NCBI GenBank assembly: GCA_030248215.1 | Contig: JASANG010000097.1 | Location: forward strand, 182,140 to 246,139 | DNA length: 64,000 nt | Source of the DNA: Enoplolaimus lenunculus | Taxonomy: Eukaryota > Nematoda > Enoplea > Enoplida > Thoracostomopsidae | Reading direction: 5' to 3' | Shown here: positions 1-64,000 of the stretch, one piece after another | How the letters are laid out: every line of letters starts with the position of its first letter | Position numbering within the stretch: the stretch's first letter is position 1 | The notes under the pieces: model-generated | The model's input: only the letters and a program-made list of their open reading frames with translations | The model's database searches: none | Told to the model about the DNA's origin: nothing | Made by a program: the position numbers and the translations under genes

Positions 1-39
1 ATGGTTTTAGTAGGACCTCGTTTATATTTTGTAATGTAG

Positions 40-3000
40 CGAAGACGATCAACCAGGATCTGAGTCGAACGATGAGTACGAAAATGAAACCGCACACGAA
101 AAGCGGCATCGGATCGCCAAACAATATATCAAAATGCTTGAGACTGAACGTGAGTTGTTAAATATACTGCATTTGCATGGTCAGGGCTAGAGTTGCCCCG
201 GGGCCAGCAATCTTACCGGGGCCAGGGGTTAGACCATATAGCAAACCGTGGGAAAATAGACGTTTAGACTCTAGAAAATTACTCAAATGACGGTTAAAAA
301 TGTTTATTTCTTGTCTTTTCGGAAATTTTGGTACGGGATATATCCGCTCTAATCCTGTAATTGTATACGCCCTTGTGCATTGCTTTCCTTTAACGACATG
401 GGTATGTTTACTAGTGCGTTACTATGGCAAGTGCCTTGTGGAAAATTGCTAAGAACTAAACAAAGAGTGACTTTACAAGAGCGTAAAGCATCACAGAAGC
501 ATTCCTATGAAAAATTTCATTGTTTTGTAAAATGACATTTGCGGACACGTTGCGCTAATGTTTGTACGTGTAGATTGGTTTGACAATAACTAATACAATT
601 TCGACGTTCTTTAAGTATATACATTTAAAGTAGACAATACACCATACAATGCTGCTTAAATAATCACAGCAGCTCTATTTATAATTAATTTATAATATAT
701 TAGCCACGGTAAACTGTGTATTGCTCGCGTAAGTGCAATAACTACAGTTGTAACTGTTAATATTCATTAAAGCAATATTGCTCATGTGTCAGCAAAATGG
801 TTTTGCGTGTAGCGTCCAAAATATTTGTTAGTGTTAAAACCATTTAAGTGTAAAGAGTTATAATATTGCCTTTCTCTGCTTTAAATACACATCTTACCAC
901 AGTTTCTATTACATAAATCGCATCGAGACGGTTCAAACAGTGTGCATACACCTCATATTTAGTTGAAAATGCCATCTAAATAATTCTGTGTTATAACCAA
1001 CTAAATATGAAAATAATGGTTTTTCAATATTTCATTGTAATTTGTTCTAGAGCTTGAAAAATCTGAAACTGTCGATCATGATGCCATCGCTCATCGTTTG
1101 AAACAAGATATTGTAAGTTTTTTTAATTTTTGTCAGTATCTCGTTCAAAAGGTTGATTCAGGAGAGCAGCAGCAGTGCCAGAAACGAGACGGGCCACATA
1201 CGCCGGGGTGCGATATATTATATTTTAGGTAAATAATGGCGGAACAAACTTCGCGAGCGAAACGAGTGAGAAACAACATGAAATTGTGATAATTTAAAAT
1301 TTTCAGTTCTAGGATATGCAAAATTTTCTGACGTCGAAACTTGGAGGAACCGGTCCCATGCCGTGTTGTAGCTACTGCGCCAATGGTTAATTCTTTTAGT
1401 TTTATAATTTCAACTTTACACACCTTACTAGCAGCCGGGACGTAGCAAAAGTTAAACGAAACACGTATGGATGAGGTATTTGTCGATTTCGTTATTGTTT
1501 GTTTTAGCTTGAACAAGCCGGACGCTTACATAGAAAAATTGCAGAATCGGTATGTACAGTAAGAAATACAGTGTTTGTGATCAACTATTAAATTCAAACT
1601 TTTCGAGCTAAAATAATTTTTAATATTGCGTTGTTGCCGTATTTTAAAGTCTAATTTCTTCTGGCTGTTTTGATGCATTTAACAAAATGTTATCTCTGCT
1701 AAGAAAGCCAGTTTTGTACAGTAAGAGAAGCTCTCTGAGGGTGTGCACATTCTATTCTGTTTCAGGTCAAAATACCGAGCCCTGACAAATTTGTAAGACT
1801 TCGTAGGCAAAATCGACCTCTGACATGTGTTTGTTTATCGGTGGATGGATTGTTTGTTTATGCTGGAGCAAAGGATGGTTCAATAGCGCAATGTAAGTTG
1901 TTTCGATTAGTTCAATCTAGGAGCATATTCTCAAGCGGATGTAGCACCGATTATAAGGTTGTGATAGGTCTTGAAACTTTTGAACCAGCGAATGGTTATG
2001 TTCGAAATTTAGCACTTTCCCGTGTGTAATTTGTCCTGGATAAATGGTATTTTCATTGCGTGTAAAAGGCGTAGGTAAATGGTATTTTCGTTTTAAAGCA
2101 GCGATTGCTGTTGCAATCAGTGTTTAGTGCAGTGCTTTTAAAGCTGATATGCTGTATGGAGACTTATTTGAATACTGACATTTTGGGTAATTTTACAATA
2201 GTCTCTGTCGCCGCGCCTTAGCTGTTGTTTAAATAACCTGATAATATTCAATAGTTTGAGTTTTATATTTCAAGATGAAACTCGATTTTGTTCTTGTAAG
2301 CGTCTAGTGAAAGGCTGCCCACAAAGCGATCACAATGAAGCTGCCACGACGGATAGACATTACGGGCAAGTGTTAGCGTTAGCAGGTACTCTCGACGGAA
2401 AAATCTTATGCTCTGCTGGATCGGATAAACTAATTCTTGTTTGGGACACAAACGCAATGCGGTGTATCAAACGTATGACTGGACACCGTGGTGCTGTGAC
2501 GGTAAGTGGCAAGTGTTGGGTACATTGATTCTATGTGCAGTTAATCATAATTAACGGAACTGTTTTCTGGTTGCAAGGGTAAATGTTACTATACCATCAT
2601 TTTGGCGTAGCCAGAAAAAAATTGTGGGGGTAAGGGCGACGTGTTATTATGATTTGTACATATACGTGGTACAAGTGTCAAGCAAGACTTTAACTGAAAA
2701 TTTTATCAAAGATCCACAAACCTTTTTTAAGTTTTGAAAAATTTCGTAGAATTCATTTCATTTCATCCCCCCATTCATGTAATATTCTAGAAATTTTTTT
2801 ATAGTGCTTGACAATACGACAAGGGCATCGCCAGTTGCTGTCAGGTTCAATAGATCGTAGCGTTAAGCTATGGGATTTGAACGAAATGGGATATGTCGAA
2901 ACGCTATTCGGACATGAAGACACGGTGCTTGACATCGATTCACATCAAAAGGAACGCGCTGTATCGTGTGGTGGCCGTGATCGTTCGTTAAGATTGTGGA

Positions 3001-5718
3001 AAATCCCCGAGGAGTCACAACTGGTGTTCAATGGGCACAGGTGAGTGAAAGGTTTTAGAGTTAAATTGTTTGTGCCTCAGTTTTATCCGTTTGAGTATTT
3101 TTTCTTGTTCTTGGGGATTTGGTCCGATGCCAGGTACATACTTATGTATCTAGAAATATATAGAAGTACAAATTTTAACTTCATGTGCCCTGCACCGATT
3201 CATAATTTATAGGGCCTCGATCTTAAAGTAAGTTATACTTTAAAAATCTTCAGATTGTAAATTGCTCGTGTGTGCGAAAGTAGGGTCAGTTGTTGAGGGG
3301 GTTCAAAGATGTGGAACATGGATAGGAGGGATCCTATACCGCTTAATAGAGAGACCCATGCTGCATATGTATGTTAGCGTTGTTAAAAAGCGCGTGTGTA
3401 TTTTCTGCGCTGAATCTTGTAACTGAAATATTAAGGCAACATTAATTTTGATCATAACCGTATATGTACCTGATTAGATATCAACATTTCTTAGTTTTTG
3501 TCAACTTGCGAGAGACTTGTATTCACAGTTTTGTTTTGCTTGTCAATGCGTTTTTCTAAATATTTTTATTTGTTACAGTATTTTTATTTGTTACAGCACC
3601 TGTGGATCAATTGAGTGTATTAGTATGATCAACGAAGAACATTTTGTTTCGGGTTCGGATGACGGGTGAGTTAATACTCAGGCGGTGCTACGGTAATAAC
3701 GTCCTGAGATTTTCTAGTTCTTTAGGGTCTCACTATTCTTGTGGTGCAGTGCCATCCGGACTGGCCCGCATCGTCGGTATAATTTTTTATTTTTACAGTG
3801 CTGTCTGACATCAAAAAGTAAGTGTAGCGGCACCCATAGCGTTTTTAAGTGGTTGCGAACACGAGTGAACGTTGAAATTAGAAATTTAACGTGTTTTGCC
3901 TTGTTTTATAGCCTCTTTTAGCTCGCAATCGGTGCTATACGTAGTTGAGAACACGGGTCATATTTCTATGTTTGGCACCCGCTCTTGTTCTAATGGACAT
4001 TGTGCGTTCACAGTTTAAGGGCTTTATGCGTGTGGTCAATGATGCGAAAAAAGCCTGCTTGCATTGTGTATCGAGCTCATCAGAACAGCTCCAAGGAACC
4101 TTGTTGGATTACGTCAGTTGCTGCGTTGAAAAATAGTGATCTCGTAGTTTCAGGTATTGAATTTGTATGTAGTGTTGTTCAGGTTGGGAATACATAGAAT
4201 TTTTAGAAAAATAATACGTCGCCGTTCTGAGCTAAAGGCGTATCTCATTGAGCGAAGCGAAACTCCGAGCGAAGCTCGGAGTTTCGCGAAGCGTTTTATG
4301 TTTTGTACTTGGGGGTCGAAAGGTGGATGTCCGTCCGTCTGCCTGTCCGTCTGTCCGTCCGAAAAGAATCTCAGGAACGGCTAAAGCGATTTTGATAAAC
4401 TTTTCTGTTTGAAAGCCAATTATCCTGGAGTGTTAACATCGCATTGGGGTTTTAAAATGTTGAGCAGTTTAATAGCTACAGGCTAATTGCATAATTAATT
4501 AAGCCTAAATTAGTACTTTCCACAATATTTCACTAATTATTACAGTTAGAAGCAATCCAATTTTAGCATTAAAGGGGTTTTGGGTGCGAGAAATCTGCGT
4601 AGACTGTTTACAAACCTCCAAAACCGATGATTGAGCAGTTAGCTAATAGATAATTTGCATGTTAGTATAGGTTATATAAGCCTAAATTAGGACTTTTTGT
4701 AATATTTCACTAATTATTAAGGTTAAAAGCAATATAATTTCAGGGCTAAAGGGTGTTTAGGTGCGAGGAATTTGAATAAATTGTTTACAAACATCCAAAA
4801 CCGATAATTGAATAGTTAGCTAATAGTTAATTTGCATATTAGCTTAATTGACAAGACAAAATTAGGACTTTTTAAATTATTCCAAAAATTATAGGGTGGC
4901 TGAAGGGTTTTTGGGTGCGAGGAATCTGAGGAAATTGCTTACAAACCTCCAAACCGATAAATGAATAGTTAGCTAATAACTAATTTGCGTATTACCTTAA
5001 TTGCTTACGTGTGTTCGAGCTTCGCTCAATGAATGTAGTCCCACTACGACTGGTATATAAGTGTAATTTGTATATTTTAATATGGTCCTTCGGGCACTGG
5101 GATTGTCTTCAATCTGAGTTTAGGGCGTAAGTTTTATCTTGATAAACGAGTGAGATAGGGCTGTATTTGCAAAGAGCGTAGATCAGCATTATTCAGGCAA
5201 TAGACGTAACAGAGTGTAGCTTCATTTTGTGACGGAATGACTTGCCTCAAGTGGCAAAATGGTTGTTTAAATTTCAGGTGCGTCTGACGGCTTCTTGAGA
5301 CTTTGGAAATGTGCAGAAACGTACAAAAGTCTGGAAGAAATTGGCCGTATTCCAACGGTAAGAACCAATACAATCTTGGGCATCATTTTTGTTTTTATTG
5401 TTGTTGCTTAATATGGACGCTTTTTAGATTTTTTTCAACTGGTACATTTCTGTAGACAACAGTGCCATACACTGAGCATAATATGAAGTTAAAAGTGTTT
5501 TACATCGCAATTTAACTATTTTATTGTTTATACATTCATTGTTTCAGATCGGTTTTATTACTGGATTGGTATTTGGTCAAAAAACGCTAATGCTTGCAGC
5601 GTCTGTGAGTCAAGAACATCGACTTGGACGCTGGTGGAGAAATAAAAGTGCTAAAAATCATGTACTTTTGATAAAATTTGATGAACAGAACTCTGCCGAC
5701 GATGGTTCTAAGGGCTGA
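40..5718 (+). CDS. RRP9: U3 snoRNP WD40 protein RRP9 (U3-55K), 5' partial, 10 exons
   Basis: RRP9 binds the box B/C motif of U3 snoRNA in the nucleolus and supports early cleavage of pre-rRNA. Exons read in one frame are 40-149, 1051-1112, 1508-1549, 1766-1892, 2275-2501, 2805-3040, 3597-3665, 4014-4153, 5278-5357 and 5548-5718; the phases agree at every junction and give 420 residues before the TGA. The family-specific stretch ETAHEKRHRIAKQYIKMLE opens exon 1, and WD40 blades follow, for example YVETLFGHEDTV, WKIPEESQLVF, INEEHFVSGSDDG and SVAALKNSDLVVSG. The C-terminus has the diagnostic QEHRLGRWWR. An in-frame TAA just upstream of position 40 shows that this exon starts at a splice acceptor, so the basic N-terminus lies outside the window. 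The match to animal RRP9 runs end to end, so identity is secure; the exact exon edges are by eye. Confidence 0.95.
3561..3596 (+). repeat. 18-bp tandem duplication of a splice acceptor (RRP9 exon 7)
   Basis: The sequence TATTTTTATTTGTTACAG occurs twice back to back (3561-3578 and 3579-3596), directly before RRP9 exon 7. Each copy has a pyrimidine tract and a CAG acceptor. Use of the upstream copy would add 18 nt in frame, with no stop, inserting six residues (SIFICY) into a WD40 blade. Confidence 0.9.
4243..5035. mobile_element. non-autonomous element with internal tandem repeats in an RRP9 intron
   Basis: The ends are inverted: CATTGAGCGAAGC near 4244 and its complement near 5020-5032. Inside are a near-perfect 10-bp-stem palindrome (about 4260-4284, AACTCCGAGC / GCTCGGAGTT), a CCGTC/TGTC-rich stretch (about 4325-4362), and about three diverged tandem units of roughly 170-190 bp (about 4450-5010). 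Each unit carries a motif like GGGTGCGAGGAATCTG followed by TTACAAACCTCCAAAACCGA. It lies wholly inside an intron. The family is not recognised. Confidence 0.6.
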
Positions 5719-7157
5719 CATACGTTTGAACGTATATGCAATTGAGTGTATTCAGTTTCCTCACAGGAGAATTGTATTCGTTTAAACATATGCGTTCGAT
5801 CTTATTTAATTTTGCAATGGGATAGGAGTTACTTGTCTTTTCGGTTATTCTTCCCCCAGCCGGTGTTTTCCAAAAAATTGACGGATTTTGAAATTTTTTG
5901 CATATGTAAATTAATAATTTATACGCAAGTCTAATCCAAACCTTAAAGCCTAAGCCTCTCTGGACCTAAACCCCTGTCACTGTGAGCAGCTCCTATAATG
6001 TGACATAGATAGTTTTTGTGAACAGGGGAGTTTTAGTTCAGAGTTCGCAGTTTTTCATGAAATCTATTCATATCTTCCGTTATTTGCACAAGTGGCTTAT
6101 ATTGGCTGCTTGCCCCACGGAAGCAGATAATAGCCATTGTGTAACTGATAGTTTTATATTATTCATTAAAAACTGAAGCTTCTTCATTTCGAGCGACAGA
6201 TTCAAATTTGGACCGCGGTAAAGGTCATTATTGATAGAAACCGAATGATTCTCTTTAGCAAGTGTCAATTCACGATTTTACTGATTTAGACCTTGGAGGT
6301 TGCCGTAATATTTGTTCCTAGCAATTATATTTGTTTCAGGTTCTGACTTTTAGTAGACGCAAAATTCATATTATGACCCTCTATATCAGCGATTTTCGGG
6401 AAATATGTGTATAAATTGCAACATTTAGAATACACATGCAGTACTAAGAAAGAAAAAATGATAAAAATTAAATGGATTTCATTAGTATAGTGTGCAAGCC
6501 TTGACAATCGCCAAAAATAAAACATCGAAGGTAGATTTCACTTCCATGAATTATGAAAATCTAAAATGTACAGCAGATAACGTGAATATGTATCTCCAAC
6601 TTAGGTTATTTCACCAAGAATTGCGTTAGCCTCGTAAAATAACGCTGGTTTCGTTTGTCCCCGTGTCCTATGAACCAATGAAACAAAAAGGTTTTCAAAT
6701 CACGCTTCTTGCAAGCATATTTTCTTAAAAACGAGATAATGCTTGAAACATTTTCGTACCCGGCATACCTGAACAGATCATTCTAAAAATAAAAATACTG
6801 ATACACAGACACAGAACTTCAAATTTAAATCATTCATTATATCTTAAAGATATTAAACTGAAAATTTTAAGCTTGAAACCTGAAAAATGAAGCTTATAGC
6901 ATTGGCAAACAGTGCTACACATTTCAACTTTTGTCCATGGTGAAATGAGCTGAAAATTATTTATTATATGGTATTTATTTTTCGTTAGAATACCAAAATT
7001 CATAGAAAACCAGTTAGCGAAGTCATAATAAATGTTTCTAGGTTAGAAATGTCTATTACCTACTTCGCTAACTGCTTTTTCTATCATCCTAATTTTTTTG
7101 CTTCAATCATTCTTTTCTATATAAATTCTGATTTTATACTTTAAATTATTGTGAAGT
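5719..7157. other. intergenic, no gene seen
   Basis: AT-rich sequence downstream of RRP9. The only clear structure is an imperfect inverted repeat at about 7006-7083 (CAGTTAGCGAAGT paired with ACTTCGCTAACTG), which may be a small degenerate MITE. No ORF here looks like a protein. Confidence 0.6.
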
Positions 7158-7615
7158 ACTGTATTGACCTGAATAAGACGATGGGGAGGTAGTAAGAGGG
7201 GAGGTCCCCATTTTGGATCTGAATTTAATAAAAGAGTCTGTATCCCTAATAAGAGTCCGTAAGCGGATAGAGTCCCTAAACCCTAATTAGAGTCCATAAA
7301 TGTTAATTATTCCTAGTTGTAGTGCATAAAATGACACCAGGAGCAAATAATTTGAGTTCGAAACGTTAAAGCGTACTTAAATTTTGAAAGTACAATCCTA
7401 AGTATAACCTTTCTTTATCGCTCAAACTACTGAAACGAGACAAATATTCGTTTAATTCAAGGGATAGTTGCAGTACCGGATATAAATCAGTAACGATTGA
7501 CGGCGGAGCGTGGGTTGAAAATAAATAACAATCCGTAACCGAATAACAAGGGAAGGTACCCTCTGGAGAGGCCAAATAAATATCAGTCCCCCCTCTTATT
7601 CGGGTCAATACAGTA
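7158..7615 (-). mobile_element. MITE family B, near full length (about 458 bp)
   Basis: It is bounded by TACTGTATTGACCTGAATAA and, inverted, TTATTCGGGTCAATACAGTA. Its interior is shared with copies at 21988-22427, 32574-32945 and 45754-46114. A TA at each edge fits the TA target preference of Tc1/mariner elements. It has no coding capacity. Confidence 0.8.
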
Positions 7616-9424
7616 GTTTTTGATTGATTGGTAGGGAGTGGTCGCAGCGCGTCTTCTATGCAACGACTAAAGTCTAATTCTTAAAAAACAATTGTCGAAA
7701 AAACTTACTAACAAACATATAATTTAAGCAGCGTTCAATATATTTTAATCAGGCTTTAGAACGCGAATTTAAAACAATCTTGAGACTTGTATTATTTTTC
7801 TGTCGCGGTGTTTGCCATAAATAGCTTGACTGAGCAACATAATGCATTAGAATATCGCAATGGCCAATTTATTAAATTTGTCTATACTCGGCGCCTATTG
7901 CGGCATTAGGTCTTCTTTTTTACTTATCTATCAATCTAACGTAATGTATATTTCATTTTTTTACAACTTTGACTATTTATTTTAAACTCAAACTTCAAAT
8001 TTAAAAATTCTATTTTTGGTTTTTAGGGCCTGTTCATTGTGAACCAGAACTGCAGACTCAATTAAAATATGTTAACTTTATGCGTTATGATAACTGGTTT
8101 TGTCTTGAGTTTAGGCAAACTTGATGGAGAGCCAGAACATTTGACCATAACTGACGTATTGGTTGTCAGATCGAAATGGCCTAAACCTTTTATGAGTGCT
8201 ATCTGGAACCGCTGATAAGAGTATAATAATGGTATGTGGTTTTATTTTTCAATTGCAAAGTTGAAAAACTCCGCTATAGTTTGGGGAGTTGCAAGCCTTT
8301 TTCACTACGTCTGTTGTCTAGACAAGCAAACTATTACAACTGTGACACTAAAAATATACAAAAGTTTTTTGCTTTGACGCTTTCTGCTTTCAAATCTAAA
8401 GCCTCTGACTATGCCTCATCCTAAATTTGCTGTTAGGCCTTTTTTGTCAACTATAGTAAACACTGAGTGGTGGCGTTATTTATATATCTTCCCATTCAGG
8501 TAATTGAATTGATATTCACTCGGAAATATTTCTACGTACGGACGTGAAAAATATTCTACGCATAAAATACATTGTGTTAAAATTTCAAGACTCCTACTTT
8601 CTTAAATTTTCATGATATAAAATGTCTTCTAGTTAAGACATTAATAAACTTAAACTTAAACACCTCAGAGATTTGTGTTTATAATCGTTAAAACATATGT
8701 TTCTGAGCAATTTAAAGAAATAAAAGTTTCGAATTCAAGACATAATATGTCGAGTCAAAGCCATAAAAGCTTCAGTGTCCATCACACTACCCCCCTCAAA
8801 AGGGACCTGATGTGCGCATGATATTGTGGAATTTGCATTAAGACATCGTTGTCTTAAATGTTGAACAATATTTCTGGAATATAAGACAATTTATTTTGAT
8901 TTTGCTTGTAGGAACATTCAAGTACTTTATCCGTTTCGCGTGAAATTTTCTTTGTTCATCGGAGGTCTAATTACAAGCTGAAACTTCAATCTCAGGCTTT
9001 CATATGGCAGCCGTTTATCAGACCGCTGGAGTATTAAGGCTGTGACATTTCTTGTACATATTTTGTACCGTGAATTTTTGTAATAATTGGTAAACACTGC
9101 TTGGTGCGCAATATTTCTTCACTTTAAACTTAAAAAAATTACGACATAAAAATACCGGGAAATTTGGAATTTGCAGCAATAAAAATGTTGTCTGCTAGAA
9201 ATATTTAATTTTCTTTGAAGATGCGTTTCTAAAATTCTTACAAAATAAGACATAAAAACCAGGAGCATAATCAGTATTTTATTTTGGAAGCGTTGTTGAC
9301 AGGAACAGAGTTTACCATTCGGTATAGTTCGTGACGTCAAATTTCTTTGTTTTTCATTTAGACTTTGCAAAGCGCCTGATATTCATAATATCTACCTAAC
9401 AATAGTGGAGATCAAGATTTTGTG
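7616..9424. other. intergenic, repeat-poor
   Basis: No gene is seen. A segment at about 8771-8850, with CCCCTCAAAAGGGACCTG and CATGATATTGTGGAA, recurs at about 30345-30430 and 39655-39740, so it belongs to another dispersed repeat. Confidence 0.5.
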
Positions 9425-9657
9425 TCCGAATCAATACGACTCTATATCTTGTATTAGGGACCATAAATAGATGTCCAAAAATCTTAATCTGAATGTGTAA
9501 ATGTCAACTGGCCAAAACTATTAATCAATTTCTTACCAAAGAATGTTCTGTACAAAATTTGTCAGAATAAATAACATTCCGGAACTGAATGGCAACGGTA
9601 TATCCTTTGGTGAGGCAAAATAAATTTCAGCCACTTCTTATTCGGGTCACTATAGTA
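9425..9657 (-). mobile_element. degenerate MITE family B copy
   Basis: It ends in CTTATTCGGGTCACTATAGT, and the preceding segment with GGTGAGGCAAAATAAAT matches the family B interior. The left end is eroded and its boundary is approximate. Confidence 0.5.
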
Positions 9658-9848
9658 CGACTGTATCCGTGACGCATCGATTTAGTCTGGTGGTTGAATT
9701 TTAGTATCCAAAACCTAATTTCCATCTTCGCTGTGGTATCTTAAAAGGCAACAAACCCAAATAAATCCCATTAATGATTATACAACATTAAGTAGGTTTT
9801 TATTCGCTAATTTGTGTCGGCGTTTATTTCACAAAATATAATCAAAAT

Positions 9849-9990
9849 GGCCAATGTAAACAACAGGGGCGGAACAGTATTATAAGCGTATTCCTAAGCT
9901 TAATCCAAGCAGAAAAATTAGTCTAAAGCTTTAGCTTACTCTATTGCAGTCCCACAGAAACACGTTCCTCCCCTGATCTTTACACGGACC
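9849..9990 (-). mobile_element. MITE family A copy (TTAGGC-rich family)
   Basis: The inverted ends are GGCCAATGTAAACAACAGGG and CCCCTGATCTTTACACGGAC. The interior, read on the minus strand, has the family signature of TTAGACTAATTTTT and GCTTAGG-type repeats, though few repeats remain here. Confidence 0.7.
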
Positions 9991-10459
9991 AGCAATATGA
10001 TAGTGGTGAACCATCAAATCTGTTTTTATTTGACGGATCCAACGCGAAAGCGCCCTGGTCCATGCCACCGAAATAAGATCAAAGACAAAATTTGGTATTA
10101 AGATTTTACACTAAATTTGTGTTTGGCTTCTCGCTCGCTTCGATTGTGAATTTTTTCAGTTATATTTCTTACGGTTTAATACACCGCGAGGTATTTTCAA
10201 ATCCGAGACTATGTTGTTTGTCGACGCTGTCCTACGGCGATATCTTAGACCAAATGTCTTAAAAACTGTATCGCTTTTCAGCTTCTTCAATCAAGATAAA
10301 ATAGCGATCGCTGCAACGACTACAGCTGAACGCAAATTGCCCCATGGCATAAAAACAAGTGTTTAATAATCATTCTACGCGTTTTAAATGCTTGAGTGAA
10401 CGTTTGTTTGGCAAACAACATAAAATGTATGTAAAATAGCATAAACGGTTGAGATTTTC

Positions 10460-10598
10460 GGCCCATGTATAGAACAGGGCCGGATCGTTTCCCGGAGGAT
10501 CTATAATAGAGACAGTTTAAGCTTTAGACTAATTTTTTGCGTAGGCTTAGGCTTAGGAATATGCTTATACAACTGTTTCGGCCCTGTTCTATACATGG
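10460..10598 (+). mobile_element. MITE family A copy, nearly perfect terminal inverted repeats
   Basis: It starts with GGCCCATGTATAGAACAGGG and ends with its near-exact complement, CCCTGTTCTATACATGG. The middle carries AAGCTTTAGACTAATTTTTT, then GCGTAGGCTTAGGCTTAGG. About 139 bp, no coding capacity. Confidence 0.85.
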
Positions 10599-11013
10599 AA
10601 GAGATTTTATAACCATTTTTGATGCCCAAAATCAAATAGATACCCACACTCAACAAATGTAAAGTTGGTATATACATGAACAAAATATATACTGAATTTA
10701 GTAAACATAAAATAAGACAAAAGTATCGTCAGTTGGCCAAACTGGAATGTTTAAACTTTCTGTGCGCTTAGAGTTTGTTCAACCCCAACATCGATTGAAA
10801 ATATCAACTCGAGCTACTCTTTCTGAAATGAGTACTTGTTTTATTTTACCTCCATTCTCTAAACTTGTGTTAATTTGATAGACGGCAAATGCGGCAAATG
10901 TTTATTGATCTTTATTTTATTAATCCATTCAGTTATGTTTAGTGGAAATTAAAAAAAGTGCCTTAAATGGAATACTGGCTAAGCGACCTTCGATCTTCAC
11001 TGCCAAAAATGCT

Positions 11014-11194
11014 GGCTCAAATTGACTTTCTCCGAAACAGGCTCTACGGGACTACACATACAGAGTCAAATTCGACTACCCCAGAGTCAAACATGCGACT
11101 CAGTGAATCGAATTTGACTCTGCCGGAGTCGAATTTTGACTCAATTTGTGTAGTCCCGTAGAGCCTATTTCGGAGAGAGTCAATTTGACTCACC
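11014..11194. mobile_element. fold-back element, about 180 bp
   Basis: The left arm (about 11020-11056, CTCCGAAACAGGCTCTACGG) is answered by the right arm (about 11144-11186, CCGTAGAGCCTATTTCGGAG) in inverted orientation. The centre is built from repeated GAGTCAAATT/AATTTGACTC words. The solo end near 37446-37480 (TGACTCTGTCCGAAATAGGC) suggests a dispersed family. Confidence 0.75.
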
Positions 11195-12850
11195 ATTTTT
11201 TTCAGTGTTAAAAACAATACAAAGTCATTTTTGAAATCGGTGTATATAACAGTTTTCAATCTTTGATTGCCTGAACTCGAGTTAATTTTATTTGGTAATC
11301 AAATGATTTTGAACATAGCATCGAGTTACTTTTAGACTCTGCAAATACGGGCGGTGTCTCTTACGGTATGTTACCTTCTGATTATGTCAGCAAAAATATC
11401 GGTTTCTGTTTTTCTCATTTGCTGTGATTGGCATTGCCTTATCGTTAAAACGAAAAATAAGCAATTGCTGTCTTGATAAATTGTCGTATATATTCTCCTC
11501 AAGCAAGTTCCTATGACGATTTTTGAATTAAATAAAGTCCCTTCTATGACCGTACCATCGTTAATACCAACAAAGTCTTCGTATCTTAACCGTAAAATTG
11601 TGTTCGTACTAAATTATCCGGGTCGTACACAGGCATCCAGAAAATCCCCAAGAAGGTTGATCCCTGTGTGGGACTCTGGCGGCCCCCATTATATTCATCA
11701 GTAGGTACTCCTGATCAGTTGACCATTTTAATAATTTAGTGGATTATCTTTAGCTGGTTTGAAAAGGTATTTAAACTCGCGGCAGAAGCTATTTTTGTTG
11801 TAGGTGAACGTAAATTAATTTTCGGTTTTTCCCGACGGATTGAATTGCTGGCAATTTTCTTAAAATCTCAATTATTTACAAAAATGCAAGGTTTCATATC
11901 TTGTTCAACCAGCATTTTCGATATAATATCGCTACTGAATCATGTTTTTGTTCATTAAAACTATTAATTTTGTCAAAATTTATTTATATATTTTGATTTG
12001 ATTGGAATATTAATACGAAATAGCGCATCTGTTCACCAAAAATATGTCTTTACCGCGGAAATCTGTGTTTATAATTCTGTTCATATTGGATAACAGCATC
12101 GGGAATACAACGAATTCATCCCACATTTGCGGATAAAATCCCAATTTTCTCAAAATCTCCATATTCGACAATTTTATTTAATATCTCAATTTTCGCATGG
12201 GATTTTTATATCCGCGCATTTTGGGATAAATTCGCTTTGTATTTGAGCCGAAACAGGCTATTCAGATTAGTTTCAATTTAAGATTCAATTTTGCACCAAC
12301 TGTGTCGTTGAAATTTAAGAAACTCAATTTAAATTTAAGTTCAAATCTCACCACTTGATTCTGTTCGTAAATTCGGTTTATGAAATGATATTAAAAACGA
12401 ACGGCAACAAAATTAATATTTCATCAAAAAATTGTGAAGTATAAAACGAATGTATTTTATGATTTCAAGTATCAGGCTGATGTGGCTCTTTGTATATCCC
12501 CTGGTATTCAAAGGTATTTTTATGAATCGATCTACTAATCCATAATCCGTTGTTCCAATTTTAAAAATAATGAAATTTCAAATTTTAACGCTATGCTAAT
12601 TTTCACTAAGCTCTCATTTCAGACACAAAATATAACCAAGTGCAATCAATTTCGATATTAATTTCAAACAAATGCTGCCTTTTATCGCTCAGGTTATTCA
12701 TCTGCTCATATTAATGCCAGTAAACCAGCATTTCGAAATTAAATATCTTTCGGACCGGTTGGAAATTTAGGTTTTCATTTTATAATTGAGAGTTGATATC
12801 GTTCAGGAGGGTAGTCTGAATTTTAGAAAGCGAATACGGTTAAGAACTTC
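11195..12850. other. intergenic, AT-rich
   Basis: No protein-like ORF or clear repeat boundary is seen. The segment holds diverged AT-rich sequence only. Confidence 0.5.
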
Positions 12851-13012
12851 GGATCATGTAAAGATCACAGCCAGAACATTTTTCTGTGGGACTGCAATGG
12901 ACCAAACTTATGCGTTAGAGTGATTTTCTACTTAGGCTTGTGTTTCTTAGTCTTAGGTTAAACAGATAAGGATTAACAATATGGTTTAAGGCTCTGTTCT
13001 ATAGACGGGCCG
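12851..13012 (+). mobile_element. degenerate MITE family A copy
   Basis: It starts GGATCATGTAAAGATCA and ends GGCTCTGTTCTATAGACGGG. Between them, CTTAGGCTTGTGTTTCTTAG is a decayed form of the family's repeat tract. Confidence 0.65.
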
Positions 13013-13164
13013 AAATTTCGAAGTCCTAATGCTTACCAATTGAAAAACTTTAAGAGAGTTTTTCGGTGTTTATTAAACTTCGGTCGAAATTAAACAATTT
13101 CTTAAGTTCACAATTTAAAGGAAAAGAATTTTTTCACTCATAGAGTATACTTACTATGAGCAGC

Positions 13165-13555
13165 AGAGTACAACCGGAATTATAAAATACAGGAACCGGA
13201 ACATGAACCGGAAAGTTAAAAAATACCGCAACTGGAACCTGATAACAAAAATATTTGTTACAGTATAATTCATTTTTAACGCTATTTTATCGCTCGCTTT
13301 TAATGGTGTGAAAACAACATTTAGAATGCCAAAACCGTGAAACAAATGCAGTAGGTGAAAACGTATGATGAATTATGGAGTGTGGCACAAAAATTTTGAC
13401 AATACGCGCTCAGATTATTTTAGAAAAATAAGTCAGAATAATATGCCAGTTTTTTTTAATTTTTGAATGAGGAAAAATACCGGATTTATTAACGGAACAG
13501 GAAGGTAAAAGATACCGGATTTCTCTACTGGTAATGGAGTTCAGACTGCACCCTG
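13165..13555. mobile_element. MITE family C-like copy, diverged
   Basis: It runs from CAGAGTACAACCGGAATTAT to CAGACTGCACCCTGA, matching the CAGGGTGCAACCGGA termini of family C (compare 40798-41174). Repeated ACCGGA/CCGGAT words lie near both ends. Confidence 0.45.
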
Positions 13556-15180
13556 ACTATGAGCAACTAATAATATACGTGCAATACAGATACTGTGAGC
13601 AGTGCTTAACAATTCTGACATATATGCGCAGTGCAAAATTTGCACAAGACGTGAGAGGCCCTCGAGTGCGAACGACAAGTTCCTATATCTCAGTGGTCAT
13701 CATAAACGCCTCCCATCCGTGAGACTAGGGATTGGAAACACACCTTGAAATTACATCTCATATGTAATTCAAAATATTCATGTTGGAAAGGGTTAAATTT
13801 ACATTCTGTTTCATAAAAGATGCATACGTACGATAGTGACCCGAACAATATTGGCAACGGTAATATTAAGTGTCGGCGGAATCTGTTTGATAAGTGGAAC
13901 CGGGAAGAGACTAACACCGGCTTCCCTATGAACAGCTTATATTCGCTGCGGAAAAAACTTTTTTCAACCGCATTTAACCGAAATCGAGGTTAGGAAAATG
14001 TTACTTGCCTATTCAAGAAATCTAACATTGTGGCTGCTATGATGACAGTTTGTTACATTTTGTTGAAATTCTGAGCACATTTTTGCGTTTTTAATCGAAT
14101 TCCCTCAAGAGATTTTGCATTCTGTTGAATATTTAATTTCGCAAGCAATGTTCTCTCAGTTGAAAGCTAAATTATACAGTCTTATTTGCATAATTGGTAT
14201 TGTGTTGCCAACTACGACGTGTATATATCCGAGAAATGGTACATCCAGATTTAACGATGTTACAAATATTGTTGCAATCAGATGGACTGGCTAATCCGGG
14301 TGCCAAGGGACATAAAAACCTTATCTCCAAAATATCTTTGTTAGCAGGTGGGCAGGGTGCAACTGGAAAACCCGCTTCCGATACGGAAATTCGGAACTTT
14401 ACACTAACTGGTTCCGGTACTAAATCCGGTATTTTTCAGCGGAAACTTCCGGTATATTAGGTATTGAAAATATTTCTCGTTTAAAGAAGAAATGTTAGAA
14501 AAATTGGCTTATTATCCTAACTTATTTTGCAAAAAATGTCTGAACGCGTATTGGCATATTTTCAATTTGTGTCATACTCAATATTCATACGTTTCCCATC
14601 TACTGCATTTGTTTCAGGATTTTGGCATTCTAAATGGATTTTTACAAAGGATTTCAATTTGCAATAATATTCTAGTGCACAGGGGTAGAACCAAACGTCC
14701 CATAAGTAAATACGGTTAATTTTGTCCAGTGGTTGAACCTAAACTCGATCATTTTGGTTCAATTTGTTCAAATTTTCATTTAATTTTGATTCAGATAAAT
14801 GGCGTCAAGATAATCTCAATAAACGAATGCATGAACCTGTTTCTTCTGTAGAATCTGGTTCATTGGCTTATCTGCCTTATATTTAAAAATAAACAGCGTT
14901 CGAGTTTCCATCAATCTTGTCTAATCTGATAAGCCATTATTGGTCAAGTCTAATCTCGGCGTTGTGCGTCTAATTATGATACTGTGACGTGTTTTGATTT
15001 AGTTTTTTTGTTAAAAATGAGTACAATGAACAGTGTTCGTTGTACTAAAGTAAACGTTTATTGGCTGTTTAGGTTTTCAATGCAATTTCCAACATTTGAG
15101 TCATATTGCACCAAAGCAATGTTGTCCCCTATAATCAGACCAAATTGGTCGGTGTTTTCACCGCTGTTGAATACGCAATA
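13556..15180. other. intergenic with a family C fragment
   Basis: CAGGGTGCAACTGGAAAA at about 14352 and CCGGTATTTTTCAGCGGAA further on look like one end of a family C element. Nothing else is recognised. Confidence 0.4.
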
Positions 15181-15475
15181 TACTGTAGTGATCGCAATAA
15201 GAGGGAGGTAATAAGACGTTAACAAGAGTCCGTAAATGGATTGAGTCCGTAAACGCTAATCAGAGTCCTTAAATGCCAATTATCTCTAATTGTAGTGCAT
15301 AAATGACTCCAAGACCAAATAAAGATGAGTCCGAAACTTTTACGCATACTTAGTTGTGAAAGTACTTTCCTAAGTATAACCTTGCATTGTTTTCATACAT
15401 GATAAATTAATCTTTAGTTAAACGGATAGTTGCAATACCCCGAATATATATCAGTTACGAAGGGTCACTACTATA
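15181..15475 (-). mobile_element. MITE family B, truncated
   Basis: It begins TACTGTAGTGATCGCAATAA and continues with the family segments AGAGTCCGTAAATGGATTG and CCTAAGTATAACCTTGCAT. The far end is reduced to GGGTCACTACTATAG, so the last hundred or so bases are lost. Confidence 0.65.
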
Positions 15476-17342
15476 GAGTTAGTAATTTATGCCTCGATCA
15501 ATGTTAATTACAGTTTTAAGAAATTGGACAAGTCCTTATTTTCAACTTTTGCAGGATGCCCTTATAGCGTCGGGGTGCGAAACGTATCCTGTCCCGTGGC
15601 CCTTTAGGCGCACCTTTAGCAACTTGTTTCGAAAGTATGCATTGAAATGTTAATACGTCATATTCACCAAAATACGACGTTTAAATATTTCAAATTTGTA
15701 AGAAAGTGTTGTTCGACTTGAGTTAAAGCGGATGACAGCGAAATATCAGCTTTAGTTTGCAAGGTTTAAATGTCTTTGATTTGCCGTGACCATATTTGAT
15801 GTATAATAAACATAGTCGGTTTTCTAATTTATCCATGTCGTGTTTGACTGTCTGTACGTTCACTTGTCAGAGGCAACTTTCAAGTCAAAACCTCAAGTTT
15901 TGATGAATCCTCACAAAAGTTTTCGTTTATATTTGTGAAAATAGCAAAACGTCACATTTATACAGGAAATCACTGTCCAAGGCATTGGGGACAAGGTGCC
16001 ATTGTATTTGTTAGAGTGATTAAACGAAACTGCTAAAATTGACGCTTAACCTCCGTCAGAAATTTTTTGTTCTGCTACTGAATACAAAAAGAATAATTTT
16101 GGTAAACATTTTTATTTCAAAATATGGTTCAATCCTGTCATGTGGCATTAAAGTATTAACTTTAAACATATATCACAAGATATTTAGTTTTATTAGAAAA
16201 AATCGTATCGGTTCTTAGTTTAATTGCGTAATCTCGACTTTGAATATATTAAAAATTTAAGTATCAAAAATGTAACTATAAAATTTAATTTTAGCAAAAT
16301 GTTACCGATACGTAAACTCTCCCAAGTATTAATTTCGACTAAATTATTCACGACCAAATTTTAGATTTTTCAATTGAAGCTCAATTGTATTCAATTCAAT
16401 TTTTTGGCAGACGCTGTACGCCCGTAATCAGCTCAACTTGCTAGGAAAACTAAAAATATTCAAAAGCGGCGTACAAGGATTTCAGATGACTAAAAGAAAC
16501 GTAGTTGAAACTTAACAGGAACAGTTGGCGTATGAGAGCTGTTCCGTTTTTGACTCCACAAAATTTAATCACGATTGCGAGATCAACTGTAGCATGAAAT
16601 TTTTGAAGCCTAATTTACCATACAAAAACATTGTATTTTTACACCATTCACTAAATTCCATTCGAGATGCCTCGGGTTCGTAAGAGAGTGGCCGGATGAG
16701 CTCAAAGCCACTCAGAAAAATTTTGCCAACATCCGAAAGCTTTTAGTCTCGCTTGTAAGCTTCGTATATTTCAACTGTTTGATTTTCCTAAACTTGATTT
16801 TTTCCATACCAGGTTGAACTGACTCCGAGCTTAGAATCCCTACCAGTATCCACGTTTTTAGTTCTCAAATCATCTATGAGGATAAATTGAATTTAGTGTT
16901 ATTTTTCAGTCATTAATACTCAACAAATGTATTATTTCCATTAAATGTGTTCTTCGAAACAAAACACAATGAACATTAGTCGTTGTTCGACGTGCAGATG
17001 TATTCAGGAATGAAAAGAGAAATTCCTAACCTGGGGCCGCACGACATATGAAATTGAAAAATTCACTTCATTGAAAAGCCAAACGCAATTTTAGTACTAA
17101 ACACAACATTTTGGTTTTGATCCCTGTTTGGGGGGTCACGGTTTGGGATACCCCCTTGGATGCCATGGGATATATTTTTGTATGACTGATATATGATGTT
17201 TTACATATCCAAGATCTAATGGAATCTATCGTATACCTTGGGCGTTCGATTTAGAAAGATACTTTTTTGCTGTAAAGTACACGTGACATTTCTGTAGCGT
17301 GAAAGTCAGCGTTAGAGAATGAACTATTGAAAATTTTTCTCT
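15476..17342. other. intergenic, no gene seen
   Basis: AT-rich sequence without a convincing ORF, RNA gene or repeat boundary. Confidence 0.5.
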
Positions 17343-17540
17343 CATCATGTAAAGATCAGGGGCGGAACGTTTTCGTGTCGGATTAGAAAAGAGTAAGTTT
17401 AAGCTTTAGACTTATTTTTTGCTTGGCTTAGGTTAGGCTTAGGAATATACGCATTCTTACGCTTAGGCTTAGTTTAGGCTTAGGCATAGGCTTAGGAATA
17501 TGCTTACAATACTGTTGCGTCCCTTTTCTTTAAATTGGCT
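17343..17540 (+). mobile_element. MITE family A copy with an extended TTAGGC tract
   Basis: The ends are CATGTAAAGATCAGGGGCGG and TCCCTTTTCTTTAAATTGG. The internal tract (about 17418-17503) has many TTAGGC-type units, interrupted by GGAATATACGCATTC. Another short TTAGG/CCTAA-rich run follows at about 17550-17595. Confidence 0.75.
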
Positions 17541-20180
17541 GTAAAGGTTAGCGCGCTAAACCTATACCTAAGCCGACCTAAGCCTATGCTTATATAAAAA
17601 AAGTGTACAGGAGCCTTAAATTTCAATACTCTAATACTTCAAACACCTCTTTTTCACTTTATTCACACATGCAAGTTTTTGCTGTGAGAACTTGCAGCTG
17701 CAACTTGCACATGCAAGTTTTGCCCACAGTCCCGTTCGAAAAACTTGCCGCTGCAAACAATTCATTAAAAATCATAGCTAGGAATTTTAGTTCACATATG
17801 TGAACAACCATACAAAGTACACTACATTTATTGCAGCCCCTTTGTCATCATTGGCTGATGAAACAATGCAAGTTCTGCGTGCAATTTGCAGCTGCCAGGT
17901 TTCACAGCTAAACTTGTGCACGTGTGAATATCGCTTTACGTATGTAAATAATTGTTTAAATAATAAATATGTTTTTGTTTAATTACACAGAATAATTTCC
18001 AATGGTAAAAATCCTGAGCTGGCAATTGCTTATGAACGCTTTAATTACCACAGTTATCCACAAATTTTGTGTAACTCATCATATTTTATACCATTACTTG
18101 AATTGTGTTTTGGTCTGTTTCGTTTCGTTTAACAATAATAAATGGTTTGGACAAACCTGAACCGAATCGCCAGACAATGTACAAAAGTTGAAATTGGGTT
18201 TCAATTTTATTTATTATATTTAATTTACATATTTTTTAAGTAAATAATTGGTTTGGGCTTCTGCAGCGAATGACGGGTTTTTCGAACACGAATTTGATCC
18301 ATAAGCAGGGGGACTCATAAACGGGAACGCAATACTCGCGGTAGAACCTTTCCGAGCAAGACGAGAAAGAAACTAAATCTCAATTTTGGTGTTTTTCACA
18401 AAAGTTTTCCGTTCCGCAATGTTTTAGCTTGGATGGAACGTTTCCTAACCGCAAAATCCGGGGTGAACGCTTCGATGTTGTTGAGCCACTGTTATCCATA
18501 AACAGTATTTTATCCTGCGTAGCTGTAATTCTTCGTTACGAAGTTCTCAAATAACAAAACCGCGGTCTACAGATGTTTGTGTACTTTGTAGCCAGGGGCG
18601 TAGCCGAGATTTTATTCTAAACAGAGGTTATTACATCGTCTAACAGTTTTTGTGTGTGCGAACATTGCTAGCAACAATTGACTTTTGCATGTTACACAAT
18701 ATGGTGCAGCCTGTAAACGTGTGACTATTTCGAGTCTTTTCTGTTCTAGAAATTTCAAAAAATATATCTTTTCTTGTATAACCCCGTGTTTTTGTCATGC
18801 TGTTTTATTGCAGTATTTGGAAAAAAATAAGTATTAATATGTGTCTGAATATGGCCAATATTATTGTCAATTTAAGCCGCAAATGAATGTTTATTATTTT
18901 TATTCCGCGGTATTTTTTTAGCTTTTCGCTACAGGGACCAATAAAGGTTTGTATTTTCTTGATAAAAATTTGTATAAATTATTCGTACAAACGAGCCACA
19001 CAGGGCGACAGAGGATTTTGCCATGACATTGATGGAAGAAACATATCCCTGGCTTTTGGTCAAAATTTTTGGAAAAGATCACTTGGTATCTTCCTGATTT
19101 TAGGGTACAAAACAATGACTGGCCCGCAAAGAAGTTTGCCTGCTCTGATCCGTCATAACACTGAACTTTGTCAAAAGTATTGCTTAATCCAAAATGGTAA
19201 AAACCGTGGCAAGGAGAGACCTGGGAACGCTGAATAACGCAGTTTTTATTCTATCGAATTAAGTAATTTTACAGAAACTTGGAGCTTCGACGGGCACTTG
19301 TCATGGCACTGGGGGTATTCAAACAGTTTTTATAGGTGGGCATACGAAATAAAATACATTACGCGAGTTGTCACAATGTCTAAAATACGTTTATTTACTT
19401 GAAAATCTCAGTCTACACGCGCCGGCCCAATATTCTGGTAGCGCCCACTGTTGTTTGTTGTCTGTCTGTCAAAACCACCCTAAAGGTATTTTTACGCGTC
19501 TATTAGCGAAACCACAGCAGTGGGGAACATTGGCGAGTCCAGAAATTCCTGGTGGGGAATCCACATGTGGAAAATGTATGTATGTATGTATCACTAACGA
19601 AAAGAACCTCAAAGTAGAGAAGATGCATTTTTTTCCAAACTGCTCGCAAAAGCCTTGGACCATTGTACCGCTTAAGGCAAAGTCAGTATAAACTGTATGC
19701 CCGAGCCGACTTCTGCTATTTTAGTATTGTACCAAAAATTAATAATTTTGCAATATTTTTTCTTTATTCACATAAATACATACAAATAATGTTTGTATTG
19801 TTGCGAATTATCATTAAAAACTTATAAAAACCTTGAACCACAAAGCATACAAAACTTTCACGAATGATGTTTTTACAAAATCTCAACAAATCAGTTTTGT
19901 TTGCTTGAACATTACGAACTGAGGTCAATTTCCCACCCATTTTTAACTCATAGAAACATCCGATTATATGTTTTCGACCCTAAAAAAGACTTGAAAACCA
20001 AAACAATTATATTTTTAGATATTGTTCCATGTTAAACCTACAGTTAGCGATCAGGGCTTTATAGCAGCTAATTAAAAAATGCTGGGCCAAGAGCGCCGTA
20101 ATGATGGAATAAACCTCACGAGCGAAGCGACCGAGAAGCCGATTTTAGTAATTTATAAAATAGGGATTTTACGATATTTT
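17541..20180. other. intergenic
   Basis: No recognised gene. An open frame at 18887-19237 (+, 116 codons) overlaps one on the other strand and resembles no family I know. A (TGTA)n microsatellite lies at about 19576-19590. Confidence 0.4.
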
Positions 20181-20362
20181 GGCCATATATAGAACAGGGC
20201 CGGATCGTTTTCAGGAGATGCTATAATAGAGTCCGTTTAAGCTTTAGACTAAATTTTTGCGTAGGCTTAGGCTAAGGAATAGTCTCATCCTTACGCGTAG
20301 GCTTAGGCTTAGGTTTAGGAATATGCTTGTACTACTGTTCCGGCCCTGTTCTATACATGGAC
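20181..20362 (+). mobile_element. MITE family A copy
   Basis: The inverted ends are GGCCATATATAGAACAGGGC and GCCCTGTTCTATACATGG. Inside are GCTTTAGACTAAATTTTTGC and then a GTAGGCTTAGG tract. Confidence 0.85.
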
Positions 20363-21108
20363 CGATATTTTCATAAATAGTTTTTCTGAATATTTTGGTT
20401 TGTATGCCAAACTTTCTAATCTCAAAAATGGAGCGCCTGATTTTGGCCATCTTCTGGCTGCTGTATCGTTCGGTGCTGGTCGAAATAGAAAAGTTTGTAG
20501 CAAAACTTAAAAATATTATTTCGCCTCATTCACAAAACTGTTACACTTTTGCATTTAATGATATATATTTTTTCTATTTAATCAACCATCGTTGTATTTT
20601 TGGTGGTGTTTTCCATGAGTTGATGGTACTGAAATCGCAAGGGATATGAGCAAAGTTTATCAGTGAAAAGTTGTGAGTCCGAAAATTTAGTTTAAAGCCA
20701 AACAAACATTACGTGCACTGGGAAAATACAACAGAAAATGCAAAAAAACCAAACTTACAGTCGATGAAAAGCTGAAATGTGTTGCTGACTCCAAGTTAGG
20801 CATGATTTTTGAGCACAACAGTCGTATTTTACCAACATTAATAGAAGTGGCTATTTTTTATCTCCAATTTCAAACTTCTGCGGTATGGTGTTCAATTCAA
20901 GTATCGGAAATAAAATATCGTATCTTTTCGGTCATCCCACAGCCGGTGCTTACACAAAAACGGTCGGATTTTAAAATTTGTTGAATATTTGAGCTTCTCA
21001 AGACCTCCTCTGATCATTCCATGCCGAAACTTGAGTTTTTTTAAAATTTCGATTTCTTGGCGTTCCAAGTTTTCAACCTTGGGATACAAAAGTTTCTTTT
21101 ATAAAACT

Positions 21109-21256
21109 TACTGTAGTGACCCCAATAGGAGGGGGTAACAAGAGGAAAGGGAGTTAATAAGAGGGCGGTTCCCATTTTGAGTGCATAACTGGTGGTACTC
21201 TCTGGAGACGCCAAATAAATATAAGTCTTCCCTCTTATTCGTGGCCATTACAACAG
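21109..21256 (-). mobile_element. MITE family B, internally deleted
   Basis: Both ends are kept: TACTGTAGTGACCCCAATAG at the start, and CCTCTTATTCGTGGCCATTA near the end. Only about 148 bp remain of roughly 440. Confidence 0.75.
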
Positions 21257-21587
21257 ACATATTAAAGTACCATTCAACACAGCTTGTACACCTGAGTCAT
21301 GTATGGTGTTAAATGTTTCGCAATCAAACGCCTATCTGACGAGTTATGGTCAAATAACTGTCTTATCGCTGTCCCAAAACGTTGTCGGCTCGCCTAATCG
21401 GTATCAGTATCGGTACTGGTATAGATATATGCTATCAAATAGTATCGGTCAAATACTAGTAACAGTAATACTACAAATCTTATCAGCAGATATTTTGCCG
21501 AACTCAAACCACGAGCTTCTAACCAGCCAGATTATAATTAGACTTTTTTGTAGTCTACCCTGTACCGCCATGTTGTCAGGCCCGTAG

Positions 21588-21745
21588 CCAGCCAACCTTT
21601 CGGGGGGGGGGGGCTAAAACTTTTCCGGAGGGGCATTTAAAGATTTTCTGTGACTTACAAAAAAGGTTGAAAATCTTCTAGGGGGGGACAAAATTTTTCC
21701 AGAGGGGCTGAGCCCTCCCTGGTTTCCCCTGGGCTACGTGCCCGC
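21588..21745. mobile_element. small G-rich inverted-repeat element
   Basis: GGCCCGTAGCCAGCCAACC near the start is matched by inverted GGGCTACGTGCCCG near the end. Between them are three G runs: one of 12-14 at about 21601, and GGAGGGGC-type words further on. This resembles other (G)n-bearing repeats in the window, for example near 2610 and 58250. Confidence 0.5.
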
Positions 21746-21987
21746 AAGTAGTGTTTTAGTTGAATACGTTACTAGTATAAAATGCATGCTGTTGTCTTAG
21801 TATTATTTGGCCACCAAATTTAGCATCCATTAAACGTATTCGCTTTTGTTGAAATGTGACGGCATTAATTTTTTCGGTTTTTTTCTGTTTTTATTGGTCA
21901 ATTTAATTTTTTTCGGAAAAACCCTAATTTAGGGTGCGTAGTACGCAAAAATTCTCAAAAATTGTATTCTCAATTGCTTTTAGAATC

Positions 21988-22427
21988 TAGTGTAGTGACC
22001 CGAATAAGGGGGAACTGATATTTATTTGGCCTCTCCAGAGGGAATCCTCCTGTTATTCGGTTAAGGACTGTTATTTACTTTTAACCCGGTTTCCGCCATC
22101 CTTCGTTACTGATATATCTCTGGTATTGCAACTATCCACTGACTTAGACGTTTGTTTGCCTTGTGTCACTAGCTTGAGCGATAATGCAAGATTATACTTA
22201 GGAATGTACACTTTCAGACTTTAAGTACGCTTTAAAGTTTCCAACTCAAATCATTTGGTCCTGGTGTAATTTATGCGCTACAATTAGGAATAATTGACAT
22301 TTATGGACTCTAATAATGGTTTAAGGACTCTATCCGCTTACGGACTCTTATTATACGGACTCCTGTTGATCGGGACTAAAAATGGAAACCCCTCTTGTTA
22401 CCCTCTCTTATTCGGGTCATTACAGAA
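21988..22427 (+). mobile_element. MITE family B, full length (about 440 bp)
   Basis: Best-preserved copy: TAGTGTAGTGACCCGAATAA at one end and inverted TTATTCGGGTCATTACAGA at the other. Internal landmarks are GGCCTCTCCAGAGGG, GAGCGATAATGCAAG, TACTTAGGAATGTAC and CTATCCGCTTACGGACTC. Confidence 0.85.
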
Positions 22428-22545
22428 TGGCCAGTTAAGCCGACTTTAATCTCTTAAACAACTGGCTACTTTTGCTGGATGTATCTGATAATACACTTCA
22501 AAATTTAACTCTCCATGTTGTGCATACTTGCATTAACAGACATAT

Positions 22546-22617
22546 ATGCGTAGCTCAATGGTCAAAGCAACAGTCCGGTAATCCGTACGTCATGGGTTCA
22601 AATCCCACCGTATCCGC
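22546..22617 (+). tRNA. tRNA-like sequence (probably decayed tRNA or SINE head)
   Basis: An A-box-like TAGCTCAATGG and a B-box-like GGGTTCAAATCCC sit at tRNA spacing. The T arm pairs (TGGG/CCCA) and the D arm pairs for three bases. The acceptor and anticodon stems each have mismatches, and the base before the putative GGT anticodon is C, not T. A functional tRNA is therefore unlikely. Confidence 0.4.
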
Positions 22618-24820
22618 AGCAAAATTTTCGTCAAAGGTTCTATATATCGTACTGTCTAACTTAGAATAGACAACATTCTCAGTCAGTAAATTCGGTTAAA
22701 GTGGCTTACGTAATAAAACGGTTCGTTCCCGTTGAGCAGGTGTTGTAAATCTAAAAATTGCGTAGATTCATCAACAAAAACTACTCAGATTCAGTTGTGT
22801 GCGTGGTCCACTTTACCGGTAATAATTATGGTTTTCTCGGTTTATTTCGCAAAGTTGGTACGAAACACAAGAGTTTTTGTTCATCTGTGTACAAACCGTT
22901 TCATTATTAATTATGTACAAAGGAAGCAAAACAGGTATACACGAACGATATGTAATAGTTTTTTTCATTATTTGTGCGCACTAATAATATAAAGTAACAT
23001 TGAATATAATCTTAGCAGATAAATTAATTGTCAATTTGTTGTTTGAATTAAAAATGTAATTCAATTTCCAGCCAAAATGTACATTTTCAATTAGATTTTT
23101 AATTCAAATATTATAATTATATTTTTTTCGTCAAATTTTAGCACTAACCAAGTTTAGGCAGAGATGCTGTTCAAAAAGAAACTGACATTCATCAGGCATC
23201 TGTGACATTGAGAAGGCATGTAATACTGCTGATGGTCGGCGACAGATCCTAGGATTTTGCGCCGGGACAGGATACTTTGCATATTTTTGGAAATTTTGAA
23301 CAACTTAAAGGCCAACGCATTTCGCTGCAGGCGCAAATTATTCTACCAAATTTTTCCTGCACTTTGAAATTGTTTACCTGCGGGTACAACCCGCATTAAA
23401 AATTTCAAATTCGAAACGCGCTTACCTGCGGATACCATTGCAGCTTGTGAGATGGATATATCCACATCTTTACCCACACTTGAAAGCGGTCACGGGCTGA
23501 TTTCGATTGCTTTGCGTGGACTCAGTTCATTTGTTGCCTTTTCTCTCAGGTTTAGGCTAAGGCTTATGCTCGTCTAAAAAACCCAATTCTAAGCCTTTTA
23601 GCACGGCTTAACCCTAAGCATTTGAGTACACATAAACGTTAGCTTAAAACTAAGCCGATGCTTTAATTTTAAACGTTAGGAACGAGCGGTAGTTGATTCA
23701 TGATTTTCCGGTGGTTCGGATACTTTTTATGTTTCGGTTTTAAACCGCGTTTTTCTCAAATTTTCGATATTTAAAAATTAAATAATTTTGCCGAAGGTGT
23801 CAAATTTTTCAACTTACAACTCATAGCCCCGCCATATATTTCCCTATTTGGCTTGAAGATACTAAAATACGTAAACATTCCGATACCAACTATTTGCATA
23901 GCAAAATGATCAGCACGGCATGCTGTTGGGGCGGGAGTTGGATACATCCCCACCTCCCTCTTCTGGATCTGCCTCTGGTAAAGGGTACATAAGCTCTCAA
24001 AGCCTGCGCACATTTTTTGATACAAAAACTAAATCACAGCTATAATTAGGCGAACTGTTGCAACGATTTATAGACATTTTTAGTTTTGGATAAAAAAAGT
24101 TTTATTGTTGTTTGCACAGGAATCGCAACGCCAACTGCATCTGCAGTTTAAAGTTTGCCACAAATCTTTCCCACATTAATTATAAATGAATGTTTCTTAA
24201 ATGCCTCTTTTTGTATGCTATAATTTAACAAAAATAGTGAGTTTTAAGTTCATTACAAGACGTTTGGGATTTATAAATGCGGGACGAAATGGTTTTTATA
24301 GCAGTTCAAACATTATTAATAGCACAGAATGTTGGCAATTAGATATCTGATCCGCCAAGTGTACACATCGCAATGCGTTACTGCGTAGGCCAATGTCAAA
24401 TCGAGAAACTTTTAATGACTTAATACCGAGAAGCTAACTCCAATTTTAGTTAAGCCGATTGGTTAAAAGATATCCTGGAGATAGTGCAGAAATATTGGCT
24501 CATGGAATCTATGACCAATGTTGTTTTAGGGGTGTAACAGTAGATTAAGCGTATTCCTAATGCACTTTTTATGTTATAAATGGGCCAGGTTGGGACATTG
24601 TTTGTCCCTATTTAGACTATTGGGTAATACTTTACCTGTTTATAGACCCCATATATCGTATTCAAAAAGTGGTATTTGTCTGCTATTAACATGTGTACAT
24701 CACCTTTCGTTCTTCAATATCATATGATATGCGAGGTATTGTCTGCGAATATCATATAATATGTTTTGAGTGAGGTAACATACACAAATTGTTCTGTTGA
24801 ATATCATATGATACCAGAAT
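22618..24820. other. intergenic
   Basis: No gene is seen. CTTA/TTAGG-type words near 23550-23650 and 24525-24605 look like remnants of family A. ATATCATATGATA words recur near 24715-24815. Confidence 0.4.
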
Positions 24821-25095
24821 TTGGACCCGAATAAGAGGGGAGGACTGATATTTATTTGGCCTCACCAGAGGGTCAGCCCTGTGTTTCGGTTACGAACTGT
24901 TATTTATTTGTAACCCGCCCTCAACCAAACTTTGTTACTGGTATTGCAACTATCCGTTGAATTAAACGTTTGTTTGTCTTGTACCAAAAACTTGAGCGGT
25001 AACGCAAGGTTATACGTAGAAATGCACTTTCAAAGCCTATGTATGCTATAAACATTCGAACTCAACTTTATTTGACTTTGGTTCTGCTTAGGGTT
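24821..25095 (+). mobile_element. MITE family B, 3' truncated
   Basis: It begins GGACCCGAATAAGAGGGG and carries TTGGCCTCACCAGAGGG, AACTATCCGTTGAATTAAAC and GAGCGGTAACGCAAGG. It stops after TTTGACTTTGGTTCTG, so the second inverted end is missing. Confidence 0.7.
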
Positions 25096-27198
25096 AAGAA
25101 ATCAATGCCATTTTCTATTAACTTTCGGTAAAAACAATAATTATAGAATGTAAAGAAATTAATTAAGATTTGTTTAGAAGTAATGGTTTACTTAAAACAT
25201 GATAATGTTTATTGATTTATTTACAATTATACGCAGGGATGCAATCCGCAATTATTAATGGTGGACAAAAATCCGCGAGCGAAGCAACCGAAAAGCCAAC
25301 CACAGGAACCTGGGGCCCCAAGAAGGCAGCGGGTGTCAGACAGTCGCACTATTATTCTTGGTGTCTGTAAGCTGGTACACGAAACTTGCATTTATGGCGC
25401 TGGGGTTTCACGATGACCTTTCAAACCAACTTTAATCATTGTGGCTTTTACGTTTCCAAATGTTGATCATAAACCACAGCTGGAGATGTCATTTCAACGC
25501 GAAAGAGTAAAAATCAAATTGTTTATTTGGAGCATAATTTTTCAACAGTAACCCAAAATTGAAATGCTACTGTTCAAAAACGGTTCAGATTTTCGTTTTT
25601 AAAATGAATATGGGAAATTTAGGCATTTTCAAGAGCAATGTCTACAGTTGAGTGGATAAACAAGAAAGTAGCCAGTGGCTTTGTTCTCACGGGTTTAATT
25701 TCTTTTTGTTGATCAGGGAATTTTAGGAAATTGTTCGGTTGATATTACATAAGAAAGTGTCGGTTTGAAATGGAACGTGGTCAAAACATTCCAAAATCCT
25801 AACTCCGCCTGCAATTATATATTCAGGGACGGAGTCTTGAAATTTCCAAACAAAATATTTGCGTGTAACCCGTATGACTTTCCGAATGCTAATTTAAGCG
25901 ACTTAATCGCGGAAAAGTATGCATTTTAACATTGTTTGTTGCGTTTTTCATAGCAGTAGTTCTTGTTAATGTTTCGCTAGAAGATGATCCAAGATCTTCC
26001 TGATGTCAGTTTATAACTTCCAGTATAAAAAGACAAATTAAAATGGTCCATACTGCCCAATTCTGAAAAGTATGCTTTATTTCACTTGAAAATTACATTC
26101 AAGCAACCTAAATGTTGCAGTTACATTCAAATCGTCTGATTTGGGTAGAACTGGGTTAAGTCATTACCTTAAAACTTTAGTGCAACAATGAATAAAATAT
26201 CTTTAACAAAAACTCAGAACCAGTAATGGCTAAATTTGACACTGTAACCTCGGGTTTAAGTGAGTTACGCTTAATCCACTCGGCCATCCAAGCACACATT
26301 TGTATTTTACAACACATTATTTCTTTGTGTTGTTATTTGCGTATGGAAATGTAATTCTATATATTGAAGCTGGAACGCCCCACATACGTATTTTGGCCAC
26401 ATTTCCAGCTATTGTACTGACTGGAGACAGCATACATGTGTAAATTAGAACACTTTCATAAGAAGTTTTGTGGGGAATATTTTAGGGTTGCAAATTTGCA
26501 ACCATGTTGTCCAGTAAGTTATGAATCCTGAACTGCCCCACATGCGTATTTTGCGCAACTTTCCGGCATTACTTTGTTTACAGGTTTCTTATAACAGAAA
26601 CGCAATTGTTCTGTGAAAGGGAACTTTGCATGCAGATTTGTTGTACATTCGTTATTTTGACGAATTGTTTTAAAGACTAAAATTTTAAACACTGACAAAT
26701 CAAAAATAGGATTTGTGAATACAACAGGATCAAAATAGGTTTTTATGGAAAATTACTTGTCCACGATGCTTTAGCAAATCCTCATTTTGGGTTATAAGAA
26801 AATATAATTTCAGAACAGCAAATCTAATTTTAAATTCTTAAACATTTTAGATACTACTAGCAATTTCACCAATAATATGAGAGTACGTAACTAACGACGC
26901 ATAAACGTGAGAATGAATGCTTAAAAGTTATTTGATTTCAACGAAACAAAATTAATTTTTTTCATTCAAAATATTGAAGCTTTACACTCCAGAAGCAAAA
27001 ACCCTGTTTCGTTTCCGTTGATTAAAGCGTTAATATTTAGTTTCATAAACACGAAATATAACAATTTGTATACTAAATATTCAGATAAACCTTATGAATA
27101 TAACTGCACTATAAATAATATTTCAAATTAAAGCTGAACCGCGCTTTATAACAGATGGTATTGCGTCATTAACATTAATAAGTTAAATATAACAGATA
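25096..27198. other. intergenic with a tRNA-like 5' half
   Basis: On the minus strand at about 26250-26292, GGATGGCCGAGTGGATTAAG has the exact A-box and D-arm pattern of a Leu/Ser-type tRNA. No matching B box or acceptor 3' side is seen, so it is a fragment or SINE head. The rest holds nothing recognised. Confidence 0.35.
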
Positions 27199-27523
27199 AT
27201 GGCTGGGTTTCTAAAATCTTTCTTAAGTATTTACTAAGTTTTCGAATAAAACCAGATAAATGCCAAACGTGAGCCAATATCATATAACAAAATGGTAATA
27301 GTTCAGCATTATATTAAGGAGGCAACATGGGTCTTCAATTTCAGTTAGACAAAGGTTTAGTATGCCTAAGTTGTTTATATGTAATATATCAAATTTAGTC
27401 AGCGATTTAAGTATTTACTTAACTTAAGTTTGCTTTCAAAAACGGCAAAATGGTTGAGTACATGCTTAGCAAGTACTTAAGTACTAAAGTCATCCTTAGG
27501 TAGGATTTCAGAAACCCAGCCAG
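27199..27523 (+). mobile_element. MITE family F copy
   Basis: It starts TGGCTGGGTTTCTAAAATC and ends inverted, GATTTCAGAAACCCAGCCA. Related copies lie at 60387-60725 and, mirrored, at 62040-62378. Confidence 0.75.
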
Positions 27524-27757
27524 TGATGATATGTTTTTGTACATAACGAACCGTATTTGATTGAAGGAAATCAACTGAGTACAGATCAACTTGTAAATGC
27601 GTATATGAAATTGAATAATGGTCGCTTTTGTAATATTGTAAATCCAAAATTCAAGGCTTATGAGCCAATCACGAAACAAGCAGTGGTTAATTATTTAAAC
27701 CTTCACTCAAAATTTATTACTACAAAATGACAATTTGTCACCAGCCATTATGTTTTA

Positions 27758-27922
27758 GGCCCATGTAAAGATCAGGGGCGGAACGGAACGCTTTTCTATG
27801 AGAGTACAATAGACTAAGCTTAAGGTTTAGACTAATTTTTTTGCTTGGCTTAAGGTTACGCTTAGGCGTAGGCTTAGGAATATGCTTACAGAACTGTTCC
27901 GTTCCTATTCTTTACATTGGCC
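27758..27922 (+). mobile_element. MITE family A copy
   Basis: The ends are GGCCCATGTAAAGATCAGGG and CCTATTCTTTACATTGGCC, inverted. Internally there is GGTTTAGACTAATTTTTTTG and a short GTAGGCTTAGG tract. Confidence 0.85.
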
Positions 27923-28115
27923 ATGTTTTGCAAGAATGATACCAAAATAAAAAAAGATTTGTTTGTTCACAAACATCCCGTATACCAGTGCTATTATATT
28001 GAACAAAGCTGACGTTAATATATTTTGTGAGAAAGTGGGATTTAATTTAACCATTTTCTAGTGGATTTGAAGCCGGATTGATTCTGGACCGTTTTTATTT
28101 GCTGAATAATTTTTA

Positions 28116-28264
28116 GGCGGATGTTTACAACAGGGCCGGATCGTTTTCTGGAGGGGCTGTAATAGAGTCAGGTTAAGCTTTAGACTAATTTTTTTGCTTA
28201 GGCTTAGGCTTAGGCTTAGGAATACGCTCTTACTACTGTTCCGGCCCTGTTCAATACATGGGCC
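28116..28264 (+). mobile_element. MITE family A copy with clean (TTAGGC)n tract
   Basis: The ends are GGATGTTTACAACAGGGC and GCCCTGTTCAATACATGGGC. At about 28195-28220 it holds four uninterrupted GCTTAGG-phase hexamers, the cleanest such run in the window. Confidence 0.85.
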
Positions 28265-28436
28265 AATTTTCGTGTTAAATATTGTTAGCTAAGGTTTTGG
28301 CTTTGTTTGCTTTGATAGTTTTCTTTACTGTTGTTATGCTACGTAAACTGAGTTACGTTGTATTTATGGTTTTGCTATATGGAATATTTCGACGTTGGCA
28401 AACCTGCATCGGTGATTTCTGGTGAATGATCTTGAG

Positions 28437-28760
28437 TTACGGGACTGGTTCAACTGTTCTGTAGTCTGTTATATGCGAGATGTTGTTCAGCCGGTGGCTG
28501 ACATTCGGTATTATTCGAGTTACAAATTTTTCGTCCAAAATTGGTTTATAATCAGGTTGTGGCACAACAGAATTAGATGAACTCTTGTGTTCCTGTTTTG
28601 GGAATAATAAGTAAAGCATTATTCCATGCATTGTCTCATGAGCCATAGCGAATTTGGGGGAAAGCCAACGTCGAGTCCGGTGGAGATCGGAACTCACCTC
28701 TGTCCGGTCCCGGGTGGGATTCGCCGGAGCCGACGGTGTCGTATTTAAAATCCTACATGG
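28437..28760 (-). other. possible coding patch, unassigned
   Basis: On the minus strand an 86-codon frame (28437-28697, alternative GTG start) contains an in-frame ATG in a fair context at about 28639, and reads MAHETMHGIMLYLLFPKQEH onwards. Upstream of it, at about 28697, AGGTGAGT is a strong donor-like site after GC-richer, open sequence. Composition differs from its AT-rich surroundings. I recognise no family; it could equally be a repeat. Confidence 0.2.
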
Positions 28761-29433
28761 TAATATTTTGTCATTTCACATGTTTATTTTGTATTTGAGA
28801 GTCTGATTTATTGAAATATACAAGTTTTATGATACCACAGCTTTTAAGTTCAAAGTGCGACACGTGTTTTGAATTTTAATGATGTACACGTTTTCGATTT
28901 TAAGCTTTACATCCAATAAATCAAATTCTGACTATGATGCTTTTGTGCATACTAATCTATAGAAGCCAGTATTCTCAACTGTGTATAGCACCTATTTACA
29001 AAGAGACCGTACTCTCGAAATGGTATACAGGGGCTTGCTGAGTATGTGACGGGTTACCCCCAAAGTCATTGTGGCAGGGCCTGAAAATCAACAAATATTA
29101 CAATTGCCCCAGCAAAAAGATTGACCTAAGTTTTGTATGATAAACTATAAAGTTTACTACTAAACTTAGTACTAAAACTTTGTATTTAGAAACCTGTTGA
29201 AGGGAATGATAGGTTTTCAAAAACACAAACTAGGGAATCTACTTCCAACAAATTACACCCTGCGGAACAAACAACAGCCACATCCGTAGAATTTATTAAG
29301 CTTTATTCGATGGTTTCAATCTTATAGACCGTATTTACAATTTGAGAAAATGTCAACTGTTGTGCTTTAACGTAACGTACCGCGACCTGTGACAAAGTTG
29401 TATAACTTCATATATTATTTCAAACATGGTTAA

Positions 29434-29782
29434 CAGGGTACAGCTGGAGGTCAGCCCCCCGCTCCGGCACCGGTAGAATTTTTGCCGGAGACTCCGGCAA
29501 TTTCGGTAGTAAAATTTTGCATAATTTTCCAGAATTTATCTGTTTGGCGCGTTTTGTTTTACTTTGGTCACAATTTACAAGAATGAATTTCCGAAATTTC
29601 GCAAAAAATTAGCGTAAAGCCAAACAACTTACAACATATTTCAGATAATGGCTAAAATTAACTGATTCACCATCATTTTTACTACCTGTTTTCGCCTCAC
29701 TTCCGGCTTCGCCTGCGGCTCCGGCGAGTTTCGTTGACCTCCGGCTCCGGCTCCGGTATTTTCAACCTCAGCTTGCACCCTG
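29434..29782 (-). mobile_element. MITE family C, near full length
   Basis: CAGGGTACAGCTGGAGGTCA at the left and GCTTGCACCCTG at the right are inverted termini. Both ends are rich in CCGGCTCCGG/CCGGAG words. The interior (AGCGTAAAGCCAAACAACTT) matches the copy at 40798-41174. Confidence 0.8.
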
Positions 29783-30608
29783 ATGGTTAACATGAAAATT
29801 TGTAGTAAACAGTCAGTCTCAATTTCATGCGCTAAAACACACCAATTGACAATTATATCAGCCGAAAGGTGTCAAAAACATATTATACTGTCGAGTTTTA
29901 ACCACTCTGATTTACGTTTATTAAGAATAAATGTAAACATTTATTGTCAGCTTAATTATTTTCACAAGGTAAAGTATATTTACGACAGAATAAAACTACT
30001 GTGGTTCCCTATAGAAAAATATCACCCTTGCTTGTAGGTCATTGAAAATCCTTGCATGCCCCTCCTGAAAAATTTACACCCCCAGCAAGGTGAGCTGGCT
30101 ACAAGACTCGATGGAAGGCTGCCGCTCCCCAAGCCCCCGCCCGCACTAAACGGTTGTAATACTAATACGATAAAACAGTTCAAACTATTTCACTAATTTT
30201 GCTATTTCAATAATATACTTAGTGAATCGGACTTGGGGCGGCAACCCACCATCCTGCTTTGTAATCCTTCAAATCGCAGGGGTTCAAGGTAGCGGCAGCC
30301 TCCTGAGAAACGCAACGCAAAATGGATCGATTTCTTGTGCGACACACTGAAGCTCTCGATTCCATCCCATTAATACTCGCTCAAAAGTCACCTGGTGCAC
30401 ACATGATATTGTGGAAGTTGCATTAACTTATCTTCAATTTTACTCATCGTCCAACGTGTTTCATATCATGTTTCCAACCGGTTGTACTACAGTAGACATC
30501 GGTGGACGATTTTCTAATTATTTTGTTGTTACAACTTTGATTTGCTATGACTCACAAACGCTACTGTTTTCAAAAACTAAAATTTGTTTCACAAAATACG
30601 ACTCAACA

Positions 30609-30699
30609 CAGGATACTGTCAGAGGTCTGCATTCAGCTCCGGCCTGAGCAGAAAATCGCCCTCCGGTTCCGGTATTTTTCAGCTCCGATTGCATCCTGG
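30609..30699 (-). mobile_element. MITE family C, solo-end deletion copy
   Basis: About 90 bp with both terminal regions (CAGGATACTG and TTGCATCCTG) joined, and CCTCCGGTTCCGGTATTTTT between them. The common interior is lost. Confidence 0.6.
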
Positions 30700-31101
30700 C
30701 TCTAAATGTCTTACTATTTTCAAGGAATTTTTTGGTTGAATAAATATTTTTTGCTCTACTTTGCATTTTTCATAGCGTCAATAAAAATTGAAACACTAAT
30801 AAACGTGACGCTAATATAAGCATAAATATTAACTTAATTGGTTATGTCTTTGCCAGATATTTACGGTTCACTTATGTTGGCGTCACAGCCTCAAAATATT
30901 TGGTCTTTTCATTCTGCATTTGTTCGTTATGGATGATAATGCATTTTATTAAGTGTTTTTGTTCTAAAACATTGTTTTTGATCTGCCGCCGATAATTTGG
31001 TTTAAAAGTGTCCTAAGTAACACATCGCAATATATTTTAACGGTGTCAATCGACATTTTGAATGTTATCAAGCGATTACTTATTCACCATACCCCAGTTA
31101 G

Positions 31102-31280
31102 GGCCAATGTATACATCAGGGGCCGAACAGTAGTAGACGCGTATTCCTAGTCCTACGCTCAAGCCTAAGCGTAAACAATGAGCTTATAACTAAAGCTAAG
31201 CCTAAGCAAAAAATTAGCCTAAATCTTACTCTATTCCAAACCTCCATAAAAACGTTCCGCCCCTGATCTTTGCATGGGCC
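31102..31280 (-). mobile_element. MITE family A copy
   Basis: Inverted ends GGCCAATGTATACATCAGGG and CCCCTGATCTTTGCATGGGC. The repeat tract here is in the CCTAAG orientation. Confidence 0.8.
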
Positions 31281-31376
31281 TCAGTTTGAATCAGGGGCGT
31301 AACAAAACGAGAGCGGAATATATATCTCTGACCGCATTTAAAATAATCCTTTACAACCTTTAGAATAAACTTATTG

Positions 31377-31492
31377 AGCCCATGTATGGAACAGGGTCGG
31401 AACAGTAGTATAAGCGTATTTCTAAGCCTAATCCTAAGCCTAATCCTAAGCCTAAGCCTAAGCAAAAAATAGTCTAAAGCTTAAACTGACCG
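31377..31492 (-). mobile_element. MITE family A, one end missing
   Basis: It starts CCCATGTATGGAACAGGGTC and runs into a CCTAAG tract of about ten units (31422-31463). The second terminal repeat is absent after the AGTCTAAAGCTTAAACTGAC segment. Confidence 0.75.
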
Positions 31493-32054
31493 TCCACAAA
31501 TGAAATCCTTTGGCTGTCCGGTGATCAGAATATCTGCCCACCTGTTATGTAAATCTTACCTCTAAGTTGCATTTTTGTTACACGAATACGCACAGATCCC
31601 AGTTGCACTATTTTAATTTTATTATCGGTTAAATAAAATTGAATTATATTTAATAGGACGAAGTTAAACATGGCTGGCGTTGTCAAAGTTAAATTGAGCG
31701 CTGGTATAAACCTGAAAAACGCCAATATTGAGCATAGAAATGACTGACGTGGTCTGTTTGTTATTTTTACTCAGCGCAGCCTTCAAAATCCGCTAAAGTT
31801 TCCGTTTGCTTGAATTGATGTACAACTGTGTTCCTGTATCAATCAGACGAGACTAACGGTTACAGCGTGTAAACTCGGTTAACCTTCAGATCGGTTATGC
31901 TTTTACGCGATTACAACTCGCTTTCATTGAAAATGATATCGCTGTTGGAAACAGTCAATTTTGAGTTCAGTTGAAAAGGTGCGCACATGGGGTTATAGAG
32001 GATGCATTCCATTCCTGAATCTGTTTACCGAGAATAAAAAGGAACATTTTAACA

Positions 32055-32203
32055 CTTCCGCTGTACTTTTTTTGACGTCCGGCGCCGTCCGTCACTCGCA
32101 CGGTACCGTCCGACGCCGTCCGTCATCTTGCGGTATTGTACGCAAAACTCACGTACGATAACTGTGACGGACGGCGCCGGACGTCAAGTATAGCGCAACC
32201 TTA
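32055..32203. mobile_element. MITE family E, GC-rich palindromic copy
   Basis: TGACGTCCGGCGCCGTCCGT at the left is answered by ACGGACGGCGCCGGACGTCA at the right; the outermost CGCTGTACTT and AAGTATAGCG also pair. About 150 bp. Copies lie at 56931-57123 and about 57476-57655. Confidence 0.85.
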
Positions 32204-32573
32204 AGACTTTAAAATGACCTGTTGAATCCACGATGTCAATCAAATTTTCTCAGTCGCTACACTTGCATCCGTAACATTTTCACATCATCCATTATCGAAA
32301 TGAATGCGAGAATGATTCAACGAGCAGCCGCAATCCAATATCACATTGCAATTATATAACTCAGAATGACTTCAAGCAATTTAGAATTCTGAGTTCTGAA
32401 AGACCTAATTCAAAGATCAAGTTTCTGAGCGTATTCAACTCATTCTGAGTTAACATTAACTCACTGGAATTTTACAGCGAATAGTTATCTTTCATTAACC
32501 TGGAGAAAATTGTTGTAAACCAGTTCATGAGAATATATTTGGCCGAAACTTGTTGGTATTAATTATAGTGCAA

Positions 32574-32945
32574 TTGTAGTGACCCAAATAAGAGGGGTGA
32601 CTAATTTTTATTTATCCTCATCAGAGGGTACCCCTATTATATTCGGTTACTGACTGTTATTTATTTTCAACCCGCCATCCGCCGCCTTTTGTTAGCTGGA
32701 CCTAAAACCAATCTCTTATGTCAAATTAGACGTTTATTTGTCTTGTGTCAATACCTTGAGCGATAATGCAAAGTTATACTTAGGAATGTACTTTCAAAAC
32801 TTGTATGCTTTAAAGTCTAATTGACATTTATAAACTCTAATTACAGGGTTAAGATACTCTATCCGCTTGTGGACTCTTATTGGGATACGAACTCTTATTG
32901 GTTAGGACTCAAAATGGGACCCCTTTTATTCGAGTAACTACAGTA
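32574..32945 (+). mobile_element. MITE family B copy
   Basis: From TGTAGTGACCCAAATAAGAG to TTATTCGAGTAACTACAGTA. It is slightly shorter than full length because of internal deletions around the TTGACATTTATAAACTC segment. Confidence 0.8.
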
Positions 32946-33548
32946 TATATCTTTGTTGAGCAACGTATATAATACCGGCTTTGTCTTCCTGCTTCTAAGG
33001 TTGCAAACTTATCTATCTACACCTTAAACTTCTTGTTTCCGTTTCAACGTTTTCTTGTCCAACTTGATAACCTGATTTTTTCTCTAAAACAGTCTTTTCT
33101 AAAATTTATCATTTGAATTTAGACCCAACGCCGTGGTTTTATCTTTTAATCCTCCGATATTTGATCGTTTTGACTCATTTGGTTCACAAGTCGATTGGAA
33201 CTGCGATTACAAAGATTGACTTTAAAGGTTTGGTTTATTTGGTCGTATTAAAGTTTGATTGATACTTCTTAAATTTACTTCGAATTGAGTTGCAGCTAAA
33301 AGCAGCGTTTCTCAGTCTGGAGTAGATTGGCCGTCTTGTCTGCCCTCAGATGTCCGGTGGGCCAGCGGTTTTTGGGTCACTCACCAAAATAAATAATACT
33401 GGTTATATTTGGAGTAAACAGTCAGTCGTAAGCCAGCTGTGATATGAGGCCGAAATTGAAATTAATTTGTCAAATGTAAATTGGACAGTGCGATTAACAA
33501 CCTTTTTCGCTTTATATTAAATTGTTTGTGAAAACTGCAAGAAATGTT

Positions 33549-33732
33549 GGTCCATGTAAACATCAGGGCGGAACGTTTTTCTATGCTACTGCAATAGTGT
33601 ACGCTTAAGGTTTAGACAAAATTTTTTGCTTAGCAGTTATGCTTAGGTATAAGATCTTTCTTACGTTTAGGCTTACGCTTATGCTTAGGAATATGCTTAT
33701 ACTACTATTCCGCACAATTCTATAGATTTGTC
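33549..33732 (+). mobile_element. MITE family A copy
   Basis: It begins GGTCCATGTAAACATCAGGG. The right end, CTATTCCGCACAATTCTATA, is decayed. The interior has TTTAGACAAAATTTTTTGC and a GTTTAGGCTTACGC tract. Confidence 0.7.
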
Positions 33733-35448
33733 TAGCAAAGAAATTTAAAACATGAAAATAAAATATTTAAAAACTCTAAAGCAATCATTTTCGAGTAAAC
33801 CGAGCTACGGTCAGTAGCCAGCTGATGAAGTCACGGTACCACTTCTGGAAATTTTTTAACCTCCAAATAAAATGAATTTTAATGTGTCACCCTGCAATAA
33901 TTTTGCCTCTCCGTGAGATTTGAACGTGGCTACCGTCATACCAAAAGAGTTTTGTTAAGGATCCGGTTTTACGTTTACATTGGTGAGCTTGAAACTATGA
34001 GGAGAAACGCCCACTCTGTTAGTTTTTGTGCAACTACTTCCTCAGATAGAAATATTCCCCCCAAATCACGGTATAAGAGAGTCATTAAACTGTAGGGCAG
34101 TCTTTCTAAAATTCATTCGAACCGAAACTTTTACTATGTTACAATTAATATTATACAGATATAAAATATGAATTCCCATGAAACATTGATTTAACTGACA
34201 GAAACTGAATATTGACATAATGAAATATACTGTATGTTATCGTTGAGATTTCCGCTGTATTCTCCGATATAACTTTGTGGTTGCCATATCACCTTATGAA
34301 CCAGCATACACATATACATACACACATATATTAATAGAAGAAAGCATGAAAATTAAAAAAAATGTCATGCTTCTATTAATTATCTGGGAGTTGCAACTGT
34401 ATGAGACGAAAACATTTTTTATAAAATTTACAAGTGAACCAGTCTTGTTCCTACGTCTACGAAACTCAGGTTAAAAATATTTGACAGTGTTCTATTTCAA
34501 TAGAATTTTAAAAACAAAAAATTAATTTTGTACAACTTCTCTGTTCAAGTTATTAGAGAAAACTATTTTTCTGATAAATTTCAAAACAACCAAGCCACAC
34601 TGTCTACGCAAGTTTATACATTCATCTGTTTGCTTTATCATATATTATTATAATTATTGTTGTTGTTGTTATTGTTTTATTATCTTGAGGCTGAAGTTTT
34701 TTAGCCAGACCAAAGTGTCTTTTTACCTGGTCAAATTTAATAAGAAACAGTATTGACCAAATCAGTTAAAATGTGTCTATGGCACACCAGTTATTTCCGC
34801 AGGTAAACGTGTTGTTGTCAAAATATTATTTTCAAACTTTGCCACCCACGGCGGTCGCGATATAAATATAAAAGCTTTTGTATTTTTTGACAAATCTGAC
34901 ATTTTGAGAACAATGCAATTGATTTCAAAGTAATGCAAAAGCAGCAATGATGTTTATTGTAGGGCCAATGGCGGATCCAGAATCTCAGAATGGGGGGGGG
35001 GCGGCAAAATGGCACTGCTAACAAACTTATTTTTGTTTAATAGATTGCAGACAGTGTTTTACATATCCGCACGCAAACCAAGAATTACAGCTATAAAATT
35101 GACCCGGAAAGAATACGGCCGTTCAACTGAGATTAAATACAAATAAAACCATATAACCGCTCATGTATATGAAACTTTGTGACCTGTACGATCCTGGATC
35201 TGTCTCAGCAAAAAATTTTGGTAGGCGTAGGGGATATATCCCATTTCCAACTATCCTTCCCCTGGCACACGTGCCATGTTCTTTTTCATACAAAGTTGTA
35301 ACAGGAAATTCCCATGCGTTAGTTTTGCTTGAGGGCAAGTATTACCCCAGTGCCGGAATTATTCGGTGTTTTATCTGAGGTTGTCAGAGCTCGCACTGAA
35401 GACACTCTTCCAAAAACAGTAATTCCTTTGGCATTTTCTGCTAAAGTG
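33733..35448. other. intergenic with tRNA-like 3' half
   Basis: On the minus strand at about 33900-33955, ACGTTCAAATCTCACGG resembles a tRNA T arm with B box, but a matching 5' half is not evident. A (TTG)n run lies near 34660. No gene is recognised. Confidence 0.35.
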
Positions 35449-36155
35449 CTTAGTGACCGGAATAAGATGGAGGGGATAAGAGGGTCTTCATTTTGAGTAC
35501 CAATCAATAGGAGTCCGTTTAAAACATAGTTAAGTTTTGAAAGTACATTCCTAAGTATAACCTTGCATTATCGAAAAGTCCAGTGCCGCAACGAAAATGG
35601 GCGATAAGGGCGTTGCCCATCTGCGAACATATCTGCCATCGTGCTGTAGCTACTGTATTGACCTCTTTAGAGCTTATAAATGTCAATTAACCCTAATTGT
35701 AGCGCATAATGGACTCCAGGAGCAAATAATTTGAGTTCAAAATTTCAAAGCTTATTAAATTTTGAAAGTGCTTCCTAAGTATATCCTTGTATTATCACTC
35801 AAGCTATTGACACAAGACAAATAAACGTTTAATTCAACGGATACTTGCAGTACCGGGTTATATATCAGTAACGAAGGGCGGCGGAGCGTGGGTTAAAAAT
35901 AAATAACAGTCCGTAACCGAATAACAAGGGGAGGTACCCTCTGGAGAGGCGAAATAAATATCCCCCCCCCCCCCCCCCCCCCCAGACCGCCCCTCTCTCC
36001 CCTTCCTTCTCTCTCTCTTTTTTAGTTCACACTGAGGCTTCAGATCACTCTTAGTATGTACTGTAGTGTCCCGAATAAAAGGGGGATGAAGGGGCCCCCT
36101 GTTTTGGTCCTGTCAGTAGTCCATATCTCTAATTAGAACGTAATAAGCGGATATG
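35449..36155 (-). mobile_element. cluster of broken MITE family B copies
   Basis: Three fragments lie close together. They are about 35449-35577 (starts TAGTGACCGGAATAAG), about 35651-35963 (starts TACTGTATTGACCTC, ends GAGGCGAAATAAATATCC) and about 36059-36155 (starts TACTGTAGTGTCCCGAATAA). The second is cut by a run of about 20 C at 35964. Confidence 0.6.
35962..36020. repeat. poly-C run and CT-rich low complexity
   Basis: About 21 consecutive C bases at 35962-35983 are followed by CCCCTTCCTTCTCTCTCTC. They replace the expected inner end of a family B copy. Confidence 0.85.
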
Positions 36156-36159
36156 CACA

Positions 36160-36391
36160 TCCAAAATAATCCATAAAAAAGAACAAAGAGAAGAGAAAGA
36201 ACACACACACCATACAATAAAACAACAAAAGGAAATACAAAAAGACCAAAAACAAACCCAACAAACCAAACACCCGATACCCCCTCCCTAGCAACACAAA
36301 CCGCAACAAAAAACACCGCCCCCCCAAAACCCCTCCCCCCCCTCCACCCTCCCCCGCCACCCACACCACACCCCCACCCCCCCCCCCCCCG
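36160..36391. repeat. T-depleted, A/C-only low-complexity tract
   Basis: For about 230 bp the plus strand is almost only A and C (with some AG at the start). It is A-rich at the left and grades into long C runs (14 or more C at about 36377-36391). Apparent glycine-rich ORFs on the other strand are a by-product. Confidence 0.85.
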
Positions 36392-36393
36392 CG

Positions 36394-36577
36394 TAGCACC
36401 TATCCACCAGTTAGCAATAGGTTTTCAAACTAACGAAATGATGCAACTACAGATCTCAAAATTTGCACAGTAGCTGAGAAAACAAATCGAAAGCAATAAA
36501 TGTGCTGAATTTCAAATGTCACTATTCCCCGGTTCGAAAGTTACAACGCCTATCACCAACTGGTAATAGGTGCTACA
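36394..36577. mobile_element. small inverted-repeat element
   Basis: GTAGCACCTATCCACCAGTT at the left and AACTGGTAATAGGTGCTACA at the right form inverted ends of a 184-bp element. Related end sequences occur near 28985 and 39970-40003. Confidence 0.7.
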
Positions 36578-37132
36578 TACATTTGAGAATACGGGCTTTA
36601 GTCTTAGATTTTCAACCCAAATGTATTTTAGCTTAACAGTAAAATCTGCTCTGTTCCTGGGAATGCGATTAGAAACGCTAAGTAAAGCATTAAATCAAAA
36701 CCTGTCACCGGCCAGCCATGTATGTATGTATATATTTGAACATGAATCTTTTAAACATTTGACGCACTAAAGATTATAGAAATTGTCAATTCTGAACTAA
36801 ATGTCACGTGTCATCCTTTACATTATACAAACATTGTTTATTGCACACTTTTGCCAAATTGCACTAAGGCTTAGGCTCGGGTATAACTTAGAATAAAAGC
36901 CTCTGCGGGAACATTTGCTTTAACCTTTAGTCAGAAATGTAGGGGTAAGGGCTGACAGATGGTTTGGCAACTTTGCGAAAAAACGCCTTTTATTGCTGGG
37001 CAATGGAGGTTAGAACTTGTGCTGACTAACAGGGCTTTAAAAGTTTTTATTAGCTAAACCAGAAAAGTACTCTAGTCACGCAAATTCTATCGAATTATGT
37101 TTTAAGCAATATATAAGCCTACCAGGGTACAA

Positions 37133-37226
37133 CCGCAGGTCTGCCTCCGGCTCCGGCGGCGGCAGAAAATCGGCCTCCGGTTCTGGAAGAATTATCCGGT
37201 ATTTATCACCTCCGGTTGCACTCTGA
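37133..37226 (-). mobile_element. MITE family C, deletion copy
   Basis: CAGGGTACAACCGCAGGT to CCTCCGGTTGCACTCTG, with CTCCGGCTCCGGCGGCGGCA between. Only the terminal regions remain. Confidence 0.7.
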
Positions 37227-37704
37227 ATCCTACGTATAAATTCAGCCCTAAATTAGGAACGTTAGCGTAACCTTAAGTAATGTACAGAAAACTACGACTA
37301 TTGCGCGTTTTAGAAGAGATATATTTTAGATCTTAGTTAATACAAAACAAGCAGTATTTTGTTCAATCGTGTCAAGTAAGAGCGTTTTTCGCGTTTCAAC
37401 TGTCCGCTACCTTTAAATTATTGGCGGATATACGGAATAATGATGAGTCAGGTTGACTCTGTCCGAAATAGGCTAGATTCCTTTTAAAATGCCAGGTGGT
37501 CCAGAGTACATTTGCCAAATTTTTTGGTACATTTCAAAATAAAGATTCCGTTGGACGCTCCTGTCTTGAGTATAATTTTGGATTATAAGTAAAGAAAATA
37601 CCTGATTGACAAGCAAAGCTAGAAATTCAAAGCATCCCGTACTAAAATGTACAGAAGACATCAAATAATATTTTATTACAAGCTTATATTAAATAAAGCA
37701 AACA

Positions 37705-37730
37705 TTTATATAAATATATATATAAATATT
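37705..37730 (+). promoter_or_regulatory. TATA-like region upstream of the channel gene
   Basis: An AT-only stretch contains TATATAAATAT and TATATATAAATA about 25-45 bp before the ATG at 37754. It could be a core promoter TATA box, but the surrounding DNA is AT-rich and no transcript start is known. Confidence 0.25.
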
Positions 37731-37753
37731 TCGTACTAAATCACGTTTACACC

Positions 37754-39128
37754 ATGAGAAATTTTCCAAAATCAATCTCTAACGAATTTTCAAGCAATGC
37801 TAAAAGCCGTCCGTCCGCTCATAATTCAAACGTCCACGCCGACACTAATCATACTACAATTATTCGGCCGTCAAGTTTAACCGATCATCAACAATCAAGT
37901 GGTTCAAAGCTTCCGCCCGCATATGCGAGACCTGCCAACCCCGAATTTCCCACAGGATCCGATATCGAACCAGAGACAACACCGTTTGAACTATTTCAAA
38001 TAGCCACGCTCGCTCATCATTCACATAACTTTTCGAGTTTACCGTCTACTGAAGAACCAATGAACGGTGGGTATTTATCGCCAGCCAGCAGTGATCGGCA
38101 ACTTCTTGAACGAATCAAATCGTTAGAACGGTACATTGAAACGTTGGGTAACTTTGATAGTCGAATGAAACAAACTGAAAAAGCGCTGGCAACCCTACTC
38201 GAACCAGAAAGTTGTGCGCAACCTAAACTTAACCAATACGATTTAAATCAAACAAATAGTCTTCAAGTAAAAAGAAATCAGACAATCGGACTGAAAGTCA
38301 ACAATTGTCAACAACTTTCAGCACATATCAACCATATCGTTCCATCTGTATCCACAAATGGCCTCGTTAGCTTAAATACAAGCCGAAAAGGCCAACTTGG
38401 AGACAACCGCCACACCTGCCACAATCCGCTGATCAAATCAGCACTCCACGTCGGCACTGGATCGGTCGTGAAATCATTTTCAGCATCAGCAAACGACGTA
38501 GGCAACACAACAACAGCCCTGTCAAGCTTAGATTTAGCACTAATGCGAACAAAAGATCAAACGCCGTCGCCTTGTTTTATGCGGAACCCCAGTGACGACG
38601 CGCAATCACCAATCTTATCCCTGAAGACTCCACAACCATTATTAACAAACCGTGGACTACGAGCCTCGAGTATTTGTAACGAAACTATGGATCCAAATCC
38701 CAAGTTTCACCAGTTGTCTGCATCAAATAACATTTCTGAACCACAATTGCCGAATGCCAACAGTTGCCAAATCCCAGGACGCCGCATTACGCACAGCGAA
38801 CAAGACTTGGCAACGACGCTGAATAACAACAGCATCAATGGTAGGAAACTGTTTTGTTCCCAATGTTACGCCCAATCGAATCCCAAAATGCGCTGCGTAA
38901 ACTGTGCTAAACTCAATCGCCAAGCGAATAACGAAGTTTATTGTGATCCAAGTTGTTCACATCGTGCAACTGTTTGCAATTCTCGTCAATTGCACGCTAC
39001 ACAGGCACGGTTTGCTGCAAATTGCTCAACCAATCACGAAATGAACGGCACATGCAGCAGTCATAATAATCATGACGCTGCCGGTGCACGTATGCATCTC
39101 ATTGAGATACCAAAAATTCGATTATCAC
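37754..39128 (+). CDS. first exon: novel cytosolic N-terminal region of the channel
   Basis: It encodes 458 codons with no similarity I recognise. The open frame runs on to 39379, but ATTATCAC followed by GTAAGTATGG at 39129 is a strong donor, and the next exon (39238) continues in phase. Notable parts are LPPAY (53-57), a charged helical stretch RQLLERIKSLERYIETLG starting near residue 114, and a Cys pattern CX2C-X9-CX2C (368, 371, 381, 384) followed by CX3C (397, 401). The rest is rich in Ser, Asn and Thr, as in disordered tails. Confidence 0.7.
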
Positions 39129-42100
39129 GTAAGTATGGCTTTCGAACCCACGGGCGTGTGCATCAAATTACATTTGAGGGGCACCGAATAGATTTGGGGG
39201 ACCCAGATAACTGTAATTTAATATTGTTTACTTTTAGATCGAGTCTATTTGGGAGACACCTGCCGAATTTGGGGGAAGGGCGCAGCCCCCACCACAACGC
39301 CATCAGTAGGGACGCTGTCCAAAAATACAATCGCGTACCTGGGGGGAATTACCAGTCAGCCCACTTTCGAAATATTTGAACAGGGTATGCTTTTTTATTT
39401 CATGACAAAAGAAGCTAATTTTATAAGGGTTTTGTAGATCGTAACCTCCACATTTGTAATAATTCTTTACTACGACCATTCGAACATAAATATTTTTATA
39501 TTTTATTTGTAAAAAGTTCCGATTCTGTCTCTAAGCTGAATAGTTGTGCGTGAAATAGGGTAGAAGAAATTTAGATTACGCAAATAGGTGTCTTTTGCGG
39601 GGTGATGTGAACACTGAATGCAAAAAGCTTCAGTGTGCAGTGCGATGAAGGCAAAAAAGCTACAGCGTCAATCACACTGCCCCCTCAAAAGTCACCTGGT
39701 TTACGCATGATATTGTGGAATTCACATTACTTATTTTCACTTTTAAATAAACTTTAAATTGTTGTAAGAACATAAATTTTGAAATGAAGCGTCTCAAGTC
39801 CACACAATAAGCTTGATCCATATTCTCAACTCTGTGTAATCGCCAGTTACAGCATAAACGACTGCCGACAGCTGCGGGTGTGAAATTTTGCACAGTAACA
39901 GAGTGCATTTAATCCAAGAAATATACTAAATTTTGAAGCGGATCAATGTTAAGTTCAAAACTTATAAGACCTATCCACAGCTGGCAATCCGTGCTATATT
40001 ACATCCAGTGTCGGATCCAGAAATTTTTAAAAGTTGGCCAGGCGGAGATATAACAGTGCAACAAACCCGTCACTGAACCAAACGATAAACCAAGCGCGAT
40101 TTTAGTGCTAAACCTTAATTCAAATCACTGCAAAACCTTGGTTTTTGCCTCTGTTACATGGACCCAGCAGAGGTTGGCCCCCCGTTGGATCTGCCGGCGG
40201 TTTCATTTCAGAATCCGGCCGTTTGTTTGAAACATGGATTCTGTTCCATGTCTGCAGTGGAAAATTCATAAACTTATAATTTAACCGTTTTAAAGGAAAA
40301 CAACTACGAAAACATCCGGTGCGTCTTGAAAAAGAGCTCGAATTCAGCGGTTTGCACGGAATCCCAATTTTACTCCATTCCGGCTCTCGAGTTCGTCGAA
40401 TTATGTGGACCTGTTTGCTGATTACTTTGCTACTTCTTGCATTGTCACACACGTAAGTTTGATTAAGTCAATAGTTGCTGTACATGGTATATAAGTACGC
40501 TGAGTTACTCACAGTATATAGTACTCTATATGAATTATGATTAAAAGAAATTGGCAGGGATGTCATGGGTAAGAATTTTCTGCAGCATTTCACCCCATCC
40601 CGTGGATAGTTTCGTGCGGATCATCATGGGATCTTCGCAATCCCGCCAACTTCCCAACGTGGTGGATGTCATGTAAGTTGTGATACACATGTCCTGACTC
40701 CTGAGTATTTGTAATTAAATAAGTACACCCTAAGGCTTTATGACAAATGATTAATGATGCTTTTGTCTTACTGGCGTAGTAATAAATAGAAGCACAACAG
40801 GGTGCAACCGGAGGTGAAAAATACCAGAGCCGGAGCCGAAGACGCAGGTCAACTATACTTGCCGGAGCCGGAACCGGAGCCAGAGCCAAAGGTGAGGCGA
40901 AATTAGGTAGTAAAAATGACGGTTAATTTAGCCAATATCTGCAATATGTTGTTAAGTTGTTTGGTTTTACGCTAATTTTCTGCGAAGATCAGAAATTCTT
41001 TCCTGAAAATTGTGACAAAAGTAAAAAAGAAACGCGCTAAACAGATAAAGTTTGCAAAATTATGCAAAATGTTACTACCGATATTGCCGGAGTCTCCGGC
41101 AAAAATTTTGCAGGAGCCGAAGCCGTAGGCCGATTTTCTGCCGGAGCCGGAGGCAGACTTCCGGTTGTACCCTGAAGCACAATATATTACCAGTTTCTGA
41201 CAACATCGATTAATCTGGTATTAGCAGCTACAAAACATAAGTAAAATGTCGACCTAAAATCATAATCGAACTTAAAAGTCATGTTTGTGCAACCCAGGGA
41301 ATTTTTTCCATATTTTATATTTACAGCGGTGCTACAATCTACCGTGCAACCCGAAGCGCAACCCAATTCAAAATTTCCTACGAAACAACACAAACGCTAC
41401 CGTTTCCTGACATTACCATATGCAGCAGTTTTGGCGTATTTATGAACATAACGAAACTAACCAATAACTGGCTTACACGACTTAAATCTCCACAATTACT
41501 TCAATCGTGGGAATCTGATTTAGAAGAATGGATTGGACTCATTCAAGCAATGCCAGCAATGTCGGCATACATGCAAGGAGACAGCCTACTAGCGGCCAGA
41601 CAACTGGTCCCTGAACGCAAACTGGCAAAAAATCTTAAACCAGATCGTGGTTTAGATCGTCTAAGGCGTCGATATAATGGAGACTTGGCATCTGCAATGC
41701 GGCATTTAATGGATGTTTACTTACTCCAGTGTAATACAATCTTTGGCAAATGCTACAGTGACGAAAGCGAAGTAAACTGTTGTGATATATTTGAACCGAT
41801 ATACAACGCATTCTTGGGTCCATGCTATGTCGGCAAGATCAATCGACTCCCACCGTCGGATCATGGGAATATTATGCGAAATATGAAACATATGACATGG
41901 ATTGAACTCAATGACTGGGCAGATCCGCAACCGGAGAAAACAACTCTACACAGCAAATACGTTAGCGGGTTGAATTTTCAACTTGGATCCGAACAATGGG
42001 TCACTACGCTCAACGGAATCATGCCTCAAAACCGATATCAAATCGGAATTGACGTTCGAAAAATCAAAGATATGGACAATCCGCGAGAATGCTTAAATTC

Positions 42101-42686
42101 TGCTCGAGGCCGCTCAAACCTGTTTCAAAACTACACCCAGCATCGATGCTTACCCGAACGGCTGTTGCTCCGATTTCAAGAGACTCAGTTAGATTGTGTA
42201 TGGCCTTTGTTGAAGCTACTGAATCCGCATTTAGACTACGGAAGCAAACAACAATGCACTGCGCCTACTAATCATACATTTGACGATTTAGGCAAATTTG
42301 CTGAAGATGCAATAACATTGGAAGATCGCCAAGCATGTCTTATCGAATGTAATCGGTGGGAATATTCTGTTGCCGACTGGGAAAAAACAAGCGATTACAC
42401 CGAAGACAACATTGTTCTGTTTATGTTTTTCGCCGGTCCGTCGTATACAATAATTGAAGAAGTACAAACGCTCACATGGATGGACTATTTGAGTATGGTC
42501 GGCGGACTGTGGGGCCTTTGGCTTGGATCATCAATTATAACATTTATTAATATTATTGAAGCGTCCATTTACGTTGGATTTCGACGGTTTAAACGTCGAT
42601 GGCAACGCGCTACACAATCGACTAAAACGTCAACGAGTGCAAAGCTTAGCGATGTACGAAAACCGCTTGTGATGCTACGGTGTTGA
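37754..42686 (+). CDS. DEG/ENaC sodium channel subunit with very long N-terminus, 4 exons
   Basis: Trimeric cation channel subunit of the degenerin/epithelial Na channel/ASIC family, acting at the plasma membrane. The four exons are 37754-39128, 39238-39384, 40296-40452 and 41327-42686. The phases match at all three junctions (1, 1, 2) and give 1012 residues. Known signatures are FSGLHGIP before the first membrane segment (about residues 524-557, ending ITLLLLALSH), then FPDITIC, then a Cys-containing ectodomain. The second membrane segment GGLWGLWLGSSII (about residue 960) has the G-x-S selectivity filter. Residues 1-520 are low in hydrophobicity and carry an LPPAY motif (53-57), a predicted coiled coil (about 112-147) and a Cys cluster (368-401). 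The ATG context, CACCATGA, is good. The channel exons are certain; joining the N-terminal exon is inference from phase and position. Confidence 0.85.
39655..40060. repeat. dispersed repeat inside the channel gene's second intron
   Basis: CCCCTCAAAAGTCACCTGG and CATGATATTGTGGAATTC (about 39680-39722) recur near 8790 and 30390. The end segment with CTGGCAATCCGTGCTA (about 39985) resembles the ends of the element at 36394-36577. Confidence 0.5.
40798..41174 (+). mobile_element. MITE family C, full length (about 377 bp)
   Basis: It has the inverted ends CAGGGTGCAACCGGAGGT and CTTCCGGTTGTACCCTG. Both subterminal regions consist of GCCGGAGCCGGA-type words, and the centre is unique AT-rich sequence. 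It lies in the intron between the first membrane segment and the ectodomain exon. Confidence 0.85.
41327..42686 (+). CDS. last exon: channel ectodomain, second membrane segment and short tail
   Basis: It opens in phase with residue 560 and reads through FPDITICSSFGVF, the ectodomain and YTIIEEVQTLTWMDYLSMVGG into the pore helix with GSS. It ends in a short basic cytosolic tail (FRRFKRRW, stop TGA at 42684-42686). The ectodomain contains the family's C-terminal pattern, a cysteine-bearing ACLIECNRWEY segment. No PY motif is seen in this C-terminal tail. Confidence 0.9.
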
Positions 42687-42905
42687 GTCGTCCCCCGTAA
42701 TCAAGAGGCGGGGCAAGAAGATTCAGACCTTCAAAAAAATTGCTTCAACCTTGTTTGTAAGGAATCTGAAATCTTTGTATGGCTTACTTAAAATATTTTA
42801 GCGCCCCTAAAACCAAGGTGAGCTGGCTACTAGCGTGTATTTAACTGTAGCCAGGGATTGAAAAGAACTAGAGAGTTTCAAACTAACACTTCGTAATGTG
42901 TATAG
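42687..42905. other. downstream flank of the channel gene
   Basis: About 220 bp of unique sequence; no certain polyadenylation signal is seen before the next repeat. Confidence 0.4.
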
Positions 42906-43279
42906 CAGGGTGCCACCGGAGGTGAAAAATAGAGTAGCTGGAGGTTAACAAAACTTGTCGGAGCCGGTGGATAGGCGAAATTAGGTAGTTAAAATGTTAT
43001 TTAATTTGTTAATTAACCGCATATTCGTTTCGGTTTCCGGCAAAAATCTGTGCCGTTTCTGTTACAGAAATACGAAAAATTCTGCTATTTTTATGTTTAA
43101 AATTAGTTATAAATCGTGTGTAGGTATATATCTCAGTTTTTCATTACAGATATGCTGCAATTGTTCTATGTCAAATAATAATAAAGAAATTGATTTCCGT
43201 TTCTGTTGTTTCTATCACAATCTGTATTCGTTATTATTACTATCCATTTACACCCCGCAAACCTCCGGTTGTACCCTGG
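42906..43279. mobile_element. composite element: family C ends around a family D interior
   Basis: The ends (CAGGGTGCCACCGGAGGT and CTCCGGTTGTACCCTG) are family C, but about 43016-43245 matches the interior of the family D copies at 43560-43925 and 46283-46560 (for example GTTTCCGGCAAAAATC and CAAATAATAATAAAGAAATT-type sequence). Confidence 0.65.
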
Positions 43280-43559
43280 CATATAGGACATTGCAGGCAG
43301 CACCACCGACTTAACTTTCAAAACCGCATTTAAGATGGCATCTGACTGGGGCGTACGGAAAGGATCGGTGGGTCTTTCACCAATCGGAATCAGTTCGTGG
43401 GTCATAATTTATATTCGATACAAAAAAGCTCACCCTAAATCCTGGCTACGGCATTTCCCATTCTGTTTTAACCCGAAGAGAAAGATACACCATCATAAAG
43501 ACCCCCATACTGGTTCGGGACGTAGACTAATCTAGGTACTGGTCACTTCTAGATGGTTC

Positions 43560-43925
43560 TTAGTTCACTTTTAGGCATAGTGTAACCTAATTTTGTTTCC
43601 GTTTCCCGTAAAAATCGGCAACCGTTTCCGTTGTATAAATACCGCACATTCGTTTATTTTAACGTTCAAAATTAGTTATAAATTGCGCAAATTTCTCCCA
43701 ATTTTTCATTAGAGATGTGCTGCAATTGTCCGAACGGGAACAAAAATTACGACATTCATCCATAATCTTAAAGATTTCGGTGCATCCACCATTTTTTCTT
43801 AAAAATTTATGAAAGGCTGATGAACATTTATGCGTCTCAATTGTGTTGGTATAAAAATATAAAACCTGTTTGAAATATATAAATATCCGTATTCCATTGT
43901 CGTTATTTCGATCACTGGTCGTTTC
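43560..43925 (+). mobile_element. repeat family D copy
   Basis: It contains TTCCCGTAAAAATCGGCAAC, TTTTTCATTAGAGATGTGCT and ATTTCGGTGCATCCACCATT. These recur in order, in the same plus-strand orientation, at about 46318-46580. Confidence 0.65.
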
Positions 43926-43977
43926 CGTTTTTACTATCTGTTTACAGACTGCTTTTATAGGTGGAAACCCAAGTCAC

Positions 43978-44272
43978 GGACCTGGCACAACCGAAGCCGG
44001 ACGTCAATGAAACTTGTCGGAGCCGGAGGTGAGGAGAAATTAGATAGTAAAAATGATGGTTAATTGTTTAATTTTAGCCAATATCTGCAATATGCTGTTA
44101 AGTTGTTTGGTTTTAGGCTAATTTTCTGCGAAAATTCGGGAATTCTTTCCTGAACATTGTGACAGAAGTGAAACAAAACGCGCTAAACAGATAAATTTTG
44201 CAAAACTATGCAAAATGTTACTACCGAAATTGCCGGAACCTACGGCAAAAGTTCTACCGGAGCCGGAGTTTT
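43978..44272 (+). mobile_element. MITE family C copy, right end eroded
   Basis: It starts at CTGGCACAACCGAAGCCGG and carries the family interior (TTAGCCAATATCTGCAATAT, CAAAACGCGCTAAACAG). The right end fades after CCGGAGCCGGAG. Confidence 0.7.
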
Positions 44273-44541
44273 TTTAGTAAACCTTGTAATCGCTCATCGA
44301 TTATTGTACAACTGACATTGTATCCAAAACAAGGTTGGATAACGGGGGGATGGGGGAATGCATCCCCCCACACCGGTTGCCGAGTGTAAAATTTCTAGGG
44401 TTAAAATGAAGCGTCAAATGATTTCACAGTTGTTTAGGTGCTTTGTTCCAAAACGGTCAAAATTGTCCAATTTACGCTTATTTCAACTTCTCATATTATT
44501 TCTGCTGATTATACCAGACCCAAATTTTAATTTTTGACAAA

Positions 44542-44826
44542 TTCCAATTCATTGAGGTCATACGCTCCTCCACTGAGACCCAACTGAAATATCAATGGAT
44601 GCAACTTGTGGACTGCGCGGATTTGAATAGTAATAAAATTCTACCATCAAACCACTGGCTCCAGTTATTTGATCGTAGATGCGTAAATATGCCAAAAAGT
44701 ATCAAAGCCAAAATATTTTTCAGTGTAATCTGGCTAGTGAAAGCAGCCGAATCGGCCCAAATTCGATTTACTGACACCGTAACGGACTCCCACTGGAATG
44801 AAAAAACACCTTTTGCCAGAGTTTGA
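44542..44826 (+). other. open frame of unknown nature
   Basis: About 95 codons are open on the plus strand (ATG at 44599, stop at 44824-44826), overlapped by 97 codons open on the minus strand. No family is recognised and no splice context supports it. It may be a transposon remnant or chance. Confidence 0.15.
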
Positions 44827-45402
44827 AAGTTTGCCATTTGACAAAATCTGATCAACCGAATCGAACTGTGGTTCGTTAGCCACAATTTTCAAAATTGAAC
44901 ATTTCGGATCACAAGTGAGCTGATAAAAACAAAACAGTCCGTATTTACTTCATAGATTCATAATATTTTGAAGCGCAAAAAATAGGTGTCTGTATACATA
45001 CACAATCCCCACATACTTTAGAAAACCAAAATTCAAAATAAAGCACAGCCATGACTGTAAACAAGATTCGAAATTCGACTTTAAATGTTTTGATATGCCA
45101 TCAAATATTTTTACGCTATAACTGAAACTGAAATACAAACAGAAAACAGTTTTAATTCCAAACTGTACAAACAACAATGCTGATATTGTACGAACATGTG
45201 AATGATAGATACTTCCTGTTCCAATCGGTGCATGTTTGCACTATAATTTAGGAGGGCCGTAAGTTCTGAACCGCTGGGCATGCGCCAATAAAAATGGTAC
45301 CGTTTATTTCAGCTCGTCGAAATCTACAGGATGGACCGCTTTTTATCAAAATCCTAGAGGGGTCAGATTCCGTACCTCCGCCAAAGGCATATATAAGAAC
45401 AG

Positions 45403-45660
45403 CAGGGTAAAAGCGGAGGTCTGTTTACGTCTGCGGCAGAAAATCCACTTCCGGCTCTGGTATAATTTTTGACGTAGGTTCTGGCAATTTCGGTTGTGAA
45501 ATTTTCCAGTTTTACAAAATTGCATAGTTTGATGCGTTTCTAAAATCAAAAATTTTGACATCACTTTACAGATATATATTTGCCGAAATTTAACAAATGA
45601 TACATTGTTTTAACTGTTCAACTTCACTCCACCTGTGGTTCCGGTTTCTTGAACTGCAAT
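45403..45660 (-). mobile_element. MITE family C copy, truncated
   Basis: CAGGGTAAAAGCGGAGGTCT opens it, followed by the family's CCGGCTCTGGTATAATTTTT and TTGCCGAAATTTAACAAATG. The far end is lost around 45655. Confidence 0.6.
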
Positions 45661-45753
45661 CGTAATTTCGCACTCGTAATCATTGTCGTCATACAACAGG
45701 AGCCTGCCTATGTTTTTCTAGAATTACTTTGCTTACAATGAATTTTTAAAACA

Positions 45754-46114
45754 TACTGTAGTGACCCGAATGAGAGGGGGACTGATATTCATTTGGCTTC
45801 TCCAGTTACTGATATACCTATATGCGGTATTGCAACTATCCGAGGAATTAAACGTTTATTTTTGTCTTGTATCAAAACCTTGAGCGATAATACAAGGTTA
45901 TGCTTAAGAATGTACTTACAAAACTAGGTATACCTTAAAGTTTCGAATTCAACCTTATTTGGTCCTGGAGTGATTTATGCACTACAATTAGGGATAATTG
46001 ACATTTATGGACTCTAATTACGGTTTAATGACTCTGTCCGCTTACGGTAGGTATACGGACTCCTATTGATTGAGACTCAAAATGGGGACCCCATTTTATT
46101 CGTGTCAGTACAGC
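45754..46114 (+). mobile_element. MITE family B copy
   Basis: From TACTGTAGTGACCCGAATGA to TTATTCGTGTCAGTACAG. A segment is deleted after GGCTTCTCCAG relative to the copy at 21988. Confidence 0.8.
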
Positions 46115-46282
46115 AAACGTAAATTGTTCTATGAAAAGAAAATAGAAAACCGGCTGACTAAATCAAACTTAATAAACATTTCATCCTATTTGAAACTTAG
46201 AAATTGCACAATATCACAAAAACAATGTTTCGATAAAACAACTTAAGACACATAATATAACCGAAAATAAAGCATATGACAT

Positions 46283-46660
46283 TCAAACTGTATTTGACAC
46301 AATCACGATGTAAACAGAAATCCGTTTCCATTTCCAGTAAAAATCGGAGCCCGTGTCCATCTTAGAAGTACGTAAAATTCTGTTATTTTTGTACTCAAAA
46401 TTACTTAAACAAGTATATATCTCACAATTTTTCATTAAAAATATGGTGCAATTATTCGATATGAAATAAGAATTACGAACCAAAATCTTAAAAATTTCGG
46501 TGCATCCGCTATTTTTTTCAAATTTTAGATAGCAACCTGGCGAATACTTGCATATCTCAATTGTGTTGACAGACAAATAAAACATCTTTGACACTTTCAA
46601 TAACCGTCGTTCGTTTAGGTTATTGATATATCGGTCCACGTTACATTGAGGCGCACACAC
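46283..46660 (+). mobile_element. repeat family D copy
   Basis: It shares TTTCCAGTAAAAATCGGAGC and ATTTCGGTGCATCCGCTATT with the copy at 43560-43925. An open frame on its minus strand (46283-46669) is therefore repeat sequence, not a gene. It ends shortly before the EDEM3 stop codon. Confidence 0.65.
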
Positions 46661-46720
46661 GGTTTGCACGACTTTAATACAGTCACCTTAAGCTTTAAAC
46701 TACTGGTCGACACCGACCAT

Positions 46721-47412
46721 TTACCCTCCATCCACCACTTTCGACCCAGGCATGACAAGTTGCGCTTCGTCCCGATCGCCTTCCAACTGAAATAATTTGA
46801 TCATTCGATCAAGTGTTTCCCTATCAGCATCGTCGAACACTGTCAACGCATTTACCAGCGCATGAAGTATTTGCACATCTTCTATTTTTTTAGTCAAATC
46901 ACCATTTACAATTCGATTATTAGCAATGTAATTTCGACTAGTATACTCAAATTCAACAATCACATCACGGCATAAATAAATAAATTTTCGTAACGAGGCG
47001 ACATAGCTAGCGCGTTCGCTTGTAGAAATCACAAACGGATGCCCATTTTTGAGTTGTCTAGATGCCTGCGTCACCAAATCTGCGTAGAAAAATTCCGCTA
47101 AATCGTCCACTTCAGCGTTTCCAAGTTTACTCAATTGTAACCCAACAAGACGTGCCGATAAAAAATGATTAAGTTTCGGGCGCAAAGTGCCATAGAACGA
47201 GTATTCCGCTGGCAGGCCAAGGCCGGTACGGGCCGCAATTCCTTCGAGAACACTCAGTCTTTCGTTGACCGCGTTAAAACTACGACTACCAGCATCACTT
47301 GTATCTGTTGACAACTTATTATTGCTGTTGCTTTCTTCATTATCATCGTCTTCAAAAACAGATTCAATTTCGACCTCATAATTTGATTCCGCTTCGCTTT
47401 GCGTTGGACAAC
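46721..47412 (-). CDS. EDEM3: EDEM3 last exon: acidic linker and unrecognised C-terminal region
   Basis: It encodes about 230 residues, joined in phase 1 to the PA-domain exon (donor GTAAGA at 50206). It begins with acidic sequence ([16 protein letters not shown]) and continues as a largely helical, well-ordered-looking domain ([35 protein letters not shown]). It ends ...VVDGG and TAA. Vertebrate EDEM3 has a disordered tail ending in KDEL here, so this region differs. It could instead be a separate gene's exon, but the splice phase and acidic start support the join. Confidence 0.65.
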
Positions 47413-50400
47413 CTAAATAAGCGTATGAAAAGTTTACTGTCCAATATTAGACACAAACCTTAATCTCATAGCTTGACTAATAGCCAAAACGCCTTAAATA
47501 AAGAAACCTATCTACTTATTAGCGCAAATCTAAGTAAATAGTAGTATGTAAATTAATAAAAGAATCTATTTTAACAAAAATTTAATTTAAAATCACAGTT
47601 CTGTACATATTATTACAGCAACAACATACCAGTTTCAGCACTTTCGATTAAGTCTGTGACCGAAAAAAATTTGATTCTCATAAGCTTCCCATTGACATAT
47701 TTTAAGGTTATGGCGTAAACAAACTTAGGCGTAAGTACATAAGCTTTTTCATAGCCCAAAACTCAACTCAATAGTGCCTATATAATGTTTCTTCCATTTT
47801 TGCCCAACATAATGCATAGCGGCTCTCTAAGATACTAATGCTTCTCTGCAGAAACAAAAAACGGACCCATTTTGTTTTATCCTCAGTTTTTCCAATAAAA
47901 GTCGACCAAAACGTTTGTTCGCTTCGCTCGCATCTCTCGCATGTATTAAGAACTAATCGTGTTTTTATAGTAAATAAAAATTATAAGTTTTTCGAAAACA
48001 CGAGCGAGCCTAATTTCATGTTTTGCTAAACAAGACTCAAAATTTTTCTATTTACAGAATGCTTGCATGCTTATTTGAACATTAGTATTAAAAAACACTG
48101 CAAAGTTTTACTCCTTTGACGCGTTGCCGACTAGTTCTGCTAAAAACAAAACGTTATTTTTTGCCTTATCCGACCGTCAACAAAACTGATTAAAAACTTA
48201 TTCGCTGACAAATATATTAAAAATGTAAAGTTTTAGCAAAACCGTACAAACTTTAATTGTTTCAAGTGTACAGTTCATAGAGCACACTTTGCAAATTATA
48301 TAAATATTGGCCGAGACACACGGTATGTTTAGGTCTTGTGTGAAACCATAGGTTTTCAAAAAATTGCCTACCAAACTTTTTTGACAAAAGAGAATATTTT
48401 GACACAGTAAAATGTATATAAACTGCAAATGAAAAACCCAACCCTGCAGTAACATGATCATTAAAGTGCAAATGATTATTGATGCCCGCATACTATTGCC
48501 GGAAGACGTGACCAAGGTTGTAGTATACATATTAGAAATTTTAGAAACATAACATTGTGCAGCTACGAAATCTTACATGGTATAATTCAATAAATAGTGG
48601 TCAGCAGCTCCCATTAAGCATATCTACAATTTCTTGAGGAATTTCTTTCCACATTTACGATTAACGCATATTCCTGGGCATAAGGCAACGTTTCCCAAAC
48701 CTACGGTTAAGTGTGTGTGGAAAAATGTAAAAGAGCCGATCTCTGTACATTTGTAAAAAATATTTACTTTGTTGACTATCCACAGGTGTTGTAACTGACT
48801 GTTGGTTTCTATCCAAATTAGCCGTCTTGAGGGTTTCCATTCGTAGGCGGGTTAATTTGTCGTTGGACAGCATATCACAGCGTAACAAATTATAGCTTCC
48901 GATCAACAATTCATCAAATTTATACGACACTGAAAAACCAACAACCACCGTATAGTTGCGGATGGGCAAGCAGATTTAAAACCATCAATGATTTTTCCAC
49001 CAGAATACTCACAGATTGTTGTGCTATAGGGGGAATTAAGCTGGTATATTACCCCGATAATTAATAACAAATTTTTAGTGACGCACGGCATTGGTTATAC
49101 CGGCACTTTTCAGTGTCGGCATTGGCACTGCAAATATTGCCGATTCTTTGCCGATACTTTTTGCATTTACAGTGATCTGGAATACTATCAATTTCACTTG
49201 TTGCTGTATATCAGTGCGTCGGATCAAAAAACTGGTTGTCTCTTGCGTTTGTGATTGAAAAAATTGTCATAATATTATTATAACAGTTTATGTTTGTTAG
49301 GGTTTAAGTTTTCGCGTTTATAACAATGTAATGTATTAATCTTAATGGCTCCTTAACCATTACGTTTCAAATTGGAACCGGCATCGGTATCGACATCGGC
49401 ATATCACTATTCCTTGTTACTAGTGTGGTTCTCAAAGTACTTAAATTTATCATTTCAAACAAGACTTGCAATCAAATATTGCGGTCTTGCCCATAAATAA
49501 TAGAATAATAATTATGTTAGGCCTTCCAGCAATAAATATCTGACAATACAGAATACCTAAGCCAGGTGTCGACGACTCTTAGCCCGACATCGGGTTGAAG
49601 CCTACTAGGAACGCCTAACTCAAGTTTTGATGCTGCTACTGTAAACAGACGGAAAATATTCGCAAAGACAGGAACGCATATAAAACAGAGTGTTAACATA
49701 ACATCATTTTCAACCCAGCCACAAAATTGTACCTATATTGGTATCAACAAAAGTAAAATTACGAAATTGCCACTTACTGACCCCACTTTACATACCTGAA
49801 TTTAACACGTTAACCCCAACGTAATGTGCGGAACACACGCCCAAAACAACGAAAGGGCAAAGCGGTGCGCTATCCCATATGGCACACCTCACGACGTGGA
49901 ACACCTTTTCAATTGCCCAAGCAACCAGACAGGGCTCAATACACTGGATCTGTGGATGCAGCCAACACAATTAGCAGAATTTCTCGGTCTCGAAAAGGAA
50001 CGGAGCGATCAATAGCGGAAGGGAATGGCTACCACAACAACACCAGCTTTATCAAGTTTCCTTGACCATAAATTTTTTCAACAGCATTAAACGAATTGTT
50101 CGAAAAAATTTTCTTCCCCTCTTGATAACTTCTTGCAATTCCACTAGCAATAATTATGAAATTAGCTATTTTCCAACTTTAGCAAGAATCATACCTGGAT
50201 TCTTACAATCCATTCCAAAGTACGCAATCAGTTGTCTTCTATTTCCATTTCCATCACCAACTGTTCCATGCAGACTTTTACGTTTCTGAGCAGTTGCTGC
50301 TATTGCACGTCGTAGAACGTCGCTTTCTTTTCGGAACAAAAATACAGAGGGAATATCTACGGTTATACTATCGTCACCAGCCATCGCAAATCCAGGCGAT

Positions 50401-53400
50401 TGGTCAGCAGAGGTTTCTTTGAAATGATCTGAAATATAATTTGAAAAATGTCTCCGTAAAAATATTTTTAAAAATATAAAAACAAGACGCACAGACGAAA
50501 ACAAACGCACTACAAAAGAACATACCAATAGCCAATCGGTCTACAACACAAATTTGCACATTAGGGTCAGTCGACGAAAATTTTTTTAAAAAAGTATGGC
50601 GCTATCCTTCGACGGAACATTGGCAACTGAAATTAACAAGCATGATACAACCTCAGTCCGCACGCTACAAATTTGCCAGAAATATATGCAACAGCTCGAG
50701 CCGGATACTACAGTATCCGACTGCCGCTAAGGCATTTTCTGGCACCGGTTGTATCAACTCGAATCCACCATCATTTACCGAAAATAATCGTGCCCACACT
50801 GCCAGCATTTTCAGCAAACTTTGTTTTCTCCACAAACATGCAATCACCACGCTCCAAAACCACAATTTTCCCCCGGGCGACGTTTGCATTCGATAAATCT
50901 GTGCACGCTCGGATAGGATTTGCTTCGATTACTTCGCCTACTAGCTGAAACTAGTACAGTACCACATAGTAATAAGCATTTCGATCGACTAATCACAAGT
51001 AAAAGAACGGTTTTTCGGACAGGTTTAACCCGGAGGAATTTGATATGGACCTTTCTACCCTGTCAATCACATTTGAGGTTAAAACTAATGCTTCGACCTA
51101 AGCTTAAGCAACGCCTTAGACGAAGTTTTCCGCTAATGCTCATGCACAGAAAGTGTGCATGAAGCCTAAAATGCACTTGAGCAATACGATTCTGGCTGAA
51201 GAATTGTTCTGTTGCGTGCACTAAGGGCAGTAAACTACACTCCCATTGCCACACAAAACACGCGTATCTTAAAAATGTACATATGCATTGCATATACATT
51301 TACATTTTTTCTACCTCAAAGTCGTCATGTTACAGGGGAAAGCGAACTTATGCCTTTCAACAAAAATTTACATTTTTATTAGATTAGATCTAAAAACAAC
51401 TACACCGCTCGTCAGTTTTTCGACAAACCATTACCTGTGTCATTACAGTCATATCAGTACCATATTGAGCAGGAAACGCTTCAAAATATTCGTAACCAAG
51501 GTATGGAAATGACAGCAATTGCACTACGCGTCGAGTTTCCGAGCCTGTAAACCCACAATGTTATAGATCGTAGTATTTTGTGAATAGCCAAACTTTCACA
51601 TCATTAACATAAACCGTAATAACCTATAAAACCAAACAAAACAAAGATAAAGCAAACTAACATTACCTAAAACTTGCCATAGTTTTGGATCATGTTTAAA
51701 GTGGCGGATTCATAATTTTCTCACGGGACCACGCAATATATAATTTTAAACAAACTAGCCGCAGTTTGAGTACAAAATCTTATTACAAAAGTTTGTTTTG
51801 ATAGCTTTTAGGGGCAATGGCTTGGGTCACAGCCTTGGATCCGTCAACACTTGCCCAAATGTCATCAAGTTCAACCATGCACTAAGTTGGTACCTGCTGG
51901 CGACTCTGACAATTTGGCAAATTCAATCATATCTTTTAAAAACACAACACCATCCTCAGCATCTTTGGTCGAAGCAGCCTGAAATAATTCAGTATATCTT
52001 AAATCGAAAAGCTTATTTTAAAACGCTCACATCAATTTAATACTCATATAGCTTAAATTGGAAAAACTAATTTTAAAACACTCACATTAATAGTACACAA
52101 ATCTAGCAGCAGTTAGATTGTGGTGCTCCTTATCAAATTTTGAATAAAAAATTTAACTAAACATATATCTCTGAAATATTATATTGTTTTGAGCGCACAT
52201 GGGTTTATGTTCTATAAAAATTTTAGAATGGGCTATATTGTGTTGCCGACTAAAACCGTCCTGAAAACGCCAGGAACAAAGGAACTGACAGCTAAAGCCC
52301 ATTTCTCGCTAAACAGCGAACAAAATGAGTGTGTGTTCCTGTTAACTCCTAGCCACGACGCAATACTTACCAAGTTTTGTGCACATAAAATAGGTGGCAC
52401 GCATTAAGGCAGGGTTAACGCGCGACAAATTTCAGATTTGTTATTGTGAGTGGCCCAGAAGAACTGTGGCTTGTTTTGTCAACAATTAAGCATCGGCAAA
52501 ATATAAAAGTTTACAGTCATGAATTACCTTATTAATTAATTGAGTCAGCTGCACTTTTCCGTCTGGTAATCGAGTGACGACAATGCCCATACGTTTAATA
52601 AGCTCAATGTGCGTTTGGTTTGTTGCTCGAAATTCAGAAGCCCGTAGAGAGAATGTGGATTTTCTAAAACAACAACAGCATTAAGGAAAGTCGTAATACT
52701 GATCAAGAGCATTTATTTTTAGTCCAAAAATCAGTGAGAATGCACATTCAGCTTAATTTTTGCACATCATTTATAAACTATCAAACACTGCGTTTTTGTC
52801 TTAACTAGTGATGGACATCGAATATTTTTTCATGTCAGGATATCCGACAATTCTTGTCGGATATTTATTCCAATATCCGAAATTACATTGTCTTTTTGGA
52901 TATCCGAAGCTCGATTATGCGTTTTTATGGGATTTCGAATGTCAATTTTTGTTTCTTAATCACTTGTTTTAACTCGATATTTTAAGGCAAGTACCCTGGC
53001 AAACAAGCTGATTGTTATGAGCGTAAAACACACAATTCTAAAAATAGTTATTTATTATGCAACTATTTTAAAACTTCTGGGTATTCGGTTTACCAGATTG
53101 CTACTTACTAATAAATTCATGTGTTTGCCTCCTGAAACTGAGTTGATTTGGTTTGTCTCCGTCTGACTTAAACAGGTGCAAAGTCGTTTTTCGTTCCAAG
53201 AAGAAAAAACCACATTGAAACATACTGTACGCTAAATCGTACAAACATCAGCCCATGTTACTTTTAGTGGCGCCCCGCTTTCAGCGACGGATCAAAAAAT
53301 TTCACGGGGCGAGCTGGTAAATGTTGTGAAACACAATTTTTCACCAAAATTTTCTGAGGGAAAATTGCAAGGTTAGGGACCTTATCATTTTATCACAAAA

Positions 53401-56400
53401 TATTTCTCTGACGGGAATGCGTACGTACGCCCGGCCCCCTCTGTATCCGCTAGTGCCCGCGCTCTCACTAAACCGCAATAGAGTAAACTTAAATTTTAGA
53501 TTAATTTTTCTTGGGTTAGGCTTAAGCTTTGTTTTAGACTTATGTTTATTACGCTGAATATGCTTAAAATCAGGAATATGTTTTGGTTGTTACATTGCTA
53601 AAAGTATTGGTCTTTTTTCATACATAAATATTGCGTAAAAGTAGCGCAGTGACTTGAATAGCATCATTTTTTGCGTTGGATGACTGGTTTTGGCACCTAA
53701 ATTACTATTAATTCAATGACACAAATGTAGGAGGAAATATTTTCTGTAACAACCAAACTCTTTGAATCAATGTTGTGCTTTTTTGGTGTATAAGAAGAAA
53801 GTCGTTTGTGTGGACGGTTTGAATTCAAAAGTTATGCGCACATGGGTTCTGTATATGGAAAATTCATGCGTGCCCTTTACAGATTGCCAGATTTGCAAGT
53901 TAACCTTTTACACTGATTAGCATCATACTCAGTTAGACTTTGAGTCTTATTAAACCAAGAGCGATCAGAATTTAATACGACGCTCAGTATGTAATCTCGC
54001 GATGCGACTTGATAAGTAAATCATGCTTCTTGCAAAGGTAATAAATTTAGTACTTGACTGTGCGTATTCGATGCAAATTTTTCACGGTGATAATTTTGAG
54101 ATACTTTAAAAATACGAAGTCATTATTCCAATAAATATCATGGTAAACTGAAGTTTTTTATTTTGGCATGTTGTATCCGGATACTCGTTCTTTTCGGATA
54201 CATATCCGGATATCTGGTGTCCGTCAATAATAAAAACATTCGCTATGTTTCCAAATAAATATTGGCTCGGTTCTGAATATAAAATTGTTTTGTGATGCAA
54301 TTAGATTTGCTACTAACAGGGTGCGGCCGGCTATCAACTTACCTGATACCGGAACCGGAAAGAGTTTTTAATGAAACCCACGGCGCAACCGGAACTCTGA
54401 TTCACATTAGAATTTAAATTAAAATCCAGTTTCAATTCCAACTGTAGATATAATCGGAATCTTAATCGTAATTTTTCATTGTTCCTAACCTGTATTAGTG
54501 TAACAAACTATGCAAGAAATCTGCCAGTCGCTCTGTTCCGAATACGAATATCGGATTTCAGTCAAATATTTAACCGGATCCAGATATCCGGTCGCTCCCT
54601 GGATATTTTAGAGCCAAATATTACTCAACTGACCTCAAATAGAAAATTTATTTTTCTTGAAAGCAAAAAAATTTGCGTAATCGAAGGTTAGAAAATCACA
54701 CCCAGACTAAGATAAACAGATTGCACGCAGTCAGTCATAGTTTTACACGGAAACCATTGGTTTCGGTGGGCATGTATTCCCTTAAGGTCTACTTATTCAT
54801 ATCTAATAATAATATGCAAATGCAGGCGTTAAATCACCGTAGCGAACGAGCCTGGGAGAAGTTTAATAAAAATATCGGAAACGGCGGAGGTCGAATTTTG
54901 TTGGAGCTAACCATCCGGTTGCACCAGGATAGACATTACATTTCTACCAAATAACAAAGACGAACTTACCTCCCTGACACACCCGTTTTCGAAAGTTGCA
55001 ATTGTACGTTTTTCCGAATCTCCGCAGCAGTGGCTATAATTCCGTCGGCCATATCGTATTCGCACGAAATAGAATCCGATGACTGCTGCTCAAGCTCAAT
55101 TTGATGGCTTTGAAACGCAGCCACAGTCTCAGTGCCATCCTGATATAATAATAGTAACGTAAACTGCTATAAATAAACAGAGTTCTGCTGAATTTTGTAA
55201 GAATTCGTAAGTTAAGCTGGTATATTAAACGAACAGACTTAAGCGCAATTTGATCGCACCTCATTGTTTCTCGAACACAATCGCTCGCAGACGCAACTTG
55301 TTCTGCACGTGGTTACTGGGATCATAATTTTCGTTGCAGTTGCGATCGTCTTGTATTAAATTTTAAATCGTTTGCGAACGCGGTTGGAACTGCGGTTCAC
55401 AACGCAACTGCAACCGCGTCCGTAGACGAGAGTGATCGCGAGTAAAGAAAAATCAAACGATTATAAATCCACGACCGCAGACGATATCGCGCTTACTGCA
55501 CACTTAGCTCTGTCTGTGATTGTGCTTAACGACACCAAAGATTTTCTACACTACTTCGGCATACTTCAGAAAACAAAAAACAATGCAAACTGCGATGCAT
55601 AATTTTTTCATTAACATCTTAGTCAAAACCTATAGAAAAAAGCCATACATTGCATACTTCAAGTTACTAAAATACCAACAATGATCCGAGATGCGACAAT
55701 TTACCTGTTCCGCAGTTTGCCTGCCCAAATACAAGGGCAACAAGTGAGCTTCTGTTGTTAGGACATAATCGTCAATGTCAACAAATATGTCTTCAGGTTC
55801 AGCAAATAACAAATACAAGTATTTGAACGTTTCCGCAAAAACAAACGAATCTAATCTGTAATAAATTTTTCGAGTGAAAAACAGCGTGCAACTTATAACT
55901 AAGTTCTGTACATTATCCCAATTCACACAGTAAACATACGTAACTTTGAAGAACATAATCGAAACCACTCAGTGGGGTTAAAAATTAAAATAGATTAAAC
56001 TAGAAAATCAGTGAAATGTATCATTAAATGAAACGGTGGGCAAAACTTAACGCGTGTTGGGTACCTTTTCTATACAGAAAGTGCGTACACAGTTGCATAA
56101 TTTTGTTTAAAGTGATTATTCATTGTTTTTCATATCAATACAAAATCCTGTATTTCAAAATTAACAAGTTTCTATTAACAATGTTTAAAATTTCGCAATT
56201 TACAAAACAGTTTTCTATACAAAATAACACACCATAGCCTCAACTAATGTACAGCGTGCAATGCACAACTGGATTGTACCGGAATCGGAGTCAGAACAGC
56301 AAATTTATACCGAAATTGTAATCGGAATCGGAACTAGAAATTTTGTATCTGTATGAATAATTTGTATTGACGCATATAATATTGATTTAGGGTGTATGTT

Positions 56401-59400
56401 GGCTGGTACCAATTCTCAAGAACGTCGTATGAACAAACTGGCGACGATTTTTTATGCAAACACTAAACTACAAGGAATCAATTATTGATGAACACTGCTT
56501 GGGTTAAAAAAATTAAGAAAACGACAATTAAAACTAAATTTCTTGTTAAAGTTATTCCATAAATTATATAAGAGCGGAACTTACCGATCTTCTAAACTGA
56601 GAATTCTGACATCTCGTACAGCAGCAAAACCACAATCTACCCGTGCGTATTTATTCATCGTTTCTTGAAAATCGGCACCGACGTGGAGATAATAAGGATC
56701 ACGTGTTGCCTTAATTAAAAATAACAAAAAATGTTTCTTTAAAACACGTCAACATTTGTGCGGATCGCACACTTCTTTGTTTTGTTTCACATGACGATCA
56801 AAATATTATAAAAACATGTTTATAACGTTGTATAAACTACACAAAATATACTGCTTTTATAAATGTAGAAAACTCAGAGATGTTTCCACCAAACGATGTG
56901 ACTAACCAGCATTTCCGTAATCGCAACAATAAGGGTGACGCTATACTTGTCTGGCGCCGAGCTCCGTGACCGTCCGGTGCCGTGCGTCACCGTCCAGTGC
57001 CGTGCGTCACCGTCCAGTGCCGTGCGTCACCGTCCGCCATTATACGGCATCATATGTGTGTAATTTACGTACGATACCATAGGGTGACGGACGGAGCCGT
57101 ACGACATTTACAGAACAACCCTTATTGATAACAACTCATTATAACATAACAATTAGACGTACTCGATAAAGTGAATACGTGCTTTCGATGAACTCTGGCC
57201 GTAAGTGATGTTCTTTCCAGTGAATTTTGAAGTTGTGAGTAAATGCCTGAAACAAAGCTTGGCATTGAATATATTTAAGAGAGCACAAGATATCAGTCAA
57301 AATCTCAGCGAAATAAATAGTACAATGAATATCTTTTTCTATGTTTCAACTTAAACCTTGAATTCGTTTCAAATAATCTAAAAAACAGTAAAACCATAAG
57401 AGTTGCACCAAAATGTTTTATTAAACATTGCCAGACGCCACCAAATAGATTTTGCCTATATTTTTGTTAGTAACGCACATTGGCGTCCGGCGTAGTAAAC
57501 TATAGCGCAACCCTAAGGGTGGTGCTACACATTTTAAATTTTTAATGTCATACGGTGCCGCCCGTCATGGCTAGCAATCGTACGAGAGTTGCTCGTGTAT
57601 AATACCGCAAGGTAGACAGCGCCGTGCCATAAGTAGCGGAGTGCATGCACCAGTTAACCGGCTAAATACCTCTGGCAAGAATCGATGCTTTTTCACCACG
57701 TGATTGAGCATTTCATAAAGCTCAATTGCTGGCTTCAAATCACCTTTTAACACCTGAAATACCAAGTTTTGTACAATTACTTAAAGAACAACTGTACTCA
57801 GAATAGCCAAAAGTGACAACATTGTCTAGTGTTCTCTTCCTTGCAAAACAAATAATACACAGCACAAAGATTCGACAGAGAAATAAGAAAAAGATAAAAA
57901 AACTTGGTTAGTATTAGTGTAAAATTAACCTGCAGTCCCGGCCAAAACGCAAGCAAGCTATCCATAAAACCTCGTGTTTTGACGTCTGGCCGATGCATTT
58001 GCACATCAACCATTAAGTGACCTTGATTAATATATCGCATTACGCCATCATAATGCTGAAACAATACTGCATTATTTACATCTTTTGTGAATTTCTTAAA
58101 ATATCCTAATATATACTTTAGCAATTTTGATATACGGCAGTCCCGTACTAAACTCACATTGCTATGGGGTTAAAATTGTAACTATAGACAAACAAGTGAT
58201 TCTGGCTACTTTTCAAACGAGGTTGAAACTTGTCCAGGAGTGGTCAAAATTTTCTAGGGGATTGTGCGCCCCCTGTCAACCTTCCCGTTAAGGGCCGGAA
58301 TCTGCGTTCAGATCACAAAGTTTAGATCACAATACAACGTTACCTTTTAGTTTTAACCCAGCACAACCTCCAAACCAACGCTACAGCGAAATATTAGGCA
58401 TGCACTTACCTTATTAAAACGATTCAAATAATCTACATCGCCAAGAAGTATATAGGCTTTGAAACAGTATTCGTAGTAGGAGTCAATACCAGCTCCAACA
58501 CCGCTTTCTGAAAGAATCTCAGGCATTCACAGCAATTTGCTCAAAAAACAAAAGTCTACAAATTAAGCATAATATACTATCTTCAAACCATCGAACTCTC
58601 TCGACACTGCAAAAAATTCACGTTTCGATTTCATTAAAAATTATTACCTATGCACTATATGACCTATCCTCGGTTTAATTGAAATGTCTTTGTTAGCATA
58701 AGTAGGAGAGTATCGAACTTGTGAGCTTTTAACAATACAGCTGGAAACAAGGGTAAGAACTTCCAAGCCTACACATCTATAAGCAAAAGTTCAACCACTA
58801 AGCCACGCAATCCGCCTCTCGAACTGCATATCCTGGAAAATATGTCTACACGTATACTCTACAAACAGCACCAAAACCAGGAATTATTATTTGAGACGCA
58901 AGAACGAGTCCAGAGGGGCAAGTAATAGTTTTTCTAATATAAAAAACATTTCCGGCCCGGGGGACAAAGTTGTCCGTGACGGCACATCCTCATCGTAGTT
59001 GTGGTTCAGCCTCTAAAATAGCACACCGTGCCTAGAAACATTACCTCGATGGGTCCAATCCCCAGTTTCAACATTCAATATGGACCCCATCAAATCACTT
59101 CCACGATGACGCTGCTTCCACAAAAAACTCATCGCTTTTTGAGCAACATTCTGAATTTTTAAAAATAAGATTTGTAAGACATCACGCAAACTTAAACTTG
59201 TACTTAAATTCATACCGTTCTCACGCCATTGTCAAAACATTTTGCAAAGCTTGAACAAATTTTAATATAAAACCATCAAAGTATCAACATTGCAGCATTA
59301 TTGTGCCTGACCGCTCCATATTTTGGTCAACGAAATCGTCATTATACGGCATAGCTGCACAGAAATTTAACCTTGATAGTCCAACTGAATGTTACTTTTG

Positions 59401-61082
59401 TGCGACTGCCAAAAAGCCTGTCACCGTTAAATGTATAAATTGCAAGCCACGCAAAGCAAACGTGTAACCAGATTTGTTTAGGGGTCAAAATATTTTTTGA
59501 AATTTTGGTTCTTAAATTTTTCAGAAGCTTTTTTAGTTTTTAATCGAAACACGGAATGTCGCTTCCAAAGTTTGCCAACAGTAACTCCTCATTTCCAAAA
59601 TCCTAGCCGTGCCCCTTTCACAAAGTCATTAGCCAACAGCAATTATATTATTTTCACTATCTTTCCACGAAACATCGCATCATACCTTATTCTACTGCAA
59701 GTCTCAAATACTAACTCACCTCAAAAACGGCGTTTCCTGTAAGTCGACTTAGCGCTGCAAACTCCATTATCACAGTACCAGCGCACGCGGTGCACGTCTC
59801 GTCTTGATATCTGAGTGAAGGAGTAATACCATGTCGTAGATTAACCTGAAACATTTCACATACCATACCAAGTAAAGAAACAGCAACAAATGAAAGTTTT
59901 AATCTCAACTACAATCATTTAAACTTTTTAAAGTATTTAGGTAATTTAAATTTGTTTTTAACAGTATATAACAAAATAATTGGCTAAAAATCAAGTATTA
60001 CGTCCATATTCCAATAATACGATCACTTCCAACAGCAACAAGCATGATAGTAAGCAGACGCTTACAGCATTCTCGCTCAGCAAGCTATTTAAAATACTAA
60101 ATTACCAATGGTCGAGGTAGGCCAGTACTCGTATTAAATGCAGGCAAGAGACGCGTCGCAACATCAATGGCCATTTTCAGGAGTTCATCAGAATACCATC
60201 GCATCAATTGCACTCGTTCTTTGATTTGTTTTGCCATAACGTGACCACCGATTAGACCACTAATAATAAATCAAACTCCGGCAATATAACCCGCTGTCAA
60301 CAATAAGAAGCGGTTCAATAAAAACAAGTTACAGCCCAACGTTTGCAACAAGCCATAGCCAAAATAAATATTAATATATAATATAAGTGCTGGGTTTCTG
60401 AAACTCTACTTAAGTACAACTGAGAACTTTAGTATGTGATAAGTAATTACTTAACCATTTTGTCGTTATTGAAAGCGTGTTTAAGGTAAATAAATGCATA
60501 AGTAGTTGACTCAATTTGATACATTACAAATTAACCGCTCAGACCTACAAACCTTGGTCTAATTGAAATTGTAGACTCATGGTGCCTCTTTAATATGAAA
60601 AACTATTTCTTTCTTGTTATGACAAAGGCTCACGTTTAGCGTTTATTTGTTACTGCTCGAAAATTTAAGTTTTTGCTTAAGGCGGCGAGTTAAGTAATTA
60701 AGTAATATTCCGGAAGCCCAGCCAAGGATAAAGATTTAATGCGATACTGCTGCTAAATTCTTAATGATTACCCAACACGACCGCCATCCAGTCATACGAA
60801 TTAATACTTCAATATAACATGTCAACGACTGCAATTTGCCAGGGTAATAGCTGTGTCCACTCTTGGCTTACGAATTCAAAATAAATTAAAAAAAGTGTAA
60901 ATCTGTTGACGATTTCTTGTACTTTCCAAAATTAAAACCGGATAAATTCACAATGAAACAAACACTGACCCGACTATCCTTATGTTGACTTCGAAAACAG
61001 AAACATCAAAATCTTGATCAAAATTAACATATTCGATGACACGTTGAACGGCAAATTCAAATGTATCAAATTGTTTCATAAT
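46721..61082 (-). CDS. EDEM3: EDEM3, ER degradation-enhancing mannosidase-like protein, 5' incomplete, 17 exons
   Basis: EDEM3 trims mannose from misfolded glycoproteins in the ER to send them to degradation. Exons in transcript order are 61082-60970, 60259-60106, 59845-59720, 59150-59045, 58507-58410, 58055-57930, 57753-57670, 57246-57163, 56709-56585, 55855-55705, 55139-54970, 52663-52528, 51978-51894, 51544-51435, 50944-50779, 50428-50207 and 47412-46721. All 16 junctions keep frame; the sum is 915 residues. GH47 landmarks in order are [103 protein letters not shown] and [11 protein letters not shown] domain follows ([20 protein letters not shown]). Missing are the signal peptide and the first catalytic segment, about 100 residues. 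The family's C-terminal KDEL is not present. Confidence 0.92.
47413..49502. other. EDEM3 intron, no gene seen
   Basis: AT-rich intron sequence. CGCTTCGCTCGCATCTCTCG near 47920 resembles the GAGCGAAGCGA words of other repeats here (4247, 20120, 25275). Open frames at 48198-48530 and 48661-48969 show no recognisable protein. Confidence 0.45.
49503..50040 (+). mobile_element. non-LTR retrotransposon remnant (3' end of an RT ORF) in an EDEM3 intron
   Basis: In the plus frame 49824-50015, [20 protein letters not shown] is followed by [20 protein letters not shown] and then [16 protein letters not shown]. This is the C-terminal Cys/His motif and tail ([10 protein letters not shown]...LW..P...A.FL) of LINE reverse-transcriptase ORFs of the Jockey/type-1 retrotransposon group. 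Upstream sequence to about 49503 is GC-richer than the intron but broken by stops. It is a dead 5'-truncated copy, opposite in direction to the host gene. Confidence 0.65.
50207..50944 (-). CDS. EDEM3: EDEM3 exons encoding the protease-associated (PA) domain
   Basis: Two exons (50944-50779 and 50428-50207) give the PA domain with the conserved [20 protein letters not shown] and [14 protein letters not shown] segments. PA domains in this family are thought to help bind clients or partners. The second exon ends YFGMD and T, before GTAAGA; reading on in the intron adds only a short tail before a stop. Confidence 0.85.
52808..54228. mobile_element. putative non-autonomous hAT-like element, about 1.4 kb
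   Basis: GTGATGGACATCGAATATTT at the left and ATATCTGGTGTCCGTCA at the right are inverted with mismatches. Both ends are followed inward by GGATATCCG words (52843-52910 and 54176-54215), a pattern common at hAT element ends. No transposase is seen. A decayed TTAGGC-type tract (about 53505-53580) lies inside. The whole element sits in an EDEM3 intron. Confidence 0.5.
54316..54930. mobile_element. long variant of MITE family C
   Basis: CAGGGTGCGGCCGGC and CCATCCGGTTGCACCAGG are family C-type inverted ends. The roughly 600-bp interior differs from other copies and contains CCGGATCCAGATATCCGG. It lies just downstream of the EDEM3 exon 54970-55139 in the same gene. Confidence 0.5.
56931..57123. 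mobile_element. MITE family E copy with internal 20-bp tandem repeats
   Basis: AAGGGTGACGCTATACTTGT at the left and the inverted GTACGACATTTACAGAACAA side at the right bound it; GTGACGGACGG pairs internally. The unit GCCGTGCGTCACCGTCCAGT is repeated about three times at 56978-57040, which the copy at 32055 lacks. Confidence 0.75.
57476..57655. mobile_element. one or two MITE family E fragments beside an EDEM3 exon
   Basis: GGCGTCCGGCGTAGTAAACT and TCATACGGTGCCGCCCGTCA, with CTCGTACG/TACCGCAAGGT between, are family E pieces in different states of decay. They begin within about 15 bp of the donor of EDEM3 exon 57670-57753 and create the false extension of that reading frame. Confidence 0.65.
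58676..58800 (-). other. tRNA-like A-box region
   Basis: On the minus strand, TGGCTTAGTGGTTGAAC (about 58783-58799) fits a tRNA A box/D arm, and AGTTCGATACTC about 85 bases on resembles a weak B box. No cloverleaf closes, so it is a SINE-like or decayed tRNA segment. Its mirrored start is at the right edge of the window. Confidence 0.3.
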
Positions 61083-61230
61083 CTGTAAAATTTATAAAAC
61101 GCATTACGCAAAACAAAAGCGTTGGTATTTATACACGTACGTAGTCAATAATCAACAATATCCACAACTCTTTGTTAAGTAGTACTTTATAAGGCCCTTC
61201 ACAGAAATATTGACTAATTTCGGTGGACCT
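58780..61230. repeat. left arm of a long inverted repeat
   Basis: It pairs with about 61545-64000. Paired coordinates sum to about 122,766-122,780 along the arm: 58780 with 64000, 59045 with 63734, 59845 with 62933, 60259 with 62507 and 61082 with 61690. Near-identity is seen at the outer end; many indels and substitutions appear toward the centre. This arm holds five intact EDEM3 exons partly or wholly and a family F MITE. Confidence 0.9.
60387..60725 (+). mobile_element. MITE family F copy (left arm)
   Basis: GTGCTGGGTTTCTGAAACTC to GGAAGCCCAGCC, inverted ends. The interior, with TAAGTAATTACTTAACCATT, matches the copy at 27199-27523. Confidence 0.7.
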
Positions 61231-61544
61231 TTAACCCACGACGGAGGGATTAACACTAGTCCGCTTCTCAGACTGCTACGCTAAACTCAAAGCATTAAAC
61301 ATACGTTAAAATAGTTACTGCTCTTCTTCACAAAACTAAATATTTCGCAAAAAATAATAGTGGATTTGTGAATGCATGTGATCATTTGTATGTGTTTCTT
61401 TTAAGCCTTCAACAATTTGCTTTGAAATTAATTTCGTTGGCAAATTTGATTGAACGCAGTATTTAATATAATCTTTAACTTCACAGCATTTCTTACTTCG
61501 ATTGCCTACATTTTATGCAGATATACCTTCTCTTTACTTAAGTC
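61231..61544. other. centre of the palindrome
   Basis: Sequence between the alignable parts of the arms. Traces of pairing persist on both sides (AAGGCCCTTCACAG near 61190 against GAAGGGCTTATG near 61598), then vanish. No ORF or exon is recognised; in particular none encodes the missing EDEM3 N-terminus. Confidence 0.6.
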
Positions 61545-61689
61545 AGTAATCCAGTTGCATTTATTCTGGCGTACGCTTGGTCACATTAGTTTTTTTGAAG
61601 GGCTTATGTCTTTGGTGTGATTTGTTGTTATTCTACGTCGTGTATAGATACAACCTTTTTGTTATTTTGCGCGTTTTCTGATTTTACAG

Positions 61690-63734
61690 ATTATGAAACA
61701 ATTTGATACATAAATTTGCCGTTTTCGACATGTCATCAAATATGTTAATTTTGATGGACTTTGATGTTTCTGTTTTCAAAGTATCCAACATAAGGATAGT
61801 CGGCTCATGTTTGTTTCATTGTGAATTTATCCGTTAATTTTGGAAAGTTAGAAAAATCGTCCAACAGATTTACACTTTTTAATTTATTTTGATTCGTAAG
61901 CCAAGAGTGGGCGCGGCTATTACCCTGGCAAAATACACATTTGACATGTTATATTGAAGTATTAATTCGTATGACTGGGCGGTCATATTATTAGGTAATC
62001 ATTAGATTTTAGCAGCAGTATCGCATTAAATCTTTATCCTTGGCTGGGCTTCGGAATATTACTTAATTACTTAACTCGCCGCTTGAAAAACTAAATATTT
62101 CTAGGCAGTAACAAATAAACGCTAAACGTTAGCCTTTGTCATAACAAGAAAGAAAATAGTTTTTCATATTAAAGAGGCACGATGAGTCTACAATTTCATC
62201 TAGACCAAGGTTTGTAGGTCTATAGCAGTTACATTTTGTAATGTATCAAATAGAGTCTCCAACTACCTTATGCTTTCTTACCTTAAACACCCTTTCAACA
62301 ACGACAAAATGGTTAAGTAATTACTTATCACATACTAAAGTTCTCAGTTGTACTTAAGTAGAGTTTAGAAACCCAGCACTTATATTATATATTAATATTT
62401 ATTTTGGCTATGGCTTGTTGGAAACGTTGGGCTGTAACTTGTTTTTATTGAACCGCTTCTTATTGTTGACAGCGGGTTATATTGCCGGAGTTTGATTTAT
62501 TATTAGTGGTCTAATCGGTGGTCACGTTATGGCAAAACGAAATCAAAGAACGAGTGCAATTGATGCGATGGTATTCTGATGAACTCCTGAAAATGGCCAT
62601 TGATGTTGCGACGCGTCTCTTGCCTTGCATTTAATGCGAGTATGGCCTACCTCGACCATTGGTAATTTAGTATTTTAAATAGCTTGCTGAGCGAGAATGC
62701 TGTAAGCGTCTGCTTTACTATCATGCTTGTTGCTGTTGGAAGTGATGGCGTATTATTGGAATATGAAAAGACGTAATACTTGATTTTTAGCCAATTATTT
62801 TGTTATATACTGTTAAAAACAAATTTAAATTACCTAAATACTTTAAAAAGTTTAAATGATTGTAGTTTGAGATTAAAACTTTCATTTGTTGCTGTTTCTT
62901 TTTTACTTGGTATGGTATGTGAAATGTTTCAGGTTAATCTACGACATGGTATTACTCCTTCACTCAGATATCAAGACGAGACGTGCACCGCGTGCGCTGG
63001 TACTGTGATAATGGAGTTTGCAGCGCTAAGTCGACTTACAGGAAACGCCGTTTTTGAGGTGAGTTAGTATTTGAGACTTGCAGTAGAATAAGGTATGATG
63101 CGATGTTTCGTGGAAAGATAGTGAAAATAATATAATTGCTGTTGGCTAATGACTTTGTGAAAGGGGCACGGCTAGGATTTTGGAAATGAGGAGTTACTGT
63201 TGGCAAACTTTGGAAGCGACATTCCCTGTTTCGATTAAAAACTAAAAAAGCTTCTGAAAAATTTAAGAACCAAAATTTCAAAAAAATATTTTGACCCCTA
63301 AACAAATCTGGTTACACGTTTGCTTTGCGTGGCTTGCAATTTATACATTTAACGGTGACAGGCTTTTTGGCAGTCGCACAAAAGTAACATTCAGTTGGAC
63401 TATCAAGGTTAAATTTCTGTGCAGCTATGCCGTATAATGACGATTTCGTTGACCAAAATATGGAGCGGTCAGGCACAATAATGCTGCAATGTTGATACTT
63501 TGATGGTTTTATATTAAAATTTGTTCAAGCTTTGCAAAATGTTTTGACAATGGCGTGAGAACGGTATGAATTTAAGTACAAGTTTAAGTTTGCGTGATGT
63601 CTTACAAATCTTATTTTTAAAAATTCAGAATGTTGCTCAAAAAGCGATGAGTTTTTTGTGGAAGCAGCGTCATCGTGGAAGTGATTTGATGGGGTCCATA
63701 TTGAATGTTGAAACTGGGGATTGGACCCATCGAG
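61690..63734 (+). pseudogene. EDEM3: inverted partial copy of EDEM3 (four exons), broken
   Basis: Counterparts of the first four EDEM3 exons found lie at 61690-61803, 62507-62661, 62933-63058 and 63629-63734. The first has TAA after IMKQFDT through a small deletion, and its donor GTCAGT has become CTCATG. The second has an extra G after GCAAAAC and further indels (CTTGCCTTGC, GTATGGCC) that break the frame. The third and fourth are intact in frame and keep their splice sites (GTGAGT, GTAATG). As read, the copy cannot make EDEM3. It is either a decayed duplicate or a low-quality mirrored assembly of the same gene. Confidence 0.8.
62040..62378 (-). mobile_element. MITE family F copy (mirror image in right arm)
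   Basis: TGGCTGGGCTTCGGAATATT to TTTAGAAACCCAGCACT is the mirrored copy of 60387-60725, with several small indels relative to it. Confidence 0.75.
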
Positions 63735-64000
63735 GTAATGTTTCTAGGCACGGTGTGCCATTTTTTAGAGGCTGAACCACAACTACGATGAGGATGTGCC
63801 GTCACGGACAACTTCTCCCCCGGGCCGGAAATGTTTTTTATATTAGAAAAACTATTACTTGCCCCTCTGGACTCGTTCTTGCGTCTCAAATAATAATTCC
63901 TGGTTTTGGTGCTGTTTGTAGAGTATACGTGTAGGCATATTTTCCAGGATATGCAGTTCGAGAGGCGGATTGCGTGGCTTAGTGGTTGAACTTTTGCTTA

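Follow-up and report, generated by a model that had tools for sequence, protein, structure and literature searches.

We analysed a stretch of 64,000 nucleotides from the nematode Enoplolaimus lenunculus (contig JASANG010000097.1, hereafter the window) and found a DEG/ENaC channel whose gene probably extends into a long coding exon upstream. In the reading that we favour, with a probability of roughly 0.65, a single gene of three, possibly four coding exons encodes a channel subunit with ∼480 tail residues before the HG motif, or ∼527 if the doubtful exon 2 is counted. Coordinates of the exons and of the features of the tail are collected in Table 1.

Table 1. Coding exons and tail features of the DEG/ENaC gene, in window coordinates
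Feature	Position	Strand	Evidence
Exon 1 (458 codons + 1 nt): start of the coding sequence, low-complexity cytosolic tail	37754..39128	+	Open length, codon score, period-3
PPAY motif, residues 54–57, possible WW-domain site	37913..37924	+	Pattern scan
Predicted helix, residues 111–147, coiled-coil compatible	38084..38194	+	AlphaFold2 10-residue blocks with pLDDT 63, 75, 59
Cysteine knuckle Cx2Cx9Cx2C, residues 368–384, zinc-ribbon-like	38855..38905	+	Pattern scan
Exon 2 of the earlier note: doubtful, symmetric (phase 1 to 1), skippable in frame	39238..39384	+	Without synonymous or period-3 signal
Exon 3: basic stretch, HG motif, most of TM1	40296..40452	+	HG motif aligned with solved ASIC and FaNaC1 structures
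Exon 4: extracellular domain, TM2 with GSS, 36-residue C-tail, stop	41327..42686	+	PF00858 to position 454; TM2 alignment to ASIC1/ASIC2

The DEG/ENaC channel at 40296–42686 is real. Translated together, exons 3 and 4 match PF00858 (Pfam ASC) at E 1.3e-37 over profile positions 5–454 of 455, with a score of 130.3 bits versus a curated cut-off of 23.6. Channels of this family provide a trimeric, amiloride-sensitive cation conductance, and a short intracellular N-terminus is typical of them but not defining. Exon 3 carries the HG motif, the di-arginine before TM1 and the TM1 Trp (LHGIP...RVRRIMWTC), which passages of PMC4212090 name as DEG/ENaC hallmarks. In TM2 the filter sequence GSS aligns to GAS of ASIC1 and ASIC2, the two solved chains that make up this comparison. 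The synonymous-codon score of exon 3 was matched by 0.15% of 4000 control stretches (open, non-coding), and the period-3 value was 2.0 for exons 3 and 4. An AlphaFold2 single-sequence model of exon 4 was uninformative (mean pLDDT 33). Homologues of DEG/ENaC channels have also been reported from some unicellular eukaryotes, according to passages of PMC10507113. The channel part itself is ordinary, and the subunit would stand apart from known DEG/ENaC channels by its tail alone.

Exon 1 is almost certainly coding, because of its open length and its frame-specific codon score. The frame at 37697–39379 is open over 560 codons, and within it a 458-codon exon runs from the ATG at 37754 to a GTAAGT donor at 39129, as had been proposed from a first reading of the sequence. 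Given how often stops occur elsewhere in the window, an open run of 458 codons would arise by chance at 1.5e-12 per start point. Using codon frequencies trained on exon 4 only, the exon scored 0.008 bits per codon in frame and −0.32 to −0.57 in the five alternative frames, and its period-3 value was 3.36 versus 0.37 in the 1.4 kb upstream; the middle of the exon (38060–38839) displays no period-3 signal (0.94). A score restricted to synonymous codons gave 8.0 bits in the true frame, a value reached by none of 2000 non-coding stretches as long as exon 1, but frame +1 yielded 18.2 bits, so that codon bias alone is too weak to fix the frame of this exon. In a sliding scan along the frame of exon 1 the coding score drops below zero around the donor and stays negative through the intron. 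A self-match search of the window (E 1e-3 or better, query 37000–43000) located repeats in the introns at 39648–39745 and 40795–41123; none of the matches listed overlaps exons 1 to 4, and a repeat origin of these exons was therefore rejected within the window.

The channel requires sequence from further upstream: an in-frame stop lies at 40277 and no ATG occurs in exon 3 ahead of TM1, so an upstream exon must be spliced on. We also weighed, and rejected, a spliced leader that would supply a start codon at 40296, since exon 3 needs two leading bases for its codon. Joined directly to exon 3, exon 1 matches it in phase, and the junction reads PKIRLSR-KQLRKHPVRLEK, an unbroken basic stretch. By chance such a phase match is a 1-in-3 event, which counts against the join. 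The window also holds, at 1700–5720 (+), a gene for RRP9, the U3 snoRNA-associated WD40 protein, with introns that measure 190–1124 nt as placed here; its best whole-length match is human U3 small nucleolar RNA-interacting protein 2 (E 3.8e-36). Splice sites were ranked by a generic splice-site score against all GTs or AGs in the window. The exon 1 donor falls in the top 0.7% of GTs, while the acceptor at 40296 is weak, as the earlier note had said: it scores −0.6 compared with 0.3 to 4.2 for five RRP9 introns, and 20% of the window's AGs score at least as high. Among exon starts at 40280–40345, for which three AGs were scored, it ranks first; a further AG before 40348, just outside this range, would keep the HG motif.

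In order to rank possible upstream partners of exon 3, we enumerated single ATG-started exons at 33.0–40.25 kb that end at a donor with a score of at least 2, and ordered the links by the sum of their splice scores and a codon score for which exon 4 and two RRP9 exons served as training set, keeping the best start per donor/acceptor pair. The best five of the 14 links listed all start inside exon 1. In the top link (33.3) exon 1 ends at 38840, so that the tail would lack the cysteine knuckle, and in the second (29.8) it ends at 39128; both start at an internal ATG at 38060, because the first 306 nt of exon 1 score negatively. With the channel and a coding exon 1 observed in matching phase, we infer that exon 1 is likely spliced to exon 3. 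A long N-terminal region without recognised homologues, as the earlier note proposed, remains the best reading in view of the coding exon 1, the absence of a Pfam or PDB family above cut-off and the best links, but its size is probably closer to 480 residues than was proposed.

This difference in size comes from the 147-nt middle exon. The matching phases described for the 147-nt and 157-nt exons leading into the HG motif and TM1 held up: all four exons joined give one uninterrupted open frame of 1012 residues, in which the HG histidine is residue 528 and the TM1 Met residue 544. Since the length of exon 2 is a multiple of three and its phase runs from 1 to 1, a direct splice from exon 1 to exon 3 would preserve the frame as well; with exon 2 skipped, one open frame of 963 residues results, in which the HG histidine is residue 479. 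An exact four-exon model, in which exon 2 is constitutive and the HG motif stands at residue 528, is a sub-case of the single gene and takes a minor share of its probability. It draws on the open frame and the matching phase, on an acceptor at 39238 in the top 5% of AGs and a donor at 39385 in the top 1.8% of GTs, and on a full-codon score for exon 2 that is the best of the three forward frames and, set against 3000 controls, exceeds their mean without reaching the 95th percentile. Against it, the synonymous score of exon 2 was equalled by 45% of 4000 open non-coding 48-codon stretches, its period-3 value was 0.8, and intron 1 would measure 109 nt, below the five RRP9 introns. The open frame and phase of the 147-nt exon thus stand, whereas its coding status is unsupported, and this exon, being without a clear coding signal, is the weakest part of the model rather than the 40296 acceptor, which had been singled out as the least certain junction. 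The cytosolic head of ∼540 residues first estimated is right for the four-exon model; because the middle exon is unsupported, a size of ∼480 rather than ∼540 residues is more likely.

The main competitor to a single gene is a pair of neighbouring genes, with exon 1 belonging to a separate protein that ends at ∼39.1–40.2 kb and the channel starting from a tiny first exon of its own, with an ordinary short tail. Among the later links listed there are exons outside exon 1, of 2 and 19 codons, that offer candidate starts for exon 3; exons this small are indistinguishable from chance, and two genes are therefore possible, at about one chance in four. The weak 40296 acceptor and the short tails of known relatives would also fit two genes, and with its donor unused exon 1 would run on to a natural stop at 39377–39379; however, the read-through to this stop has a negative coding score (about −0.26 to −0.28 bits per codon over 35 intron codons), and the sliding scan revealed no strong terminal coding exon between 39129 and 40296. 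An AATAAA at 39746 speaks for a gene end and against the join of exon 1 to the channel, but the hexamer occurs ∼1.3 times per kb here, which is chance level. A further possibility, a pseudogene or an assembly join from which no such protein is made, appears very improbable: the 98% inverted repeat at 58.8–64.0 kb raises some general doubt about the assembly, but the frames of the channel and of exon 1 are intact with a single stop at the end, and no self-match listed for the window lies over exons 1 to 4. A search for relatives in viral, bacterial and archaeal contigs found none; these collections are without animal genomes, and the result is no sign that relatives are absent from animals.

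Further features were observed elsewhere in the window. The large inverted repeat occupies 58780–64000, its arms being 98–100% alike over many segments, and reflects a recent inverted duplication or else an artefact of assembly. Inside one arm lies an exon that matches glycosyl hydrolase family 47 (62930–63058, +; E 3.1e-5, 23.6 bits versus a cut-off of 22.9), which we take to be EDEM-like. Several interspersed repeat families with many copies at 60–90% identity extend over 10453–46047, among them short GGCTTAGG-type runs and CCGGAGCCGGAGG-type elements. On the minus strand, 46724–47446 is open for 241 residues, including an acidic stretch, and is a possible coding exon; it yielded no Pfam match (E up to 1) and no NCBIfam match, and matched PDB only at E 0.17. 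Rfam reports a tRNA at 22544–22616 (+) with 34.2 bits that was not reported by ARAGORN.

Returning to the single gene, we characterized the sequence of its tail. No family above cut-off was found in Pfam, searched with the whole tail and in pieces, or among PDB structures. The tail is composed of 70% disorder-promoting and 4% aromatic residues, and an AlphaFold2 single-sequence model gave one helix of moderate confidence and was of low confidence outside it (mean pLDDT 35.8). The tail looks disordered, apart from this helix. In the best of seven heptad registers this helix places hydrophobic residues at 73% of core positions; its region hit DUF2891 alone in Pfam, with 12.6 bits below a cut-off of 25. 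The cysteine cluster at residues 368–430 contains the paired CxxC motifs CSQC at 368 and CVNC at 381. The pattern Cx2Cx7-12Cx2C arose in 0.25% of 20000 shuffles and seven cysteines within 46 residues in 1.1%. PPxY arose in 2.65% of 20000 shuffles, and the PPAY of the tail may be chance; these figures flatter the motifs, because the motifs were chosen after the sequence had been seen. Among curated zinc-finger families the cluster stayed below threshold (best zf_Tbcl_2, 11.7 bits versus a cut-off of 27, E 0.21), the cysteine-rich part had no NCBIfam match, and the knuckle gave a sub-threshold PDB match to a ribosomal L40 chain (E 0.17). A MYND-type finger was rejected for the cluster, with no Pfam match and a last ligand pair that is misspaced relative to the MYND pattern.

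The closest solved structures were ASIC2 (E 3.2e-8) and ASIC1 (E 4.7e-8), and ASIC1, ASIC2 and ASIC5 resemble the nematode protein in the channel core, the HG motif and the TM2 region. ASICs differ from it in the filter, GAS versus GSS, and in their intracellular tails, which comprise 30–100 residues in passages of PMC9949801, compared with ∼480 here if exon 1 is spliced on. The FMRFamide-gated channel FaNaC1 (8on7, E 1.4e-6) aligns at the HG motif and TM1, the HG region lying at chain residues 11–86, whereas the tail of the solved chain is short. ENaC has the HG motif in common, but its PY motif is C-terminal and the PPAY found here is in the N-terminal tail, possibly by chance. Nedd4-2 is reported to bind the ENaC PY motif (PMC2582799), and basic N-terminal clusters of ENaC are reported to bind PIP2 in passages of PMC8998630. 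The Hydra HyNaCs share the HG motif, the di-arginine before TM1 and the Trp in TM1, but HyNaC6-12 have short termini and total 454–507 residues compared with 963 or 1012 here (both from passages of PMC4212090). Among the matches listed from the PMC literature, no title or abstract describes a DEG/ENaC channel with an N-terminus of several hundred residues.

A function of the tail, called probably regulatory in the earlier note, can be proposed tentatively. Most likely the tail would be a flexible cytosolic arm, present three times per trimer if the channel is a homotrimer. Helix 111–147 and the cysteine knuckle could bind partners or each other, and the channel would in this way be anchored or clustered. 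With the direct join, the basic stretch beside the HG motif might meet membrane phosphoinositides and thereby bias the lower gate, which the HG motif lines; a similar effect has been proposed for ENaC. For ASIC1, passages of PMC10148893 identify the HG motif as the lower gate; for the N-termini of ENaC, those of PMC8998630 place PIP2 at the cationic clusters and propose an effect on the HG region. A more far-reaching reading, which we consider unlikely, makes the tail a dedicated N-terminal module of helix, zinc-knuckle-like cluster and disordered linkers that is joined directly to the HG gate via a basic stretch. It would act on gating or tethering from the cytosolic side, and an optional exon that leaves the frame unchanged would alter the linker to the gate. 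If the join of exon 1 to the channel is a gene-model error, the case is ordinary. If it is true, the cytosolic tail makes up about half of the protein, and the channel would be a natural case for studying how a gate is controlled, or a channel placed, from inside the cell.
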